Below are positions 1 to 64,000 of a stretch of 64,000 nt of DNA, piece after piece. Source of the stretch: Papaver somniferum (taxonomy: Eukaryota > Streptophyta > Magnoliopsida > Ranunculales > Papaveraceae); the NCBI RefSeq assembly GCF_003573695.1, contig NC_039366.1, forward strand, positions 163,560,770 through 163,624,769, read 5' to 3'. The notes under the pieces are model-generated. The model had not been told where the DNA came from. It saw nothing but the letters and a program-made list of their open reading frames with translations, and did no database searches. How positions within the stretch are numbered: the stretch's first letter is position 1; each line of letters opens with the position of its first letter. The position numbers and the translations under genes were made by a program.

Positions 1-1344
1 ATATAAGACACAAAAATGTGCCTATCAACTAAGTTTCCTCGGTATCCCTGCGTCTTCGACCTTTTGGTCACGCACGTGAATCTCAAGACATAAATCACTA
101 TCTCAAGTTGTTTTACCAAGTAAAGTCTTTATGTACTCAACTACTTTAGATCGTATTCCAAACAAATCTGTTTGGTAACCACTTCAATTATCTTTAGTAT
201 AAAAAATATGTCGAGTAGCCGACAAAGGCTCTTATGTTTAATCTAATAAACTCCTTTGTCTAGTAAGATCAATCCGAAACAGTAACTTAGATTCAGATTC
301 ACAACTATCAGAGTCGAATATTAAAGAATACCACCAAATGATAGTTGTCGATCTATACGACTTTTTGATCAGATAAATCTAATCAAAGTCGGATCCCAGC
401 CGATCAAGATGTGTGCACAAATTCACAAGATACGAAAACTAATAAGAAAATGTTCGTCGTCCTCAAATCTTCAATTGCCTTCTTAATAACCTGCACAACA
501 CAAACTTCAATCCTCTTGTGATCAACCACATATATAACGGAGTCTGTTAACAATGGATTATCACAAGATGTCTTTAGATCTATAAATAGTTCTAAAGATC
601 CCGTCGATACTTTGATATAGTTTGAGTGAATCTTATGTCAGGAGAGTAGGCTCTCAAGAATAATCAAACTAGGTGCAAACAAAGTTTCATCAAACTTTAG
701 TCAATCAAATCAATAACCGAAAACTAAACTAATAATTCAATTATCTAGTTTCCCACCGATGGTACTCGTAGAGATTCTTGATCCCACAGAAGTATTTAAA
801 TGAGCAGTCGTAAGAGATTTCTCCTAATTAGGGTACTTTCCTTCCTGATAGACGGCTCCAATAGAAACAAAACAAATGAAGTTTGCTTGGCTCTTAGGAT
901 AGTCTGCAAGAAATGCAAACTCAAGTATTTATAGACTAAGGTTTTTTGGACAACAAGGAAATTCCGAAACCGAAAATATTCTCAAGATATGCATTAAAGT
1001 ACCTAATTTCGGTTTTCGTATTTCCAATAAATGTCAAACAATATTTCTGAAACCTCTCTTAGAAAATTTCTATTATAAGTTTAGCACACTAACTAATAAT
1101 CCTTTTCCTATGCTTTAATTGCTGGTAATTAAAACATATAAAATTAAAAATCATAATTAAATACTTTTTAATATTTCGGTTTGGGATCACCTTGAGCATC
1201 AAGGAATATCTTTGAAAAATTAATGATAAGAGTTATGCACATGTTCAAATAATGTTGACATCTAGAAGTTTCCTATCTTAGCAAACCATAATTCCAAATT
1301 CACACACAATATAAAGAAATATGTGAATATAAGAAACTCGGTTT

Positions 1345-1625
1345 TACTATTGGGACCAGTTATACCATGACTCCCAAACTAAGTTAGGATCGGTTATACC
1401 TTGGTTCCCGTATAATTCATGACCGGCTATACCATGCTTCCCAAAACTAGTTAGGACCGTTCATACCATGTCACCGGATATGAGTTATGACCGGTTATAC
1501 CTTGCTTCCCAAAACTAGTTTGGACCGGTTATACCTTGTCACACAATATAGGATATGACCGGTTCTACCTTGATTCTCATCATAAGTTAAGATAGGTTCT
1601 ACCTTGTCATCTTGCATTGGCCATC
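1345..1625. repeat. Minisatellite, unit like GGACCGGTTATACCATG
   Basis: About six imperfect copies of a 40-55 bp unit built on 'ggaccggttataccatg' followed by 'cttcccaaaactagtta'. The second block at about 1945-2220 is its duplicated partner. Confidence 0.75.
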
Positions 1626-1944
1626 AAAATATTATTCAATGAAAATTGGACCAACACACTTATGATTTCCCTTTCGATTATGAAACCATTTCATACATCT
1701 ACATCCTTAAACCAACGTAATAGTACATAGTTTTCTAGGATGAAATTACACATACATCCCACACATAATCAAGTAACTAAATACATAGATTATGTTAATG
1801 TCGTATTTACGAAGTTCAAAAGATAAGTGTTATACTTCGTAATTCAATATAATACATCTAGAAGTTTCCTATCTTAGTAAACCCTAATTCCAAATTCACA
1901 AAAAACATAAAGAAATATGTGAATATAGGAAACTCGGTTTTGCT

Positions 1945-2220
1945 CCTGGGACCGGTTATACCATGACTCCCAAACTAAGTTAGGTTCGGTTATATAATGC
2001 TTCCCAATATAGGTTATGACTAGCTATACCATGCTTCCCAAAATTAGTTAGGACCGGTTATACCATGTCACTGGGTATAGGTGATAACCGGTTATACCTT
2101 CCTTACGAAAACTAGTTAGGATCGGTTATACCTTGTCACACAATATAGGCTATGACTGGTTCTACCTTGATTCTCAACATAAGTTAAGATATGTTCTACT
2201 TTTCATCTTGCATTGGTCAT
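1945..2220. repeat. Minisatellite, second block
   Basis: Same unit as 1345-1625, with independent point changes, in the second half of the local duplication. Confidence 0.75.
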
Positions 2221-2331
2221 CCAAATATTATTCAATGAAAAACCGGCCCAACACACTTATGATTTCCCCTTCGATTATAAAACAAGTTCATACATCTACT
2301 TTCTTAAACCAATGTAATAATACATAATTTT

Positions 2332-4829
2332 TGTTAGAGCATAGCTCGGTTGAACCCACCAAGCATTGGTATGTCAAGTTTGATTGTCATATTTTAGTGA
2401 ACCAAAACTCATTTAAATAGTCGCTTGATTATTTACTAGAGTCAACTTCGTATAGGTTATCTTGAAAGTATTAGGATATGAGACATTACAAGTATTACGT
2501 GAAGACTTGAAGAATGTGAAGAAGTAAGGAGCTACAACGAAGACATCATCCTTCCACTTGAGGTTAGTAATATTTGACTTGAACTGTTTCATTCCCTAAC
2601 GTATCTTTCAAGTCTTGCATATTGAAAACATAACTGCGAAGATATGAATGATTATACCCTAATTAGACATAGTATTAAGGAATATAATACGAAGTATAAC
2701 GCTTATCTTTTGAACTTCGAATATAAGACATCGACATAATCGTATGAATGCTATTGTGATTATGTATGGGTATGGGTGAAGATTTCGTCCTAGGAAACAA
2801 TGTTTTACATTATTTTAAAGGAAGTACAATTCATAAACTTGTTTTATGAATCGAAAGGGAAATCGCTAGGCTTATTGGTATTGTTATTCATTGCAAATCT
2901 TTGGATTACCAATATGTGTGTTTAGTATAATCGCTCATGACTTGCTTATGTTCTTGGTAAAACTATTCACAAGGCCTGACTTATGTATTGGTATGACTTT
3001 TATTAGTGAAACCGATCTTAAGTAATCACCGGTATGATCGATTTGTTGTAATTGGTATGACCAACTCTAGACATTGGGGGAACGATCCTAGTAAGAGGTG
3101 AAACCGATCACAAAAAGGGGAATCGATCCTTGTAAGAGGTGCAACAAGTTTTCTAGTTATTGGGAACCGATCCTATGAACACGTGCAACACGTTTTTAGT
3201 TATTTTGGGAACCGATCCTATGAACATGTGCAACAAATACAAGTTAGATACCATATATATGTGGGAACCGATCCTAGTACCTAGTCAACCAAGTTTTGGT
3301 AACTAGCGTGACTAATTCTAGTACCCACATGGAGGTAGAACCGAAACTTGTTTTGGTAGAATCGTGAAACCCATGATTTGTGATTTGATAGGATAATCAA
3401 TCACATAGTTCTTGGAAGTCAGATGAACCAATTCTAAACTTGTTTGGAAGTGTGGCAAATCGATTCCAAGATTGTAAATATCAAAAAGGATTTACAAAGT
3501 AAAGATGCCGACATACTTTGAACATGTGCAGTAACTCTTATCATTTATTGTTCAAAGATATTCCTTAACAGCTAAATGAGAATCCCGGATCGAAATAACT
3601 TGAGAATCTTTTAATTAAGGTTTTTAGTTTTATATGCTTTTAATTTCCAGCAATAAATATGCATATCTTTAGAAAATAAAAATTAGTAATGTGCATTTAC
3701 TAGTTGCATATTTTCTACTGATATTCCGGTCATTAATTGGACAGAGCATTTCCAGGAATTATGAAAACCGATTTGGTGTTTATTGCATATCTTTGAGAAT
3801 ATTCGGTTTTGAAAATTCTTGGTGTCCAAACTTCCTTGGTCTATAAATATTGAAGTTTGCATTTCAAGCAAACTAATCCTCAGAGCCAGCGAAACTACCT
3901 AGTTGTGTTGTTACTGGTGGAGCCGCCTATTCGGAGAGGAAAGTAACCTAATTAGGCGAAATCTCTTACGACCGCTCGGTTTAAAGACTTCTTTGGGATT
4001 GAGAAGATCTATTAGTACCGTTGGTGGGAAACTAGATAATTGCAGTTTATTAGTTTTCGATTGATTTGATTGACTAACAGTTGTTGAACTTTGATTGCAC
4101 TCAGTTTGTTTATGCTTGAGAATCTTCTCTTCTGATATAGGATTCACTCAAACTAGATCGAAGTTTCGACGGGGATCCTTAGACTGTTTGTAGTTCTAAA
4201 GACGTCTTGTGATAATCCATCGTTAACGGACTCCGTTCTGTGTGTCATTGATCACAAGAGATTCAAGTTGATTGTGTGCAGGTGTTTATTGAAGATCAAA
4301 GAATATTTGAAGACAAAGAAGATATTTGGGTTCATAATATTTGGTGTGCACAATACTTGTTTCGGATGGAAAAGGATCCAACTATAATCGGTTTATCTTT
4401 GTGATAGATTTGATTGATTAGTTGAGTAGATCGACATCAATAAAATTCTTTGTAATTCAAATTATTGATTGCAAAATCTTGACAATTACTTTGGTAATTG
4501 TTATTGGATAGATCTAAGGACCTGACAAAGGAGTTTATTGGGATAAACGGAAGAGCCTTTTGTCGAAATCATATCACCTGGTTGAAAAGAGTTGTTACCG
4601 AACAGATTTGTTGTTCCTTTACTGTTTGGAATACGAACCAAAGGAATTGTTCCAAGTGCGTGACTTATTGCAAGTTGGAGGCGCAGGGATAAAGACGGAA
4701 CTAGGTGAACTATAGGTTTAGTTGCTTGGTCTCAACTATACGAAGTTGGTTTAGATTTTGTGTAGCGGCTTAATCCTGAGAGTATTCAATTCTGGACAAG
4801 GTCCCGGGGTTTTTCTGTATTTGCGGGAT
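2332..4829 (+). mobile_element. Copia-type long LTR, plus strand, 3' end lost
   Basis: It begins TGTTAGAGCA, the same terminal sequence as the LTR start at 29420 (minus strand). The middle carries a minisatellite, and the right half (3784-4829) is a close copy of 29421-30450. It stops abruptly at about 4829, where internal sequence of a minus-strand Copia element begins. The last few hundred bases of the LTR are missing compared with the copy reaching 30835. Small open frames inside it (for example around 4498-4952) have no codon logic shared between copies and are not genes. Confidence 0.65.
3060..3330 (+). repeat. Minisatellite, unit like GGGAACCGATCCTATGAAC
   Basis: Five or more imperfect units of 30-45 bp based on 'gggaaccgatcctatgaac' and 'gtgcaac'. 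It occupies the central position of this LTR copy. Confidence 0.65.
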
Positions 4830-5877
4830 CCTAATGAAATTTCCACGAAGACGCTTCAAGACGAAAGAAGAGTACATATCAACTTGTTTAGATGCAATCA
4901 TAAAGCCGAGGCTAAATGCATTCATCAAGGAGTTTATAAAGATACAAGATAACCCCTAAATAATTCCACAGCCGCACTCCCCACAAAGATATGGAAATTA
5001 AGCGCAAGTTCAAAAGAACTCTCCCCCATTTGATGTCATTCCCAAGAGAGCAACAAGAGCGACCTTACTTTTACAAGAAAAGAAGGATTTTATTAGACAC
5101 CAAAAACCATAAAGAAATGATTTTCTATATCCAAAATTTTCAACTAAACTAACCACAAGAGAACCCATGATCAATTTAATCGGAATACACAACCAAAATA
5201 ACCACAAATGAATCTATAATTAATCTAGTTGGAAATGCTTGACATAAGAGAGCTTACGGAGCTACGACTAAGTTCATCATAAAAGAATGATTAACTCAAT
5301 CGTCTTATGCTCAACACAAGAAAAACTTATGGAGCATTGCAGTATACACATAAAATATGGATCAGGGAATGATCAATACTGCGGCATATACAAGGATTCA
5401 TTATATTTTCCATCACTATTTGCAGAATGACATACAATAGACATAATCCTTGTAAACAAAAGATTTTAACCTATCTTCCATCAATAATTGACATAATAGG
5501 CTTAACTTTTGTTTGTCAAAAGTTCATCGATCTTGTATCAATACTCGCATATCGACATATAAAAGAGATAACTTTTGACATCATATGGGACAATAATAGT
5601 TCACGGACGCAAACACACATATCCCATAACATATTGCAATATATAAAACCATAGAGATTACTGCAAAATTCATCTTCCAAACAATTTTTAGAATTTAAAT
5701 AAATAAACTTAAAAAATAAAGATGAAAAAACGTTGGACATAGCTATGTGTACTCACAATAATGGCTATTCCAAACTCTAGTTATTCTTCCTAAGACATAA
5801 GAAATAAATTCTCATAAGAAGACTTTCTAGACATTAATAAAGTAAAACACCTACTTTAAAACCGATCACAAGCTAAA

Positions 5878-6294
5878 TCAAAGTTCGCGTTCGGAAGGTT
5901 CGCGGGTTTCGAGGCTTTTGAGCTTGTGATTCATATTATAAACTGCGTCTTCGGAGAAGATATCCTTGTTGAGAAGTTCTTTAGCCTGTGACTTTATGAG
6001 ACCAAGGTCAGTAGTAACCTTTTTCACCTCAGTTATGATCACATCAAGATCTTTCATTGTATCAACAAGTTGCAGTTTTGCTTCCTAAAAATACTTAAGA
6101 AAGTCATGAACCACTTCAGCCGAAACCATATCCACATTCTCAACATCTTGGTGTGAGTAGTCATAGTATCACGAAGCATTAGGTGCACCTTCTTCTACAA
6201 GAGTTATTTTCTTCCTCCCTTTCGATTCAACACCAAAACCTTTTTCAAGAAATCCATTTGCAAAATCACCATAGCTAGATGAAGAAGAAGACAT
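5878..6294 (-). pseudogene. Small coiled-coil ORF of the Copia remnant, two stops
   Basis: A single minus-strand frame of 139 codons starts at an ATG followed by a serine run (MSSSSSSYGDF) and ends at TGA. Only two in-frame stops interrupt it, near codons 42 and 70. The C-terminal half is rich in Leu, Lys, Glu and Asp with heptad-like spacing, which suggests a coiled coil. It lies downstream of the gag-like frames of the same element and just before the purine-rich stretch at about 5020, the position where some large Copia elements carry an extra ORF. I do not recognise the family. A gag C-terminus is an alternative. Confidence 0.45.
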
Positions 6295-6836
6295 TCTTGA
6301 TAACCCAAAGAATAACCTAGAGTATGCGTACGTGATGCGTAACTCAATAGGTCAGGCATTTAAAGGGTTTCTTAGGGAAGGGGATTTTTAGGGTTTCCTT
6401 AATTGACTCGTGCCAGTTACATGGGAACCTGTACGAGAACAATCTCAACCCAAGACAAAAAGTCGCGTGTACACAACCTTGTTGAAGGCTCTTGCAATCA
6501 AAATGACTCAAAAAAAAGTCTCATCGAGAAGCAACCTTTTTAGAGTACAAGAGTATCACCTTGTTTAACCAATCAAACAAATATAAATTTGATCATAACA
6601 AACAAATACTTGTGCAAGAATTTTTGAAGGATACACATGTTAAAGACGATAAGAAGTCGGCATGGAATCCGAAAAACACCTTGACAACAAGTATACCTGA
6701 ACATATCTCTCAACCAAGATTTTTGTGTGAGAGATTTCAACCTTGTGATTAATTGGCACAAGCATGAGCTTTCAGCTCATCAAATGTGAATTTTTTATGG
6801 TTAAACCCCTTTCTTCTGTACTTTGGAAGAAGACTG

Positions 6837-7562
6837 TTATAATGTGAAAATTATCATAGAATTTACATCATCATAATATGACACATAGTGAGGATTTTTA
6901 CTTGAAGAGTGTTGTCTCGATGGAAAACACAATTTGTTGATGATATCCTTATACCCTTCAATAATCAATCTTAGGTTGTCATCCATCTGCTCATATCTGC
7001 ATTCTTTACTCGATAAATGATTCACATCTCCATTTCTGATAGGAGAGAGAACATGAGTTCTTCTTGTACGATAAACGTTAACAGGTCTATTATGCTTTTG
7101 TGCATTTGAGGAACTCATCGAACTGACCTTCCTGATAGGGATCACATGGTGTGTACTAAAACTAACTGGTTTAGACATACGAATGTCAGTTACACCTTTA
7201 AGAATTAAATCTAAGGTGTGTTGAAGTTGAACCAACGATTTGTTTTTAAACTTCGATTTCCCTTTTTGCACAGTATGCCCTTATGAATACAAAAAAGGGA
7301 CACTTTCTGATCACGGGAGTGATTAGAGATTTCAGACCTAACATTATCGTTCGAAGAATTATTTCTTCCAACTGATGTGTGAATCCCCTGCACATTAGTT
7401 TGAGTGGAAAGAGAATCTGAACTTACTTCTGAAACTGGAGCTTTTTCAGTTTGGATAGAAGTAGATGTCATATCTGACTTTTCTGAACATCCTTGAATGA
7501 AGAGTTTATTCAGAAGATGTTCAATATCCAAAGCATCCTTTTTAAGTTTTTCCTCAAGTAAG
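6837..7562 (-). pseudogene. Gag-like ORF of Copia remnant, 3' part, frameshifted
   Basis: Two overlapping minus-strand frames (to about 7250, then 7271-6837) read as one protein if a single-base shift in an A-rich run near 7255 is allowed. The first part has a charged helical segment (LLEEKLKKDALDIEHLL) and a Ser/Thr-rich linker; a degenerate Cys/Lys cluster (CIHKGILCKKG) may be the remains of a zinc knuckle. It is the continuation of the frame at 26582-26899, from which Tat-1 separates it. Assignment to Gag rests on position after the primer site, not on a clear domain. Confidence 0.45.
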
Positions 7563-7754
7563 TGTTGATGGTGTATTTTCAACAAAGGTCAATACCGTAA
7601 AATCATGATACTGCATGTTTTCTGACACGGCTTCCAGGCATGTGATGATTCATGTTTTACGAGCCATGATGAATATGTTTCTCGAAAGGCCTCCACCAGC
7701 TGAGCGTTCGATACCTCGCATTTCTTCATGACCTCTATGTAGAATAATATAATT

Positions 7755-8035
7755 GGGTGGTTCTCCGTAAGATTGAGAGCAATAACGCCTTCAGGACGTC
7801 GGTGATACTCACTGTTCCCTGACTACATGAGAGAGACCCACCTCTACAAAGAAGAACGATTGGGCGGTTCTCCGTAAGATTGAGAGCAATAACGCCTTCA
7901 GGACGTCGGTGATACTCACTATTACCTGACTATGTAGAGAGACCGTGTATAGATCCAGGCGGTTCTACGTAAGATTGAGAGCAATAACGCCTTCAAGACT
8001 TCGACAACACTCGTTGTTTCCTGATTATGCACCTT
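7755..8035 (+). repeat. Triplicated ~105 bp tandem repeat in LTR
   Basis: Three copies of 'ggttctccgtaagattgaga' plus 'ataacgccttcaggacgtcg' occur here and three in the 3' LTR (23520-23800). The following stretch (8100-8400) has further imperfect units of the form 'gatttcatgatcgaatccac'. The conserved copy number across the two LTRs shows the triplication predates insertion. Confidence 0.75.
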
Positions 8036-9833
8036 TCAGAATGGGTATGCCGCTTTAACTGGATAATATCCCTTCTGTGATAAATTAATTCTACCGTGAC
8101 ATTCACTACTGAATTCCTATAAGATAATCTATTTTATCTCATTACTCCGATTTCATGATCGAATCCACGGCTGATCTCATGGAATGGTAATAGATAATCT
8201 CATTACTCCGATTTCATGATCGAATCCACGACTGATCTCATGGGATGGTATTAACTACTTTCATTACTCTGATTCTATGGTCGAATCCCCGATCCCATGG
8301 AATGGTAATACTCATTTTATTATTCCGAATTCATGGTCGAATCCACGGATGATCCTATGGATTGATAATAAAAAACTACTCACTTTTATTACTCAGTTTC
8401 ATGAATCATTCTCCACTGAGTTTCATAAATTAGTAATAAATACTCAAGGCATCTGGACTATCACTGAGTAAGCCCCATAAAATTGTGCAAGTGTACTCAA
8501 CCATGATGCACGAACGAGCACCCAAATGCATGAACGAGCATTCAAAAATATGGACAAATGAGGAATCCTACATGGAATGGGAGAGATAAAATATTATTAA
8601 AATAATAAAGTGGCGCCTGTGGCACCGGGCCCACCGGACGGTCGGTCATGCCACCGTGGCCGGTCCAACACGCCCTTTTTCCTTTATTTTAATTATTCTA
8701 TTATTTTCATGAACTCATGAAAACTCCTTTATTCTAGCAATTTTCCTTATTTGAGCAAAACTCATAGTTTCTGCATATTTTCACGGAATCATGAAAAATA
8801 ATATAAAATTAGGAAAATGTCGCGGGACCGGGCTCCTAGCCGGCCGGCCATGCCTTGATCGTGGCCGGTCCCACACTTTCCAAACCCTTATTTTATTATT
8901 ATTATTTTACATATCTCATGGAAATTTCATGGTTTCAACAAAAATCATGGTTTCTTCATATTTTCTCAAATATTGGTCAAACCATGAAAAGGCCAAAAAG
9001 TCAAATGGTCACATGACCGACTAGGCAACTCACGCCAAATATTAAAATATCATTATTTTAATATTTTCCGAACTTTGATCAAACGAGCAAAGTTCTACTT
9101 GCTCATTCGAGCAAAATCAAGAATTTCAGTCAAAGATTGAACTCTTCTGAAAATCCGAGATATTGCTCAAACGCATATCAGAAAATGCCGAAACTCTCAA
9201 GACTGAGACACAGACATTATGGTGACACGGGCATGTTTCCTTGACCGACCAAGGCCGGCCCTAAGGCTTGCAAGGAGCCGGTCCCACACTTTTTCATAAT
9301 TTTGACCTAATTTGCTCAATTGCTCATATTGGGTCCAAACTCTTTCCAACCGACTTGGAATTTGCTCAAACGACCATCAACTGGTCCCACGATCACCAAG
9401 GGTCGGTTTCATGCCCTCTTGGTCGGTCCCTCACTTTTACACAAATAGGTTTTATCACCTAATCCCCAATCGAGCACTATTTCAATAAATGATGAAACCG
9501 ACATTTTATCACCATTCTTTCACCAATTGGTCAACTCAGGACCCAGGTGCACGCTTATTTGAGCACTTGGACACCACATGGACGTCCATCATCCCATGTG
9601 GTCGGTCCTCTATCACTCATGAACTGTTTTCAGCAATTCATCAATTGACGAACGATTGATCAAAAATTAGGGTATCGAACAAACGCTTCATGAATTCATC
9701 ATTCTGAGCAAGTTCAAACACTAATAAATTTATGTTGATCCAGCAATCAACATCTGGATTAATTATATAATATTCGGTAGTCTACCAATATTTTAATTAA
9801 TATTTTATTGAGTCACGTCACCAATAAATAATT

Positions 9834-10200
9834 CGTCGAATTGAGCAATACTCGCTCAGTTGCTCTAATATTGATCAAACTATCAATATTCAGTAATTTA
9901 TCAGTAATTCGTCGAATTGAGCAATACTTGCTCAGTTGCTCGAATATTGATCCAACTATCAATATTCAATAATTTATCAATAATTCGTCGAATTGAGCAA
10001 TACTTTCTCAGTTTCTCGAATATTGATCCAACTATCAATATTCAGTAATTCGTCGAATTGACCAATACTCGCTCAGTTGCTCGAATATTGATCCAACTAT
10101 CAATATTCAGTAATTTATCAGTAATTCGTCGAATTGAGCGATACTCGCTCAGTTGCTCGAATATTGATCCAACTATCAATATTCAGTAATTCATCGAATC
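9834..10200 (+). repeat. LTR tandem array, five copies of a 64-76 bp unit
   Basis: The unit starts 'cgtcgaattgagcaatac' and continues 'tcgctcagttgctcgaat' and 'attgatccaactatcaat'. Five copies are here, three in the 3' LTR at 25545-25758. Units of about 64 and about 76 bp alternate through presence or absence of 'tatcagtaatt'. Confidence 0.85.
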
Positions 10201-10562
10201 AATGAATCCCTGAGCATTATCCACTCATGCTTAATTCAACAAAACCTAGACTCAGTCAACAACTGACTAATAAAATACACGTTTGTCATGCAGACTCTAC
10301 GATTCGTGAGACATCAATCACGTCACATGGGGGATATCAATTAGGGTTTTGGTCTGGCGGCCTACGACAAGTGAATTCATCCACGATGAGAAATGTGAGT
10401 AAGTCGTGCAAACGGTTGAAGGAGTTAGCAAAGTAGTGGGTGAACGGTTAACCAAGTCTCCGCACGACCTGGAACTGGTTTCACCACGATTTCCCACTTC
10501 CCCACTCTTTCACTCAAGAAACCGTCACACTTACAGGGATCAAGGTTTTACCATTCTGAAAA

Positions 10563-10570
10563 TATAAATA
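10563..10570 (+). promoter_or_regulatory. TATA box of Tat-1 5' LTR
   Basis: TATAAATA lies about 410 bp before the LTR end, and the matching sequence is kept in the 3' LTR at 26133-26140. Transcription would be expected to start about 30 bp downstream, near 10595-10605, which would define the U3/R border. Confidence 0.5.
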
Positions 10571-10980
10571 AGTCTCTGAATCCATTATTGAGGTCATCAA
10601 CATTCGTCTACACAGAATTTCTCGAGCAATTACTCTCAAGAATTCGTCAATCTCCCAGAACTTATTAGAACTCCTCAGTTCACAGAAAACTGGCAGAAAC
10701 CTTCAACACATCTACAATCCTTGATCATCATTGATCCCACACAATTCTCAGCTTCCCTCCTACAGATCGACCCATCTCCCTCTTTGCGACCGAATTGACT
10801 GTGGAACGGCCATTGACTTGGTTTAGGCCAGAGTCCTACAGATTGATCTTTCGAATCTAAGCACTCCCTTTGCAGTGCATCTGTGTGAGGTTGAACAGTT
10901 TGCTCGGTTGAGGAGTCTCGACAACACGCTCGTCTCTTCAATTCCCTGAAAAACCAGCAAATCGTTTTTCCCCATCTACA

Positions 10981-11000
10981 GATTGGCGACCACAGTGGGA
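10981..11000 (+). other. Tat-1 primer-binding site
   Basis: Immediately after the LTR end comes 'gattggcgaccacagtggga', of the TGGCGACC type used by Tat/Ogre-like elements. Which tRNA primes it (an Arg tRNA is plausible) was not tested. Confidence 0.6.
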
Positions 11001-11037
11001 GACTAATCTCTCGGTTGCAATCCCACATTTTCACAAA

Positions 11038-12708
11038 ATGGCTGGTCTTAGGTCTGGGTTAGTTACAAATGCAAATGACGCTAGCACTAGCAACAATAAC
11101 AATGATGGTATTCCAGAAACCATTCCTGCTTCCAACAATGGTGGTGACACTACTCCTCCTCAAACCAATGTCGAAAATCATCCTCTCTTCGGCCGGAATC
11201 CTGAGGAAGTAAGAGAAAATCCACCCACCATCGACGATCTCATGAAAGTCCAGGAGGTTCTCGCCAAAAATCAAACTGATATGGCCGCTACTCAGAAGGA
11301 GCTATCTAACTACCTTAAAACTCTCACTGACAAGATGTTAGATAAAACTCAAGGGAAAGGAAAATACAAGGAAACATCTCCAACTGCTGATCCTGAAGTT
11401 ATTCCAGTCCACGACGATGATGAAGCCTGCAAAGCTGCAGAACCCGCCGGTTTTATCACTCGTGAAGACCTGGAACGTTTTATGGAGAATCGGGGAAAGG
11501 GACATACACCGTCCGTGGACCGTCATCAACCTCCATATCCTGCTGCTACGGAAAGAATCCCTCTCCCAAAGGGTTACACTTCTCCAACGTTCACACTCTA
11601 CAATGGAACGGGGAATGCTCGAGAATACATTTCTCGATTTTTGGAAGCATTAGGAGAGCACGAACACAACCATGTTGTCCGTTTGAAGGAGTTTTCAAAA
11701 TCCCTTACGGGTCGAGCATATACTTGGTACAACAATATTGCACCAGGAAGCATAGCCATTTGCAGAGAGATGATTAATGCTTTCTACAGGAAATAATTTT
11801 TTGTTTCTGAGCAGATTAATCTTTCTGACTTAGGAAGGATGGCTCAGAAGACTACTGAAAATCCGAATGACTATGTGAAGATATTCAGGATTCAAGCTTT
11901 GGATTGTCATGATCCTAATGTTACTGAGCAACAACTGGTGGACTTATCAACGGGATGATTCCAGTCTACAGAGCCTTGTTGGAAAATCTCCGGTATCAAA
12001 CCTTTTCAGAACTTCATGAAGCGTCCAAGCGATCATCAACTACTGCTCCAGCTTTGCTAGAAAGTACCAAACCGTCAAAGTCGAGGAGATGAACGCTCGA
12101 AACAACACCACCAGGCGTTTATCAAAAAGCAATACAATGTTGAAGCTTCCGTGAATGTTGCTGAAGGGCGCAAGAGAAAATCCGAGGCACAACAACATAA
12201 GAATGCTCCTCCGACGTCTCACCCTAAAAAAGCGCCAAGGAAAGACAAACATGCTAGAAACGCACAACCACCAGTTCAACATCAATAGAACGACCAATAA
12301 GCGCCTGACTTCCCTTTTCCCATTGAAGAAGTGATCGAACTATTGGAAGTCTGAATTCAAGACGGTGCGTTCAAATTACCTCCTGTCAAAAAGGAACCAA
12401 CTGAGGAACAAATGGAAAATACATACTACTGCCATTTCCATAGGTATGTCAGTCATCCAACAAGTGATTGCAGAACTTTGAAGCGCATATTCAAAGAAAA
12501 GGCTGATTCAGTGGAACTGGGGACTGAAGGAGTGCACAGAAATCCTCTCCCAATCAGAACATTTACACTCTCTGAGCAGCCGATCAAAGAAGCAGTTCAA
12601 TCCCTAATTGAGCATGTCTGTGAGTTACTGTACTTGTCAAAAGCTCAAAGAAATGATATGTTTGCCGCATTGAACCACATTGTGTCCGGGAAACGATTAG
12701 AAATTTAG
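11038..12708 (+). pseudogene. Tat-1 gag (capsid and zinc knuckle), several stops
   Basis: ATG at 11038 is the first after the primer site and opens 252 codons before a stop at 11794-11796. Residues about 175-252 show the retrotransposon gag pattern: F..YNGTGNAREYISRF, then FSKSLTGRAYTWY, then PGSI and the M..F pattern. The frame resumes with QINLSDLGRMAQKT and continues through several stops or shifts (about 11797, 11955-12300) to a clean stretch from 12412. There a knuckle-like C-x2-H-x5-H-x4-C motif (CHFHRYVSHPTSDC) appears. The frame at 12412 and 12709 is the same as at 11038. Gag would form the particle that packages element RNA; this copy cannot make it intact. Confidence 0.75.
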
Positions 12709-13041
12709 GTGATACTCCCTGAACCTCCAGCAACAGACAAGGAGATGTACGATTGGGAAATTCTCACCACAGTTCACCTCAAGGGAAATGAATTCAAGCG
12801 AGCATTGTTCGATGTTGGCACTGTTGTTAACATCATTCCCCTGAAAACCCTCAGAGCCGCTGGCATCACCCGACAAGAAGCAACTAACGATCCTGTCTCA
12901 GTCAGAGACCATGAAGGAATCTCCAGACATGCTTACGGTTACATCATTCTCAAGATGAAAACCGACTCAACTTGGACTGAAACCAAGTTTTACATAATTA
13001 AAGAGGATCCAGGGTACGACATGATTTTTGGGAGGACATAG
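12709..13041 (+). pseudogene. Tat-1 retropepsin-like aspartic protease
   Basis: It is in frame with gag and separated from it only by a TAG at 12706-12708. The sequence FKRALFDVGTVVNIIPL matches the retropepsin active-site loop with D-V-G in place of the usual D-S/T/G-G, and GYDMIFGRT matches the second conserved element (I-x-G-R/D). The changed residue after the catalytic Asp suggests loss of function. It ends at TAG 13039-13041; the following about 120 bp reads on in frame as an acidic Ser/Glu-rich tail and then breaks. Confidence 0.7.
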
Positions 13042-13166
13042 ATTCACGATGGAAAGGTCGCTGCAACATCTTCATCGTCAGTTGCACATTTTTCTGTTGA
13101 AGAAAGCTCTGACTCAGAAGAAGTGGAGGACGACCCACCATTCGAACATCTGGGAAAGTCGAAGCC

Positions 13167-13781
13167 TTGATGGAACTCACACAAAAACCTGAAGAAAGCG
13201 CACATGAATTTGTCAAAAGGTTCCGCACTCAGGCAAGTCTCATTCCCCCTCACGCATCTATATTACCAACTTTCAAATATGCTACTCTGGTCAGGGGACT
13301 TGATCTTACTCATAACTCAGTTGTCACCAAACGTTATGAGTGGTTAGTCTCGCCTCAACAATACTTCACCAAATGGTTAGACGCGGAGCCTATCCGAATC
13401 CATCGTCTCACTAACACAGTCATCACTGGAATAATGACCGAATTTCACAATCAATATCCTAAATACTCTCACTTGCATGCGTGTCCACATGTGCCACAGA
13501 ATTGGAAAACTCCACCAACATGGAACCCTACTATACGAGGATTTCCGAACCAACAGAAGATATTCAGGACACGAGCAATCAAACCTAACAAATTTCATGA
13601 AGGAGATTTAGTTCTTAAGGAAACTAAACGTAATTTGCATTCCACAAAGAGTTCGAACTGGGAAGGATCTTTTATGATTGCTAAGTCAGTAGCTGGAGGA
13701 TACTACAAATTGGCTAACATCAAGGGCAAGACAAGTATACCAGTGATTCATGAGAATTGGCTCAAGATTTTTGACGCATGA
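13167..13781 (+). pseudogene. Tat-1 integrase remnant; RT and RNase H deleted
   Basis: A 204-codon frame in a different phase from gag-protease. Residues about 65-100 (YFTKWLDAEPI, then ITGIMTEFHNQ) look like the central part of a Ty3/Gypsy integrase core, and residues about 135-204 are the C-terminal domain: GDLVLK, SNWEGSFMI, GGYYKLANIKG, NWLKIF. The zinc-binding domain and first catalytic Asp are absent. Residues 1-50 resemble a gag-like helix and may be misplaced sequence. No FxDD or RNase H motif occurs between 13042 and 13166, so the RT-RNase H block is gone. 13782-14083 is a non-coding spacer. Confidence 0.65.
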
Positions 13782-14083
13782 AGCATTAAACATTGGATGT
13801 TTTATGTCCAAAACAAACACTCAACACATCTGGCGTTTGCATCTTAGGATTTTCTTTTACCTGTATTTTCAATTCCTCCAAAACATTTGCAATACTTGCA
13901 TCCAGTATTTGAATTCAGTAGTTTATCAAAGTTCTTTTATTTAAGAAAAATCTCCATCAAATCCAAAATTCAAAAGAAAATCCTCAGTCGCTCATAAATT
14001 CAAAACCAATCATAAAATTCAAAACCAAAATAAAACCTCACATCTCTCAGAAGTTCAAAGTTCAAGAGATAATGGAAAGAAAA

Positions 14084-17000
14084 CTAAAGGAAGCCATCAA
14101 AGTACGATTTATGCTTCTCAGCATTCTCCAAGACTCGCAAAGCCGCTTTCTCCAACTCCAGCTTTTCAGTCAACTCAACAATCTTGGCCATTTTCTCTAC
14201 CATGGCATCATTGGTAAAGGGTATATTTTTTATTATTGCATCCTTGATGGTGTTGATCTTCTGACGAAGCCACTTCAAATTAAAACCAAGTTCTTCAGAT
14301 TTCTCCAAGTTGTACTCCCAATCAAAGAGTACATCTCGAGTGACAGTACTTCTGAGCCTGGTACGAATATCATCTATGACACGCAATATGTTTCCTAATT
14401 GCATAGTCAAGAAGTAGCTACGTTCAGGATCTCTTGTAACGACGATATGGCCATACATCTTCCACAACTTCTCATACATATTGGCATACCCAGTGGGAAC
14501 GCTGAATCCGCCAATAGATACGTGATACGGGAGTGAAGCGCCAACTAAAGGATTGCAAAAAATCCCTGCATTAGGGTACTCGTGTATCATTATGCGATTC
14601 TCAATTACCGGAGCAGCTTCCATAGCCATTGCAACAACTTCTTCTGGGACAGTCTCTTCTGCTCTTGGCTCGGTTCTGTCTGTCGGAGCAATAACAATTG
14701 GAGTCTCAGTTTCCTCGACAACCTTAGTAGAAACATTCTCATGACATTGAGGTGCATAGGTCATAACATCATCAACTTGGTTCACCATACGATTTGAATC
14801 GTCATTCGCTCCATTATTCGGAACTTCGGTATTTGGTACCTAATACGAAGATTACATGAGATTAGAGAAATTCGAGCATAGAAACCAAAGGAAATCATAA
14901 AATCCAGAATGTAAGTGAACTAACACTATATAAGTTCTTTATTATGCATCCAAGACATAAGAAAATGGTGTAGAAGTCATGAAACACGTTTTTCAATAAG
15001 CCCGACTGAAGAGATTTTATACTTCCCTGTATAAGATGACGAACTGGGAGCAACTGGTAAGGAATATAGGTTTGATTTATATACCATTCTCTTCATATGG
15101 ATGTTTTCTACATCATATCAAAATTTCATAGCAACTGGATAAACTAGTAAGGAGTTGTGCCCAAAACATTGGACTACATGCCAGCTGAAAATTTTCCGAA
15201 GGTCTCCTGGAAGTTTACTGTTTCTCTGATTTCGGCCCCTAAACGTGCTTCAAACTTAAAAAGCTTCTTTGCTAAAGCTTGGAAATTTCCCGGGCATAAG
15301 GATACATGGGTAGATCGCGAATATCTGACATCGGACGAAGATTTTATGGCATTTTGCTAAAACGCTGAGTTCTGAATTTTCTGGTGACGTATTTCACTAA
15401 ATTTTTTCACTCATTCATGTGAATTTTCATTCATTCAATCTCAAATCGGCAATATTATACTTCTATGGATAGAATATAAAGTGGATACTTACTTGAGGAG
15501 TTCCCAAGTCATTCGAAGGATTAATAGGGTCGGCATCAATATTGGGAGCACCATTACCTCCATTTGGTCCTAATTCTTGAGAGTTCTCTTTCTCGCCACT
15601 ATTCGAAGACAAATGAGTAACCTGGACATGTCGTCTTTCCATAACAACCTCTTCCTGTATGAACCAATAACAAACATCATTACTTCATTCAAAGAAATGC
15701 CGAAATCACTTACATGAAAGGATACTCACATCGACCTCGTCATCAATGCTGGATTCCTGGATTGTTCGTATAGAGGTAAGATGAAGACCGTCAATGACCG
15801 ATGGAGCAAAATTTTGAAACAAATTAACAATATTCTTTTGGATCCTAATTACACGAACAAAGAAAAATCGCGATGATAAGGGAAGTGCTAAAAACTCACC
15901 AAACAAATGGCTGGAGACTTCATATTATTCGGTATCATCCTATAAGATGTTCTGCTCCTGCTTTCTCCACCCTGGGGACTTTCTTGCACTTCTGAAAAGT
16001 CTACATGAATCCGAGATCTCACAGTACGACCATCCTGCAATAAAGTTAATGAAGCAATTAAGGTACTATCATCATGTCTTCACTAAAATCATCGTAAGAA
16101 AGATGCTTACTTGTGAACATTCTGGAGGCGTTTTCATCTTATCGCCACTAAAAAGATATTTCAACCTTGGTCGATCAGAGATCACATCAGCAGGAGGAAA
16201 CTCTCGTACTAGAGGCTTAAAATCCATCGCAAACTTATATAAACGCTCAAGTTGTTGACGCCAGAAGTCTACATAACCCGGGGTTGAATAAGTAGCTCGT
16301 TCAGAACAAGGGAATAAATAATCATTTCCTTCCACATGTTGCAATCCAAATGGGCCTTCAGATACTCGAATGATGGCTTATTCACTCGATAACCCGGGGA
16401 ACACTGATGAAGACCCATTTATCGAGCTGCTCTTATATTCTTTCACCTGGAATTTTACGTGCATCACCGATATTAAATATCCGGGAGTGCAACTCAGTAT
16501 AAAAGATCTTTCTCCATCACTCAGATTGGTACCGGATTTCAATATGACATTTCCTTCAGTAGTATTAAAAGTGATCAATTGCGAGAAGAGATGAGGAACC
16601 GACACCCAGTGACGGAAATCAAACTCGGACTCAATATCCAAAACGCCGGTGAGGCTTATTTTATGTTGTGGTTGCTTTGTCGACCAACGCATGATCCTGG
16701 CGTTATTTTTCTCAAGGAAAGCATGGAGAGTGTCGACGTTTGGCCCTTGCAAGATACTACAAGGAATCGGCGCATATTTCTCAAAGTGCTCCCACATCAA
16801 AGCTTGGAGGAACATGGTATTAGCATACGTCTCAATTTTCATGAAGCCGTTGGAGATACTGGAGTCTGTGACTAAGGAGTCTAAATTGGAAAACATCAAA
16901 CCCAAAAACAGACTGCCGATAGGAAGTTTCTCACCTTTAGCCATTTTTATGGCAAAAGGAATCACGAATGGCTTCAACAAATGTCTGCTATCCTCAAGAA

Positions 17001-17814
17001 TGTCTCTAGAAAGCCACAAGCATAAGAAAGCAGCAATAGTTAAGGTACCATCAACAGGTTCTTTGGGAATGTCATCTCTCGGCCACCAGTGCTTCAACCA
17101 TTGAGCATAGCAAGTTTTGTGCGACTTGTTGAATTCACGCATCGTAGTTTCCAACACTTCAGATATCACGTCCTCCTCTGCTGACAGATTTTCAGGGAAA
17201 TTGCCAGTAATTAGGAGATGCAACAAAGCAACTACATCTTCCAAAGTGATGGTGAATTATCCCCATCTGCATATGAAAGTATGAGTAGGAACGCACCGGC
17301 GAGCAAGTAAAGCCACCATACCTGGTATATCATGATGAATGACTGAATTCCCAGCAGCTTGAATAACTCGTGTCACTTGTGCACGATCCAGCATGGTCCT
17401 CACACGGCTATGACCCAACATATGCCTTGCCCACCCAGAGAAATGCGCCAGAGGTTTTCGAGAAAGCTTAAGTTCCACATGTGAACCTAAATAGTGTTTC
17501 CCATTCAAACAAAATCTGATTATCGCTTGAGGAGATACTAACTTGTTATGAGTAGTACTCCTAGGATTTATGAGCAGCCGGAATGAGGAACCCGAGGGAC
17601 GCTTTTCAGGTTTATGCAGAAACACGAAGAATTCATCATCAGTATTTGGGATGTTCTTGGTTTTAGGAGCTTCCTCTTTCTACTTGGAAGTCTCAGAATC
17701 ATCATTTCTGGAATAATCATCATCTTTGGAAGATGCATTTGTAGAAACATCCTCCCTGGAAGTTTTCTTTCTAGAGGCACCATCTTCAGGAGCGTTATCA
17801 CGGGAATCAGTCAT
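14084..17814 (-). pseudogene. Tat-1 antisense gene with plant mobile domain, five exons
   Basis: Minus-strand gene opposite to gag-pol. ATG 17812-17814 (MTDSRDN). Likely exons: 17814-16111, 16034-15900, about 15834-15730, 15654-15493, 14839-14084, joined in phase 0 by GT...AG introns (for example CAA|GTAAGC and TTGCAG|GAT). The exon 3 acceptor is weak. Exon 1 carries a plant mobile domain-like region: GHSRVRTMLDRAQVTRVIQ, VPTHTFICRWG, FTITLEDVVALLHLL, then WLKHWWP. Three in-frame stops interrupt exon 1 (near 17678, 17255, 16376); the one at 17255 replaces the Glu normally expected before FTITLEDV. The last exon has a coiled-coil end. Antisense genes at this place are known in Tat elements; the function is unknown. 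Start chosen over an upstream hydrophobic ATG at 17895 because Tat-2's gene also begins with a short M-[ST]-D start. Confidence 0.75.
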
Positions 17815-20245
17815 TTTTGCAAAGTTACTGTGACATCCATGCACGAATTTTATCAACAATGGAATTAAAAGCAACAAAATAATTATAATGCTCACATCAG
17901 CGTCTACAAAAATGGTAATCCTTAACTCTTATCTTTTTACAGTTTCACGAACTTAGTGAATAACAATGTAAAACTTCGAAAACTTGTCCGTCCTTTCAAA
18001 CCTGCAAAGCCGAGCAAAACTCATCACTTAAAAGTCAACACTTGACTTTTCACAAAACTATGAACAAATCACATAAACTCTCCATGTGAACGTTCCATGA
18101 TTCTATGCCACAAACACACATCATCATTAGTACAAAACAAAGCTAGGATAAGTTAGCCTGTATTAGTGGTGGTCAGGATTTGTCCAGACAAAGATAAATC
18201 AAGGGCTGTGGTTCTCCTGACCACCCCCTACAACTCGCACGCGTGGAATTAATTCCAATACTATGAATGAAAAATTAATACTCATGTAAAGATATGGATT
18301 TTCAAAAATTATAACGGGGAGGTTCGAACTCATGACCTATTGTGTCATAAGAGTGGCCTCTAACCAGTGTTCCACCTTGGTTGGAATTAATAGAAAAGAT
18401 AAATCAACGGTGGTGATTTGTTCAACTTAAATATCATAATTGCTTTATTAATTAGTGTTTCACTAATTGCACATAATAAATAATCTATTCATTATAAAGT
18501 GTTTTATTAATATGTGTTTCACTAATTGTTCATAATAAATGACTAATCATTTTTTAATTATAAATGTTTTCTTAATTAATTATAATATGTATTTCTATTA
18601 ATAAGTAATTTTGATAAATAATATCAATATACATTTTTGGCGACAATGAATAGTAGAAGAGGTGGAGGCCGAAAGATTAGTGGTGGTTAAGGGCGGCGCC
18701 AAGCACAATTATATTTATTTTTGTTCTTTTATCATAAAATGGGATACGAAGTCCATTTTTCACATGTATCCAACTTGCCAAGAGTTTTTTCTCCCTCTTT
18801 CCTCAAAATCCTGGCTTCGCCCCTGGTTTGTGGTGGAAGAAGTAGTGACAGTGAGTGCTGGTGAGTAGTGATGGATAATATTAATTTTATGTTGTCGTTA
18901 CAACATCAATAACATCGTAGTGTAGAAGATGTGGTTGGTTGTTTTTAACACTTTTGATAAAGGAAGGTACCATATATTTCCGAGATGATATCATACAAGA
19001 TAATATTTTCATGATCGTAGTTGGATCACCCAAATGGTACCCCTGTTATCTTTGGTACTATATCGTATAAATCATGATTTTTTAATGTTAAAATAAAATT
19101 GATTTCAATACAAAAAAGAATATATACACGGAAAAAAAAAATAATGAAACCAATCAATTGACGACATTTTTTTCAATCTAAACCTCATACATGGCATTTG
19201 TGACACCTACATGGGGTGGGCGGCAGTGATGGTGGCAGTGGTGGAGTCAAAAATTGACATTGAGGAGGCCTACTTAAAAAAGAAAAAAACATGTAAATTT
19301 TGGTGGATTAAACCATAAATATATATGGACAAAGTACTATTTATAAAATAAACTAAAAACTTCATGTAGTTATTAAAAATTTAAGGGGTTAGAGCCAGGT
19401 TAGTCAATCCTTGGCTCTGCCACTAGGTGGTGGTGGATAAAAAATATGGATTCATATGGTTTTATGGTGGTGGCGGGTATTGGTGAACAAAAACATATTA
19501 TGCTAATTTTGTAATGCCACAAAATATGTAACGTTATATAAAGTATAAAACGTGGTTGATCATTCTAATGTTAAAATAAACTCGATAAAACACATGTCCA
19601 TTTTAAAAAATTGGTGCAATCAATTTCCATGTTATGTAATAACTAAACGAACGACACGAATCAAGATCATAACATATGAAATTATTTATTATCGATTTTT
19701 CTATGTAAAGAGTGGTCAGGATACGTCCTTGGTAAAGATAAATTTATCGCTAGGGTTTGTTTAACTTAACCATTTTCAAATACTTTATTAATTAGTGTCT
19801 CATTGATTGTTCATAATGATTAATTAACTTTCTATTATGTCTTTTTAATAATCTAACATAAATACATATTTATTTTAATAAATAATTGTACTAAAAGCTA
19901 TATTAATTCTAATGGTGGTAGTGGAAGTAGGGTTAGTATAAACGGTGGAGGGTGTTTGTGAATGGTGGAGGTGGTAACATTACTATTGGTGGAAGAAATA
20001 GTGGCAGTGGATGGTTTTTATGGTGGTGGGTGTTGGTAATAGTAGTGGATAATAATAGTTTTTCTTTTTAGTGAGTTTTATTGACCGAGTAAAAAAAAAT
20101 CTTCAAAAAACATGCAACATTGTATTGTGAAAGATGTAATTGGTGTTTTTAGCACCATTGATAAGGACAAAAATCAAATATTTCGAGGATGATACCGGAA
20201 CGTATAAGACAATATGATCATGACTGTTGGATCACCGAAACGGTA
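17815..20245. repeat. AT-rich diverged repeats inside Tat-1
   Basis: No gene seen. The stretch holds diverged copies of one repeat: 'gtggtcaggat(t/a)(t/c)gtcc' followed by 'aaagataaat' and 'tttattaattagtgt' occurs at about 18172-18540 and 19705-19800, and a related start is at 20722. The segments 18930-19060 and 20140-20245 (...'gttggatcacc'...) also match each other. These are probably non-autonomous insertions within the large intron upstream of the antisense gene's coding exons. Confidence 0.5.
18313..18385 (-). mobile_element. tRNA-derived SINE-like head
   Basis: On the minus strand an A-box-like 'ggtggaacactggttagagg' (18357-18376) is followed after about 25 bp by a B-box-like 'gagttcgaacctccc' (18317-18331). 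This spacing and order are those of a tRNA-derived Pol III promoter. Arms do not fold into a convincing tRNA, so a SINE or tRNA relic fits better than a working tRNA gene. Confidence 0.4.
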
Positions 20246-22244
20246 TCCGTATTATATAAAGGCAATTGGTGTGCCCGCGTAAGAGAACATTATCGCTCTC
20301 TCAAGTACTATTACATTTTTTCCTGAAAGACCATCAATGTCGAGTTGTTCATCAAAATCATCATAAAAAACTATAAATCATAAATCTAAATTTCGCCTCC
20401 GATGTTTATAGAATATTTTTTATATTTTACATTCTAAAATCATGCGACCTCTTGATTACAAATCAACAATATCAAATTACGGATCAATATGTATAGGTTT
20501 CAATCACTGGGTTAGAAGGTAGAGTAGATACAGATGGGTATATCACACAAAGCAGAACATGAGTGAGAATACTTCAATAATTTGGTCAAGAAATAAGGTC
20601 AAAAATTTAAGATTAACTTTCTATAGGACTAATTAGATCGGCTTCGATAGGAGCCGACTAAAATATGGATTAATAATAATTTCCACGTAATACAATTTCA
20701 AAACATAGTTTGGCTAACTCTGCCTATGTAAAGAGTGGACAAGATTTGTCCTTCCTCAATTGCTATGTTATGTGAGAAGAAGGTGATATCTAAGATTGAG
20801 GTACAATTCAAATCCATTAGGTTCATACCATTTACAACTGGACGCCTTGAAAAAAATTGACGTGTTGTTATTATTATTACAGGTAAGGGATATATTGACC
20901 ACACTTGCGAAAATAGCTCACTTCGCAAATGATTGGTGTTGCATGTATTGTCTAGAATGCAGCGATGAATTTTAGGAAACAAGGTATAGTAACTTAGACC
21001 CGATGACATACTTATGTTCTCTTTTTTTTTTAGTTTTTCCACAATCTATTTATTTAAGAAAAATGAACATTGCAAATACATAACATCAACAAAAATTAGA
21101 CAGATTGTGTTTGATAATAATGGCTACCGATGGTCCGGAAACGGCAAAAGAAAGGAATTGTTGTAGAATAATTGTTGGGATATACGATGGATTGCTTGAT
21201 ACGAATGAAAGAGGTATAACTATTTCGATTCTGAAATCACATAAAATTCATAGTAGAAGATGACATCAAGTTTAAAGTTAGTAACAAACATAATATGGCT
21301 AACTAAAATGTTAAAAACAAACAGGATATATAAACTTAGAAAGCCTTGGGACTCGAAGAGACCAATTTTGAAAACTACAATCTTAGAAAGCAACGATCCA
21401 CAATACCATAATTTTTTTTTATAAATATTCAATGTAGAAGATGTCAACTTTTGGTAAAGGATCTATTGACAACCTATAAATTTGAAATAGGATCAGAGAG
21501 TACAATATGTGTTCAAGGTTCTTTATGAGGTAATGTGTCGCCAGATTGTATTCCAAGTGAAGGTAGGAACATATGGAAATGACAAAATGTCCAAGACTTT
21601 TGAAGTTACCAAAACCTTCGTTAAGACGAACTGTTGGGAACAATACTTTGTTGAAGATTTAATGGAAGAGGTTTGCATATATACAATCCCTTCGAAAAGG
21701 TAATTGGTACACATTTTAAACATTGTCATCTGATGGGTGTTGAAAAATTACAGGAAAATCATGTCACATTGGAGAGTTTGTATCATCCGTTCGATACCAA
21801 AAAATATTATTCTCTGTCTATTTGGAGGATCGACAACATGACCATGATAAATGAGTCAGCCGGAGCGAAATAGGAGCATGGGGAGACTTTTATGGACGAT
21901 ATTGATTAGTTGATTTCACTGACATGAGCGCTGCTCACGACACATTTTCAAAAAATATTTAAACTTCCATGTTCATGTAGAACATTATCTCATTATAAGC
22001 AATGAATCTAAATAAAAAATTGTCTGTAAGTTAAGATTATATTTCTTTCGTTTGAGCAAATCTCCGGCGGTAAAATATTAAAGGAAAAAAACAAGAAACA
22101 AAGAGAGGAAAATCCCGACTATTTTATGACAAACCCATATTAAATCACAAGGAGTTGATAAGTATTCGGGACACAAATTATACGATATATTAAAAATGAA
22201 CCAACATCATGGCCCGTGCCGTTACGGCACGGGTTAAGGGCTAG
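20246..22244 (+). mobile_element. Helitron-like element, non-autonomous
   Basis: The right end has the Helitron signature: a GC-rich hairpin (GCCCGTGCC GTTAC GGCACGGGT, 22212-22233) followed 7 bp later by CTAG (22241-22244) and a T. A plausible left end is TC at 20246, preceded by A, with 'tattatataaaggcaattgg' as seen at many plant Helitron starts. That gives insertion between A (20245) and T (22245), as expected. No Rep/helicase coding sequence is present. Short frames at 21509-21703 and 21673-21873 may be captured sequence but were not recognised. The left end is less certain than the right. Confidence 0.5.
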
Positions 22245-22846
22245 TAAAATCATAAAATACAATTATTTATCTTTAACAATTACTTAAAAATTGTTGTCTG
22301 AAATAAAAAAAAAACTCACGTACGTTTTTGAAAAAAAAATAAAAAATTATGTGAGTTAATAAAAAAACCTTTTTTGCTCAAACGATCATTCGTCTTCGAA
22401 ACGAGGGTCTTTTCTATTTTTGCAAGGGTCCACATATTCCAAATAAAATTTTGAAAGTTTACAAATAAATTTTATCATGGACTACAAGTCTTTTCAAAAA
22501 TTCCTCTAACTTTAAGGATCGTTATTTATTACTTCTACTACAAACGAGTATACGATCCCTAAAGGTATTTGTGTGAAAGTTCATGCTTTGAAAACAAATT
22601 TTGGTTTTCATGAAACCTTATAAACAAAATTTTCTCTACTACAACTAAAACATATCTATTCAAGGATTCATGTATCTTTTTTATGTTAGGGATTATTGCT
22701 TGTTTCTTAAACTAACGAATAAACGAGCATACGTTTTCTAAAATAATTTCTTCATGAAACCTACACATGCATGCATACATAAAATTTTGTTTTGAACAAC
22801 TCATGGAAAGTTCATGAACTCACAGTAAAAAAAAAAAAAAACTTAC

Positions 22847-22975
22847 CTGTCAACGGCGCCAGAAGTTAGCCGGCGGTGGGTGGATTACCGGCAGCGATCG
22901 GGGCTCCGGCAAACAAAATTTTTTCTTCCTGCTCGTGAAGAAGAGAAAGGAAGTGGTCGGTCAGCTAGGAAAATA
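22847..22975 (-). other. Probable non-coding leader exon of Tat-1 antisense gene
   Basis: On the minus strand a GC-richer block with pyrimidine-rich leader ('cttcctttctcttcttcacg') ends in ACAG|GTAAGT, a near-perfect plant splice donor at 22846-22847. It lies downstream of a TATA box and upstream of the antisense coding exons on the same strand. The start is only estimated from the TATA position. If right, the first intron would span about 5 kb because of the later insertions. Confidence 0.35.
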
Positions 22976-23002
22976 AAGATAAATTTTTTAGGGTCTCTTC
23001 CC

Positions 23003-23010
23003 TTTTATAT
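23003..23010 (-). promoter_or_regulatory. TATA box for the Tat-1 antisense gene
   Basis: ATATAAAA on the minus strand followed by 'gggaagagacc' sits about 28-35 bp before the presumed start of the leader exon. It lies between the 3' LTR and the antisense gene, so it is a promoter separate from the LTR. Confidence 0.4.
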
Positions 23011-23309
23011 TAATTTTATTTCCAAAATCTAATAAAACATGGGTTTCCTTTTTGGGCTCGGGCCCATAAATCCTAAACTGACCAGAACTAAGTGTTCGGG
23101 CGTCCAAATCAGCAGTGCCTCATCTCTCCATGCTCACGAGATGACACTCTATCATACTATCAGTTTCTTCACCTGAACATTTTCTCGTACGTGACACCAT
23201 TGGAGCAAATCGGGGATTCTGAAAATACCTTTGTGCAACTGAGTTCAACCACTGATCTCGTGGACTGAAAATCACCATCTAATGCTTACTGCGGAACATG
23301 ACTGTCCCT

Positions 23310-23328
23310 CACTAAGCAGGGGACTTAA
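23310..23328 (+). other. Tat-1 polypurine tract
   Basis: 'cactaagcaggggacttaa' directly precedes the 3' LTR start TGTTGATGG, the expected position of the plus-strand primer. The purine run AAGCAGGGGA is short. Confidence 0.45.
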
Positions 23329-26300
23329 TGTTGATGGTGGATTTTCAACAAAGGTCAAAACCGTAAAATCATGATACTGCATGTTTCTGACACGGCTTTC
23401 AGGCATGTGACGATTCATGTTTTACGAGCCATGATGAATATGTTTCTCGATAGGCCTCCACCAGTTGAGCTTTTGATACCTCGCATTTCATCATGAACTC
23501 TATGTAGAATAACATAATTGGGCGATTCTCCGTAAGATTGAGAGCAATAACGCCTTCAGGACGTCGGTGATACTCACTGTTCCCTGACTACATGAGAGAG
23601 ACCCACCTCTACATAGAAGAACGATTGGGCGGTTTTCCGTAAGATTGAGAGCAATAACGCCTTCAGGACGTCGGTGATACTCATTGTTCCCTGACTAAGT
23701 AGAGAGACCGTGTATAAATCCAGGCGGTTCTCTGTAAGATTGAGAGCAATAACACCTTCAGGACTTCGGCAACACTCGTTGTTTCCTGACTATGCACCTT
23801 TCAGAATGGGTATGACGCTTTAACTGGCTAATATCCCTTCTGTGATAGATTAATTCTACTGTGATATTCACCACTGAATTCCTAGAAGATAATCTATTTT
23901 ATCTCATTACTCCTATTTCATGATCGAATCCACGACTGATCTCATGGGATGGTAATAACTACTTTCATTACTCCGATTCTATGGTCGAATCCGCGATCCC
24001 ATGGAATGGTAATACTCATTTTATTATTCCGAATTCATGGTCGAATCCATGACTGATCCTATGGATTGATAATAAAAAACTACTCACTTTTATTACTCAG
24101 TTTCATGAATCATTCTCCACTGAATTTCATAAATTAGTAATAAATACTCAACAATCGGGCATCTGGACTATCACTGAGTAAGCCCCATAAAATTCTGCAA
24201 GTATACTCAACCATGATGCACGAACGAGCACCCAAATGCATGAACGAGCATTTAAAAATATGGACAAATGAGGAATCCTACACGGAATGGGAGAGTGAAA
24301 ATATTATTAAAATAATAAAGTGGCGCCTGTGGGACCGGGCCCACCGGACGGCCGGTCATGCCGCCGTGGCCAGTCCCCCACGCCCTTTTTCCTTTATTTT
24401 AGTTATTCTATTATTTTCATGAACTCATGAAAACTCCTTTATTCTAGCAATTTTCCTTGTTTGAGCAAAACTCATGGTTTCTCCATATTTTCACGGAATC
24501 ATGAAAAATAATATAAAATTAGGGAAAGTACCGCGGGACCGGGATCCTAACCGGCCGGCCATGCCTTGGCCGTGGCCGGTCCCACACTTTCCAAACCCTT
24601 ATTTTATTATTATTATTTCCCTAATTTCATGAAACTCCTCCGTTTCAACAAAAATCACGGTTTCTTCATATTTTCTCAAATATTGGTCAAATCATGAAAA
24701 AGCCAAAAAGTCAAATGGTCACATGACCGACTAGGCAACTCACACCAAATATTAAAATTTCATTATTTTAATATTTTCCGAACTTTGATCAAACGAGCAA
24801 AGTTCTACTTGCTCATTCGAGAAAAACCAAGAATTTCAGTCAAAGATCGAACTCTTCTGAAAATCCGAGATATTGCTCAAACGCACATCAGAAAATGCCA
24901 AAACTCTCAAGACTGAGACACGGACATTATGGTGACACGGGCATGTTTCCTTGACCGACCAGGGCCGGCCCTAAGGCTTGCAAGGAGCCGGTCCCACACT
25001 TTTTCATAATTTTGACCAAATTTGCTCAATTGCTCATATTGGGTCCAAACTCTTTCCAACCGACTTGGAATTTGCTCAAACGACCATCAACTGGTCCCAC
25101 GATCACCAAGGGCTGGTTTCATGCCCTCTTGTCCGGTCCCTCACTTTTACACAAATAGGTTTTACCACCTAATCCCCAATCGAGCACTATTTCAATAAAT
25201 GATGAAACCGGCATTTTATCACCATTCTTTCACCAACTGGTCAACTCAAGACCCAAGTGCACGCTAATTTGTGCACTTGGACACCACATGGACGTCCATC
25301 ATCCCATGTGGTCGGTCCCTCTATAACTCATGAATTGTTTTCAGCAATTCATCAATTGACGAACGATTGATTAAAAATTAGGGTTTCGAACAAACGCTTC
25401 ACGAATTCATCATTCTGAGCAAGTTCAAACACTAATAAATTTATGTTGATCCAGCAATCAGCATCTGGATTAATTATATAATATTTGGTAGTCTACCAAT
25501 ATTTTAATTAATATTTTATTGAGTTACGTCACCAATAAATAATTCGTCGAATTGAGCAATACTCGCTCAGTTGCTCGAATATTGATCCAACTATCAATAT
25601 TCAGTAATTCGTCGAATTGAGCAATACTTGCTCAGTTGCTCGAATATTGATCCAACTATTAATATTCAATAATTTATCAGTAATTCGTCGAATTGAGCAA
25701 TACTCGCTCAGTTGCTCGAATATTGATCCAACTATCAATATTCAGTAATTCATCGAATCAATGAATCCCTGAGCATTCTCCACTCATGATCAATTCAGCA
25801 AAACCTATACTCATTGTCTAATCAGTCAACAACTGACTAATAAAATACACAGCTGTCATGCAGACTCTACGATTCGTGAGATATCAATCACGTCACATGG
25901 GGGATATCAATTAGGGTTTTGGTCTGGCGGCCTACGACACGTGGATTCATCCATGATAAGAAATGTGAGTAAGTCGTAAAAACGGTTGAAGAAGTTAGCA
26001 AAGTAGTGGGTGAACGGTTAACCAAGTCTCCGCACGACCTGGAACTGGTTTCACCATGATTTCCCACTTCCCAACTCTTTCACTCAAGAAACCGTTACAC
26101 TTACAGGGATCAAGGTTTTACCATTCTGACAATATAAATAAGTCTCTGAATCCATTATTGAGGTCATCAACATTCGTCTACACAGAATTTCTCGAGCAAT
26201 TACTCTCAAGAATTCGTCAATCTCCCAGAACTTATTAGAACTCCTCAGTTCACAGAAAACTGGCAGAAACCTTCAACACATCTACAATCCTTGATCATCA

Positions 26301-26550
26301 TTGATCCCACACAATTCTCAGCTTCCCTCCTACAGATCGACCCATCTCCCTCTTTGCGACCGAATTGACTGTGGAACGTCCATTGACTTGGTTTAGGCCA
26401 GAGTCCTACAGATTGATCTCTCGAATCTAAGCACTCCCTTTGCAGTGCATCTGTGTGAGGTTGAACAGTTTGCTCGGTTTAGGAGTCTTGACAACACGCT
26501 CGTCTCTTCAATTCCCTGAAAAATCAGCAAATCGGTTTTCCCCATCTACA
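23329..26550 (+). repeat. Tat-1 3' LTR (3222 bp)
   Basis: Co-linear with 7563-10980 from TGTTGATGG to CCCATCTACA, followed by the target duplication GTAAG. It has three units of the 64-76 bp array (25545-25758) and a conserved TATAAATA at 26133-26140. Confidence 0.9.
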
Positions 26551-26581
26551 GTAAGATACGAGTTGATCACACTTCAGGATT

Positions 26582-26899
26582 TTATTTAGAAGAAGCCTTT
26601 TCACTGGAGCCATAGTCTTTTACTACACCAAGCAGAACATTGACATGTTTTCTTAACTGTTTGAATCTATCAGCTTGAATTCTAACAAGGTTTAGAATTA
26701 GTTTACTCTCTCTAGCTGTTTCGTCTTGAACAACAGAGTCAGATTCATTAGATAAACATATGTCAGTGTTAGTCTGTTTCGTTTGAACACGGGGTCCGTC
26801 TATAAGAGAGATTGAGGGATCTTTCTCTTTGATAGATTTATTAGAAACAGAACTTTTATTTTTGGTGACGCATTCATCAGATATAGTACTCTTGTCCAT
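26582..26899 (-). pseudogene. First ORF (gag-like) of the Copia element, 5' part
   Basis: Minus-strand frame of 105 codons starting 53 bp after the primer-binding site. It is hydrophilic, Ser/Lys/Asp-rich, with a helical segment (LILNLVRIQADRFKQLRKH). It ends at a TAA, and a second stop follows five codons later; the same frame then continues across the Tat-1 insertion point into 7562-7250. The protein family is not recognised by sequence; the gag assignment comes from its position. Confidence 0.5.
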
Positions 26900-26951
26900 T
26901 GAGTCAGATCGCTACAAACACAGACTTCTGAGGTCTTGAACGTGTTTGCCT

Positions 26952-26963
26952 GCTCTGATACCA
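26952..26963 (-). other. Copia primer-binding site (initiator Met tRNA)
   Basis: The minus strand reads TGGTATCAGAGC, the standard complement of the plant initiator methionine tRNA 3' region used by Copia elements. It lies 8 bp after the LTR end at 26972. Confidence 0.85.
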
Positions 26964-26971
26964 ATTAAAAA

Positions 26972-29420
26972 TGCGTGGGGTCTAACAACCACACCCAATA
27001 TTTCGATTAGCAATCTGTATGGACTAACTCCAATATACTTTCTATAGAATCAACTAGACAGTCAGACTCAATCTAGAGAAAAGTATATCGAGGAGTTAAT
27101 ATCTCTCTCTTGATTTGATTTTACTCAAGCAAATAGAAATATGCGAGTCTTTATGAAATACAAAGATAATAAACTTGGATGGTACCAAAGACCAATACCC
27201 AAGTATCAATCAATTCACAATTGATCGATACAAACGCACAACCTGTCATATTTCAATTATATAACAAAATATAATGCGGAATAGAATAACACAGACATTA
27301 AAAATTTTGTTAACGAAGAAACCGCAAATGCAGAAAACCCCCGGGACCTAGTCCAGATTGAACACCACATTGTATTAAGCCGTTACATACACTAGCCTAC
27401 TACAAACTAACTTCGGTCTGGATTGTCGTTGAACCCTAATCAATCTCACATTGCTTCAAGGTACAGTTTCGCTCCTTACGTCTCTGATCCCAGCAGGATA
27501 CTACGCACTTGATTCCCTTAGCTGATCTCATCCACAACCAAGAGTTGCTACGACCCAAATTCGAAGACTTTAATAAACAAATCTGTATCACACAAAAAAA
27601 TCTACAAGGATAGATAAATCTGTCTCCCACAGATAAACCTAAAAGTTTTGTTCTGTCTTTTGATAAAAATCAAGGTGAACAAGAACCAATTGATAAACCG
27701 GATTTATATTCCCGAAGAACAACCTAGTATTATCAATCACCTCACAATAATTTAAATCGTATGGTAGCGAAACTAGATATTATGGAATCACAAACGATGA
27801 GACGGAGATGTTTGTGATTTCTTTTTATCTTGCCCTATCGGAGATATAATCTCAAGTCAATTATTCAATTGAACTCGGACGATAGAAAATGGCAAGATCA
27901 GATCGCTCAACTACAGGAGAAGAAGTTTCGTCTGGCTTCACAATCCCAGTAAAGTCTTTCAGTCGTTAGTCGACAAGGTCTCGAGAAGAAACCTATGATT
28001 AAAGGAGAATCGACTCTAGCAAACCAACTAGTATCACACAGGAGGTGTGGGGATTAGTTTTGCACAGTTTCTAGACGTCTCCTTATATAGTTTTCAAATT
28101 AGGGTTTGCAATCTAAGTTACCTTGGTAACAAAGCATTCAATAATCACCGTTAGATGAAAAACCTGATTTATCCAAGCTAATATCTTTCAACCGTTAGAT
28201 CGAAACTTTGCTTGTCACACACAAATGAAATGTATTCATTTAGGTTTGAGTAACCGCACCTAAACGTGTACATTGGTTGGTTCACAAATGGTTGACCAAT
28301 GGTTAGCCATATGAGTGCTTTCATATTAATCGTATTCATCTTTCTCATAACTAGTTCAAATGACTCATAAGAACTAGTTCAAGAGTTGTTCAATTGCTTA
28401 GGTCTTTATACATAGACACAATTGAAACAAAATCGGTTTGATTCATTTGAATCAATTCATGAACAATATACCCACGGTTTGCAAAGATTGCATTCCTTAT
28501 ATTTTATTTTTTTAAGTCCATGAACTACCGATTTGAGAAATAACTAGCTTGGGTACGCGTACGGGTATACGTACCTTAGCTACCAGATTTTGAGTTGGTT
28601 TTAGTTTCCAAACTCGGCAGAATTTTTCGGGTGAAAAAGTTCCGCCAGTACGCATATGGGTACGCGTACCTAAGGTGACAGGTTTTTGAGTTCGTAAACT
28701 TCAAACTCAGCAGAATTTCACGGACGTGAATTTCCGCCAGTACACGTACGGGTACGCGTACCAACCTGTCTCCTTCACCAATACCGCATGCACACATATG
28801 CACACACTTGGTTTCCGGCATATGGATTTATACACTAATGTGCGAACACACTATATGCTTACATCCATAGGTGGTTACATATTCTCAACTCTACATTTCA
28901 ATCGTTGAAACATTCTTCTATAATGTTATAACATTCGCTAGACATAAAGAATCGACTATTGTCATCAAAGCTATTTTCAAGATTGAAACGTCGTCATGAC
29001 TTTCGTCAAGGGTAAAGATGAAGATGGTTAAAGCAAAAGCTTACCAACACGTATTTCGAGAAAAAGATAGGCGAGTAAGCTCGGCTCGAAATAGAAAATG
29101 TGTATGCAAGAAAACTATCATACTTATACGACTTTTGCCTCAAGAGTAGGAGATAGAGTAGATAGACTTTTGAGTGACAAGATGAGTTCAAGTCTCCGCA
29201 TACCTTTTGGTCGGATGAAGTTGCACTGGTTCCTTGAGTAGTTCTTCGTCTTTGCAAGATAATCGCCATGGAGTCTGGAGCTCAACTATTCCTAACTATC
29301 CTAGACCGAGACTTAGTCATAAGTATACTAGAAATCAAGACATATAGTTTTGATCACTAATATTGACAAACATGCTTGAGATAGCAATACATGCGAGTTC
29401 GACCGAGCAGTGCTCTAACA
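26972..29420 (-). repeat. Copia 5' LTR (2449 bp)
   Basis: On the minus strand the LTR runs from TGTTAGAGCACTGCTCGG at 29420 to GACCCCACGCA at 26972 and is followed by the primer site. The outer flank 'catat' (29421-29425) is a candidate target duplication, but the matching 3' LTR is not in the window. Relatives are at 60763-62965 and, as fragments, at 32228-32732 and 37428-37919. A minisatellite lies in its centre. Confidence 0.8.
28550..28780. repeat. Minisatellite with CGTACGGGTACGCGTACC units
   Basis: Three spaced blocks of 'acgggtacgcgtacc' separated by 'ccgaattc/aaactcggcagaattt' stretches. Units contain the palindrome GGTACGCGTACC. Confidence 0.65.
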
Positions 29421-30835
29421 CATATCTTTGAGAATATTCGGTTTTGGAAATTCCTTGGTGTCCAAACTTCCTTGGTCTATAAATATTGAAGTTTGCATTT
29501 CAAGCAAACTAATCCTAAGAGCCAGCAAAACTACCTAGTTGTGTTGTTCCTGGTGGAGCCGCCTATTCGGAGAGGAAAGTAACCTAATTAGGCGAAATCT
29601 CTTACAGCCGCTCGTTTAAAGACTTCTTTGGGATTGAGAAGCTCTATTAGTACTGTTGATGGAAACTAGATGATTGCAGTTTATTATTAGTTTTCGATTG
29701 ATTTGATTGACGAACGGTTGTTGAACTTTGATTGCACCTAGTTTGTTTATGCTTGAGAATTTTCTCTTCTGATACAAGATTCACTCAAACTATATCGAAG
29801 TTTCGACGAGGATCTTTAGACTTTTGTAGTTCTAAAGACGTCTTGCGATAATCTATCGTTAATAGACTTCGTTCTGTGTGTGATTGATCACAAGAGATTC
29901 AAGTTGATTGTGTGCATGTGTTTATTGAAGATCAAAGAAGATTTGAAGACAAAGAAGATATTTGGGTTCATAATCTTTGGTGTGCACAATACTTGTTTCG
30001 GCTGGAAAAGGATCCAGCTATAATCGGTTTATCTTTGTGATAGATTTGATTGATTAGTTGAGTAGATCGACATCAATACAATTCTTTGTGATTCAAAGTA
30101 TTGATTTCAAAATCTTGACAATTACTTTGGTAATTGTTATTGGATAGATCTAAGGACCTGACAAAGGAGTTTATTGGGATAAACAGAAGAGCCTTTTGTC
30201 GAACTCATATCACTTGGTCGAAAAGGGTTGTTACCGAACAGATTTGTTGTTCCTTTACTATTTGGAATACGAACCAAAGGAATTGTTCCAAGTGCATGAC
30301 TTATTGCAAGTTGGAGGCGCAGGGATACTGACGGAACTAGGTGAACTATAGGTTTAGTTTCTTGGTCTCAACTATACGAAGTTTGTTTAGATTTTGTATA
30401 ACGGCTTCATCCTGAGAGTATTCAATTCTGGACAAGGTCCCGGGGTTTTCTGCATTTGCGGTTTCCTCGTTAACAAAATCTTGTTGTGTCTTTTACTTTT
30501 CTATATCCGCAATTATAATTGTTTTATTATAATTAGAAGTAAAATACTCAAACGTTAATTCCTATTTACTTGATAACAATCCTACTGTGTTTGTTTAAGT
30601 CCGAACCTTTTATCAAGTAAACATAATTCATTGTTGTATTGTCTCAATCTTATATCCATAGTCAATCACACAAGTTATATTGTTATCGTATTATCTCGAC
30701 CTCGTATCTATAGACGATCACACCAAGTGTGAACCGATTAGTTGTATTGTCTCGACTCAGTCCATAGACAATCACTTTCGGAGAAAGGACTTATAGGTGA
30801 AAAGTTTTAGATTGATGTATATTTGGGTACCCTCG
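29421..30835 (+). mobile_element. Copia-type LTR, 3' portion, plus strand
   Basis: 29421-30450 copies 3784-4829 with few differences; 30451-30835 adds the LTR end that the first copy lacks ('gggtaccctcgtc'). It begins exactly where the Copia 5' LTR ends, so that element inserted into, or recombined within, a copy of this LTR family. No gene; the frame at 30134-30331 is the same shadow as at 4498. Confidence 0.65.
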
Positions 30836-30841
30836 TCTTTT

Positions 30842-31157
30842 CAATTTTATAGGATGAAATTACACATATATCCCACACATAATCAAGTAACTAAATACAT
30901 AGATTTTGTTAATGTCTTATTTACGAAGTTCAAAATATAAGTGTTATACTAACCTCAAGTGCAAGGATGATTTCTTCGTTGCAGTCGTTAATTCTTTACA
31001 TTCTTTAGAGTAATATTTGTAAGTCCCAACATTCCTAGACTTTCTAGTCTAACCTAAACGAAGTTGACTCTAATAACGACTCTAGGTGAGTTTTGATACT
31101 AAAATATGACAACCAACCTTGACATGCCAACGCTTGGTGGGTTCAACCAAGATATGA
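30842..31157 (-). mobile_element. Copia-type LTR 5' terminal fragment, minus strand
   Basis: Minus strand starts TGTTAGATCATATCTTGG near 31157 and runs to 'taggatgaaattacacat' at 30842, matching 1735-1850 and the reverse of 2340-2820. It is head to head with the next entry. Confidence 0.6.
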
Positions 31158-32227
31158 TCTAACACTAGGTTGAATCCTCCAAGTGTTGGTATGTCAGGGT
31201 TAGTTGTCATATTTTAGTTTCAAAACTCAAGGTCGCTTCATTAGATTACTAGAGTTAACTTCGTTAGGTTAGACTAGGAAGTCTGTAAATGTTGAGTCAA
31301 ACTCGTGTTATACTGAAGAACCTGAAGACGTATTGGCATCAAGGAACACATTAGCCTTCTGTTCGAGGTTAGTAATACAAGATTTGACTTGTTTCCATTT
31401 CTATCTACGTTGCTTTCAAGTTATTTACTTATAAAGTATAACATATATCTTTTGAACCTTGTAATTGAGAGATAAATAATAGCTTTGTAACTTGTTACTA
31501 GATTGTGTAATGAAATTTAGATTGATTGCATGCCTATAAAACTATGTTTAACTACATGAGTTTAAGAAAGTTAACTTGCGAAACTTGTTTCGTATTTAAA
31601 AAGAATCAATAGTGTTGGTGGTCCGATCCGTATTGAGGATCTCTTGAAGAGCCGGTCCTAATAGCAAAATATATTTCCGGTTTTCACATTACTTTAGGGT
31701 TTGTGTGAATACCAGAATATGGGTTGCTATTTAGGAAAGTTCAAGATGTCGACATAGTGACTAATTTGAACACATGCTAAAATCATATTCTGTCATTATT
31801 CAAAGATATTCCTTGACAAGGTGAAAGATATTAGTAAAGTATAATTGTATGCTAACTAATATTGAGCTGTTATCCATGAGGAATTTTGGTATATTAGTTG
31901 GAGCTATGGTCCATTTCTCGAATTCGTACTAGGTAGGTATGTGTAAGGGTACACGTACCTATGGTCTAGTTTGTGAATTCATGGAGCTAGGGTACGCGTA
32001 CTGGGTCTGAATACCCTAAGCTATTCACGAACTCAGTCTCTTGGGGTACGCGTACTGGGTATGCGTACCTTCCCCTTGTACGAATTCAGAACCTCGGGAT
32101 ACACTGACTGGGTATGCGTACCAACATACGTTCTGGAACTCATATGTCTAGGGTAAGTGTACTGGGTACGCATACCTACCCTGTGCCCATATTTCAGTAG
32201 CTCTGAAAAAATCTCTTTCACGATTTG
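31158..32227 (+). mobile_element. Copia-type LTR 5' part, plus strand, with minisatellite
   Basis: The left end ('aggttgaatcctccaag') mirrors the neighbouring minus-strand copy. It continues through an AT-rich stretch to a minisatellite of 'gggtacgcgtactgggtatg' units at about 31930-32190. No gene. Confidence 0.55.
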
Positions 32228-32732
32228 GAGCATTCTCAATCGCCATAGATATGAAATATCATTGGTTGGGAAATTTCCAAATGATCAACTGGAAACATAA
32301 ATAGTTCTTGAATAATAAATTGTTGTCAACCAAGATTGTCAAGGATCTATGAACATCCATTGCTTGAATCATATTTCGAGATATTTAACAAGACACGCTT
32401 GATTCAAAACTTCTTCTTTGTAATATTTAATCTACTAAAATCATACGACATAGTCTCGCAACGATAGAATGGTAATGCTGTGCATAAATAGGATGTTCCA
32501 GTCTTCACATGCCTCTTTGTCGATGAAGTTCTTTAATGTCTTCGTTTGTTCTTCAGTCTTCAATCTTCAAAGGTTATTCGGTAATGTCTAATACTCAACT
32601 ACCATACTCTAATCCTAGTTCAAGTCTTGACTTTAGTAGACTAGAAATCTAGATATAGTTTTATCCAACTAATATTGACAACAAGCTTGAGATAGAAAAA
32701 CTTACGAGTTCGTCCGAGCAGTGCTCTAATAG
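32228..32732 (-). mobile_element. Copia-type LTR 5' fragment, left half of duplication copy A
   Basis: Minus-strand end '...gagcactgctcgg' at about 32728 matches the LTR start at 29420. Together with 36768-37243 it forms copy A of a tandem duplication whose copy B is 37428-38367. Confidence 0.65.
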
Positions 32733-32737
32733 TAATT

Positions 32738-33057
32738 TGTAGTGATCTACAGTACAATTGATATACAGAAACAACTCTCAATCTCTAAGGATAGAGATCA
32801 TTGGAGAAGAAGGGAGGAATTTGGAAGGTTAGAAGAAGAATTAGACGAATTATAGGAGGGCAAGAGAAGGAAGACGATATTTGGGAGGGAAGAACATTTC
32901 ATTTTATTAATTCATTGGTCCCGATGCTTACAACAAAAACAGCTTATATTGTTGTAAATCAACTCACAAACAATTATACCTAAGCCACCCCTCAACTACT
33001 AAGAAAACTAAGAAAATAACCTGATGGTCTAATTGTCATGAAGCTCGGTTTATGACA
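32738..33057 (-). repeat. 3' LTR of the 4.0 kb element (320 bp)
   Basis: Collinear with 36356-36762 except that the second copy has a poly-G run and N gap. Short for an LTR, as in TRIM/LARD-like elements. Confidence 0.9.
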
Positions 33058-33135
33058 AATCCCACCTCTTCAAATCATCCTTGTCCTCAAGGATATAAAA
33101 TGATCCTGACCGGTGGAACACACAACTATTGCATA

Positions 33136-33966
33136 CTAGCGGCTGCATCTCGAATTCAGTAGAAGATATGAACTTAATAAATTTGATACCAACGCCCATA
33201 AGAAACTGAAAGCCTTCATATGAATTGTAGGTATGAGGCCTAGTCTGAGTTCAAAACTGATCGATGCACTCGAGTGTTCTGTGCTTATTTCCTTATGGGA
33301 AACAGAACGAGTAACTTCATAAACCTCTGCTTGGTAAATGCTAGTAAAAACACCTCCAGCATCCACAAATATCAACTTGAAAACAACATAGCAAATGATT
33401 GTATGAGTACCTATCAATGTAAGAGACCTTACCCCACCACCAGTTGAGGCCTGGACATGCATCTTCATGTTTACTTTTTTGTAAATAACCTGCATGTGGA
33501 ATTGTATTTGTAAACAATTTCCCACTCCCAACACAGAATTCTTCACCTGACAATCTTTTCTTAAGAAAATAACTTCTTCATTGTTAACCTGCAGCTCAAA
33601 CTATTCACCTTTCTCAACAGAATAATAAGTATCCAGCTTAAATTTGTGCATAGTAAATCTGGTCATGTGGCATTTAACTGAAGTAGTTGTTGAAAGTGCA
33701 AGGTGAATTACAAATTTCTGTAATTTCCTGGAGTTGACAGTCTCTTCTTTTTCATGTTGCGCTGTGCCATGAGATGTAGAGATCTCCAGTACCTGGTAGT
33801 GCTGCTTGCGAGCTAAAAGGTCTTGTAAACGCGATTGTAGCTTGTTGAATATCCAAATACCCATTTCCATATTCTTGTCAACACTACCTCTCACAAACCA
33901 GAATAATCGTCGAATGCTAACAACCATAATCTTCTCAAACTCAGGTTTATAATATGAAACACTCAT
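33136..33966 (-). other. Unrecognised frames, 3' interior of the 4.0 kb element
   Basis: Minus-strand frames 33601-33966 (121 codons) and 33136-33546 (136 codons) lie in the element's interior near its 3' LTR. Neither shows a known domain; the second has a hydrophobic middle and end. 33967-34585 is similar sequence with stops. This may be captured host sequence or decayed element sequence. Confidence 0.25.
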
Positions 33967-34585
33967 AAATATGTTATTGTATGAAGGAAGGGAGTAACCT
34001 GTTGTTAAACCTGAAATAGAGATTAACCTATTCCATCATTTTGCACCAATAATACAGGAACCTGAAACGAGCACAATTAAGTCCAACTTGAAAATTTTCT
34101 TTCTGACCCAAGAAATGGATTCGAATTCTAGGCTGAATTGGATCATAGAGTATAAGAAGACTGGTTATATCAATTCCATAACAGAGATATCCCTTTCCAT
34201 AACAAATGCAAACACATTCATCTCAATTTTATTTTGAACTCTGACACAACCCAGTAAAGAACCACCAACCATTCCCTTATCTTTTATGAGCTTGTTCTGG
34301 ATAACTAGTCCACATTGAGTTGATTCTACTCTGCTAGAACCCCTCTTTGGTAATACAACAAACTCCAAATTGTCCTCGAGAGTGTGGATAACTCAGCTTT
34401 AGCTGCTAACAAGATGACGAATGTTCTAACATTTCAACGGTACCTAGATTGTGTTGTAATTTAATCGCTTCACTGTACTGCACAAGACCTTCTCTAGTGT
34501 TGACCAAATGATACTCAACCCAATGCATGGTTCTTGTTTCTCCACTTCCAACAAGGTTAAGGATGAAAATTTCCTCTATTACCCT

Positions 34586-35602
34586 CTAATGGATTAGTGT
34601 TTTGATTACTAAACACGTAACTACCAAGTTCTTTTCATGCTCCTGAGGTAAATGTAGCAGAATATGATGCTGCTGGACACATTTAAGCTTGACCTTGAAA
34701 GTATTGCAACAATAATAACACAAATATTTTCCTTTCTTAGTTTTTATCCTCTCATACAGTGCACCCTTAAGTTGTAAAGAATAATGATGATCCCAGCTTG
34801 AACTCCATCTACCAGGTCCACCAACAATAAGGCTACGCAATCCACGTGTCTCTAAGACAACCAAAATATAACCACAAACATTTCTCATACTCCACAAACT
34901 TTTCTGAGCCTCTTCTAGTTCTTGCACATTCTCAGACTCACTTCCTTTAGTCGCTAGAAGTATCGCCTCAGCCCAGAGAATATTACCTTATGGAAATACA
35001 TCATCAAACAACGCTCTGGCATCATCCATGTCACCATTCTTAATAGACAAGCATACATTCGCCTTCCCAATTAACAATTCTAAGCCATACCCCAGTTCTT
35101 GAATCAAATTATGAACAGTATTTGCAAAGTAATTTTGCATTGACACGACCACGTGAAGAACGATAAAACCAGAAGTAAGTATAATAGAACTGAATTTATA
35201 ACCTCTTCTAAAATAATAAGGATACCCATGAAACATTTTTCCTCGATCAAATACCTTTTGAGAAAAATCCAGGCTACAATTTGAATATTCTCCACCACTT
35301 GTATACATAAGAACCAACTCCAAGGTATTGCTTCCCATGTAGTTTGGTAAATTTTGAGATAAATCTGAGCTTGCTTTAATTGACACCTTTGAATAAGTAT
35401 TCCACAAACTGGTCTCATGCATTCTATCTCGAGCAAACAACAGATGGACACAAGCATAACTGGAGATATAATCTCTGTCTGAAATTCTCGCAAACAGATT
35501 CCTACTATAACAACTGTCACCACCTTTAACGAATACAAGCATACGAACAAGAAGCAAGACAAAATTTAAAATTTCTCCTAGAGAAATAAGAGCACACCTC
35601 AC
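34586..35602 (-). pseudogene. Unrecognised interior ORF, one frame with one stop
   Basis: Frames 34988-35602 (204 codons) and 34586-34927 (113 codons) are in the same phase and are split by a stop around 34985, so about 1 kb is nearly open. Near the end of the first part is IKNGDMDDARALFDDVF, which resembles helical-repeat proteins of the PPR kind only faintly. The second part has KGKYLCYYCCNTFKVK, a Cys-rich patch. No gag or pol motif. It could be a transduced host gene fragment. Confidence 0.3.
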
Positions 35603-35853
35603 TGACTAAAAATTCTTTACCCCGATCAAAAAGCATACGACCATAATCATGAATAATTAAAACAACACCCGAACAAGTAATTCGATATTCGAGTAAGAAT
35701 GAAAACATTTTGAGAATTATGAATATATAAGAAATAGACTGATTAAGCTTGTCATCACTGATACATTTCCAATATTCATTAAAATTCTGATTTAACGAGT
35801 AGAAATTCTTTACCTCGGTTGTAACTCTTCTAACTTGAATTTCTACATTCACA

Positions 35854-36354
35854 TCAAGGAGTTATTATTACAATTGAAGGGTTTACCTTCTTGGTATTCA
35901 AGGAACATCGAATTCTCCGGTATATCTGAACTTCACCTAGAATACCATCTCTGTCGTCAATATAGAAATGGGTTTTAGCCTCAGATCTACCATCACCTTC
36001 TGCCATTGTTGGTGGATTTGAAGAATGATGAATGAAATCACTCGCTGATTTTGACTCGGTAGAAGTTACTTTCAAATCGGCATCAATTTTGGGTGTGAAT
36101 CCAGATGAGGGTTCCGGCAAGCCTTCATTTACTTTAACTTTGCTCAAACGATCTTATACGGCCTTCAATTCAGCAGATAAATTCTTAATGCTGGTGATAA
36201 ATTGTGGTGAAAGATTTTTGTAATTATCCTTGAATTCCCTAACTAAGTATTTCTGAATACTCTTCAGAGAATCAACCTTCTTAGCTAGCTCATCAAACTC
36301 TTTTTGATTCTCCATTATAACCAGGTCACTCAAAATCGAGTGCTCTGATACCAT
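35854..36354 (-). pseudogene. Gag-position ORF of the 4.0 kb element, one stop
   Basis: The frame starts at an ATG overlapping the primer site (36352-36354), runs 66 codons with a coiled-coil pattern (ENQKEFDELAKKVDSLKSI), meets one TAA, then continues in phase for 97 more codons. Position right after the primer site and the helical start fit a reduced gag. No capsid or knuckle motif is visible. Confidence 0.4.
36342..36353 (-). other. Primer-binding site (initiator Met tRNA) of the 4.0 kb element
   Basis: Minus strand TGGTATCAGAGC begins two bases after the 5' LTR end (…CTACA). Confidence 0.85.
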
Positions 36355-36355
36355 T

Positions 36356-36762
36356 TGTAGTGATTTACACTACAATTGATATACAGAAACAACTCTCAAT
36401 CTCTAAGGATAAAGATCATTGGAGAAGAAGGGAGGAATTTGGAGAGTTAGAAGAAGAATTAGACGAATTAGAGGGGGGGGGGGGGNNNNNNNNNNNNNNN
36501 NNNNNNNNNNNNNNNNNNNNNNNNNNNNNNNNNNNNNNNNNNNNNNNNNNNNNNNNNNNNNNNGGGAAGAGAAGGCAGACGATATTTGGGAGAGAAGAAC
36601 ATTTCATTTTATTAATTCATTGATCCCGATGCTTACAACAAACACAACTTATATTGCTGTAAATCAACTCACAAACAATTGTACCTAAACTACCCCTCAA
36701 CTACTAAGAAAACTACGAAAATAACCTGCTGGTCTAATTGTCATGAAGCTCGGTTTATGACA
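36356..36762 (-). repeat. 5' LTR of the 4.0 kb element, with N gap
   Basis: Matches 32738-33057. Apart from 78 N it holds 329 bases, nine more than its partner, all in a G run next to the gap. Confidence 0.85.
36486..36563. other. Assembly gap (78 N) in an LTR
   Basis: The gap follows a 12-G run. The partner LTR reads straight through here with 'ataggagggcaagagaagg', so little or nothing is truly missing. Confidence 0.95.
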
Positions 36763-37243
36763 TAATTCATATAATCTGGCTCGACAATGCGAAGTAAGAG
36801 ATGATTCTTTCCATAATGAGTTAGTTGAATCTAGTCTTTGTATGTTTATGCTTCCTATCAAGCCATTCAAGTACTTGCATGAATTATAAACTGGGCATGG
36901 ACATGGAAGGAATATAACCAATGTGCAAGTTAGTGAAGCTCGCATAAGCCATTTGTATCACAAGGATTAAAGAAAGGATGACAAGAGCCTGGATGATGCA
37001 CCCTTGACATAACAAGATCACTGTATGCATCCATCTTCTCAATGCCGAAGCGAAGTAAGGAAGCTGGAAATAGATCTGCAATGACCTAAGTATAAGTACA
37101 TGGCATAACCAATGCCCGGACAGTAATGGAATCCAGTGATGTGTAAAGTGCATCACTATTAGCCTTTATGACCTTGCACCCTTAACATAACAAGGGTAAG
37201 AAGGAACGGAGATGCTACTTATGGAAACTACGCTTTTAGTGTC
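36763..37243. repeat. Right half of duplication copy A
   Basis: From 'taattcatataatctggctc' to 'aagggtaagaaggaacgga', about 90% like 37920-38367. 37244-37427 is a unique spacer with no gene seen. Confidence 0.75.
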
Positions 37244-37427
37244 ATGCTTTTAAAACATTTTTAGAAAAGTAATACAACGTGCATTTTCCTGGTGAGAAGT
37301 AAAGCTTCACATCCTATTCACTGCGTCACAAATAGAGCATCAGGGAGTTTCGTCCTGCTGGGCACAGCTACGGAGGCGTAATTTTACGGTCCGTCACAAA
37401 CCCACACCTGAATCCACCCCTATGTCT

Positions 37428-38367
37428 CAATCTCCATAGATATGAAATATCATTGCTTGGGGAATTTCCAAATGATCAACTTGAAACATAAATAGTTCTT
37501 GAACAATAAATTGTTGTAAACCAAGATTTTCAAGGTTCTACGAACATCAATTGCGTGACTCATATTTTGAGATATTTAACAAGACAAGCTTGATTCAAAA
37601 CTTCTTCTTTGCAATATTTAATATACTAAAATCATACGACGTAGTCTCGCAAAGATAAAATGGTAACGCTGTAAATATGACGTGTCAGTCTTCAGATGCC
37701 TCTTTGTCGATTAAGTTCTTCAATGTCTTTGTTTGTTCTTTAGTCTTCAATCTTCAAGGGTTATTCAGTGATATCTAATACTCAACTACCATACTCTAAT
37801 CCTAGTTCAAGGCTTGACTTTAGTATACTATAAATCTAGATATAGTTTTATCCAACTAACATCTACAACAAGCTTGAGATAGAAAAACTTACGAGTTTGA
37901 CGAAGCAATGCTCTAATAGTAATTCATATCACCTGGCTCGAAAATGCGAAGTAAGAGATGATTCTTTCCATACTGAGGTAGTTGAAACTATTCTTTGTAT
38001 GTTTATGCTTTCTATCGATCCATTTAATAACTTGCATGAATTTCAAACTGGGCATGGACATGTAAGGAAGCTAACCAATATGCAAACTAAGGAAGCTTGC
38101 ATAAGCCACTTGTATCACAAGGATGATGCAAGGCAAGGATGGCATGAGCCTGAATGATGCACCCTTGACATAGCAAAATCACTGTATGCATCCAGCTTCT
38201 CAATGCCGAAGAGAAGTAAGGAAGCTAAAAATAGATCCACAATGACCTAAGTACAAGTCCAGGGCATAACCAATTCCCTGATAGTACTGGAAGCCAGTGA
38301 TGTGCAAAATGCATCACTACCATGACCTTGCACCCTTAGCATAAAAAGGGTAAGTTGGAACAGAGAT
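37428..38367. repeat. Duplication copy B with the empty insertion site
   Basis: 37428-37919 copies 32228-32732 and 37920-38367 copies 36763-37243, uninterrupted across 'ctctaatagtaattcatatc'. The single TAATT at 37920-37924 is the target that is doubled around the 4.0 kb element. No gene: the frame at 37897-38157 is closed in copy A. Confidence 0.85.
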
Positions 38368-38375
38368 GAGCTACA

Positions 38376-40060
38376 TGTAGTTGCAGGAAATCCTACAACA
38401 CACCCCTTGTATTATCATGACTATGATTTCTAGATCTAAACTTATTTTCTCACATAGTTGGAATTTAATTACTTCGCAAGAAATTTGATTATTTCGCAAG
38501 AGGCAAATGTAAGACCTAAAGTGCGTCATAGAAGGGGGTACCTGTTGCATGGCTCGGGGAAAGGCTACACCGCCACTGGAACCTGAGTCATGGAGATTTG
38601 GGGTCAATAAAGCCCATCCGGGAGAGGCACCTTGGATTCTCAGCTTAAGCATATGACTTAGGTTGGGCGACTAAGGTAATAAGGACTCTCCCAAGGAGTG
38701 AAGAATCTGACCAAGGTGCCGAGGTACACGGTTGAGTCAAGAGTGTCAGGGGCGTCTGGAGCGTACCTTGCCATTTTTGACAAGTCTTGGATTATACTGC
38801 ACTCGGCCCGAAGAAAACCCCACTTAGGGTGCAGTCTCGTAACCATAAACCCTATAGGTAAAAGGGATAAGAGGCTGCGAAAACAACTGGTTGTTGTTAA
38901 GACCGGATGGGAGGAGCCAACCTTGTATGGTAGAGGTACGCCTCCTTGAAGGGGCAACCAGGGGGGAGATAAGGGCGGCACCCTCCATTAGGGAGCTGAT
39001 AAGTATCTTAAGACGCAAATGTCATGAGGCTTTTTACTCGCAAGGGTATTAAGGCTTGTCATATTTGTGTGACAATCCTGAAGAGGCAATAATACTAAAG
39101 AGAAAGATAAAACGAGATCAATGGGTTTTCGCATGAAAGTGCGAAGACGTCCTGCGATTTCGTCGCACGACGACAATGTCATGGGGCTTTATGTTCGCAA
39201 GAATATTTAGGCATGTCATATTGTCGCAAAAAAAAATTCAAATAAAAGAGAGAGTTAAGGAAAGATCAATGGGTCCTTACATGAAAGTGTAAAGACGTCC
39301 TGCGATTTTGTCGCAATGACAAGAGGTGGCAAAATAAGACCTTTAACTAGGAAGGAAAAATAAGACCACATAAGAAGATGAGTAAGCAAATAAGCTTGCG
39401 AAAATGATTATATGTAAGCAAATAAGCTTGCGAATATGTATATGGAAATGAAACTGAGGCAGTGAAAATGCCGCAGACTTGATACTATGATCATATACTG
39501 TTATGAGATACTAATAGTGCAGGAAAGACGAAAGATGAAACACAAGTAAGAACTTGTGAGGAACAATAACTACACGAAGAGGAATGAATACACTAAAGAA
39601 AAAGCCAGAGAATTGGAGAATTGAGGCAATTTAAAGCTACATCAATTTTAGCGTGCAAAATGAGCTAAGTAACACAAACATTAGCTATACATTGCAATAG
39701 ATAAGCATTCTCATCATACAAGCATCATACTCGCATCATAAAAGCATTGCATAAGCATTTCATAGCATAAACATCGTATACACATTTCATAACATAATCA
39801 TCACATAAGCGTTATACTCGCACAAGTACTTTACAAAACTGTATGGAATAATATTGCAGAATTTCGCAATAATATCGCAGAATATAGCAGAATTATTCAG
39901 GATTACTCAGAATTTCACAGGATTATTCTAAATTTCGCAAGATTATTCAGGAAAAATTATTACGCTCTACTAAATTTTTTGAATTTAGTGGAATCCCCAA
40001 ATGGAATGTTTCTCATTATAAACCTAGAAATTGGCAATTAATTTCTAGTTCAAGTACACT
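38376..40060. repeat. Unassigned repetitive DNA, possible Gypsy LTR
   Basis: Begins 'tgtagttgcaggaaatccta' and is locally GC-richer (38500-39000) with features common in Gypsy LTR leaders. Contains a two-copy tandem repeat of about 150 bp (39018-39172, 39174-39325; 'aagacgtcctgcgattt' ends each) and low-complexity 'cataagcat' runs (39680-39830). Frames at 38371-38981 on either strand show no family. No matching second LTR or primer site was found in the window. Confidence 0.35.
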
Positions 40061-40084
40061 CTATGTTGGCCATCTTGAATGATA

Positions 40085-40160
40085 AGGGGTGCCAACTATC
40101 AAGTGGTATGATGGTTGGCATGCTCCCTCTCATTGGAGAAGTAAGATTCAAACCCCGTAA
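40085..40160 (+). mobile_element. tRNA-derived SINE-like head
   Basis: A-box-like 'tatcaagtggtatgatgg' (40097-40115) and B-box-like 'agattcaaacccc' (40144-40156) in Pol III order and spacing. A body of about 150 bp would follow, toward about 40320. The tRNA fold is incomplete. It lies just beyond the 3' end of the glycosyltransferase gene. Confidence 0.4.
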
Positions 40161-41908
40161 TAGCAAAAAAATAACTCCTTATAAGGAATTAAGGACGTGG
40201 CCCAAAACCAATGTTCCAAATCATCGGGAAAAGAATGACAGGGGAGCCAAGGGAGTGGTATATACAGCCATCTGACCATGCCGTAGGGTCGGTTACTTCC
40301 ACTCCCCTACCTAGAGATTAGTTGAACGAACCCAAATGGTTGCCATAATATGCAAGTCCCCAGCAAGACTTCTTCCGTATGCGAGCTTCAATTTGATTTC
40401 TCCAGCCATAAATCACTAAAGCATTTTACAGGTGTAAGTAGTAGAGGCCCATGAAATGACAATCTAACTGCGAGCGAAGGATTCCCCTGGATTGCACTTT
40501 CTGATTTTCATCCGAATCACCTTCTCCTTATCATCAGCCGAATTCCCATTCCGGATCTCACAGCATTGTCTCCGTGGGCCCTGTTTCATTTCCAAAGATA
40601 TAGACAATCTCAAAACCATTTAAAGAACGGTATTTCCCACGACCAGGCCGCCATCGCCTGAGTGGTTGTGATGTTGTACAACCTCCCAAACGGTATATAC
40701 AATAACAATCAATCAAAGAAAAATAAAAGAGACAAAGATGAGAGCATACATACCCTGAGCCACTCGTTATTATCCATTATGGACGAAGATATCACAGCTG
40801 TGCTGACTTTCATAGCAGCAGCATATTTTGGACGATAACATTTCATTCTAATTTGATCGAAGTAACTCTTATATGTACCAACTGTTTCCCTTCGACCCTT
40901 GACCAGTTTTTCCAAGAAAAAGATAAACGGGCCTTCACATGGGTCACTATTAACAGGCCTTACATTAAACGTAAACAACTTTTCACTCCGCGTGCTCCAA
41001 GTCCGAAAACTTTGTAAAGGAGTGCACAACTCTTGTGCGGATAAAAAATAAGGATATATTTGTACAGTATACCCCCACGAGACCGATATCGACCAATCCC
41101 GTTTCGAATCGTAACAAACACTTTGTTGTAAAGTTCGACCTGGATCCATTTTGTATGCATTATCCATCAACATCTTAACGGAATCCAACTGTCTCATTTT
41201 CGGGAATAACGGTTCCACATCATCTAGATGGTGTAGAGATACTAGAGGCGCCAATGGATGTGCCGCCAACAATCCGTACGGATCACCTCGGATATCAAGC
41301 TGCAATATCAATTCGGAAAATGTGTCATTTGTCCAAATATTTTTAAATCATGGTTCAAATGGACGAGTAAAAAATAGTTTGGGTGAAATAGCCAAAAAAC
41401 AAAATAGTAAGGATGAACTGGTTTTCATCCTAGCTTAAATTTAAAAAATAGTAAGGATGAAACTGGATGCATCTTGTGTAAATTAAAAACAAGAAAAAAA
41501 TATTTGAAAATGGGCACGATGAAACTGGTTACATCCTGCCTATTTTTACATTTTCGTTAATTTAAACAGTATCAAAATCTAACTGTGCATTTCATTCAGG
41601 AATTGTTGATTTTGGTCTTTTTAACCAATTTTGTGATATCAATTTAACTACTTTATGCAAAGCGGGATGGAAAATGGGGCTACCAGTGCATGGTGTTGCA
41701 TTAGACACGAAATCTGGGTTGCCCTGATGCGGACACGACGTGACCCGAATGTGGACATAAACAATTTTTCAATAAACTTGGACGTGAACGCATTATGAGA
41801 TTATAATATCTTTCCTTTTTTTTGCTTAGAAGATTATAATATCTTTCACTAAAATGTATATATTAGGGAGGTAATTTCTCAACAATACTAATAGATTATT
41901 GCTAAATA

Positions 41909-42172
41909 CTCCCTCCGTTTCATTTTAAATGATGTTTTTGGAGTTTTCACGCAGATTAAGAAATGAAGAGAGATATGAAAATTTTCCACCAATACCCTTA
42001 AAAAAAGTCTTCTAGCATTAATTACTGTTAGAGCATTTAAAAATAAACTTATGATTTCAAGACAAAATATAAGGGTGTAGTTGGAAGTTTTTTGGAAAAA
42101 TATGAAAACCTTCAAATATTTTTGAAACAAAAAAATAATCCTAAAACATCATCTAAAATGGAACAGAGGGAG
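41909..42172. mobile_element. Stowaway-like MITE in intron 1
   Basis: 264 bp with terminal inverted repeats CTCCCTCCGTTTCATTTTA / CTCCCTCTGTTCCATTTTA extending about 35 bp, flanked by TA on both sides (41907-41908, 42173-42174). The CTCCCTCCG end and TA target are those of plant Stowaway (mariner-type) MITEs. No transposase. Confidence 0.9.
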
Positions 42173-42605
42173 TAACAGATTTATATAAGAATAAGCATAT
42201 ACATTAACGAGCCTATATATTTACAAAAGATTCGGGTACTTTTAGTATACGTTTATATTAATTAGTGTGTCACGTGTGCATCAGATGTCACCTATGTGTC
42301 TATCTTAAAGATGTGCACGTCCAGATATCGGATACGATCTGACGCGGACACGTGACATTTTATGCACGTCCGTGCTACCCAGCGCGAAATGTTTACAACA
42401 CTAATAGCATGACAGGCAACGGCCTCCACGGGAGTAGGGAAAGTGGTGGGTAGAAAAAAGAATAACTGTCTACCTATAAGTTGGTATGTTACCGACAAAA
42501 TTAGCAGCAACTTTTCTTCTCTTCGAAATAAGAATTATCACTAACTTTTACTTTCCCCTCAAAAGGTGCATGAATAGGAAAGGTAAACCAAACAAAATGG
42601 TGAAA

Positions 42606-43022
42606 CCTAAAGAGAGATATGTGGACACTCTTAGATGAACTCTATTATACATGATATGTGCCATTTTTTTTTTACGTATAATCCATATGACAATGAATTC
42701 ATGTCTAATATTTAGATGATACGTTTTTTTTTATAAGGCTCTACATTTCTACAAAAAAATGAGTATAATTCGAGACGTATAAAAAGACCATCTACCTCTT
42801 TGAATATCAACCGTTAAAAGTTGATGGTTAAAATTAAGATCGGTAAATGATGTGGTTTGGCATCTTGAATTGCGCTCATTTTTGATAGGAATTTAGAGTC
42901 TTATGGAGGTACATGCCATCAAAATACTAGATTTAAATTCATTGTCGTTTAGATTTTGAACAAAAAATGACGCAAATCATATATATATGATAGTGTTCAT
43001 CAAAGAATGTGGATCCTCCCTC
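42606..43022. mobile_element. Fold-back MITE in intron 1
   Basis: The left arm from about 42606 ('gacactcttagatgaactc', later 'gacaatgaattcatgtc') is complementary, imperfectly, to the right arm ending about 43022. Arms are near 180-200 bp and meet around 42815-42830, so almost the entire element is inverted repeat. Ends and target duplication were not resolved; Mutator-like or other long-TIR MITE. Confidence 0.6.
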
Positions 43023-43935
43023 AAACCTAAATACGAAATGCTCTCACTAATACACGAGTGGGTTCTATCAAATTCAATGCTTAATGGGTAGTGGCCCCGA
43101 GATGGCACTTGTGGAAACAATCAGTATACTTTATAGCAAAGTTGGCCAACAAATAAAGAGAAAAAAAGGAAGATTAAAAAAATGCAAGGAAAAATGTGTA
43201 CCTGATGGAAACCAACTTCTTTAGTAAGAGGAACCCCGATATCAGCTACACAAGCAGATATTCTCTCATCAGAACCATGCATATATGAGTAGCGACTAAT
43301 GCAGTCATCTAACTTCTGAGCTAACTCAAACGCCAATCTATAACTAATAGCAAAACCACCACCACCATATGCCATATTATACGAGTGGGAAACATCTTGT
43401 TCGACACTTTCTGAATTATCACCAATATAGTACATTTTATTATGATCATACTTTGATAGAACACTTACTAGATTATCAGGGAAGAATACTGTATCATCTT
43501 CTCCTAATACGAACCATCTTACACTCTTGAGCCCGAGTTTAAAACTTTCTAAAACGATTCTAGCGATTCGAACAGCTGATTTTGTATCCGCATTTTCGGA
43601 TACTTTGTATGGTGGAGATGTTACGAACCACGTATTGGGTTTCTCATCTAACCATACAAATCCACGAGTTATGTTTGGTTTCCACCATAACTCGGTGTAA
43701 TGACGACGTTTCTTCCATGTACTTACTGACCCACCGATTCCGAATAAAATGTGTGAGATGTTTGTCTTGCCGGTGTAACCTTCTTCCTCTTGTTTTCTTT
43801 TGAAGAATAAATCTTCATCCGCTTGTTCCTTTTTGAACAATATATCTTCTTCTTGTTCTTTCAATTTGATTGATAAATCTTCTTCTTGTTGTTGTTGTTT
43901 TGTAGTCTGGGAGTTTTCAATTACCTTATAACTAT

Positions 43936-44796
43936 TGTGGACACAAGAACTACGCGGGAGTCCGAATGCCCACAATCAATCGTTAACGTCTAAAGAGATT
44001 ACGATGATGATACCCTGACGTGGATTCATTGGCTCAAAACCTTCGGGTTTATCATAGCCTCCTCCTACTTCCCCGTGCGTGGCAATCATGCATGGGATAC
44101 AAGTATTAAAGGAAAACAAAACATATAAACAAATACGTGCGGAGCTAAATGAATGTAAAGTGCTGAAATGTAAATAAGACCAAGGTTTACGTGGTTCAGC
44201 ACTAAGGCCTACATCCACGGGGTTTGTTGTTCTACTATATTATTCCCAGTTACATGAATAGCTGAATGACTTTGGGTTTTACATATTTCTCTCCACTATG
44301 GGATTAACTTACCCTTACTATCCTCTCTCTCTCTCTCTCTCTCCTTCTCTCCTGATGTTTTTTCTCCCCCTTCCTCTTTGTGGAGATTGGGTATTTATAA
44401 GGTTGGAACGTGGGACCCATCTCTGAAGACCGTTGGAACCTTATCTTCTCGTGTCCTTGCGTCCATCACGCGGAGGTCTGCGTTTCCCCCTCGATCCCGC
44501 GGAGGCATCTTCGCTCGTTCCACAGGTTGGTCGACACGTGCACTGCTCAGAGTGTTTAATGCGGGTAGTTGAGGGGTCTGCTCGTGTCAGACAAGTGTCT
44601 TCTGCCCCTGTCAGTCCGTGTCAGCTAACTTCCTCTCCACCGTTGATCTTGGCCCCTCTTCTGGGGATGAGATAAAGCAACTCCTAGGGGTTTATTTGGT
44701 GCTTCGTGACGCATCATGCTTTGCTGTTTTGGCTTGCATGCTTTCCACGTACCTTTTTGTATGCACGTGTCCGATAGTGAGATATATGTGTACACA
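43936..44796 (-). repeat. Tat-2 3' LTR (861 bp)
   Basis: TGTGGACACA...TGTGTACACA in plus reading. Contains a (CT)n run near 44322-44343 and, on the minus strand, TATAAATA (44392-44399). Frames at 43976-44218 and 44433-44675 recur identically in the other LTR and are LTR shadows. Confidence 0.95.
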
Positions 44797-44815
44797 ATTT
44801 GCCCCTTTTCTTCGG
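44797..44815 (-). other. Tat-2 polypurine tract
   Basis: Minus strand 'cgaagaaaaggggcaaat' runs directly into the 3' LTR, the expected plus-strand primer position. Confidence 0.8.
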
Positions 44816-45066
44816 GCTTAAATGGCTAATGGGTGCCTTGAAGAAAAACTATCGTCGCACATTCTTCTCACTCCTAATAACTTCTCCTAGATACTTGGGC
44901 ACGTCTTTTATTCGTGCATTAACTGCTTATGTAACGGGCACGTTTTCCTATTTCTCCCTTAATTTCCTCTTTTCTTTCGGGTATTTTAAGGATAGAGAGG
45001 AAATTTAATTTCATTCTTCCTAACCACTCTCTCAGTTCATTCTTCCTTTAAATTTCTTGCCTGCCT

Positions 45067-45215
45067 TCATTGAACCTGTGACCTTAAATTCTTTGTCAGT
45101 CTTCATTGCACCTGTGATCTTAAATTCTGTCAGTCTTTATTGCACCTGTGATCTTAAATTCTCCCTTCGTTGCACCTGTGATCTTCAATTCTCCCTTCAT
45201 TGCACCTGTGATCTT
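45067..45215 (+). repeat. Minisatellite in the leader of the Tat-2 antisense gene
   Basis: Five imperfect units of 'cattgcacctgtgatctt' plus 'aaattct', spaced 26-37 bp, 320-470 bp before the antisense ATG. The surrounding 44816-45537 must hold that gene's promoter; a weak TATA-like 'tattttaagg' is at about 44979. Confidence 0.7.
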
Positions 45216-45537
45216 CCCCTGTTCGTTTCTTGTACTTGCTGTTTTTGCCGGTGATTTTTTCTTTTCTTTATTTCACTGTTTTATGCCGTGTTGATTTGTG
45301 AATTTTCTGCTACTGTTGTTCCTTGTTTGTGATGAAGAACTTTTTCTGATGCTTGCATACTAGTTTGCCCCTGTTCTTCATCTTAAATTAAGGAAGCCAT
45401 TACTTCGAGGGTGAAATATTGAGCATGTATCCTAATTTTAGGGTTGCTATGTTATCGTTGTTGTATTGCTATGGATGTGTTTTTTGATTTTTGGTTATCG
45501 TGTGTAACTTGTTCTTGATTTTATTCTTTCCGCAGCC

Positions 45538-48500
45538 ATGTCTGACCGTCCGCGGCCTACTTATGAGACTCCTGATTCTAGGTTGTCGAGATCTCCTCAG
45601 CGTCGAGAGTCTCAAGATGATGTTCGTCGGAGTCGAGTTTCTTCTGGAGCGAAAGCTTCGTCCTCTCGGGAAGAGATTCCTTCGATAATTCCGTCTGGTT
45701 CACGAAGAGTTTTTAATCACTCAATGGTGCTTCCTCGTGAAGATACTAGGAGTACGCAGGCTCCGCCCCGCGCTGTTGCTTTTGACGTTCCTCCTTTACG
45801 TTCGTTAGTGCCCGAGCATCATCTACGGTCTTCTACAACTTTTAAAGGGAAGAATACAAAGGGCGTATCTCCTAGGGGTGAATCTTCAAAGAATCCCCCT
45901 GTGAAGAGAAAAGCGTCTGAAGCGTTTGTTAGTTCGTCCGGCCCCGCCGAGGAGGAAGAGGCTGCTCCCTTGATACGCAGTGTCTCTGTTAGCAGGAAAA
46001 AAGTAACCTTCAAGCATATCGATCTTGAAATATTCAAGGAAAAGCATGAGCTTCAAGCCTTCGGTGTTCGTTTCTATGCCCCCGAGGATGATATTACGTA
46101 TGAGCTTATCTCCAAGTACGAATTCGATGAATTTCATTTGTTAACGACGGTTGGGGCCTTCGAGGCTGGTCTGATGCTGCCTTTGTACAAATCGGGTGAT
46201 TCCTTTTACTACGACGTGCTCGCTAGTCGTGAGGGTTCTTCCACCAATACTCATAGCCGTTCTGTATCCCAACTATCGGGAAATTATCTTCGCGCCCTGA
46301 AGGAATGCTATCTGCGGAGTAAGGGGGAGACGTCGATGACTTGCTACGTCCCCAATCCCTTGGAGAAGGAATGGTACACTCCTGAGAATTTCAATAACTC
46401 CTTCGGTGATTACGTCAATAGTAGGAATCGCAAGCCGTGGAGTGTCAGCCTTCGGAATCTCCCTGCTCCTCGAGGCGAGATTCGTCTGTTAAATGAGGTC
46501 AGCGATGCCAAGCTGAAGTATGTTCCTGGCACGGAGGCGTCTAGTCGTCGGAAACTCTTTCCTGCACGAGAAAGGATCAAGCGCGATCATGACTACGAGT
46601 GGCACGCCACTGTTATTGAGATAGTTGGTCCGTGGGATTACGGTTGGATTCCTGGTCCCCGTGGATGGCGGCCCACCGAGAATAGTAAGCCGCGCGAATC
46701 TCCTCCTGTTCTCTATGGAGATTTCTACCCCTGGCGTCTGAACTTTGCGGGCATGAATTTTCCTTATGCCCTGGATGTCGTAGAGGGAGACGAGGAGGAT
46801 GGTTCCGGTGCAATACCCCCACCGAAGAATATTTCAGCTGCTCAGGTACGCAGATTCTAGCTGCGCTTCGTTTTTATAACTTCCATCCGACGGGAAGAAT
46901 AATTCCTTTTGTGGTTTCGGTTTCAGGTATTGAAGAAGAAAAAGATTAGGCCGAAGCAGTCTTCTACTACGGTGATGGGCGAGGTCGAGGCCCAAGAAGA
47001 AGTTACCAGTCCAGTGAATGAAGAGTTTGCTGAGGACGAGATTACAGATGGGGAGGAACGTATTGGTACCTCCCCTATCAATGTCGAAGAAGAGGTCTTC
47101 GCAGGTCACGCTGGTGATGAAGGAAGGAACAAAGATGTGGTGGCGGATGATGTTGTCATCGGGGATGTTTCCGTCCCTGCTGGCGATGTCGCGGATACCC
47201 TTCCCACTTCTCAAGAATTTTCTTTCGATCGGATGTATTCCACGGGGGAGTTCTTTGACGAAGCCCTCGATTTTCCCGAGGACTTCTCTTTGCTTTCCCC
47301 TAATGATAATTGGGATGTTCTTGGTGGTGATGGTAATGGGGATGCTACTGTAGGAAGTGTTGGTGCGGAGGAGCCTGCTGTGCATGTAGGCGCGGAGGAG
47401 CATGCCAACATTCATGCTGAGGGGGTCGAGTCAGAGAAAGGAAAATCTGTTGTTGACGCGCCCGCCGATAGTCTTCCCCAGTCGCCGATGTCTGAGGGTG
47501 AGGACGCCATCATGAGTTGGTTTAAGGAGAAGAATCTTCTGTTTGTTTCTCATCCCGCTCCTGTGGTTGTTGGGGAAAAGGAATCAACCGCGTATACCCG
47601 TCGCATGATGGAGATGTCTTCGAAGGCGCAGGTGTCTGAAGCCTGGGGAAAAAGGTTGACTGTTCCCGAAGCTACCCTCGTACCGGAGCCTCCTACTTCT
47701 GTTGCCGATATGATGGCTATTGCCGACGGGTATCAATATGGCTTCCCGCAGCAGTGTGTGTTGGAGGTAAATTTTCGTACATGCTTGTTCGTGAGAATCG
47801 GATGCTTCGGTTGAATAATGTTTTGTCATCTTGATGTGTAGATGATGAGGAGCGAGCATTGCAACCACGTGCTGTATCAGTTCTTTAAAGCGAAATCTCT
47901 GAAGCTCGAGGCTAAGCTTCGTCACCGGGAAAAGGAATTATCTGCGGCTGAGGTGGAGATAGAAGAGCTGAAGAAAAGTCTTAAGGAGAAAGAAAAGCTG
48001 GGTGAAGCAGAGGCTGATCTTCGTTCAGAACTTATTGCAGTGCGCGCTGAGTTAGAGCAAACTCGTAGCCAAGTTTCCACTATCACAGGTTTGGTTCTTT
48101 TCCCTCGCCGTATGTCGTCATTCTTTTATCTCTTAGTTGTTCTGTCTTAGTCTCCCCACCCTATGTCCAGTGGGTGGCATCCCCGAGCTGATATGGCTTC
48201 AGAACGAAAGAGCTCGGCAAAAATCTCGTATTAGAGATTTGGTTGAGAAGATTAAGAGTGAGGCTAAGAAATGGGATGCTCGGGCTGAGGTATGGCGCGC
48301 GCGGCATGTTCAGATGGTCGACATGCAAAATCTGTACAACCATGATCGGGCCTTATTTAATGGCACATTGCTGTGGACCAGTGATAATCTGCGGGAAGCC
48401 CGTGAGCGTACTTCCTTGTTGGAATCTAGGATTCAGCTATTGGAAAAAGAATTACAGACGGCGCAATCCATGTCTCTTTCGGGGGTCCAAGATAATATGC

Positions 48501-49265
48501 TCGGTCTTGCCAGGGAACGAGATGATGCTCGTGCTGAAGTCTACGCTCTCAGCAATGCTCTTTCCGCGTCTCGTGCCGATGTAGCTCGTCTTGCTGAGTC
48601 TGAGAGGAATCTTGAAGTGTGCATGTACAGACTCAGCAAAGGGGTCTCAGAGATAAATAAAGAGGTCGACCACCTTCGTCATATGGACTCGATGAAGCAG
48701 GTAGAATTAGATGCCTGTCAATTTACTCTCACCAACCTTCAAGTAGACTATAAGAAATTATCCGCGGAATATGATCATCTTGATGAAGCGCGAGATGCGG
48801 TTGTTAATGAGTATGAAGAGGCTTCGGCTTGTGTCGAAGGTATNNNNNNNNNNNNNNNNNNNNNNNNNNNNNNNNNNNNNNNNNNNNNNNNNNNNNNNNN
48901 NNNNNNNNNNNNNNNNNNNNNNNNNNNNNCAAGAGGAACAAACCAATCACTTCAAGAATTTAGCAGCCACCCGCGAGGAGGCCGTTGGTGCTGCTTCCAG
49001 AGAAGTGAATCGGCTATCTTCGTTATTATCCCAAGCCCAACAGCGGACAGCAGTTATTAAACATAAGGCTCGTTGTCAATTGGCTGAGGAGACGAACAAG
49101 ATGCTGGAGAGGATAGAACTTGGCCTAAGGAATGAACATGGTCTCGTGAAGAACTATCCTCGTCGTCCCGTTCCTGCTGCATTGCCCAGCTCCTCGGGCC
49201 CCTCTTCTGGTGGGAGCGTCCCATCAAGTCTTCGGAATAATCCTGACGACGGGACCGCCAACTAG
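45538..49265 (+). CDS. Tat-2 antisense gene, five exons, transposase-like/coiled coil
   Basis: Plus-strand gene opposite gag-pol. ATG 45538 (MSDRPRP) after an AG-rich leader. Exons: 45538-46845, 46927-47766, 47842-48088, 48171-48839, and a last exon whose start lies in the N gap, ending TAG 49263-49265. Introns of 71-82 bp have GT...AG ends (CAG|GTACGC, GAG|GTAAAT, CAG|GTTTGG, AAG|GTATNN). With the last exon's start taken from copy 2 the frame is about 1154 codons without a stop. Exon 1 (residues about 160-410) resembles the 'putative gypsy-type transposon' (Transposase_28) region: TVGAFEAGLMLPLY, WDYGWIPGPRGW. Exon 2 is acidic. Exons 3-5 are long heptad-rich coiled coil, and the tail is Ser/Pro-rich. 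Likely a nuclear or particle-associated accessory protein; function unknown. Introns show the RNA source is not the element's sense genome. Confidence 0.8.
48844..48929. other. Assembly gap (86 N) across intron 4 / exon 5
   Basis: The duplicated copy has 132 bp in the equivalent place (50735-50866): the rest of a 71 bp intron and the first codons of exon 5. The gap is therefore too short by 46. Confidence 0.9.
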
Positions 49266-49911
49266 GTAGAGATCGCAGCGTTCTGTAGGGTCCGCGGCAT
49301 AATTATATTTTTTGTAACCATGTAACAAGGATGTTTTTTGATTGTGTATCCTTGTCTTTGGCCGTTCACTTCTTGTAATCACCCTTTATGAAATGAATCC
49401 TCTTCTTGATATACCTACAATGTTGTTTTTAAGTGTTTGTATTTTAAGTTTGTGAAAAATCAAAACAAAAGTTGTTAAGTGTTTTTGAGTGCGATACTGA
49501 AGGAAGGTACCTTCGTGATCGTCTTGAGACCTGTCACCCCGCTGGCAAATCCTGGGCCAGAGGATTCCCAGACGGTGGGGGCCGGGGCAACGTTCTAGGA
49601 TATAGAGTGTAAAATATGTACGCACCCATTCCGTCGACCCGTTGCCTTAAGATTGGTTGGGTATCTCTTTCTGCTGGGTGCCTTCCCCCCGGTCCTACAC
49701 TTATGGACACTGATGGGGGAGCCCTGAGAGATTGTAGATTAACTACTTTCCCCAATATTGTAGGTAGATTCCACTGACTTGATAATTTGAAAGCTTGTTT
49801 GATTGATAAGTTAAGGTCTGCAATTCCTCTTCCAGAGATAGAAACATGTGGAGCGGTCAGGCTCCCTTCTTCTTCTGGTACACTCCAAGCAGATTCAGAT
49901 CTGCGTTGCTT

Positions 49912-50103
49912 CTATGGGAAGTATGGTTTGAGCCATTTAGCATTCCAAGGATGCCGGAGGACCTCACCTTTTAGATTACGAAGGTAGTAGGAACCATTAC
50001 CCGCAATGTCGTGGATCATGAAAGGTCCTCCCCATGTAGGTGCTAACTTTCCCCATTTCTTTTCTTGCTGATACCGTGGGATTGTTCTCAACACATATTG
50101 TCC
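49912..50103 (-). pseudogene. Duplicated integrase C-terminal tail
   Basis: About 62 codons identical or nearly so to the end of the integrase at 51849-52040 (VLRTIPRYQQEKKWGKL, then WNAKWLKPYFP). It is cut off at the duplication junction and has no upstream integrase; not functional alone. Confidence 0.85.
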
Positions 50104-51202
50104 CTCGGCAAAAATCTCGTATTAGAGATTTGGTTGAGAAAATTAAGAGTGAAGCTAAGAAATGGGATGCTCGGGCTGAGGTATGGCGCGCGCGGCATGT
50201 TCAGATGGTCGACATGCAAAATCTGTACAACCATGATCGTGCTTTATTTAATGGCACACTGCTGTGGACCCGTGATAATCTGCGGGAAGCCCGTGAGCGC
50301 ACTTCCTTGTTGGAATCTAGGATTCAGCTGTTGGAAGAAGAATTACAGACGGCTCGATCCATTCCTCTTTCAGGGGTCCAGGATAATATGCTCTGTCTTG
50401 CCAGAGAAAGAGATGATGCTCGTGCTGAAGTCTACGCTCTCAGCAATGCTCTTTCCGCGTCTCGTGCCGACGTAGCTCGTCATGCTGAGTCTGAGAGGAA
50501 TCTAGAAGTGTGCATGTACAGACTCAGCAAAGGGGTCTCAGAGATAAATAAAGAGGTCGACCACCTTCGTCATATGGACTCGATGAAGCAGGTAGAATTA
50601 GATGCCTGTCAATTTACTCTCACCAACCTTCAACTAGACTATAAGAAATTATCCGCGGAATATGATCATCTTGATGAAGCGCGAGATGCGGTTGTTAATG
50701 AGTATGAAGAGGCTTCGGCTTGTGTCGAAGGTATAATCCCAATTCATCGAGTGTGATCTTGTTTTTTTTCTACGCTAACTCCGTGGTGTTGTCTTTTTCA
50801 GAGCTCGAGGGACGCCTTCGCGTCACAAATGAAAAACTTGAAAAGGCTCAATCTTCCTTAGCACAGCAAGAGGAACAAACCAATCACTTCAAGAATTTAG
50901 CAGCCACCCGCGAGGAGGCCGTTGGTGCTGCTTCCAGAGAAGTGAATCGGCTATCTTCGTTATTATCCCAAGCCCAGCAGCGGACAACAGTTATTAAACA
51001 TAAGGCTCGTTGTCAATTGGCTGAGGAGACGAACAAGATGCTGGAGAGGATAGAACTTGGCCTAAGGAATGAACATGGTCTCGTGAAGAACTATCCTCGT
51101 CGTCCCGTTCCTGCTGCATTTCCCAGCTCCTCGGGCCCCTCTTCTGGTGGGAGCGTCCCATCAAGTCTTCGGAATAATCCTGACGACGGGACCGCCAACT
51201 AG
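50104..51202 (+). pseudogene. Duplicated 3' end of the antisense gene
   Basis: Copy of exon 4 (to 50730), intron 50731-50801 (GTATAA...TTTCAG) and exon 5 (50802-51202, stop TAG). It lacks exons 1-3 and a promoter. The open frame is kept: a few amino-acid changes from copy 1 (for example LEKELQTAQSM to LEEELQTARSI). It supplies the sequence missing from copy 1. Confidence 0.85.
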
Positions 51203-51848
51203 GTAGAGATCGCAGCGTTCTGTAGGGTCCGCGGCATAATTATATTTTTTGTAACCATGTAACAAGGATGTTTTTTGATTGTGTATCCTTGGCTTTGGCC
51301 GTTCACTTCTTGTAATCACCCTTTATGAAATGAATCCTCTTCTTGATATACCTACAATGTTGTTTTTAAGTGTTTGTATTTTAAGTTTGTGAAAAATCAA
51401 AACAAAAGTTGTTAAGTGTTTTTGAGTGCGATATTGAAGGAAGGTACCTTCGTGATCGTCTTGAGACCTGTCACCCCGCTGGCAAATCATGGGCCAGAGG
51501 ATTCCCAGACGGTGGGGGCCGGGGCAACGTTCTAGGATATAGAGTGTAAAATATGTACGCACCCATTCCGTCGACCCGTTGCCTTAAGATTGGTTGGGTA
51601 TCTCTTTCTGCTGGGTGCCTTCCCCCCGGTCCTACACTTATGGACACTGATGGGGGAGCCCTGAGAGATTGTAGATTAACTACTTTCCCCAATATTGTAG
51701 GTAGATTCCACTGACTTGATAATTTGAAAGCTTGTTTGATTTATAAGTTGAGGTCTGCAATTCCTCTTCCAGAGATAGAAACATGTGGGGCGGTTAGGCT
51801 CCTTTCTTCTTCTGGTACACTCCCAGCAGATTGAAATCTGCGTTGCTT

Positions 51849-53118
51849 CTATGGGAAGTATGGTTTGAGCCATTTAGCATTCCAAGGATGCCGGAGGACC
51901 TCACCTTTTAGGTTACGAAGGTAGTAGGAACCATTACCCGCAATGTCGTGGATCATAAACGGTCCTCCCCATGTAGGTGCTAACTTTCCCCATTTCTTTT
52001 CTTGCTGATATCGTGGGATTGTTCTCAACACATACTGTCCCTCTACAAAATTTCGTAGCTTTACCTTTTTGTTGTACTCCCTTGCTAGTCTTCGTTGATA
52101 ATTTTCCATCTTTTGCAATGCTACTTCCCTTCTTCCTTCCAAGTCGTCCAACCTTTCTAACATCATATCTGTTGTGAGGTTTTTCTCCCAGGCTTCGGTC
52201 TTCGTGGTTGGCATGAGGATTTCCGTAGGTATGACTGCTTCAGCTCCATAAGTAAGAAGAAACAGGGATTCCCCGGTAGCGGACCTTCGTGTTGTCCTGT
52301 ATGCCCATAAGACATTGTGCAGTTGTTCGCACCATCTTCCCTTATGCTCGTCTAATTGTTTTTTGAGTATAAGGGCGAGGGTCTTGTTGGTAGCTTCCGC
52401 TTGTCCGTTGCTTTGAGGGTATAAGGGGGTGGACTTGTTTTTTCTTATTTTGAAGGTGTCGAAGAGCATGTCTATATTTTTTCCCTGTAATTGCTTGCCG
52501 TTATCAGATACAATTTCAGCAGGTATACCAAATCTGCAAATGATGTTCTGGAATATGAAAGTGAAGACATCCGCGTCTCTGATCCTGGCCAAGGCCTTAG
52601 CCTCCACCCATTTACTGAAGTAGTCCGTGGCTACTATCAAAAATCGTCTCTTCCTTGATCCTTCGATGAAAGGCCCGACGATGTCTACTCCCCATTTTGC
52701 AAATGGCCACGGGCTATCGACAGAATTTAACATTGTTGCCGGTGCGTGGATTTTTCTCGCGAAGCGCTGACATTATTCGCATCGTCGGGACATCCTCGCA
52801 GCATCTTGTATCATGGTCGGCCAGTAATATCCTTGCGTTTTTGCCTTGTCAGCTAGTGATCTCATACCGCTATGATTCCCTGCGTCACCATAATGGATAT
52901 CATTTGGGTCAATCCCCGGCATATCTCCTAACTTCCAGGCGAACACATCCGCATATTCCTTAAGTAATTTGGTTAAGGACTGTTCTCTCCCTTCGCCCAT
53001 GATGGTCCCAATTTTGACCATCTTCGGGTCTTCTTCCGTTCCTATGTTGATTTCCTTTGTGGGTTCCACTGGTGTGAACATAGGCTTTGGGTTTCCGAAG
53101 ACTGGGGCGCTCTTTAAT
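51849..53118 (-). pseudogene. Tat-2 RT start fused to integrase; integrase core intact
   Basis: The frame is continuous with the protease upstream, with a TAG at about 53118 and one TAA at about 52770. First part: LLKEYADVFAWKLGDMPGID, the conserved start of Tat RT. It then jumps straight to HSGMRSLADKAKTQGYYWP, the integrase zinc-binding domain, so about 2 kb of RT-RNase H is missing. From 52733 the core is complete: WGVDIVGPF (Asp), VSDNGKQ (Asp), then Glu in GQAEATNK with exactly 35 residues between the last two (D,D35E). C-terminal GPF-type domain ends WLKPYFP. The TAA falls in the CxxC of the zinc-binding domain (CE*CQRF). Integrase would insert element DNA into the genome. Confidence 0.85.
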
Positions 53119-53120
53119 TG

Positions 53121-54145
53121 CTATTTGGCGTGTTTCTGCTCTTTGTTGATTGTTGAGGTACTTGTTTCCGAGCCTCGGACATTACCCTCTTTCGTCAAGC
53201 CTTTTCCTGTGGTTTCCTTAAGGAATAGGTCTACGGCTTTCTCTTTCGTGGTTTCTTGATTTCTTACTCTTCGGATTTTTCGCTGTTCTTCTTGTTCATT
53301 GTTGATATGATCCTGAGTGGCCTGGCATTCTCGTGTAGCGATTCGATCTCCCTTGATATCCATGATTCCCTCAGGTGTTGGAAATCTGAGGTACTGGTGG
53401 TATGTTGCCGCAACTCCTTTGAGCTTGTGTACCCATTGTCGTCCAATAATGGCATTGTAGGGGGAAGGGGTATCCACCACACTGAATCGGGTATCCAGCT
53501 TCATGGGCCCTGCGTTAAACTGTAACACAATGTCTCCCAAGGGCTTCGTGGCCGCTCCATTGAATCCGTAGATGGTGTGATAAGAGGTCATCAATTGTTC
53601 ATCATGGAGCTTCATCCGCTTGAATGCATCATAGAATAGGACATTCACAGAGCTTCCCCCGTCTATGAGGATCTTTTTGAGGTTACATCCAGCTATTGGT
53701 AATGTTAGGACCAAGGGATCGTTATGGTCTTCCATATCTTCTTCGATATCCTCGGTATCGAAGATGACAGGAAATTCCATCCATTTTTCATGCTCGTCCA
53801 CTGTTATCCCATCGACCTTATATAACTCGCAGCGATCTTCGAATTGCTTCCGTAACCTTTTTCCAATCTGTGCTGTGAGTGAGGGTCTTGTGGCTTCGGA
53901 ACACGAGATGGAGTTGATTGTTCGGTTTTCTTCCGGAAGTTGGACTGGTTTGGTTCGTTTGGATCTGTCCTCGGTGACCTCCTTCCGTATGTAATGTTTG
54001 AGCTCTCCCGCATCAATTAATTTTTGGATCATTATTTTAAGGTTCTTGCATTTTTCGGTCTGGTGTCCGTTGAAACAGTGATACTCACAGTAATCTTTAG
54101 ACTTCTCGGATCTCGGGGGTTGCTTTCCCTTAGACCATGGCCATT
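53121..54145 (-). pseudogene. Tat-2 zinc knuckle and aspartic protease
   Basis: Phase differs from gag by one shift near 54146-54165. It starts with a Tat-type knuckle (YCEYHCFNGHQTEKC, about 54050-54092), then a linker, and a retropepsin with ILIDGGSSVNVLFYDAF, where D-G-G is the usual variant of the catalytic D-T/S-G in this group, and YNAIIGRQW as the second element. The protease looks intact. It ends at an in-frame TAG (53121-53123), after which the frame continues to the RT remnant. Confidence 0.8.
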
Positions 54146-55822
54146 CTAAGTTTTCCCTCCCTTTGATCTCTCGTAGGATACGAGCATAGCTAGCGTTGAG
54201 TTTCGTGTAAACTTGATCTTCGAATTTTCGGTCGCCTGTTCTTCGTTCATCCCTCCGTTCCTTTCTATCTTCGTGAGGTCTCTCATCTGAGAAACCCCTT
54301 TTGGCCCCATTGGTTTATCTGCTGAATTGGTGCGATGAGACCTCTGCGGATATGCCCTCGGGTTTTCCCGTTGAATTTCTTCAAGTCGAGCGTGCTTCTC
54401 GATAATTATTCGGAGATCGCCTTCTGTCTTGGGCACGTTCCCGTGAATTTCAACAAATAGGGGACTCATTCGGTCTAAGCCCCATTTATAGCAATTGATG
54501 CTTACCACTGGGTCCACGCTTCCTATGGCTTGGCAGATCCTATGCCATCTGTTCGTGTATTCCCTCGTGGTTTCCTTGTAGCCGATTGCTAATGAAAAGA
54601 GCTTATCCATCCCGGTGTTTACAGTCTTGTTGTACATGTATGTTCTTAAGAATTTCTCCGCAAGTTGGTCGTATGAGTGTATGGAGTTTGGTGGCAGATT
54701 ATCAAACCATGATAACGCCGATCCCTTCAAGCTTGACGGGAAGTATCTACAGAGTACGGCGTCGTTCTGTCCCCATCTAGCTAAGACACGGTTGTAGTAC
54801 CGAACATGTGCAGCAGGGTCGCTGGACCCATCATAGCATTCGAACGTCGGGACAGGGCATTTCAGGGGAATAGGGGTGTTGGCCAAGCGATGCGTTAGGG
54901 GCGTGGAGTTAGATTCTCTCATGACCTCTTCTAACCTTCCCCCACCTTGTTTATTTTTCAATTGCCTGATCTCTGCCATCATCTCATCCCGTAGTTCCTC
55001 CATTGCGCGTTGGTGCTCTAAATTCTTCAGCTCATTTCCGTCTGACTCTCCAACGTCATAATCCGGGTCGGATACGCTACGTCTCCTTGTCGCGTCCTCA
55101 TTAGCCGCTAGGACGACTCTACAGTCTTGGTTTGGCTCTGGTGCTTTGGAGCTTGCTTCATCAAGTTGTTGGCTGGTCTTTGTGCTTAGAGCAATCCGCT
55201 CCTTTAAATCTTGATTTTCTCTGGCCTACAGAGCTACAGCTTCTGCGTAAACCTGTTGGTTCCTCCTCAGTTCCTCGAGCTCAGCCATTAGTTGGTGTGA
55301 TTGGTTGGACCCCTGATTGGGAGTCCCCGCGCGTGCCGCTACAGCCGTGGCGCCGCCCTCCTCCATGGTCTGCACTAAAGGTGGAAGGGGTTCAGCTTCT
55401 GTTGCTGGTGTTTCCAATTTGGATTGAGCGCCCCTCTGCGGTGCCAGAGCCGCCGGTATGGTTTGATTCTGGTTATTTGTTAGCGGCATTCCAAAGGTTA
55501 GCAGATGCGCGGGTTGGAATGTTCTGGATTCATCCACCCTTTCCCTTGGTTGGTTAAGTTGACTCATGGCGAAGGTATTGCTAGCCTCCGCAGCCTTCAG
55601 GACTACCGCAGTTTCCCCGTATTTTATCGTTGCTGCTCTGAGAGCCGCCACTGCAACAGAATTAGCGTTCATGGGTGAAGTGATTTCTGCGGTATCCTGC
55701 CTTCGATTGGTCATTTTAGTTTTATCTCCTTTCTGTTTGCTTCGGGTGATGATCGGGGTTGTCCGGGGTGTTTCTTTTGACAAAGCTTTGGACTTTCCTG
55801 CTTCCTGCGTCTTCTCCATCAC
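54146..55822 (-). pseudogene. Tat-2 gag with one in-frame TAG
   Basis: A 558-codon frame with a single TAG at about 55226-55228. N-terminal half: basic, then Ala/Thr-rich and a coiled segment (LMAELEELRRNQQVYAEAV). After the stop, a second coil (MEELRDEMMAEIRQLKNKQ) leads to the capsid domain: VPTFECYDGSSDPAAHV, CRYFPSSLKGSALSWF, NLPPNSIHSYDQL, then an LFSLAIGYKETTREY stretch. It ends with a +1 shift into the knuckle. Gag forms the particle. A single stop could be read through but more likely is decay. 55823-56392 is the leader with an N gap. Confidence 0.85.
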
Positions 55823-56072
55823 GTGCCCTTTTGTTGATGACGAAATTTCGCGTAAACTTGCCTTCTTTACTCACAACACGTTCTCTGTATAAATTATTTC
55901 AAACAGAAACGGGAATATCCGCGTGAAGCGGGTTAGTTGGCGAAATACAACTTTTCAAGAGGGAATTAATACCCGCAGACTATAAAATATGGGACATGCG
56001 ATCCTTAGTATATAAAAAAAAACTATAGTAAATCCGACGGATATAAAATATGGGTTAAAGTTTTATTAAAGG

Positions 56073-56248
56073 NNNNNNNNNNNNNNNNNNNNNNNNNNNN
56101 NNNNNNNNNNNNNNNNNNNNNNNNNNNNNNNNNNNNNNNNNNNNNNNNNNNNNNNNNNNNNNNNNNNNNNNNNNNNNNNNNNNNNNNNNNNNNNNNNNNN
56201 NNNNNNNNNNNNNNNNNNNNNNNNNNNNNNNNNNNNNNNNNNNNNNNN
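56073..56248. other. Assembly gap (176 N) in the Tat-2 leader
   Basis: Lies between the primer site and gag. No second copy exists in the window to fill it. Confidence 0.95.
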
Positions 56249-56392
56249 AATAACCCTTGCTTGGAACAATAACTCTTATCGAAGGCAAAAGGTGGGTTTT
56301 TGAACATAATACAGTTGACGAATGATCTATACGGTCCGAGCTGATAAAATCGGAGCAATCACAGGACAAGATAAATCTTTTACCGGGACGAA

Positions 56393-56414
56393 GTCCCTGT
56401 TTCTAGCGCCAAAT
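56393..56414 (-). other. Tat-2 primer-binding site
   Basis: Directly after the 5' LTR end (…GTCCACA) the minus strand reads ATTTGGCGCTAGAAACAGGG. The TTTGGCGC core is a Gypsy primer type different from Tat-1's. Confidence 0.7.
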
Positions 56415-57271
56415 TGTGGACACAAGAACTACGCGGGAGTCCGAATGCCCACAATCAATCGTTAACGTCTAAAGAGATTACGATGATGATACCCTGACGT
56501 GGATTCATTGGCTCAAAACCTTCGGGTTTATCATAGCCTCCTCCTACTTCCCCGTGCGTGGCAATCATGCATGGGATACAAGTATTAAAGGAAAACAAAA
56601 CATATAAGCAAATACGTGCGGAGCTAAATGAATGTAAAGTGCTGAAATGTAAATAAGACCAAGGTTTACGTGGTTCAGCACTAAGGCCTACATCCACGGG
56701 GTTTGTTGTTCTACTATATTATTCCCAGTTACATGAATAGCTGAATGACTTTGGGTTTTACATATTTCTCTCCACTATGGGATTAACTTACCCTTACTAT
56801 CCTCTCTCTCTCTCTCTCCTTCTCTCCTGATGTTTTTTCTCCCCCTTCCTCTTTGTGGAGATTGGGTATTTATAAGGTTGGAACGTGGGATCCATCTCTG
56901 AAGACCGTTGGAACCTTATCTTCTCGTGTCCTTGCATCCATCACGCGGAGGTCTGCGTTTCCCCCTTGATCCCGCGGAGGCATCTTCGCTCGTTCCACAG
57001 GTTGGTCGACACGTGCACTGCTCAGAGTGTTTAATGCGGGTAGTTGAGGGGTCTGCTCGTGTCAGACAAGTGTCTTCTGCCCCTGTCAGTCCGTGTCAGC
57101 TAACTTCCTCTCCACCGTTGATCTTGGCCCCTCTTCTGGGGATGAGATAAAGCAACTCCTAGGGGTTTATTTGGTGCTTCGTGACGCATCATGCTTTGCT
57201 GTTTTGGCTTGCATGCTTTCCACGTACCTTTCTGTATGCACGTGTCCGATAGTGAGATATATGTGTACACA
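56415..57271 (-). repeat. Tat-2 5' LTR (857 bp)
   Basis: Five base changes and a CT repeat shorter by 4 relative to 43936-44796. It abuts codon 50 of the glycosyltransferase. Confidence 0.95.
56867..56874 (-). promoter_or_regulatory. TATA box of Tat-2 5' LTR
   Basis: Minus strand TATAAATA followed by 'cccaatctcc'. Transcription of the element would start near 56840, just before the CT/GA repeat. Confidence 0.5.
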
Positions 57272-57421
57272 ACTATCTACTAAGTATTTGAATCTAAGCA
57301 AATGAAATTGGTCTGAAACATCAGTGAAGGAAAGAATTGATGCAAATGAAGCTAGAAGTGCAAACATTACAAGAAACCATTTTAGAAACAGGGATTTAAA
57401 TACTTTGTCTGTAGACAACAT
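57272..57421 (-). CDS. N-terminal 50 codons of the split glycosyltransferase
   Basis: ATG at 57419-57421 opens a frame with a short basic start (MLSTDKVFKSL) and a membrane anchor (FLVMFALLASFASILSF), typical of type II Golgi enzymes. It ends exactly at the Tat-2 LTR. The last five bases (ACTAT on plus) repeat at 43931-43935, and codon 50 joins in phase to the TAT AAG GTA at 43930. Read through into the LTR it gives 34 unrelated residues and a stop at about 57167, so any product from this promoter would be an anchored stub. Confidence 0.85.
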
Positions 57422-58069
57422 ATCTATAGCACTTGGAAAATTTGAGAAGACTGAAAAATAAAAACATGGGTTTTCTTATGAGAAAAGAAAGATATTAAGA
57501 GCTCCAAGAATTTTCGATTTCTCTATCAGAGCTTTTCTTGATACCAACTGAAGGAGTTCCTGACGAATATACTTATTTTGAGTATGAGTATACGAGACTA
57601 CTTAGGGTTGTTCTTCAAAGATTCATTTCTGACGTTCGGGACTTCATAACACTATTTACAAGTGGAAGTAACTTTGTACGTTTCCTGGACGTGAAAGAAA
57701 ACAGAGGCTTCATAAAAGACGACATGTTTAAGAGTTGGTTCCTCGAGAGTTTATTTATTTTCCAAAAAAAAAAAAGAGTTAAAAATCCAACACTTGATAA
57801 CAATAATGTTACGAGCTTTGTGACATCTAGGAGGACCACGATCCGCATGAGGCGGCTTCAACATGTTCAACAGTTCAGTTATTTTCCAGAAAAAAGAGTT
57901 TAAAATTCGACACTTAATTATAATTATAACAAGGCTCGAAAAAATTATAATTATAATTCGACACTTAGCAAAAAAAATTATAATTATAACAATGTTATGT
58001 GTCTTATGACATCTAGGAGGAGGACCACGACCCGCATGAGGCGGCTTCATCCGGAATGATTCCACGAAG
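57422..58069. repeat. Upstream region of the glycosyltransferase with a duplicated block
   Basis: This holds the presumed promoter side of the minus-strand gene. 57762-57862 and 57885-58050 are two versions of one block ('gacatctaggaggaccacga', 'cgcatgaggcggcttca'), the second with extra 'aattataattataac' units. No clear TATA box was assigned. Short frames on both strands here are not conserved between the blocks. Confidence 0.55.
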
Positions 58070-60720
58070 ATATTATTTATTTATTTCGGTCAAATAAAAA
58101 TTCATTATAAAAAGACATTTAATAGGGGTATCTTAATCCAAAGATTGCAACCGGAGAAAAATAGGGGAATCACCATAGACATGTTTGTCGTAAGCTAACA
58201 TTTTTGTGTTCGGCTCGTCCCAAAAGAATGTTTGTAATTTGATATCTCTAATAAGTCTTGCCAAAATTTCCTTTTTGTTATCGAAGATTCTTGATTTCGC
58301 TCTTTCCTTATACACCACTATATAATAACCGGGATGTTATTTCATATTCGATTAAGTCTTTCATCTCCCCAACTAAACTTCCAAGCCTTCATATACGTAG
58401 TGACATGAGGGTCATATGACCTGACATGAGGGTCATATGACCATCGAAAGTGGTACCCTTCAAACAAAGTAATCCCATATTCTTCGGATTCTCCAACAAC
58501 CATAAAACAAGTGCGAACTATCGTCCTCCTCACAAAAATAACAAACACTAGAGACATACATACATCTTCTTAAAAGTTTATCCGTCGTCATTACCCGATC
58601 ATGAAAAAGAAGCCAAAGAAAGAAATTGATTTTGTGAGGGTATTCATGGCCCCAAACAATATTGGTTGGATAATACGGCTCACCTTGATCCTCGTTGTCT
58701 CTAATTCCGCTCTTAATCGTATATTGACCACTATCACTTCCAACCCAAATTCGGGTATCCATAACACCTTCTTGAATGCAAATAGAAGAAAGGAAGATTT
58801 GATATGGATAATACTTTACTTGAAATGGTTTGAGAGTATATTTGCTTAGACATAAACCCCCACCTTATTCCGCTCTAAATACATACTAACCACCACAAAC
58901 TCTTTGGTCCTTGAAGCTTCATAAGCCAAAGGAAACATATCACGTAATCTTCCTTCAGCAAGACAAGATTCTTCCCAAAATCTAGTTTCCTTGCCTGTTC
59001 CAATATTAAATCTAATACTTTTGTTGAAATCTTCACGCTCTTTATAGATATTAAACCACAAGCTACCACCTTTTGATCCTTTGAGTTGGAGAGTTTCCCA
59101 ACTCGTAAATGTTTCACCAAAATTCTCAACTATAATCTTCCTTCAATTACATCTTTCTCTACACCAAAATGCCGCCCCCAATTTTTTAGCAAAGAGGAAT
59201 TCACTTGCTTAGTTCTTCTTATATCAAGACCACCTTTTTCCATTGGTTTTCAAGTCAATGTCCAACCAATATTGTGAATTCTTTTCTTATTTTGATCATC
59301 ATCCCATAAGAAATTACTCACAACTTTATCAATTTTCATAGTTATGGACCACAGAGTAAGAAAAATAGAGAGATAATAAACGGGTAGACTAGCTAAAACA
59401 CTTTTGATGAGAGTTAACTTACCTCCTCTTGCTATTTTTTTTCCGTTCCAAGAAGTAACTCTTTTCGCACAAAGCGTTTTTTCCCATTTGTTAGAGCCTC
59501 CTATCTTGTCTCACAAGGGAAGTCCAAGATATATGCTAGGAAAACTAGCATGCTTGCAACCTAACATGTTAGCATAATTTTCAAGTCCTTCTTCGAACGC
59601 GATCCCAAATAAGCTACTCTTAGAGAAATTTATATTCGAACCCGAAGTTAGCTCGAAACAAAGAAGTAGGTAACGAAGGGCATCAACTTGTTCTCTCTTC
59701 GCATCAAGAAAAATAATAGTACCATCAACAAATTGCAAGTGATTTATTTTCCCCCCCTTCTTGACCGAAAATCCCAAGATTTGATCAAGCTCTTGTGCTT
59801 TTCTCAACATACAACTTAAGACTTCACCAACGATTGTAAAAAGAAAAGGAGAAAGTGGATCTCCTTGACGTAGTCCTTTTTCACTACCAAAGTAACAGTA
59901 AGACGATCCATTAACAAGAACCGAGAACTTTTGAGGATGTTAAACAATTTCTAATCCAAGCCCACCAAACACCACCAAAACCCATTTTGAATAAGATTTC
60001 ATTTAAAAAATTCCAATTCACATTATAAAACTCCTTTTCAAAATCGAGCTGATGGAGTCTAGAATCCACACATTCGTTTACTATCAATACTCCATCAAGA
60101 GTTTGTCTTCCTTTAATTAAACTAGATTGAGATGTTGAGATTAGAGTAGGAAGGTATACCTTTAAACGCTCCGCTAATACCTTTGAGATGATTTTGCACA
60201 CACTCCCAATAAAGCTAATAAACCGAAAATCTTTTACTTCCTCTGCACCTGCCGTCTTAGGGATAAGCGCAATGAAATTATTTTTCCATGATGTATGAAG
60301 AACACTGTGGTCATGAAATTCTTCGAATCTCTTCATAAAATCTTCTTTTAGAAAATCCTAAAAAACAATGAAGAACTTCATATGATACCCATCCGGAGCC
60401 GGAACACGATCGATTCCCAAATCTTTACTTGTATTCTTAACTTCCTCTCCACTAAATAGTCTCTCCAACCATATTCTTGCATTCTCATCAATACGCTTTA
60501 GACACATATTTTTTATTCTTGGATTGTTTGGAATTTCTGTAAACTCTAACTCAAAATGATTTGCAATACCCATCTTGATTTCTTCTTTGTTTCCGGTTCA
60601 TCGCCCATTTATAAGAAGGTTAATGATGTTGTTAAAATCTCTATGACCCTTCACCACTCGATGAAAATGTTTGGTGTTCCTATCTCCACCTCGAAAATTA
60701 TATAATTTTTGATTTTCGAA
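58070..60720 (-). pseudogene. Decayed L1-type LINE (RT and zf-RVT)
   Basis: Minus-strand pieces in order: 60573-60358 (LGIDRVPAPDGYHMKFF, the start of LINE RT), 60336-59911 in the same phase (NNFIALIPKT, IISKVLAERLKVYL, SLIKGRQTLDG), 59810-59511 with HLQFVDGTIIFLDA where the catalytic F/YADD is FVDG, then KGGLDIR near 59220, 58762-58460 (KINFFLWLLFHDRV, CYFCEEDDSSHLFYGC) of the zf-RVT domain, and 58318-58133 as the tail. Several shifts and stops; no endonuclease seen. The RT made cDNA by target priming; this copy is dead. No poly-A tail or target duplication was found. Confidence 0.85.
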
Positions 60721-60762
60721 ATATCATTATGCTTTGACGATGATGAGCCACATCAAACATGA

Positions 60763-62965
60763 AAACGCGGGGGTATAACAACCACACCCAATATTTCGTT
60801 CGACAATATGTATGAACTAAACTCCAATATAATTCCGAGAGCACCAACTTAAAAGCGAGACTCAATCAAGAAATATATCTAAGAGCTTTATCTCTTTCTT
60901 AATACAATCAGTAAATCAACTAGATAGAAATCCGTGAGACTGATTGATATGAGAATGACTCAGATGGTACCAAAGACCAATGACCGAGTGTCAATCAAGT
61001 CATATCCAACAAACGAGGTCGGATTTATCAACTGTGTTTGAAATACGCACAACCTGTGATATTTTAATTATATAAACAAATATAATGCGCAAAAGAAATA
61101 ACACAGACACCAGAAATTTTGTTAACGAGGAAATTGCAAATGCAGAAAAACCCCGGGACTTATTCCAGATTTGAATACCACACTGTATTAAGCCGCTACA
61201 GACTTTAGCCTTCTACAAGTTAACTTCGTACTGGAATGTAGTTGAGCCCTAACCAAGTCTCACACCGATTAAGGTACAGTCGCATTCCTTACGCTTCTTG
61301 AATCCAGCAGGACTCTATGAACTTGATTCCCTTAGCTGATCTTACCCACAACTAAGAGTTGCTACGAGCAAAAGTCGAAGACTTATAAAAAAATCTGTCT
61401 CCTACAGATATGTCTATTTTGGTTTTGTTTCAGTCTTTAGATAAATCAAGGTGAACAGGAAACTCAACTAATAATCTGGTCTTATACCCCCGAAGAGCAG
61501 CCTAGAAATATTAGTCACCTCATAATAACTTAACTGATTAACATAAGAAGTTGTTGCGGAATCACAAGAGTCTGAGACAAAGAACTGTTGTGATTACTTT
61601 TTATATCTTACATATTAGAGATAAATCTCAAGTAAATCTTAGAGAAGATAAAACTCAATACGATAGAACAAGTAAGATTAGAATACGCAACTACATAGAA
61701 AATAATTGGATTTGGCTTCACGAATCCCAAATGAAGTCTTCAAGTCGTTAACCTAATAATGGTTTTGGAAAACCTAGGTTAAAGGAGAATCGACTCTAAT
61801 TTGCAACTAGGACACACGAGAGTGTCGGTATTAGGTTTCCCAGATGCTAGAGTTCTCCCTTATATAGTCTTTCAAATCAGGGTTACTTACAAACAAAGCT
61901 AAAATAGCTTAGTAACAAAGCAATTGATATTCACCGTTAGATGAACTCCTGATTTAAGATTCAACCTAAGTCTTCTTAGAAACTAGGCAATTAATCTCCA
62001 CCATTAGATGGTATTAGCTTGATATACACAAATGAAATATACCTATATTTAGATATGGATGAACCGTACCCAAACGTGTATACCTTGTTGGCTTAATAAT
62101 AGTTAACCGAAGTTAGCCACATGACCACTTATAACTTATCCACATTCATCTAACACTTCTAGATCAAATATGATGATAAATCAATCATGATAGATAATTA
62201 AATGAATCTAAATGTATTTCAAGAGAGTTGTTCAATTGTTCATTATCTCAGAAATATATATGAACCAATTGAAACAAAATCGATTTGGTTTATAATCGTA
62301 CAAAGTACTTATACAAGAACCAATTCATGAACATAATGTCACGGTTTGTAAAACGAGTTCACATACCTTATTTCATTAAAGTTCTAGGGACATTAATTCT
62401 TAAATGAATCTGAGTTCATGAGTATGTATTTCATACTTGCCGATTTTTGGAACCTTACCGCTGTGATCGCAAACAGAGTACGCGAACCACAGTTCAGTAC
62501 TTTGGCCTTGTCGTGTCGTTCGCAAACAAAGTACGCAAACAACAGTTCCGAACTCAGCCTTGTCTAGTTGTTCGCAAACAGAGTACGCGAACAACAGCTC
62601 CAGACTTTTTCACAGGTAAATCCGTTCGCAAACAAGAGCTCCGGACCTGAACTAGAGCTTCACAGTGCACATACAATGTATACATACTGTGTTATATCCA
62701 GGCATCGTTAGCCTTCTAAACTCTCATTTAATCATTGAAACATCCTTAAAGACAACAATGGTAATCTTATACATACCACTAGCTTCAAGTAATTTTCAAG
62801 TGATTAATCGATAAATACGAGACTTCCCAAGTTAACATCAAATGATGGTCTCACACAAATCATGTAAGATGTTCAAGGTAATTTTCACATGATCACCTTG
62901 ACTTAATAGTTAGTTTCGAACAAATAAATTTTCGACAACTAAACTCGTCAAGTAGATGATGAATG
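60763..62965 (-). mobile_element. Copia-type LTR, minus strand, 5' end truncated
   Basis: Same order as 26972-29420: 'gttgttatacccccgcg' end near 60763, the 'tagttgagccctaaccaag' region, then a minisatellite. It loses homology near 62965, before the TGTTAGAG start. A different minisatellite occupies the centre. Confidence 0.65.
62440..62650. repeat. Minisatellite, unit like GTTCGCAAACAGAGTACGCG
   Basis: Four or more units of about 45-55 bp built on 'ttcgcaaacagagtacgcga' and 'aacaacagttcc'. Confidence 0.7.
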
Positions 62966-63338
62966 TTAGCTAAAGCTAAAACTTCTGTTGTCTGTGTTAT
63001 ATCTTTTCCGCATTATATTGTTTATCTTTATAATTGAAATATCACAGGTTGTACGTAAATCAATCAAAGTAGATACATCCATCCTTGTTTGTTTGATACA
63101 ACTTGATTGATTCTTGGACATTGGTCTTTGGTACCGTCCAAGTAATCTCTTGGTAATTACGTTCACGAATTTGGTTCTGTAAACGTTCTAATTGCAAGAG
63201 TGAAGAGATATAAGCTCGATATATAATTCCTTGATTGAGATTCATTAAGTTGAACTCTCGAAATTGTATTGGGTTTAGTCCATACAGATACCTAAGAAAA
63301 AGTTGGTGGTGTATTTTGGTACCCCCGGTATTTTCATT
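62966..63338 (+). mobile_element. Copia-type LTR 3' end, plus strand
   Basis: From 'gtctgtgttatatctttt' it mirrors 61040-61110 and runs to '...cccccggtattttca' at 63338. With the previous entry it forms an inverted pair whose outer ends are both LTR 3' ends. Confidence 0.6.
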
Positions 63339-63389
63339 CGGGGTTTCATCCGAAGGCTTCTTTAAAGGAGAATCATCAAGATTGATAAT

Positions 63390-64000
63390 TTTTTTAGGGA
63401 GGGTGTGTGTGAACCTCACTGTCTTGATGAGGCTTTTCATTTTCAGAAGAAGTGGGAACTTCCTTATTTAGATTCGAATCCTTCTCGGCATTGGCAGATT
63501 TATTCTTCGTAGATCCTTCTGTAGTAGGAATCCTGGCATCCTTAATTTGAGATAGCTTATTTAAATTCAGATTTCGTCGATGGTCGCCAATATCAGTCTT
63601 CGTCATCATGTTACCCAATTCAGATAAAAAACAGAGGCAAGGCCAGAGTTCAACTATGGTACATTGATATTTTTACCTGATTTGGTTGAGGAGATTCCGA
63701 AGCCTGATCCTATTTACGAGTGCGAGATTTTATTTGTCATTCGGAAGGAGTTTCATACTCAAATCACAAAATAAATAATATAACGAAGAAAAAACAAGGG
63801 ATTAGTGAAGAATACAACAAAATAAAGAGAGTTACCCCAATAGGAATCTCGGTCCATGATAGGAGCCGTGGCTTGTAGTGAGAAAAGTGTCAGTGAGCTT
63901 CAACAGGACCTTCTCGAACATCACCATTAGCATCTCTCCCCAAAACCCATGTACCTTCAAGAACTAAAGGGTACATCATCCAATCCTCATTCTTTTTGTA
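63390..64000 (-). pseudogene. Degenerate multi-exon frame, possibly another antisense-type gene
   Basis: Minus strand from 64000: a frame with YPLVLEGTWVLGRDANGD and one stop ends at a GTAACT donor near 63833. Another block at about 63760-63678 (two stops; SESPQPNQ before a GTAAAA donor) and a third from 63618 (MGNMMTKTDIGDHRRN) follow, the latter with a shift into INLDDSPLKKPSDETPNE. Hydrophilic exons with phase-0 donors resemble the downstream exons of the Tat antisense genes, but no domain is recognisable. It is cut by the window edge and by the LTR end at 63338. Confidence 0.3.

Follow-up and report, generated by a model that had tools for sequence, protein, structure and literature searches.

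A Tat retrotransposon interrupts exon 1 of a DUF604/Fringe-like glycosyltransferase gene in Papaver somniferum

In Papaver somniferum, a gene of the DUF604/Fringe-like (GT31-type) family is interrupted directly after codon 50 by an LTR element of 13,336 bp. All positions refer to the window, a 64,000-nt stretch of contig NC_039366.1. Our reading, to which we assign a probability of roughly 0.9, is that the surviving member of a gene pair derived from whole-genome duplication (WGD) was split by a Tat element approximately 0.1 to 0.8 million years (My) ago and that the resulting allele is null.

The split gene and its insertion site

The gene consists of three exons on the minus strand (Table 1), all of them open, with frameshifts and stops absent, and its C terminus reads GPRRQCCEIRNGNSADD. 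The 5′ piece of exon 1 encodes a hydrophobic 19-mer (mean, 2.09). Both DUF604 and Fringe domains were found; the remainder of exon 1 matched these Pfam families with E values of 5.2e-30 and 1.6e-13, respectively, and exon 3 searched alone against Pfam gave no family match. The earlier note had recognized a glycosyltransferase gene ending in RRQCC, which was borne out by the open exons, the two domains and a GPRRQCC tail like that of the Papaver armeniacum protein P0001. The poppy copy has the same domains as other plant DUF604/Fringe-like GT31-type genes and shares the C-terminal motif RRQCCEI with the Arabidopsis "glycosyltransferase (DUF604)" P0097; it differs from plant DUF604 genes in being split by the element and in carrying Glu rather than Asp at the first position of the DDD motif.

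The 50 codons of the 5′ piece continue in phase at position 43930, the element lies in the orientation of the gene, and both element/gene junctions are free of assembly gaps. The split of exon 1 was thus confirmed as first described, with ACTAT on both sides and an in-phase join of codon 50. The length of 13.3 kb given in the earlier note agrees with the assembly, in which it is partly an estimate because two gaps lie inside the element (48844-48929, 86 N; 56073-56248, 176 N). An origin of the 5′ piece from another gene was ruled out, as the piece aligns to the N termini of P0001 and of a second ortholog, P0002. An intact second allele on another contig was also ruled out; the next-best genomic matches to the exon 1 remainder, the 5′ piece and exon 2 reached 91% identity or lower (89% in one search).

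Table 1. Coordinates of the gene pieces and element features in the window
Feature	Position	Strand	Remarks
Exon 1, 5′ piece	57272-57421	-	ATG, signal-anchor/TM-like segment, codons 1-50; 98% identity to P. armeniacum P0001
Exon 1, remainder	43202-43930	-	Codons 51-293: stem and N-terminal half of glycosyltransferase domain; 95% identity to P0001
Intron 1	41300-43201	-	GT...AG
Exon 2	40754-41299	-	Pfam DUF604, E 1.5e-60; 94% identity to P0001
Intron 2	40581-40753	-	GT...AG
Exon 3	40464-40580	-	RRQCC C terminus, stop included; 89% identity to P0001
Target-site duplication ACTAT	43931-43935 (left), 57272-57276 (right)	.	Perfect 5-bp match
Tat LTR retrotransposon copy	43936-57271	-	13,336 bp including 262 N; gag, protease-like and integrase frames
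5′ LTR	56415-57271	-	857 nt; PBS-like stretch next on minus strand
gag frame	54149-55225	-	Retrotrans_gag PF03732, E 1.7e-11, on ORF 54146-55003 within the frame
Protease-like frame	53124-54314	-	Weak Asp_protease_2, E 0.0054, under the curated cut-off, on ORF 53121-54032
Deletion junction	52880-52915	-	2,154-bp in-frame loss of RT, RNase H and second RNase H
Integrase frame	51852-52772	-	rve PF00665, E 1.5e-9
Internal tandem duplication	48200-51200	.	~1.9 kb; one unit broken by N gap
Extra antisense open frame	45538-46860	+	3′ of integrase
3′ LTR	43936-44796	-	861 nt

A young, rearranged copy of a Tat family

The two LTRs end in TG...CA and differ by five substitutions, all transitions, and one 4-nt (CT)n indel; the earlier count of five differences in about 857 positions holds for the substitutions and left the indel unmentioned. 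PBS-like and purine-rich stretches, judged by eye, occupy the expected internal places. LTR divergence dated the insertion to approximately 0.36 My (0.12 to 0.84 My), and the 10 sister LTR pairs gave ages of 0.14 to 1.33 My. The domestication of opium poppy is some thousands of years old; the insertion is young, yet it predates domestication.

The LTR family has many near-identical copies in the genome. Forty were scored out of 3,192 first-look candidates, and 11 sister copies and 10 LTR pairs were chosen from these 40 by an LTR spacing like that of one element; 5-bp target duplications matched in 7 of the 10 pairs as extracted. The window copy is internally rearranged. RT and both RNase H domains were searched for in it and found to be absent, and a segment of 2.13 to 2.14 kb was present at the place of its deletion junction in 10 of the 11 sister copies. 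In the eleventh (L036), two matches lie upstream, and the sequence piece stops short of the segment position. An RT-less element family, suggested by the equal LTR spacing, was ruled out by these 10 copies.

The Pfam content of the missing segment was examined in one sister copy (L030), which encodes RT and RNase H (RT_RNaseH_2 at residues 306-400) and a second RNase H at residues 487-609 (RVT_3, E 2.8e-13; RNase_H, E 1.2e-7) upstream of the integrase part. According to a passage in PMC9033089, the Tat lineage is marked by a second, cellular-like RNase H. Judged from the double RNase H of this sister copy, the family is Ty3/gypsy Tat; the Tat assignment of the earlier note therefore holds, through domains that the window copy itself has lost. 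Like other members of the lineage (Retand/Ogre relatives), the window copy has an antisense frame 3′ of the integrase; the extra antisense frames tested against Pfam gave nothing above the cut-off, and the longer protease-like frame matched no family at an E value of 0.01. What sets the window copy apart from the lineage is its internal tandem duplication and the absence of RT and of both RNase H domains; the duplicated segment of ~1.9 kb is single in the three sister copies compared.

Defective LTR elements can be moved by helpers, as with Dasheng and RIRE2, both named in PMC9033089. The window copy also combines intact LTRs with a missing RT and would therefore have needed the enzymes of other copies if the deletion preceded insertion. 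Unlike Dasheng/RIRE2, it appears to be an isolated defective copy rather than a nonautonomous family, because the missing segment is present in 10 of 11 sister copies. The RT deletion may stem from a template jump while this copy was being reverse transcribed, or may date from shortly before or after the insertion.

Orthologs, homeolog and the metal motif

The possibility that all relatives share the insertion, raised in the earlier note, is opposed by predicted proteins from two other species, P. armeniacum and P. nudicaule, which are uninterrupted across the insertion site. P0001 from P. armeniacum (512 aa) shows 94% identity over 100% of the query, with the gene pieces of the window in the same order; P0002 shows 84% identity and is also continuous. 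Among 120 listed of 2,047 protein matches, no close ortholog from P. bracteatum or P. californicum was found. The empty site is known from predicted proteins of other species rather than from DNA, and the deletion in the homeolog covers the site; conceivably, an insert in those species was passed over by the gene predictor.

The WGD partner on C7 (L009) is collinear with the window locus on both flanks. In its exon 1, 381 bp are replaced by 6 bp; it carries eight frameshifting gaps, exon 3 had no match within the 9.9-kb piece, and no in-frame stop was seen in the aligned codons. The sequence of L009 identifies it as a decayed pseudogene on the strength of its exon deletion, its frameshifting gaps and the lack of an exon 3 match. 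Since the duplication, the window branch has accumulated 15 silent and 6 replacement changes (P = 1.1e-6 versus neutrality), compared to 7 silent and 18 replacement changes on the L009 branch (P = 0.46); the two branches differ (Fisher P = 0.007). These counts are based on 339 of the 475 codons, those free of deletions and gaps, and leave 12 of 58 differences unpolarised. They support purifying selection on the window lineage after the WGD and neutral-like evolution of L009. Because the window branch was constrained and the L009 branch resembles neutral DNA, the window gene was probably the last working copy of the pair. At a distance of 155 kb lies a divergent tandem paralog with open exons 1 and 2 and a recognisable exon 3; the search for an intact paralog proposed earlier thus had a mixed outcome, with a decayed homeolog and this partly open copy.

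At codons 193 to 197, the window copy reads GEDDT, whereas all 119 aligned relatives, drawn from 120 listed among 2,047 protein matches, read GDDDT. We take this DDD (DxD) motif to be metal binding. A solved GT31 relative has DDD at the aligned place (one alignment), and in the AlphaFold model of P0001 (mean pLDDT, 63.2) residues 193 to 202, which hold the motif, score below 50. The window copy departs from its relatives at 7 of 164 columns with at least 90% conservation, and D194E is the only departure not common to P. armeniacum. The window copy is a family member damaged by descent rather than a member of a different family. D194E may point to an enzyme whose activity had already been lost or altered by the time the element inserted.

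Predicted consequences of the insertion and competing explanations

Transcripts from the gene's own promoter would run into the 5′ LTR and encode no more than codons 1 to 50 followed by 34 LTR-derived codons, a predicted membrane anchor without a catalytic domain. A transcript started in the 3′ LTR would meet its first in-frame ATG not before codon 216, past the metal motif, and would yield a product without a membrane anchor. With such products on either side, the allele would be null, and this genome probably contains no functional member of the pair. The description of the allele as a young natural knockout fits a formerly selected gene and an insertion of ~0.36 My. The accompanying claim that the gene worked until very recently stands in part: selection after the duplication agrees with it, but ~0.36 My have passed and D194E may predate the insertion.

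That substitution is the basis for an unlikely alternative, in which catalysis had already been abolished or altered and the gene was drifting when the element arrived, so that nothing was knocked out. Conservation of GDDDT in 119 of 119 relatives, retention of DDD in the solved GT31 relative and the uniqueness of D194E with respect to P. armeniacum speak for it, but the gene carries no frameshift or stop. Since an insertion 0.36 My old leaves time for an expected 4 to 5 neutral changes (~4.5) in the coding sequence, the openness of the exons alone is weak evidence. The same expectation means that drift after the insertion can supply D194E. Furthermore, departures at conserved columns are no more common than in the intact relatives (7 of 163 in P. 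armeniacum and 5 of 163 in P. nudicaule), and the window branch, with 15 silent changes to 6 replacements, leaves room for neutral evolution over no more than a short recent stretch.

A functional allele, with the element spliced out or an N-terminally short protein started from the LTR, appears very improbable. The element lies in gene orientation, and its 3′ LTR promoter could therefore read into the gene; such a product is opposed by in-frame LTR stops, by the position of the first ATG behind the metal motif and by the separation of the membrane anchor from the enzyme part. We give still less weight to misjoined gene pieces or element halves. The gaps of 86 and 176 N fall within a high-copy element, one of them inside a unit of the internal duplication, but the junctions are gap free with matching 5-bp duplications, both flanks are collinear with one C7 locus and the pieces follow the order of P0001. 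The internal length of the element and the ~1.9-kb duplication are open to doubt even if the junctions are real.

The preferred reading, a working gene split by a Tat element, is a clear but ordinary gene loss; its mechanism is well documented, so that general surprise is small. Literature on poppy resequencing and on LTR-element insertions into exons yielded nothing on this locus. Both duplicates were lost, one by deletion and drift and the other by a datable element, with selection measurable on each branch. The insertion is a clean presence/absence marker. It also supplies the plant DUF604 glycosyltransferases, about which few publications were found, with a natural null. Tentatively, and with the odds well against it, the deleted homeolog, the metal-site-altered and split window copy and the lack of a listed close ortholog in P. 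bracteatum and P. californicum may reflect recurrent gene loss in Papaver, and empty-site alleles may still segregate. If so, these alleles would constitute a natural test of the role of a DUF604 glycosyltransferase and of whether losing it is tolerated or favoured.

A glycosyltransferase gene split in its first exon

The DUF604/Fringe-like (GT31-type) gene lies on the minus strand of the opium poppy (Papaver somniferum) window C9:163560770-163624769, and its exon 1 is split after codon 50 by a Tat LTR retrotransposon copy. The earlier note had proposed that a gene working until very recently was knocked out by a recent Tat insertion, which might be a polymorphism, and its observation of the split was right, as seen from the ACTAT flanks, the TG...CA LTRs and the open exons. 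The element is on the minus strand, in the orientation of the gene, as judged from PBS- and PPT-like stretches. Two N gaps lie inside it, and the sequence at both junctions is gap free (assembly of 2,715,436,153 bases in 34,283 contigs). A 78-N assembly gap at window 36486-36563 lies outside the split gene and the element.

Features of the split gene and the inserted element (window positions)
Feature	Position	Remarks
Exon 1 (5′ piece + exon 1b)	57421-57272 + 43930-43202	open; introns GT...AG
Exon 2	41299-40754	open; introns GT...AG
Exon 3	40580-40464	open; introns GT...AG
LTRs of the element		861 and 857 nt; ends TG...CA
Flanking duplication	43931-43935 and 57272-57276	ACTAT

In Pfam, exon 1b matched DUF604 (E 5.2e-30) and Fringe (E 1.6e-13) and exon 2 matched DUF604 (E 1.5e-60), while the 5′ piece alone and exon 3 alone gave no match. 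Solved-structure relatives by sequence were a GT31 protein (8yrl) and a beta-1,3-glucosyltransferase (12em). The best two among the 120 listed of 2,047 protein matches came from Papaver armeniacum (P0001, 512 aa, 94% at 100% query coverage) and P. nudicaule (P0002, 84%), species whose draft genomes are covered in an excerpt of PMC9174169. Both proteins are unbroken across the insertion site and share the C-terminal end GPRRQCCEIRNGNSAD...; identity to P0001 was 98% for the 5′ piece, 95% for exon 1b, 94% for exon 2 and 89% for exon 3. The same 120 listed matches included no near-identical P. somniferum protein; from P. bracteatum and P. californicum they included only more distant relatives (57-58%), although the gene may just have been overlooked in draft annotations. 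Intron 1 carries a MITE-like inverted repeat (window 41907-42174; arms of 41 nt, 85% complementary, starting TACTCCCTCCGT), and the C7 homeolog showed no match to the intron part that holds it.

Read from the start of the gene, the frame runs for 84 codons to a stop, 34 of them LTR derived. Read-out started in the 3′ LTR would run into stops in the same frame, and the first in-frame ATG is codon 216, past the metal motif. Judged by these reading frames, the split allele is most likely null.

Age and family of the element

Five transitions and a single 4-nt (CT)n indel distinguish the two LTRs. At 8.1e-9 substitutions per site per year, the rate in an excerpt of PMC8521590, their age is 0.36 My (0.12-0.84 as the 95% Poisson range); when the rate was instead estimated locally, on 1,672 noncoding sites compared with the homeolog L009, the age was 0.48 My. 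Two of these transitions fall at CpG sites, where methylation can inflate the date. The probability of five or more differences would be 4e-7 for an insertion 10,000 years old, and that of five or fewer would be 4e-23 for one as old as the P. setigerum split (4.9 Mya). Opium poppy was domesticated only some thousands of years ago. The insertion is thus young, but "very recent" has to be read as hundreds of thousands of years.

From 3,192 first-look candidates for the LTR family, 40 matches were scored (94-100% identity). Ten other LTR pairs had ages of 0.14-1.33 My; as extracted, their 5-bp duplications matched in seven and mismatched in one, and in two the ends had been trimmed off register. 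A segment of 2.13-2.14 kb was found in 10 of 11 sister copies at the position of the window copy's protease-side/integrase join. One frame of this segment is open throughout in three sister copies, and the one copy analyzed for domains has RT, RNase H and a second RNase H in this frame. Because the second RNase H is the feature named in an excerpt of PMC9033089, this coding content supports the Tat label. Compared to the sister copy L030, the window copy has an in-frame deletion of 2,154 bp with AAA common to both ends. It also contains a tandem duplication of ~1.9 kb, single in three sister copies, for which an assembly cause is possible because one unit holds a gap. Degenerate tandem repeats (~30-36 nt spacing) lie inside the element beside the 3′ LTR (window 45035-45238). 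Window 11038-17244 is perhaps part of another Tat-type element: besides a gag-like frame, recognized by eye and unmatched in Pfam, it holds an antisense frame that carries a plant mobile domain (PF10536, E 8.5e-15).

Homeolog and tandem paralogs

The C7 locus L009 is collinear with both flanks of the gene and is its whole-genome-duplication partner. Its exon 1 has 6 bp in place of 381 bp, and the insertion site falls within the lost part. The rest that aligns contains eight frameshifting gaps and no in-frame stop; two of the gaps, side by side where exon 2 ends, may be artifacts of the alignment. The 9.9-kb piece yielded no exon 3. In a tandem paralog on C9 (L011), 155 kb from the gene, exons 1 and 2 are open and the splice sites are canonical. 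Its putative exon 3 is recognizable past an intron of ~5.5 kb (E 3.2e-9) and stops earlier; in isoform X2 of the public model LOC113314329, exon 2 is the last exon. No recognizable start was found in its C7 partner L010 (C7:156469500-156479400), and the P. somniferum model LOC113295422 (P0005, 660 aa) may be mis-annotated or chimeric, because its beginning and end are unlike the sequence of its relatives. Synonymous divergence was 0.65 between L011 and the window gene, 0.135 between L011 and L010, and 0.148 between the window gene and L009. Therefore, the tandem duplication predates the genome duplication.

Selection before the insertion

Since the genome duplication (7.2 Mya in an excerpt of PMC8521590), the window branch accumulated 15 silent and 6 replacement changes, where neutral evolution would make 79% of changes replacements (P = 1.1e-6), and the L009 branch accumulated 7 and 18 (P = 0.46); the branches differ (Fisher P = 0.007), with 12 of 58 differences not assignable to either. 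Thus, the window copy was constrained through most of this time, whereas L009 was not.

The gene may nevertheless have lost its activity before the insertion. Codon 194 encodes Glu at the first Asp of GDDDT, a residue that is Asp in all 119 aligned relatives, which speaks against a simple story; the purifying pattern on the window branch argues against such an early loss. Departures from conserved columns (7 of 164) are no more frequent than the 7 of 163 in P. armeniacum, which shares all six besides D194E. After an insertion 0.36 My ago, neutral drift would be expected to have changed the coding sequence at ~4.5 sites, so D194E may represent decay following it, or may be damage that preceded it. 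The reading of the allele as young, and as the knockout of a gene under earlier selection, is well supported. Events of this kind are ordinary.
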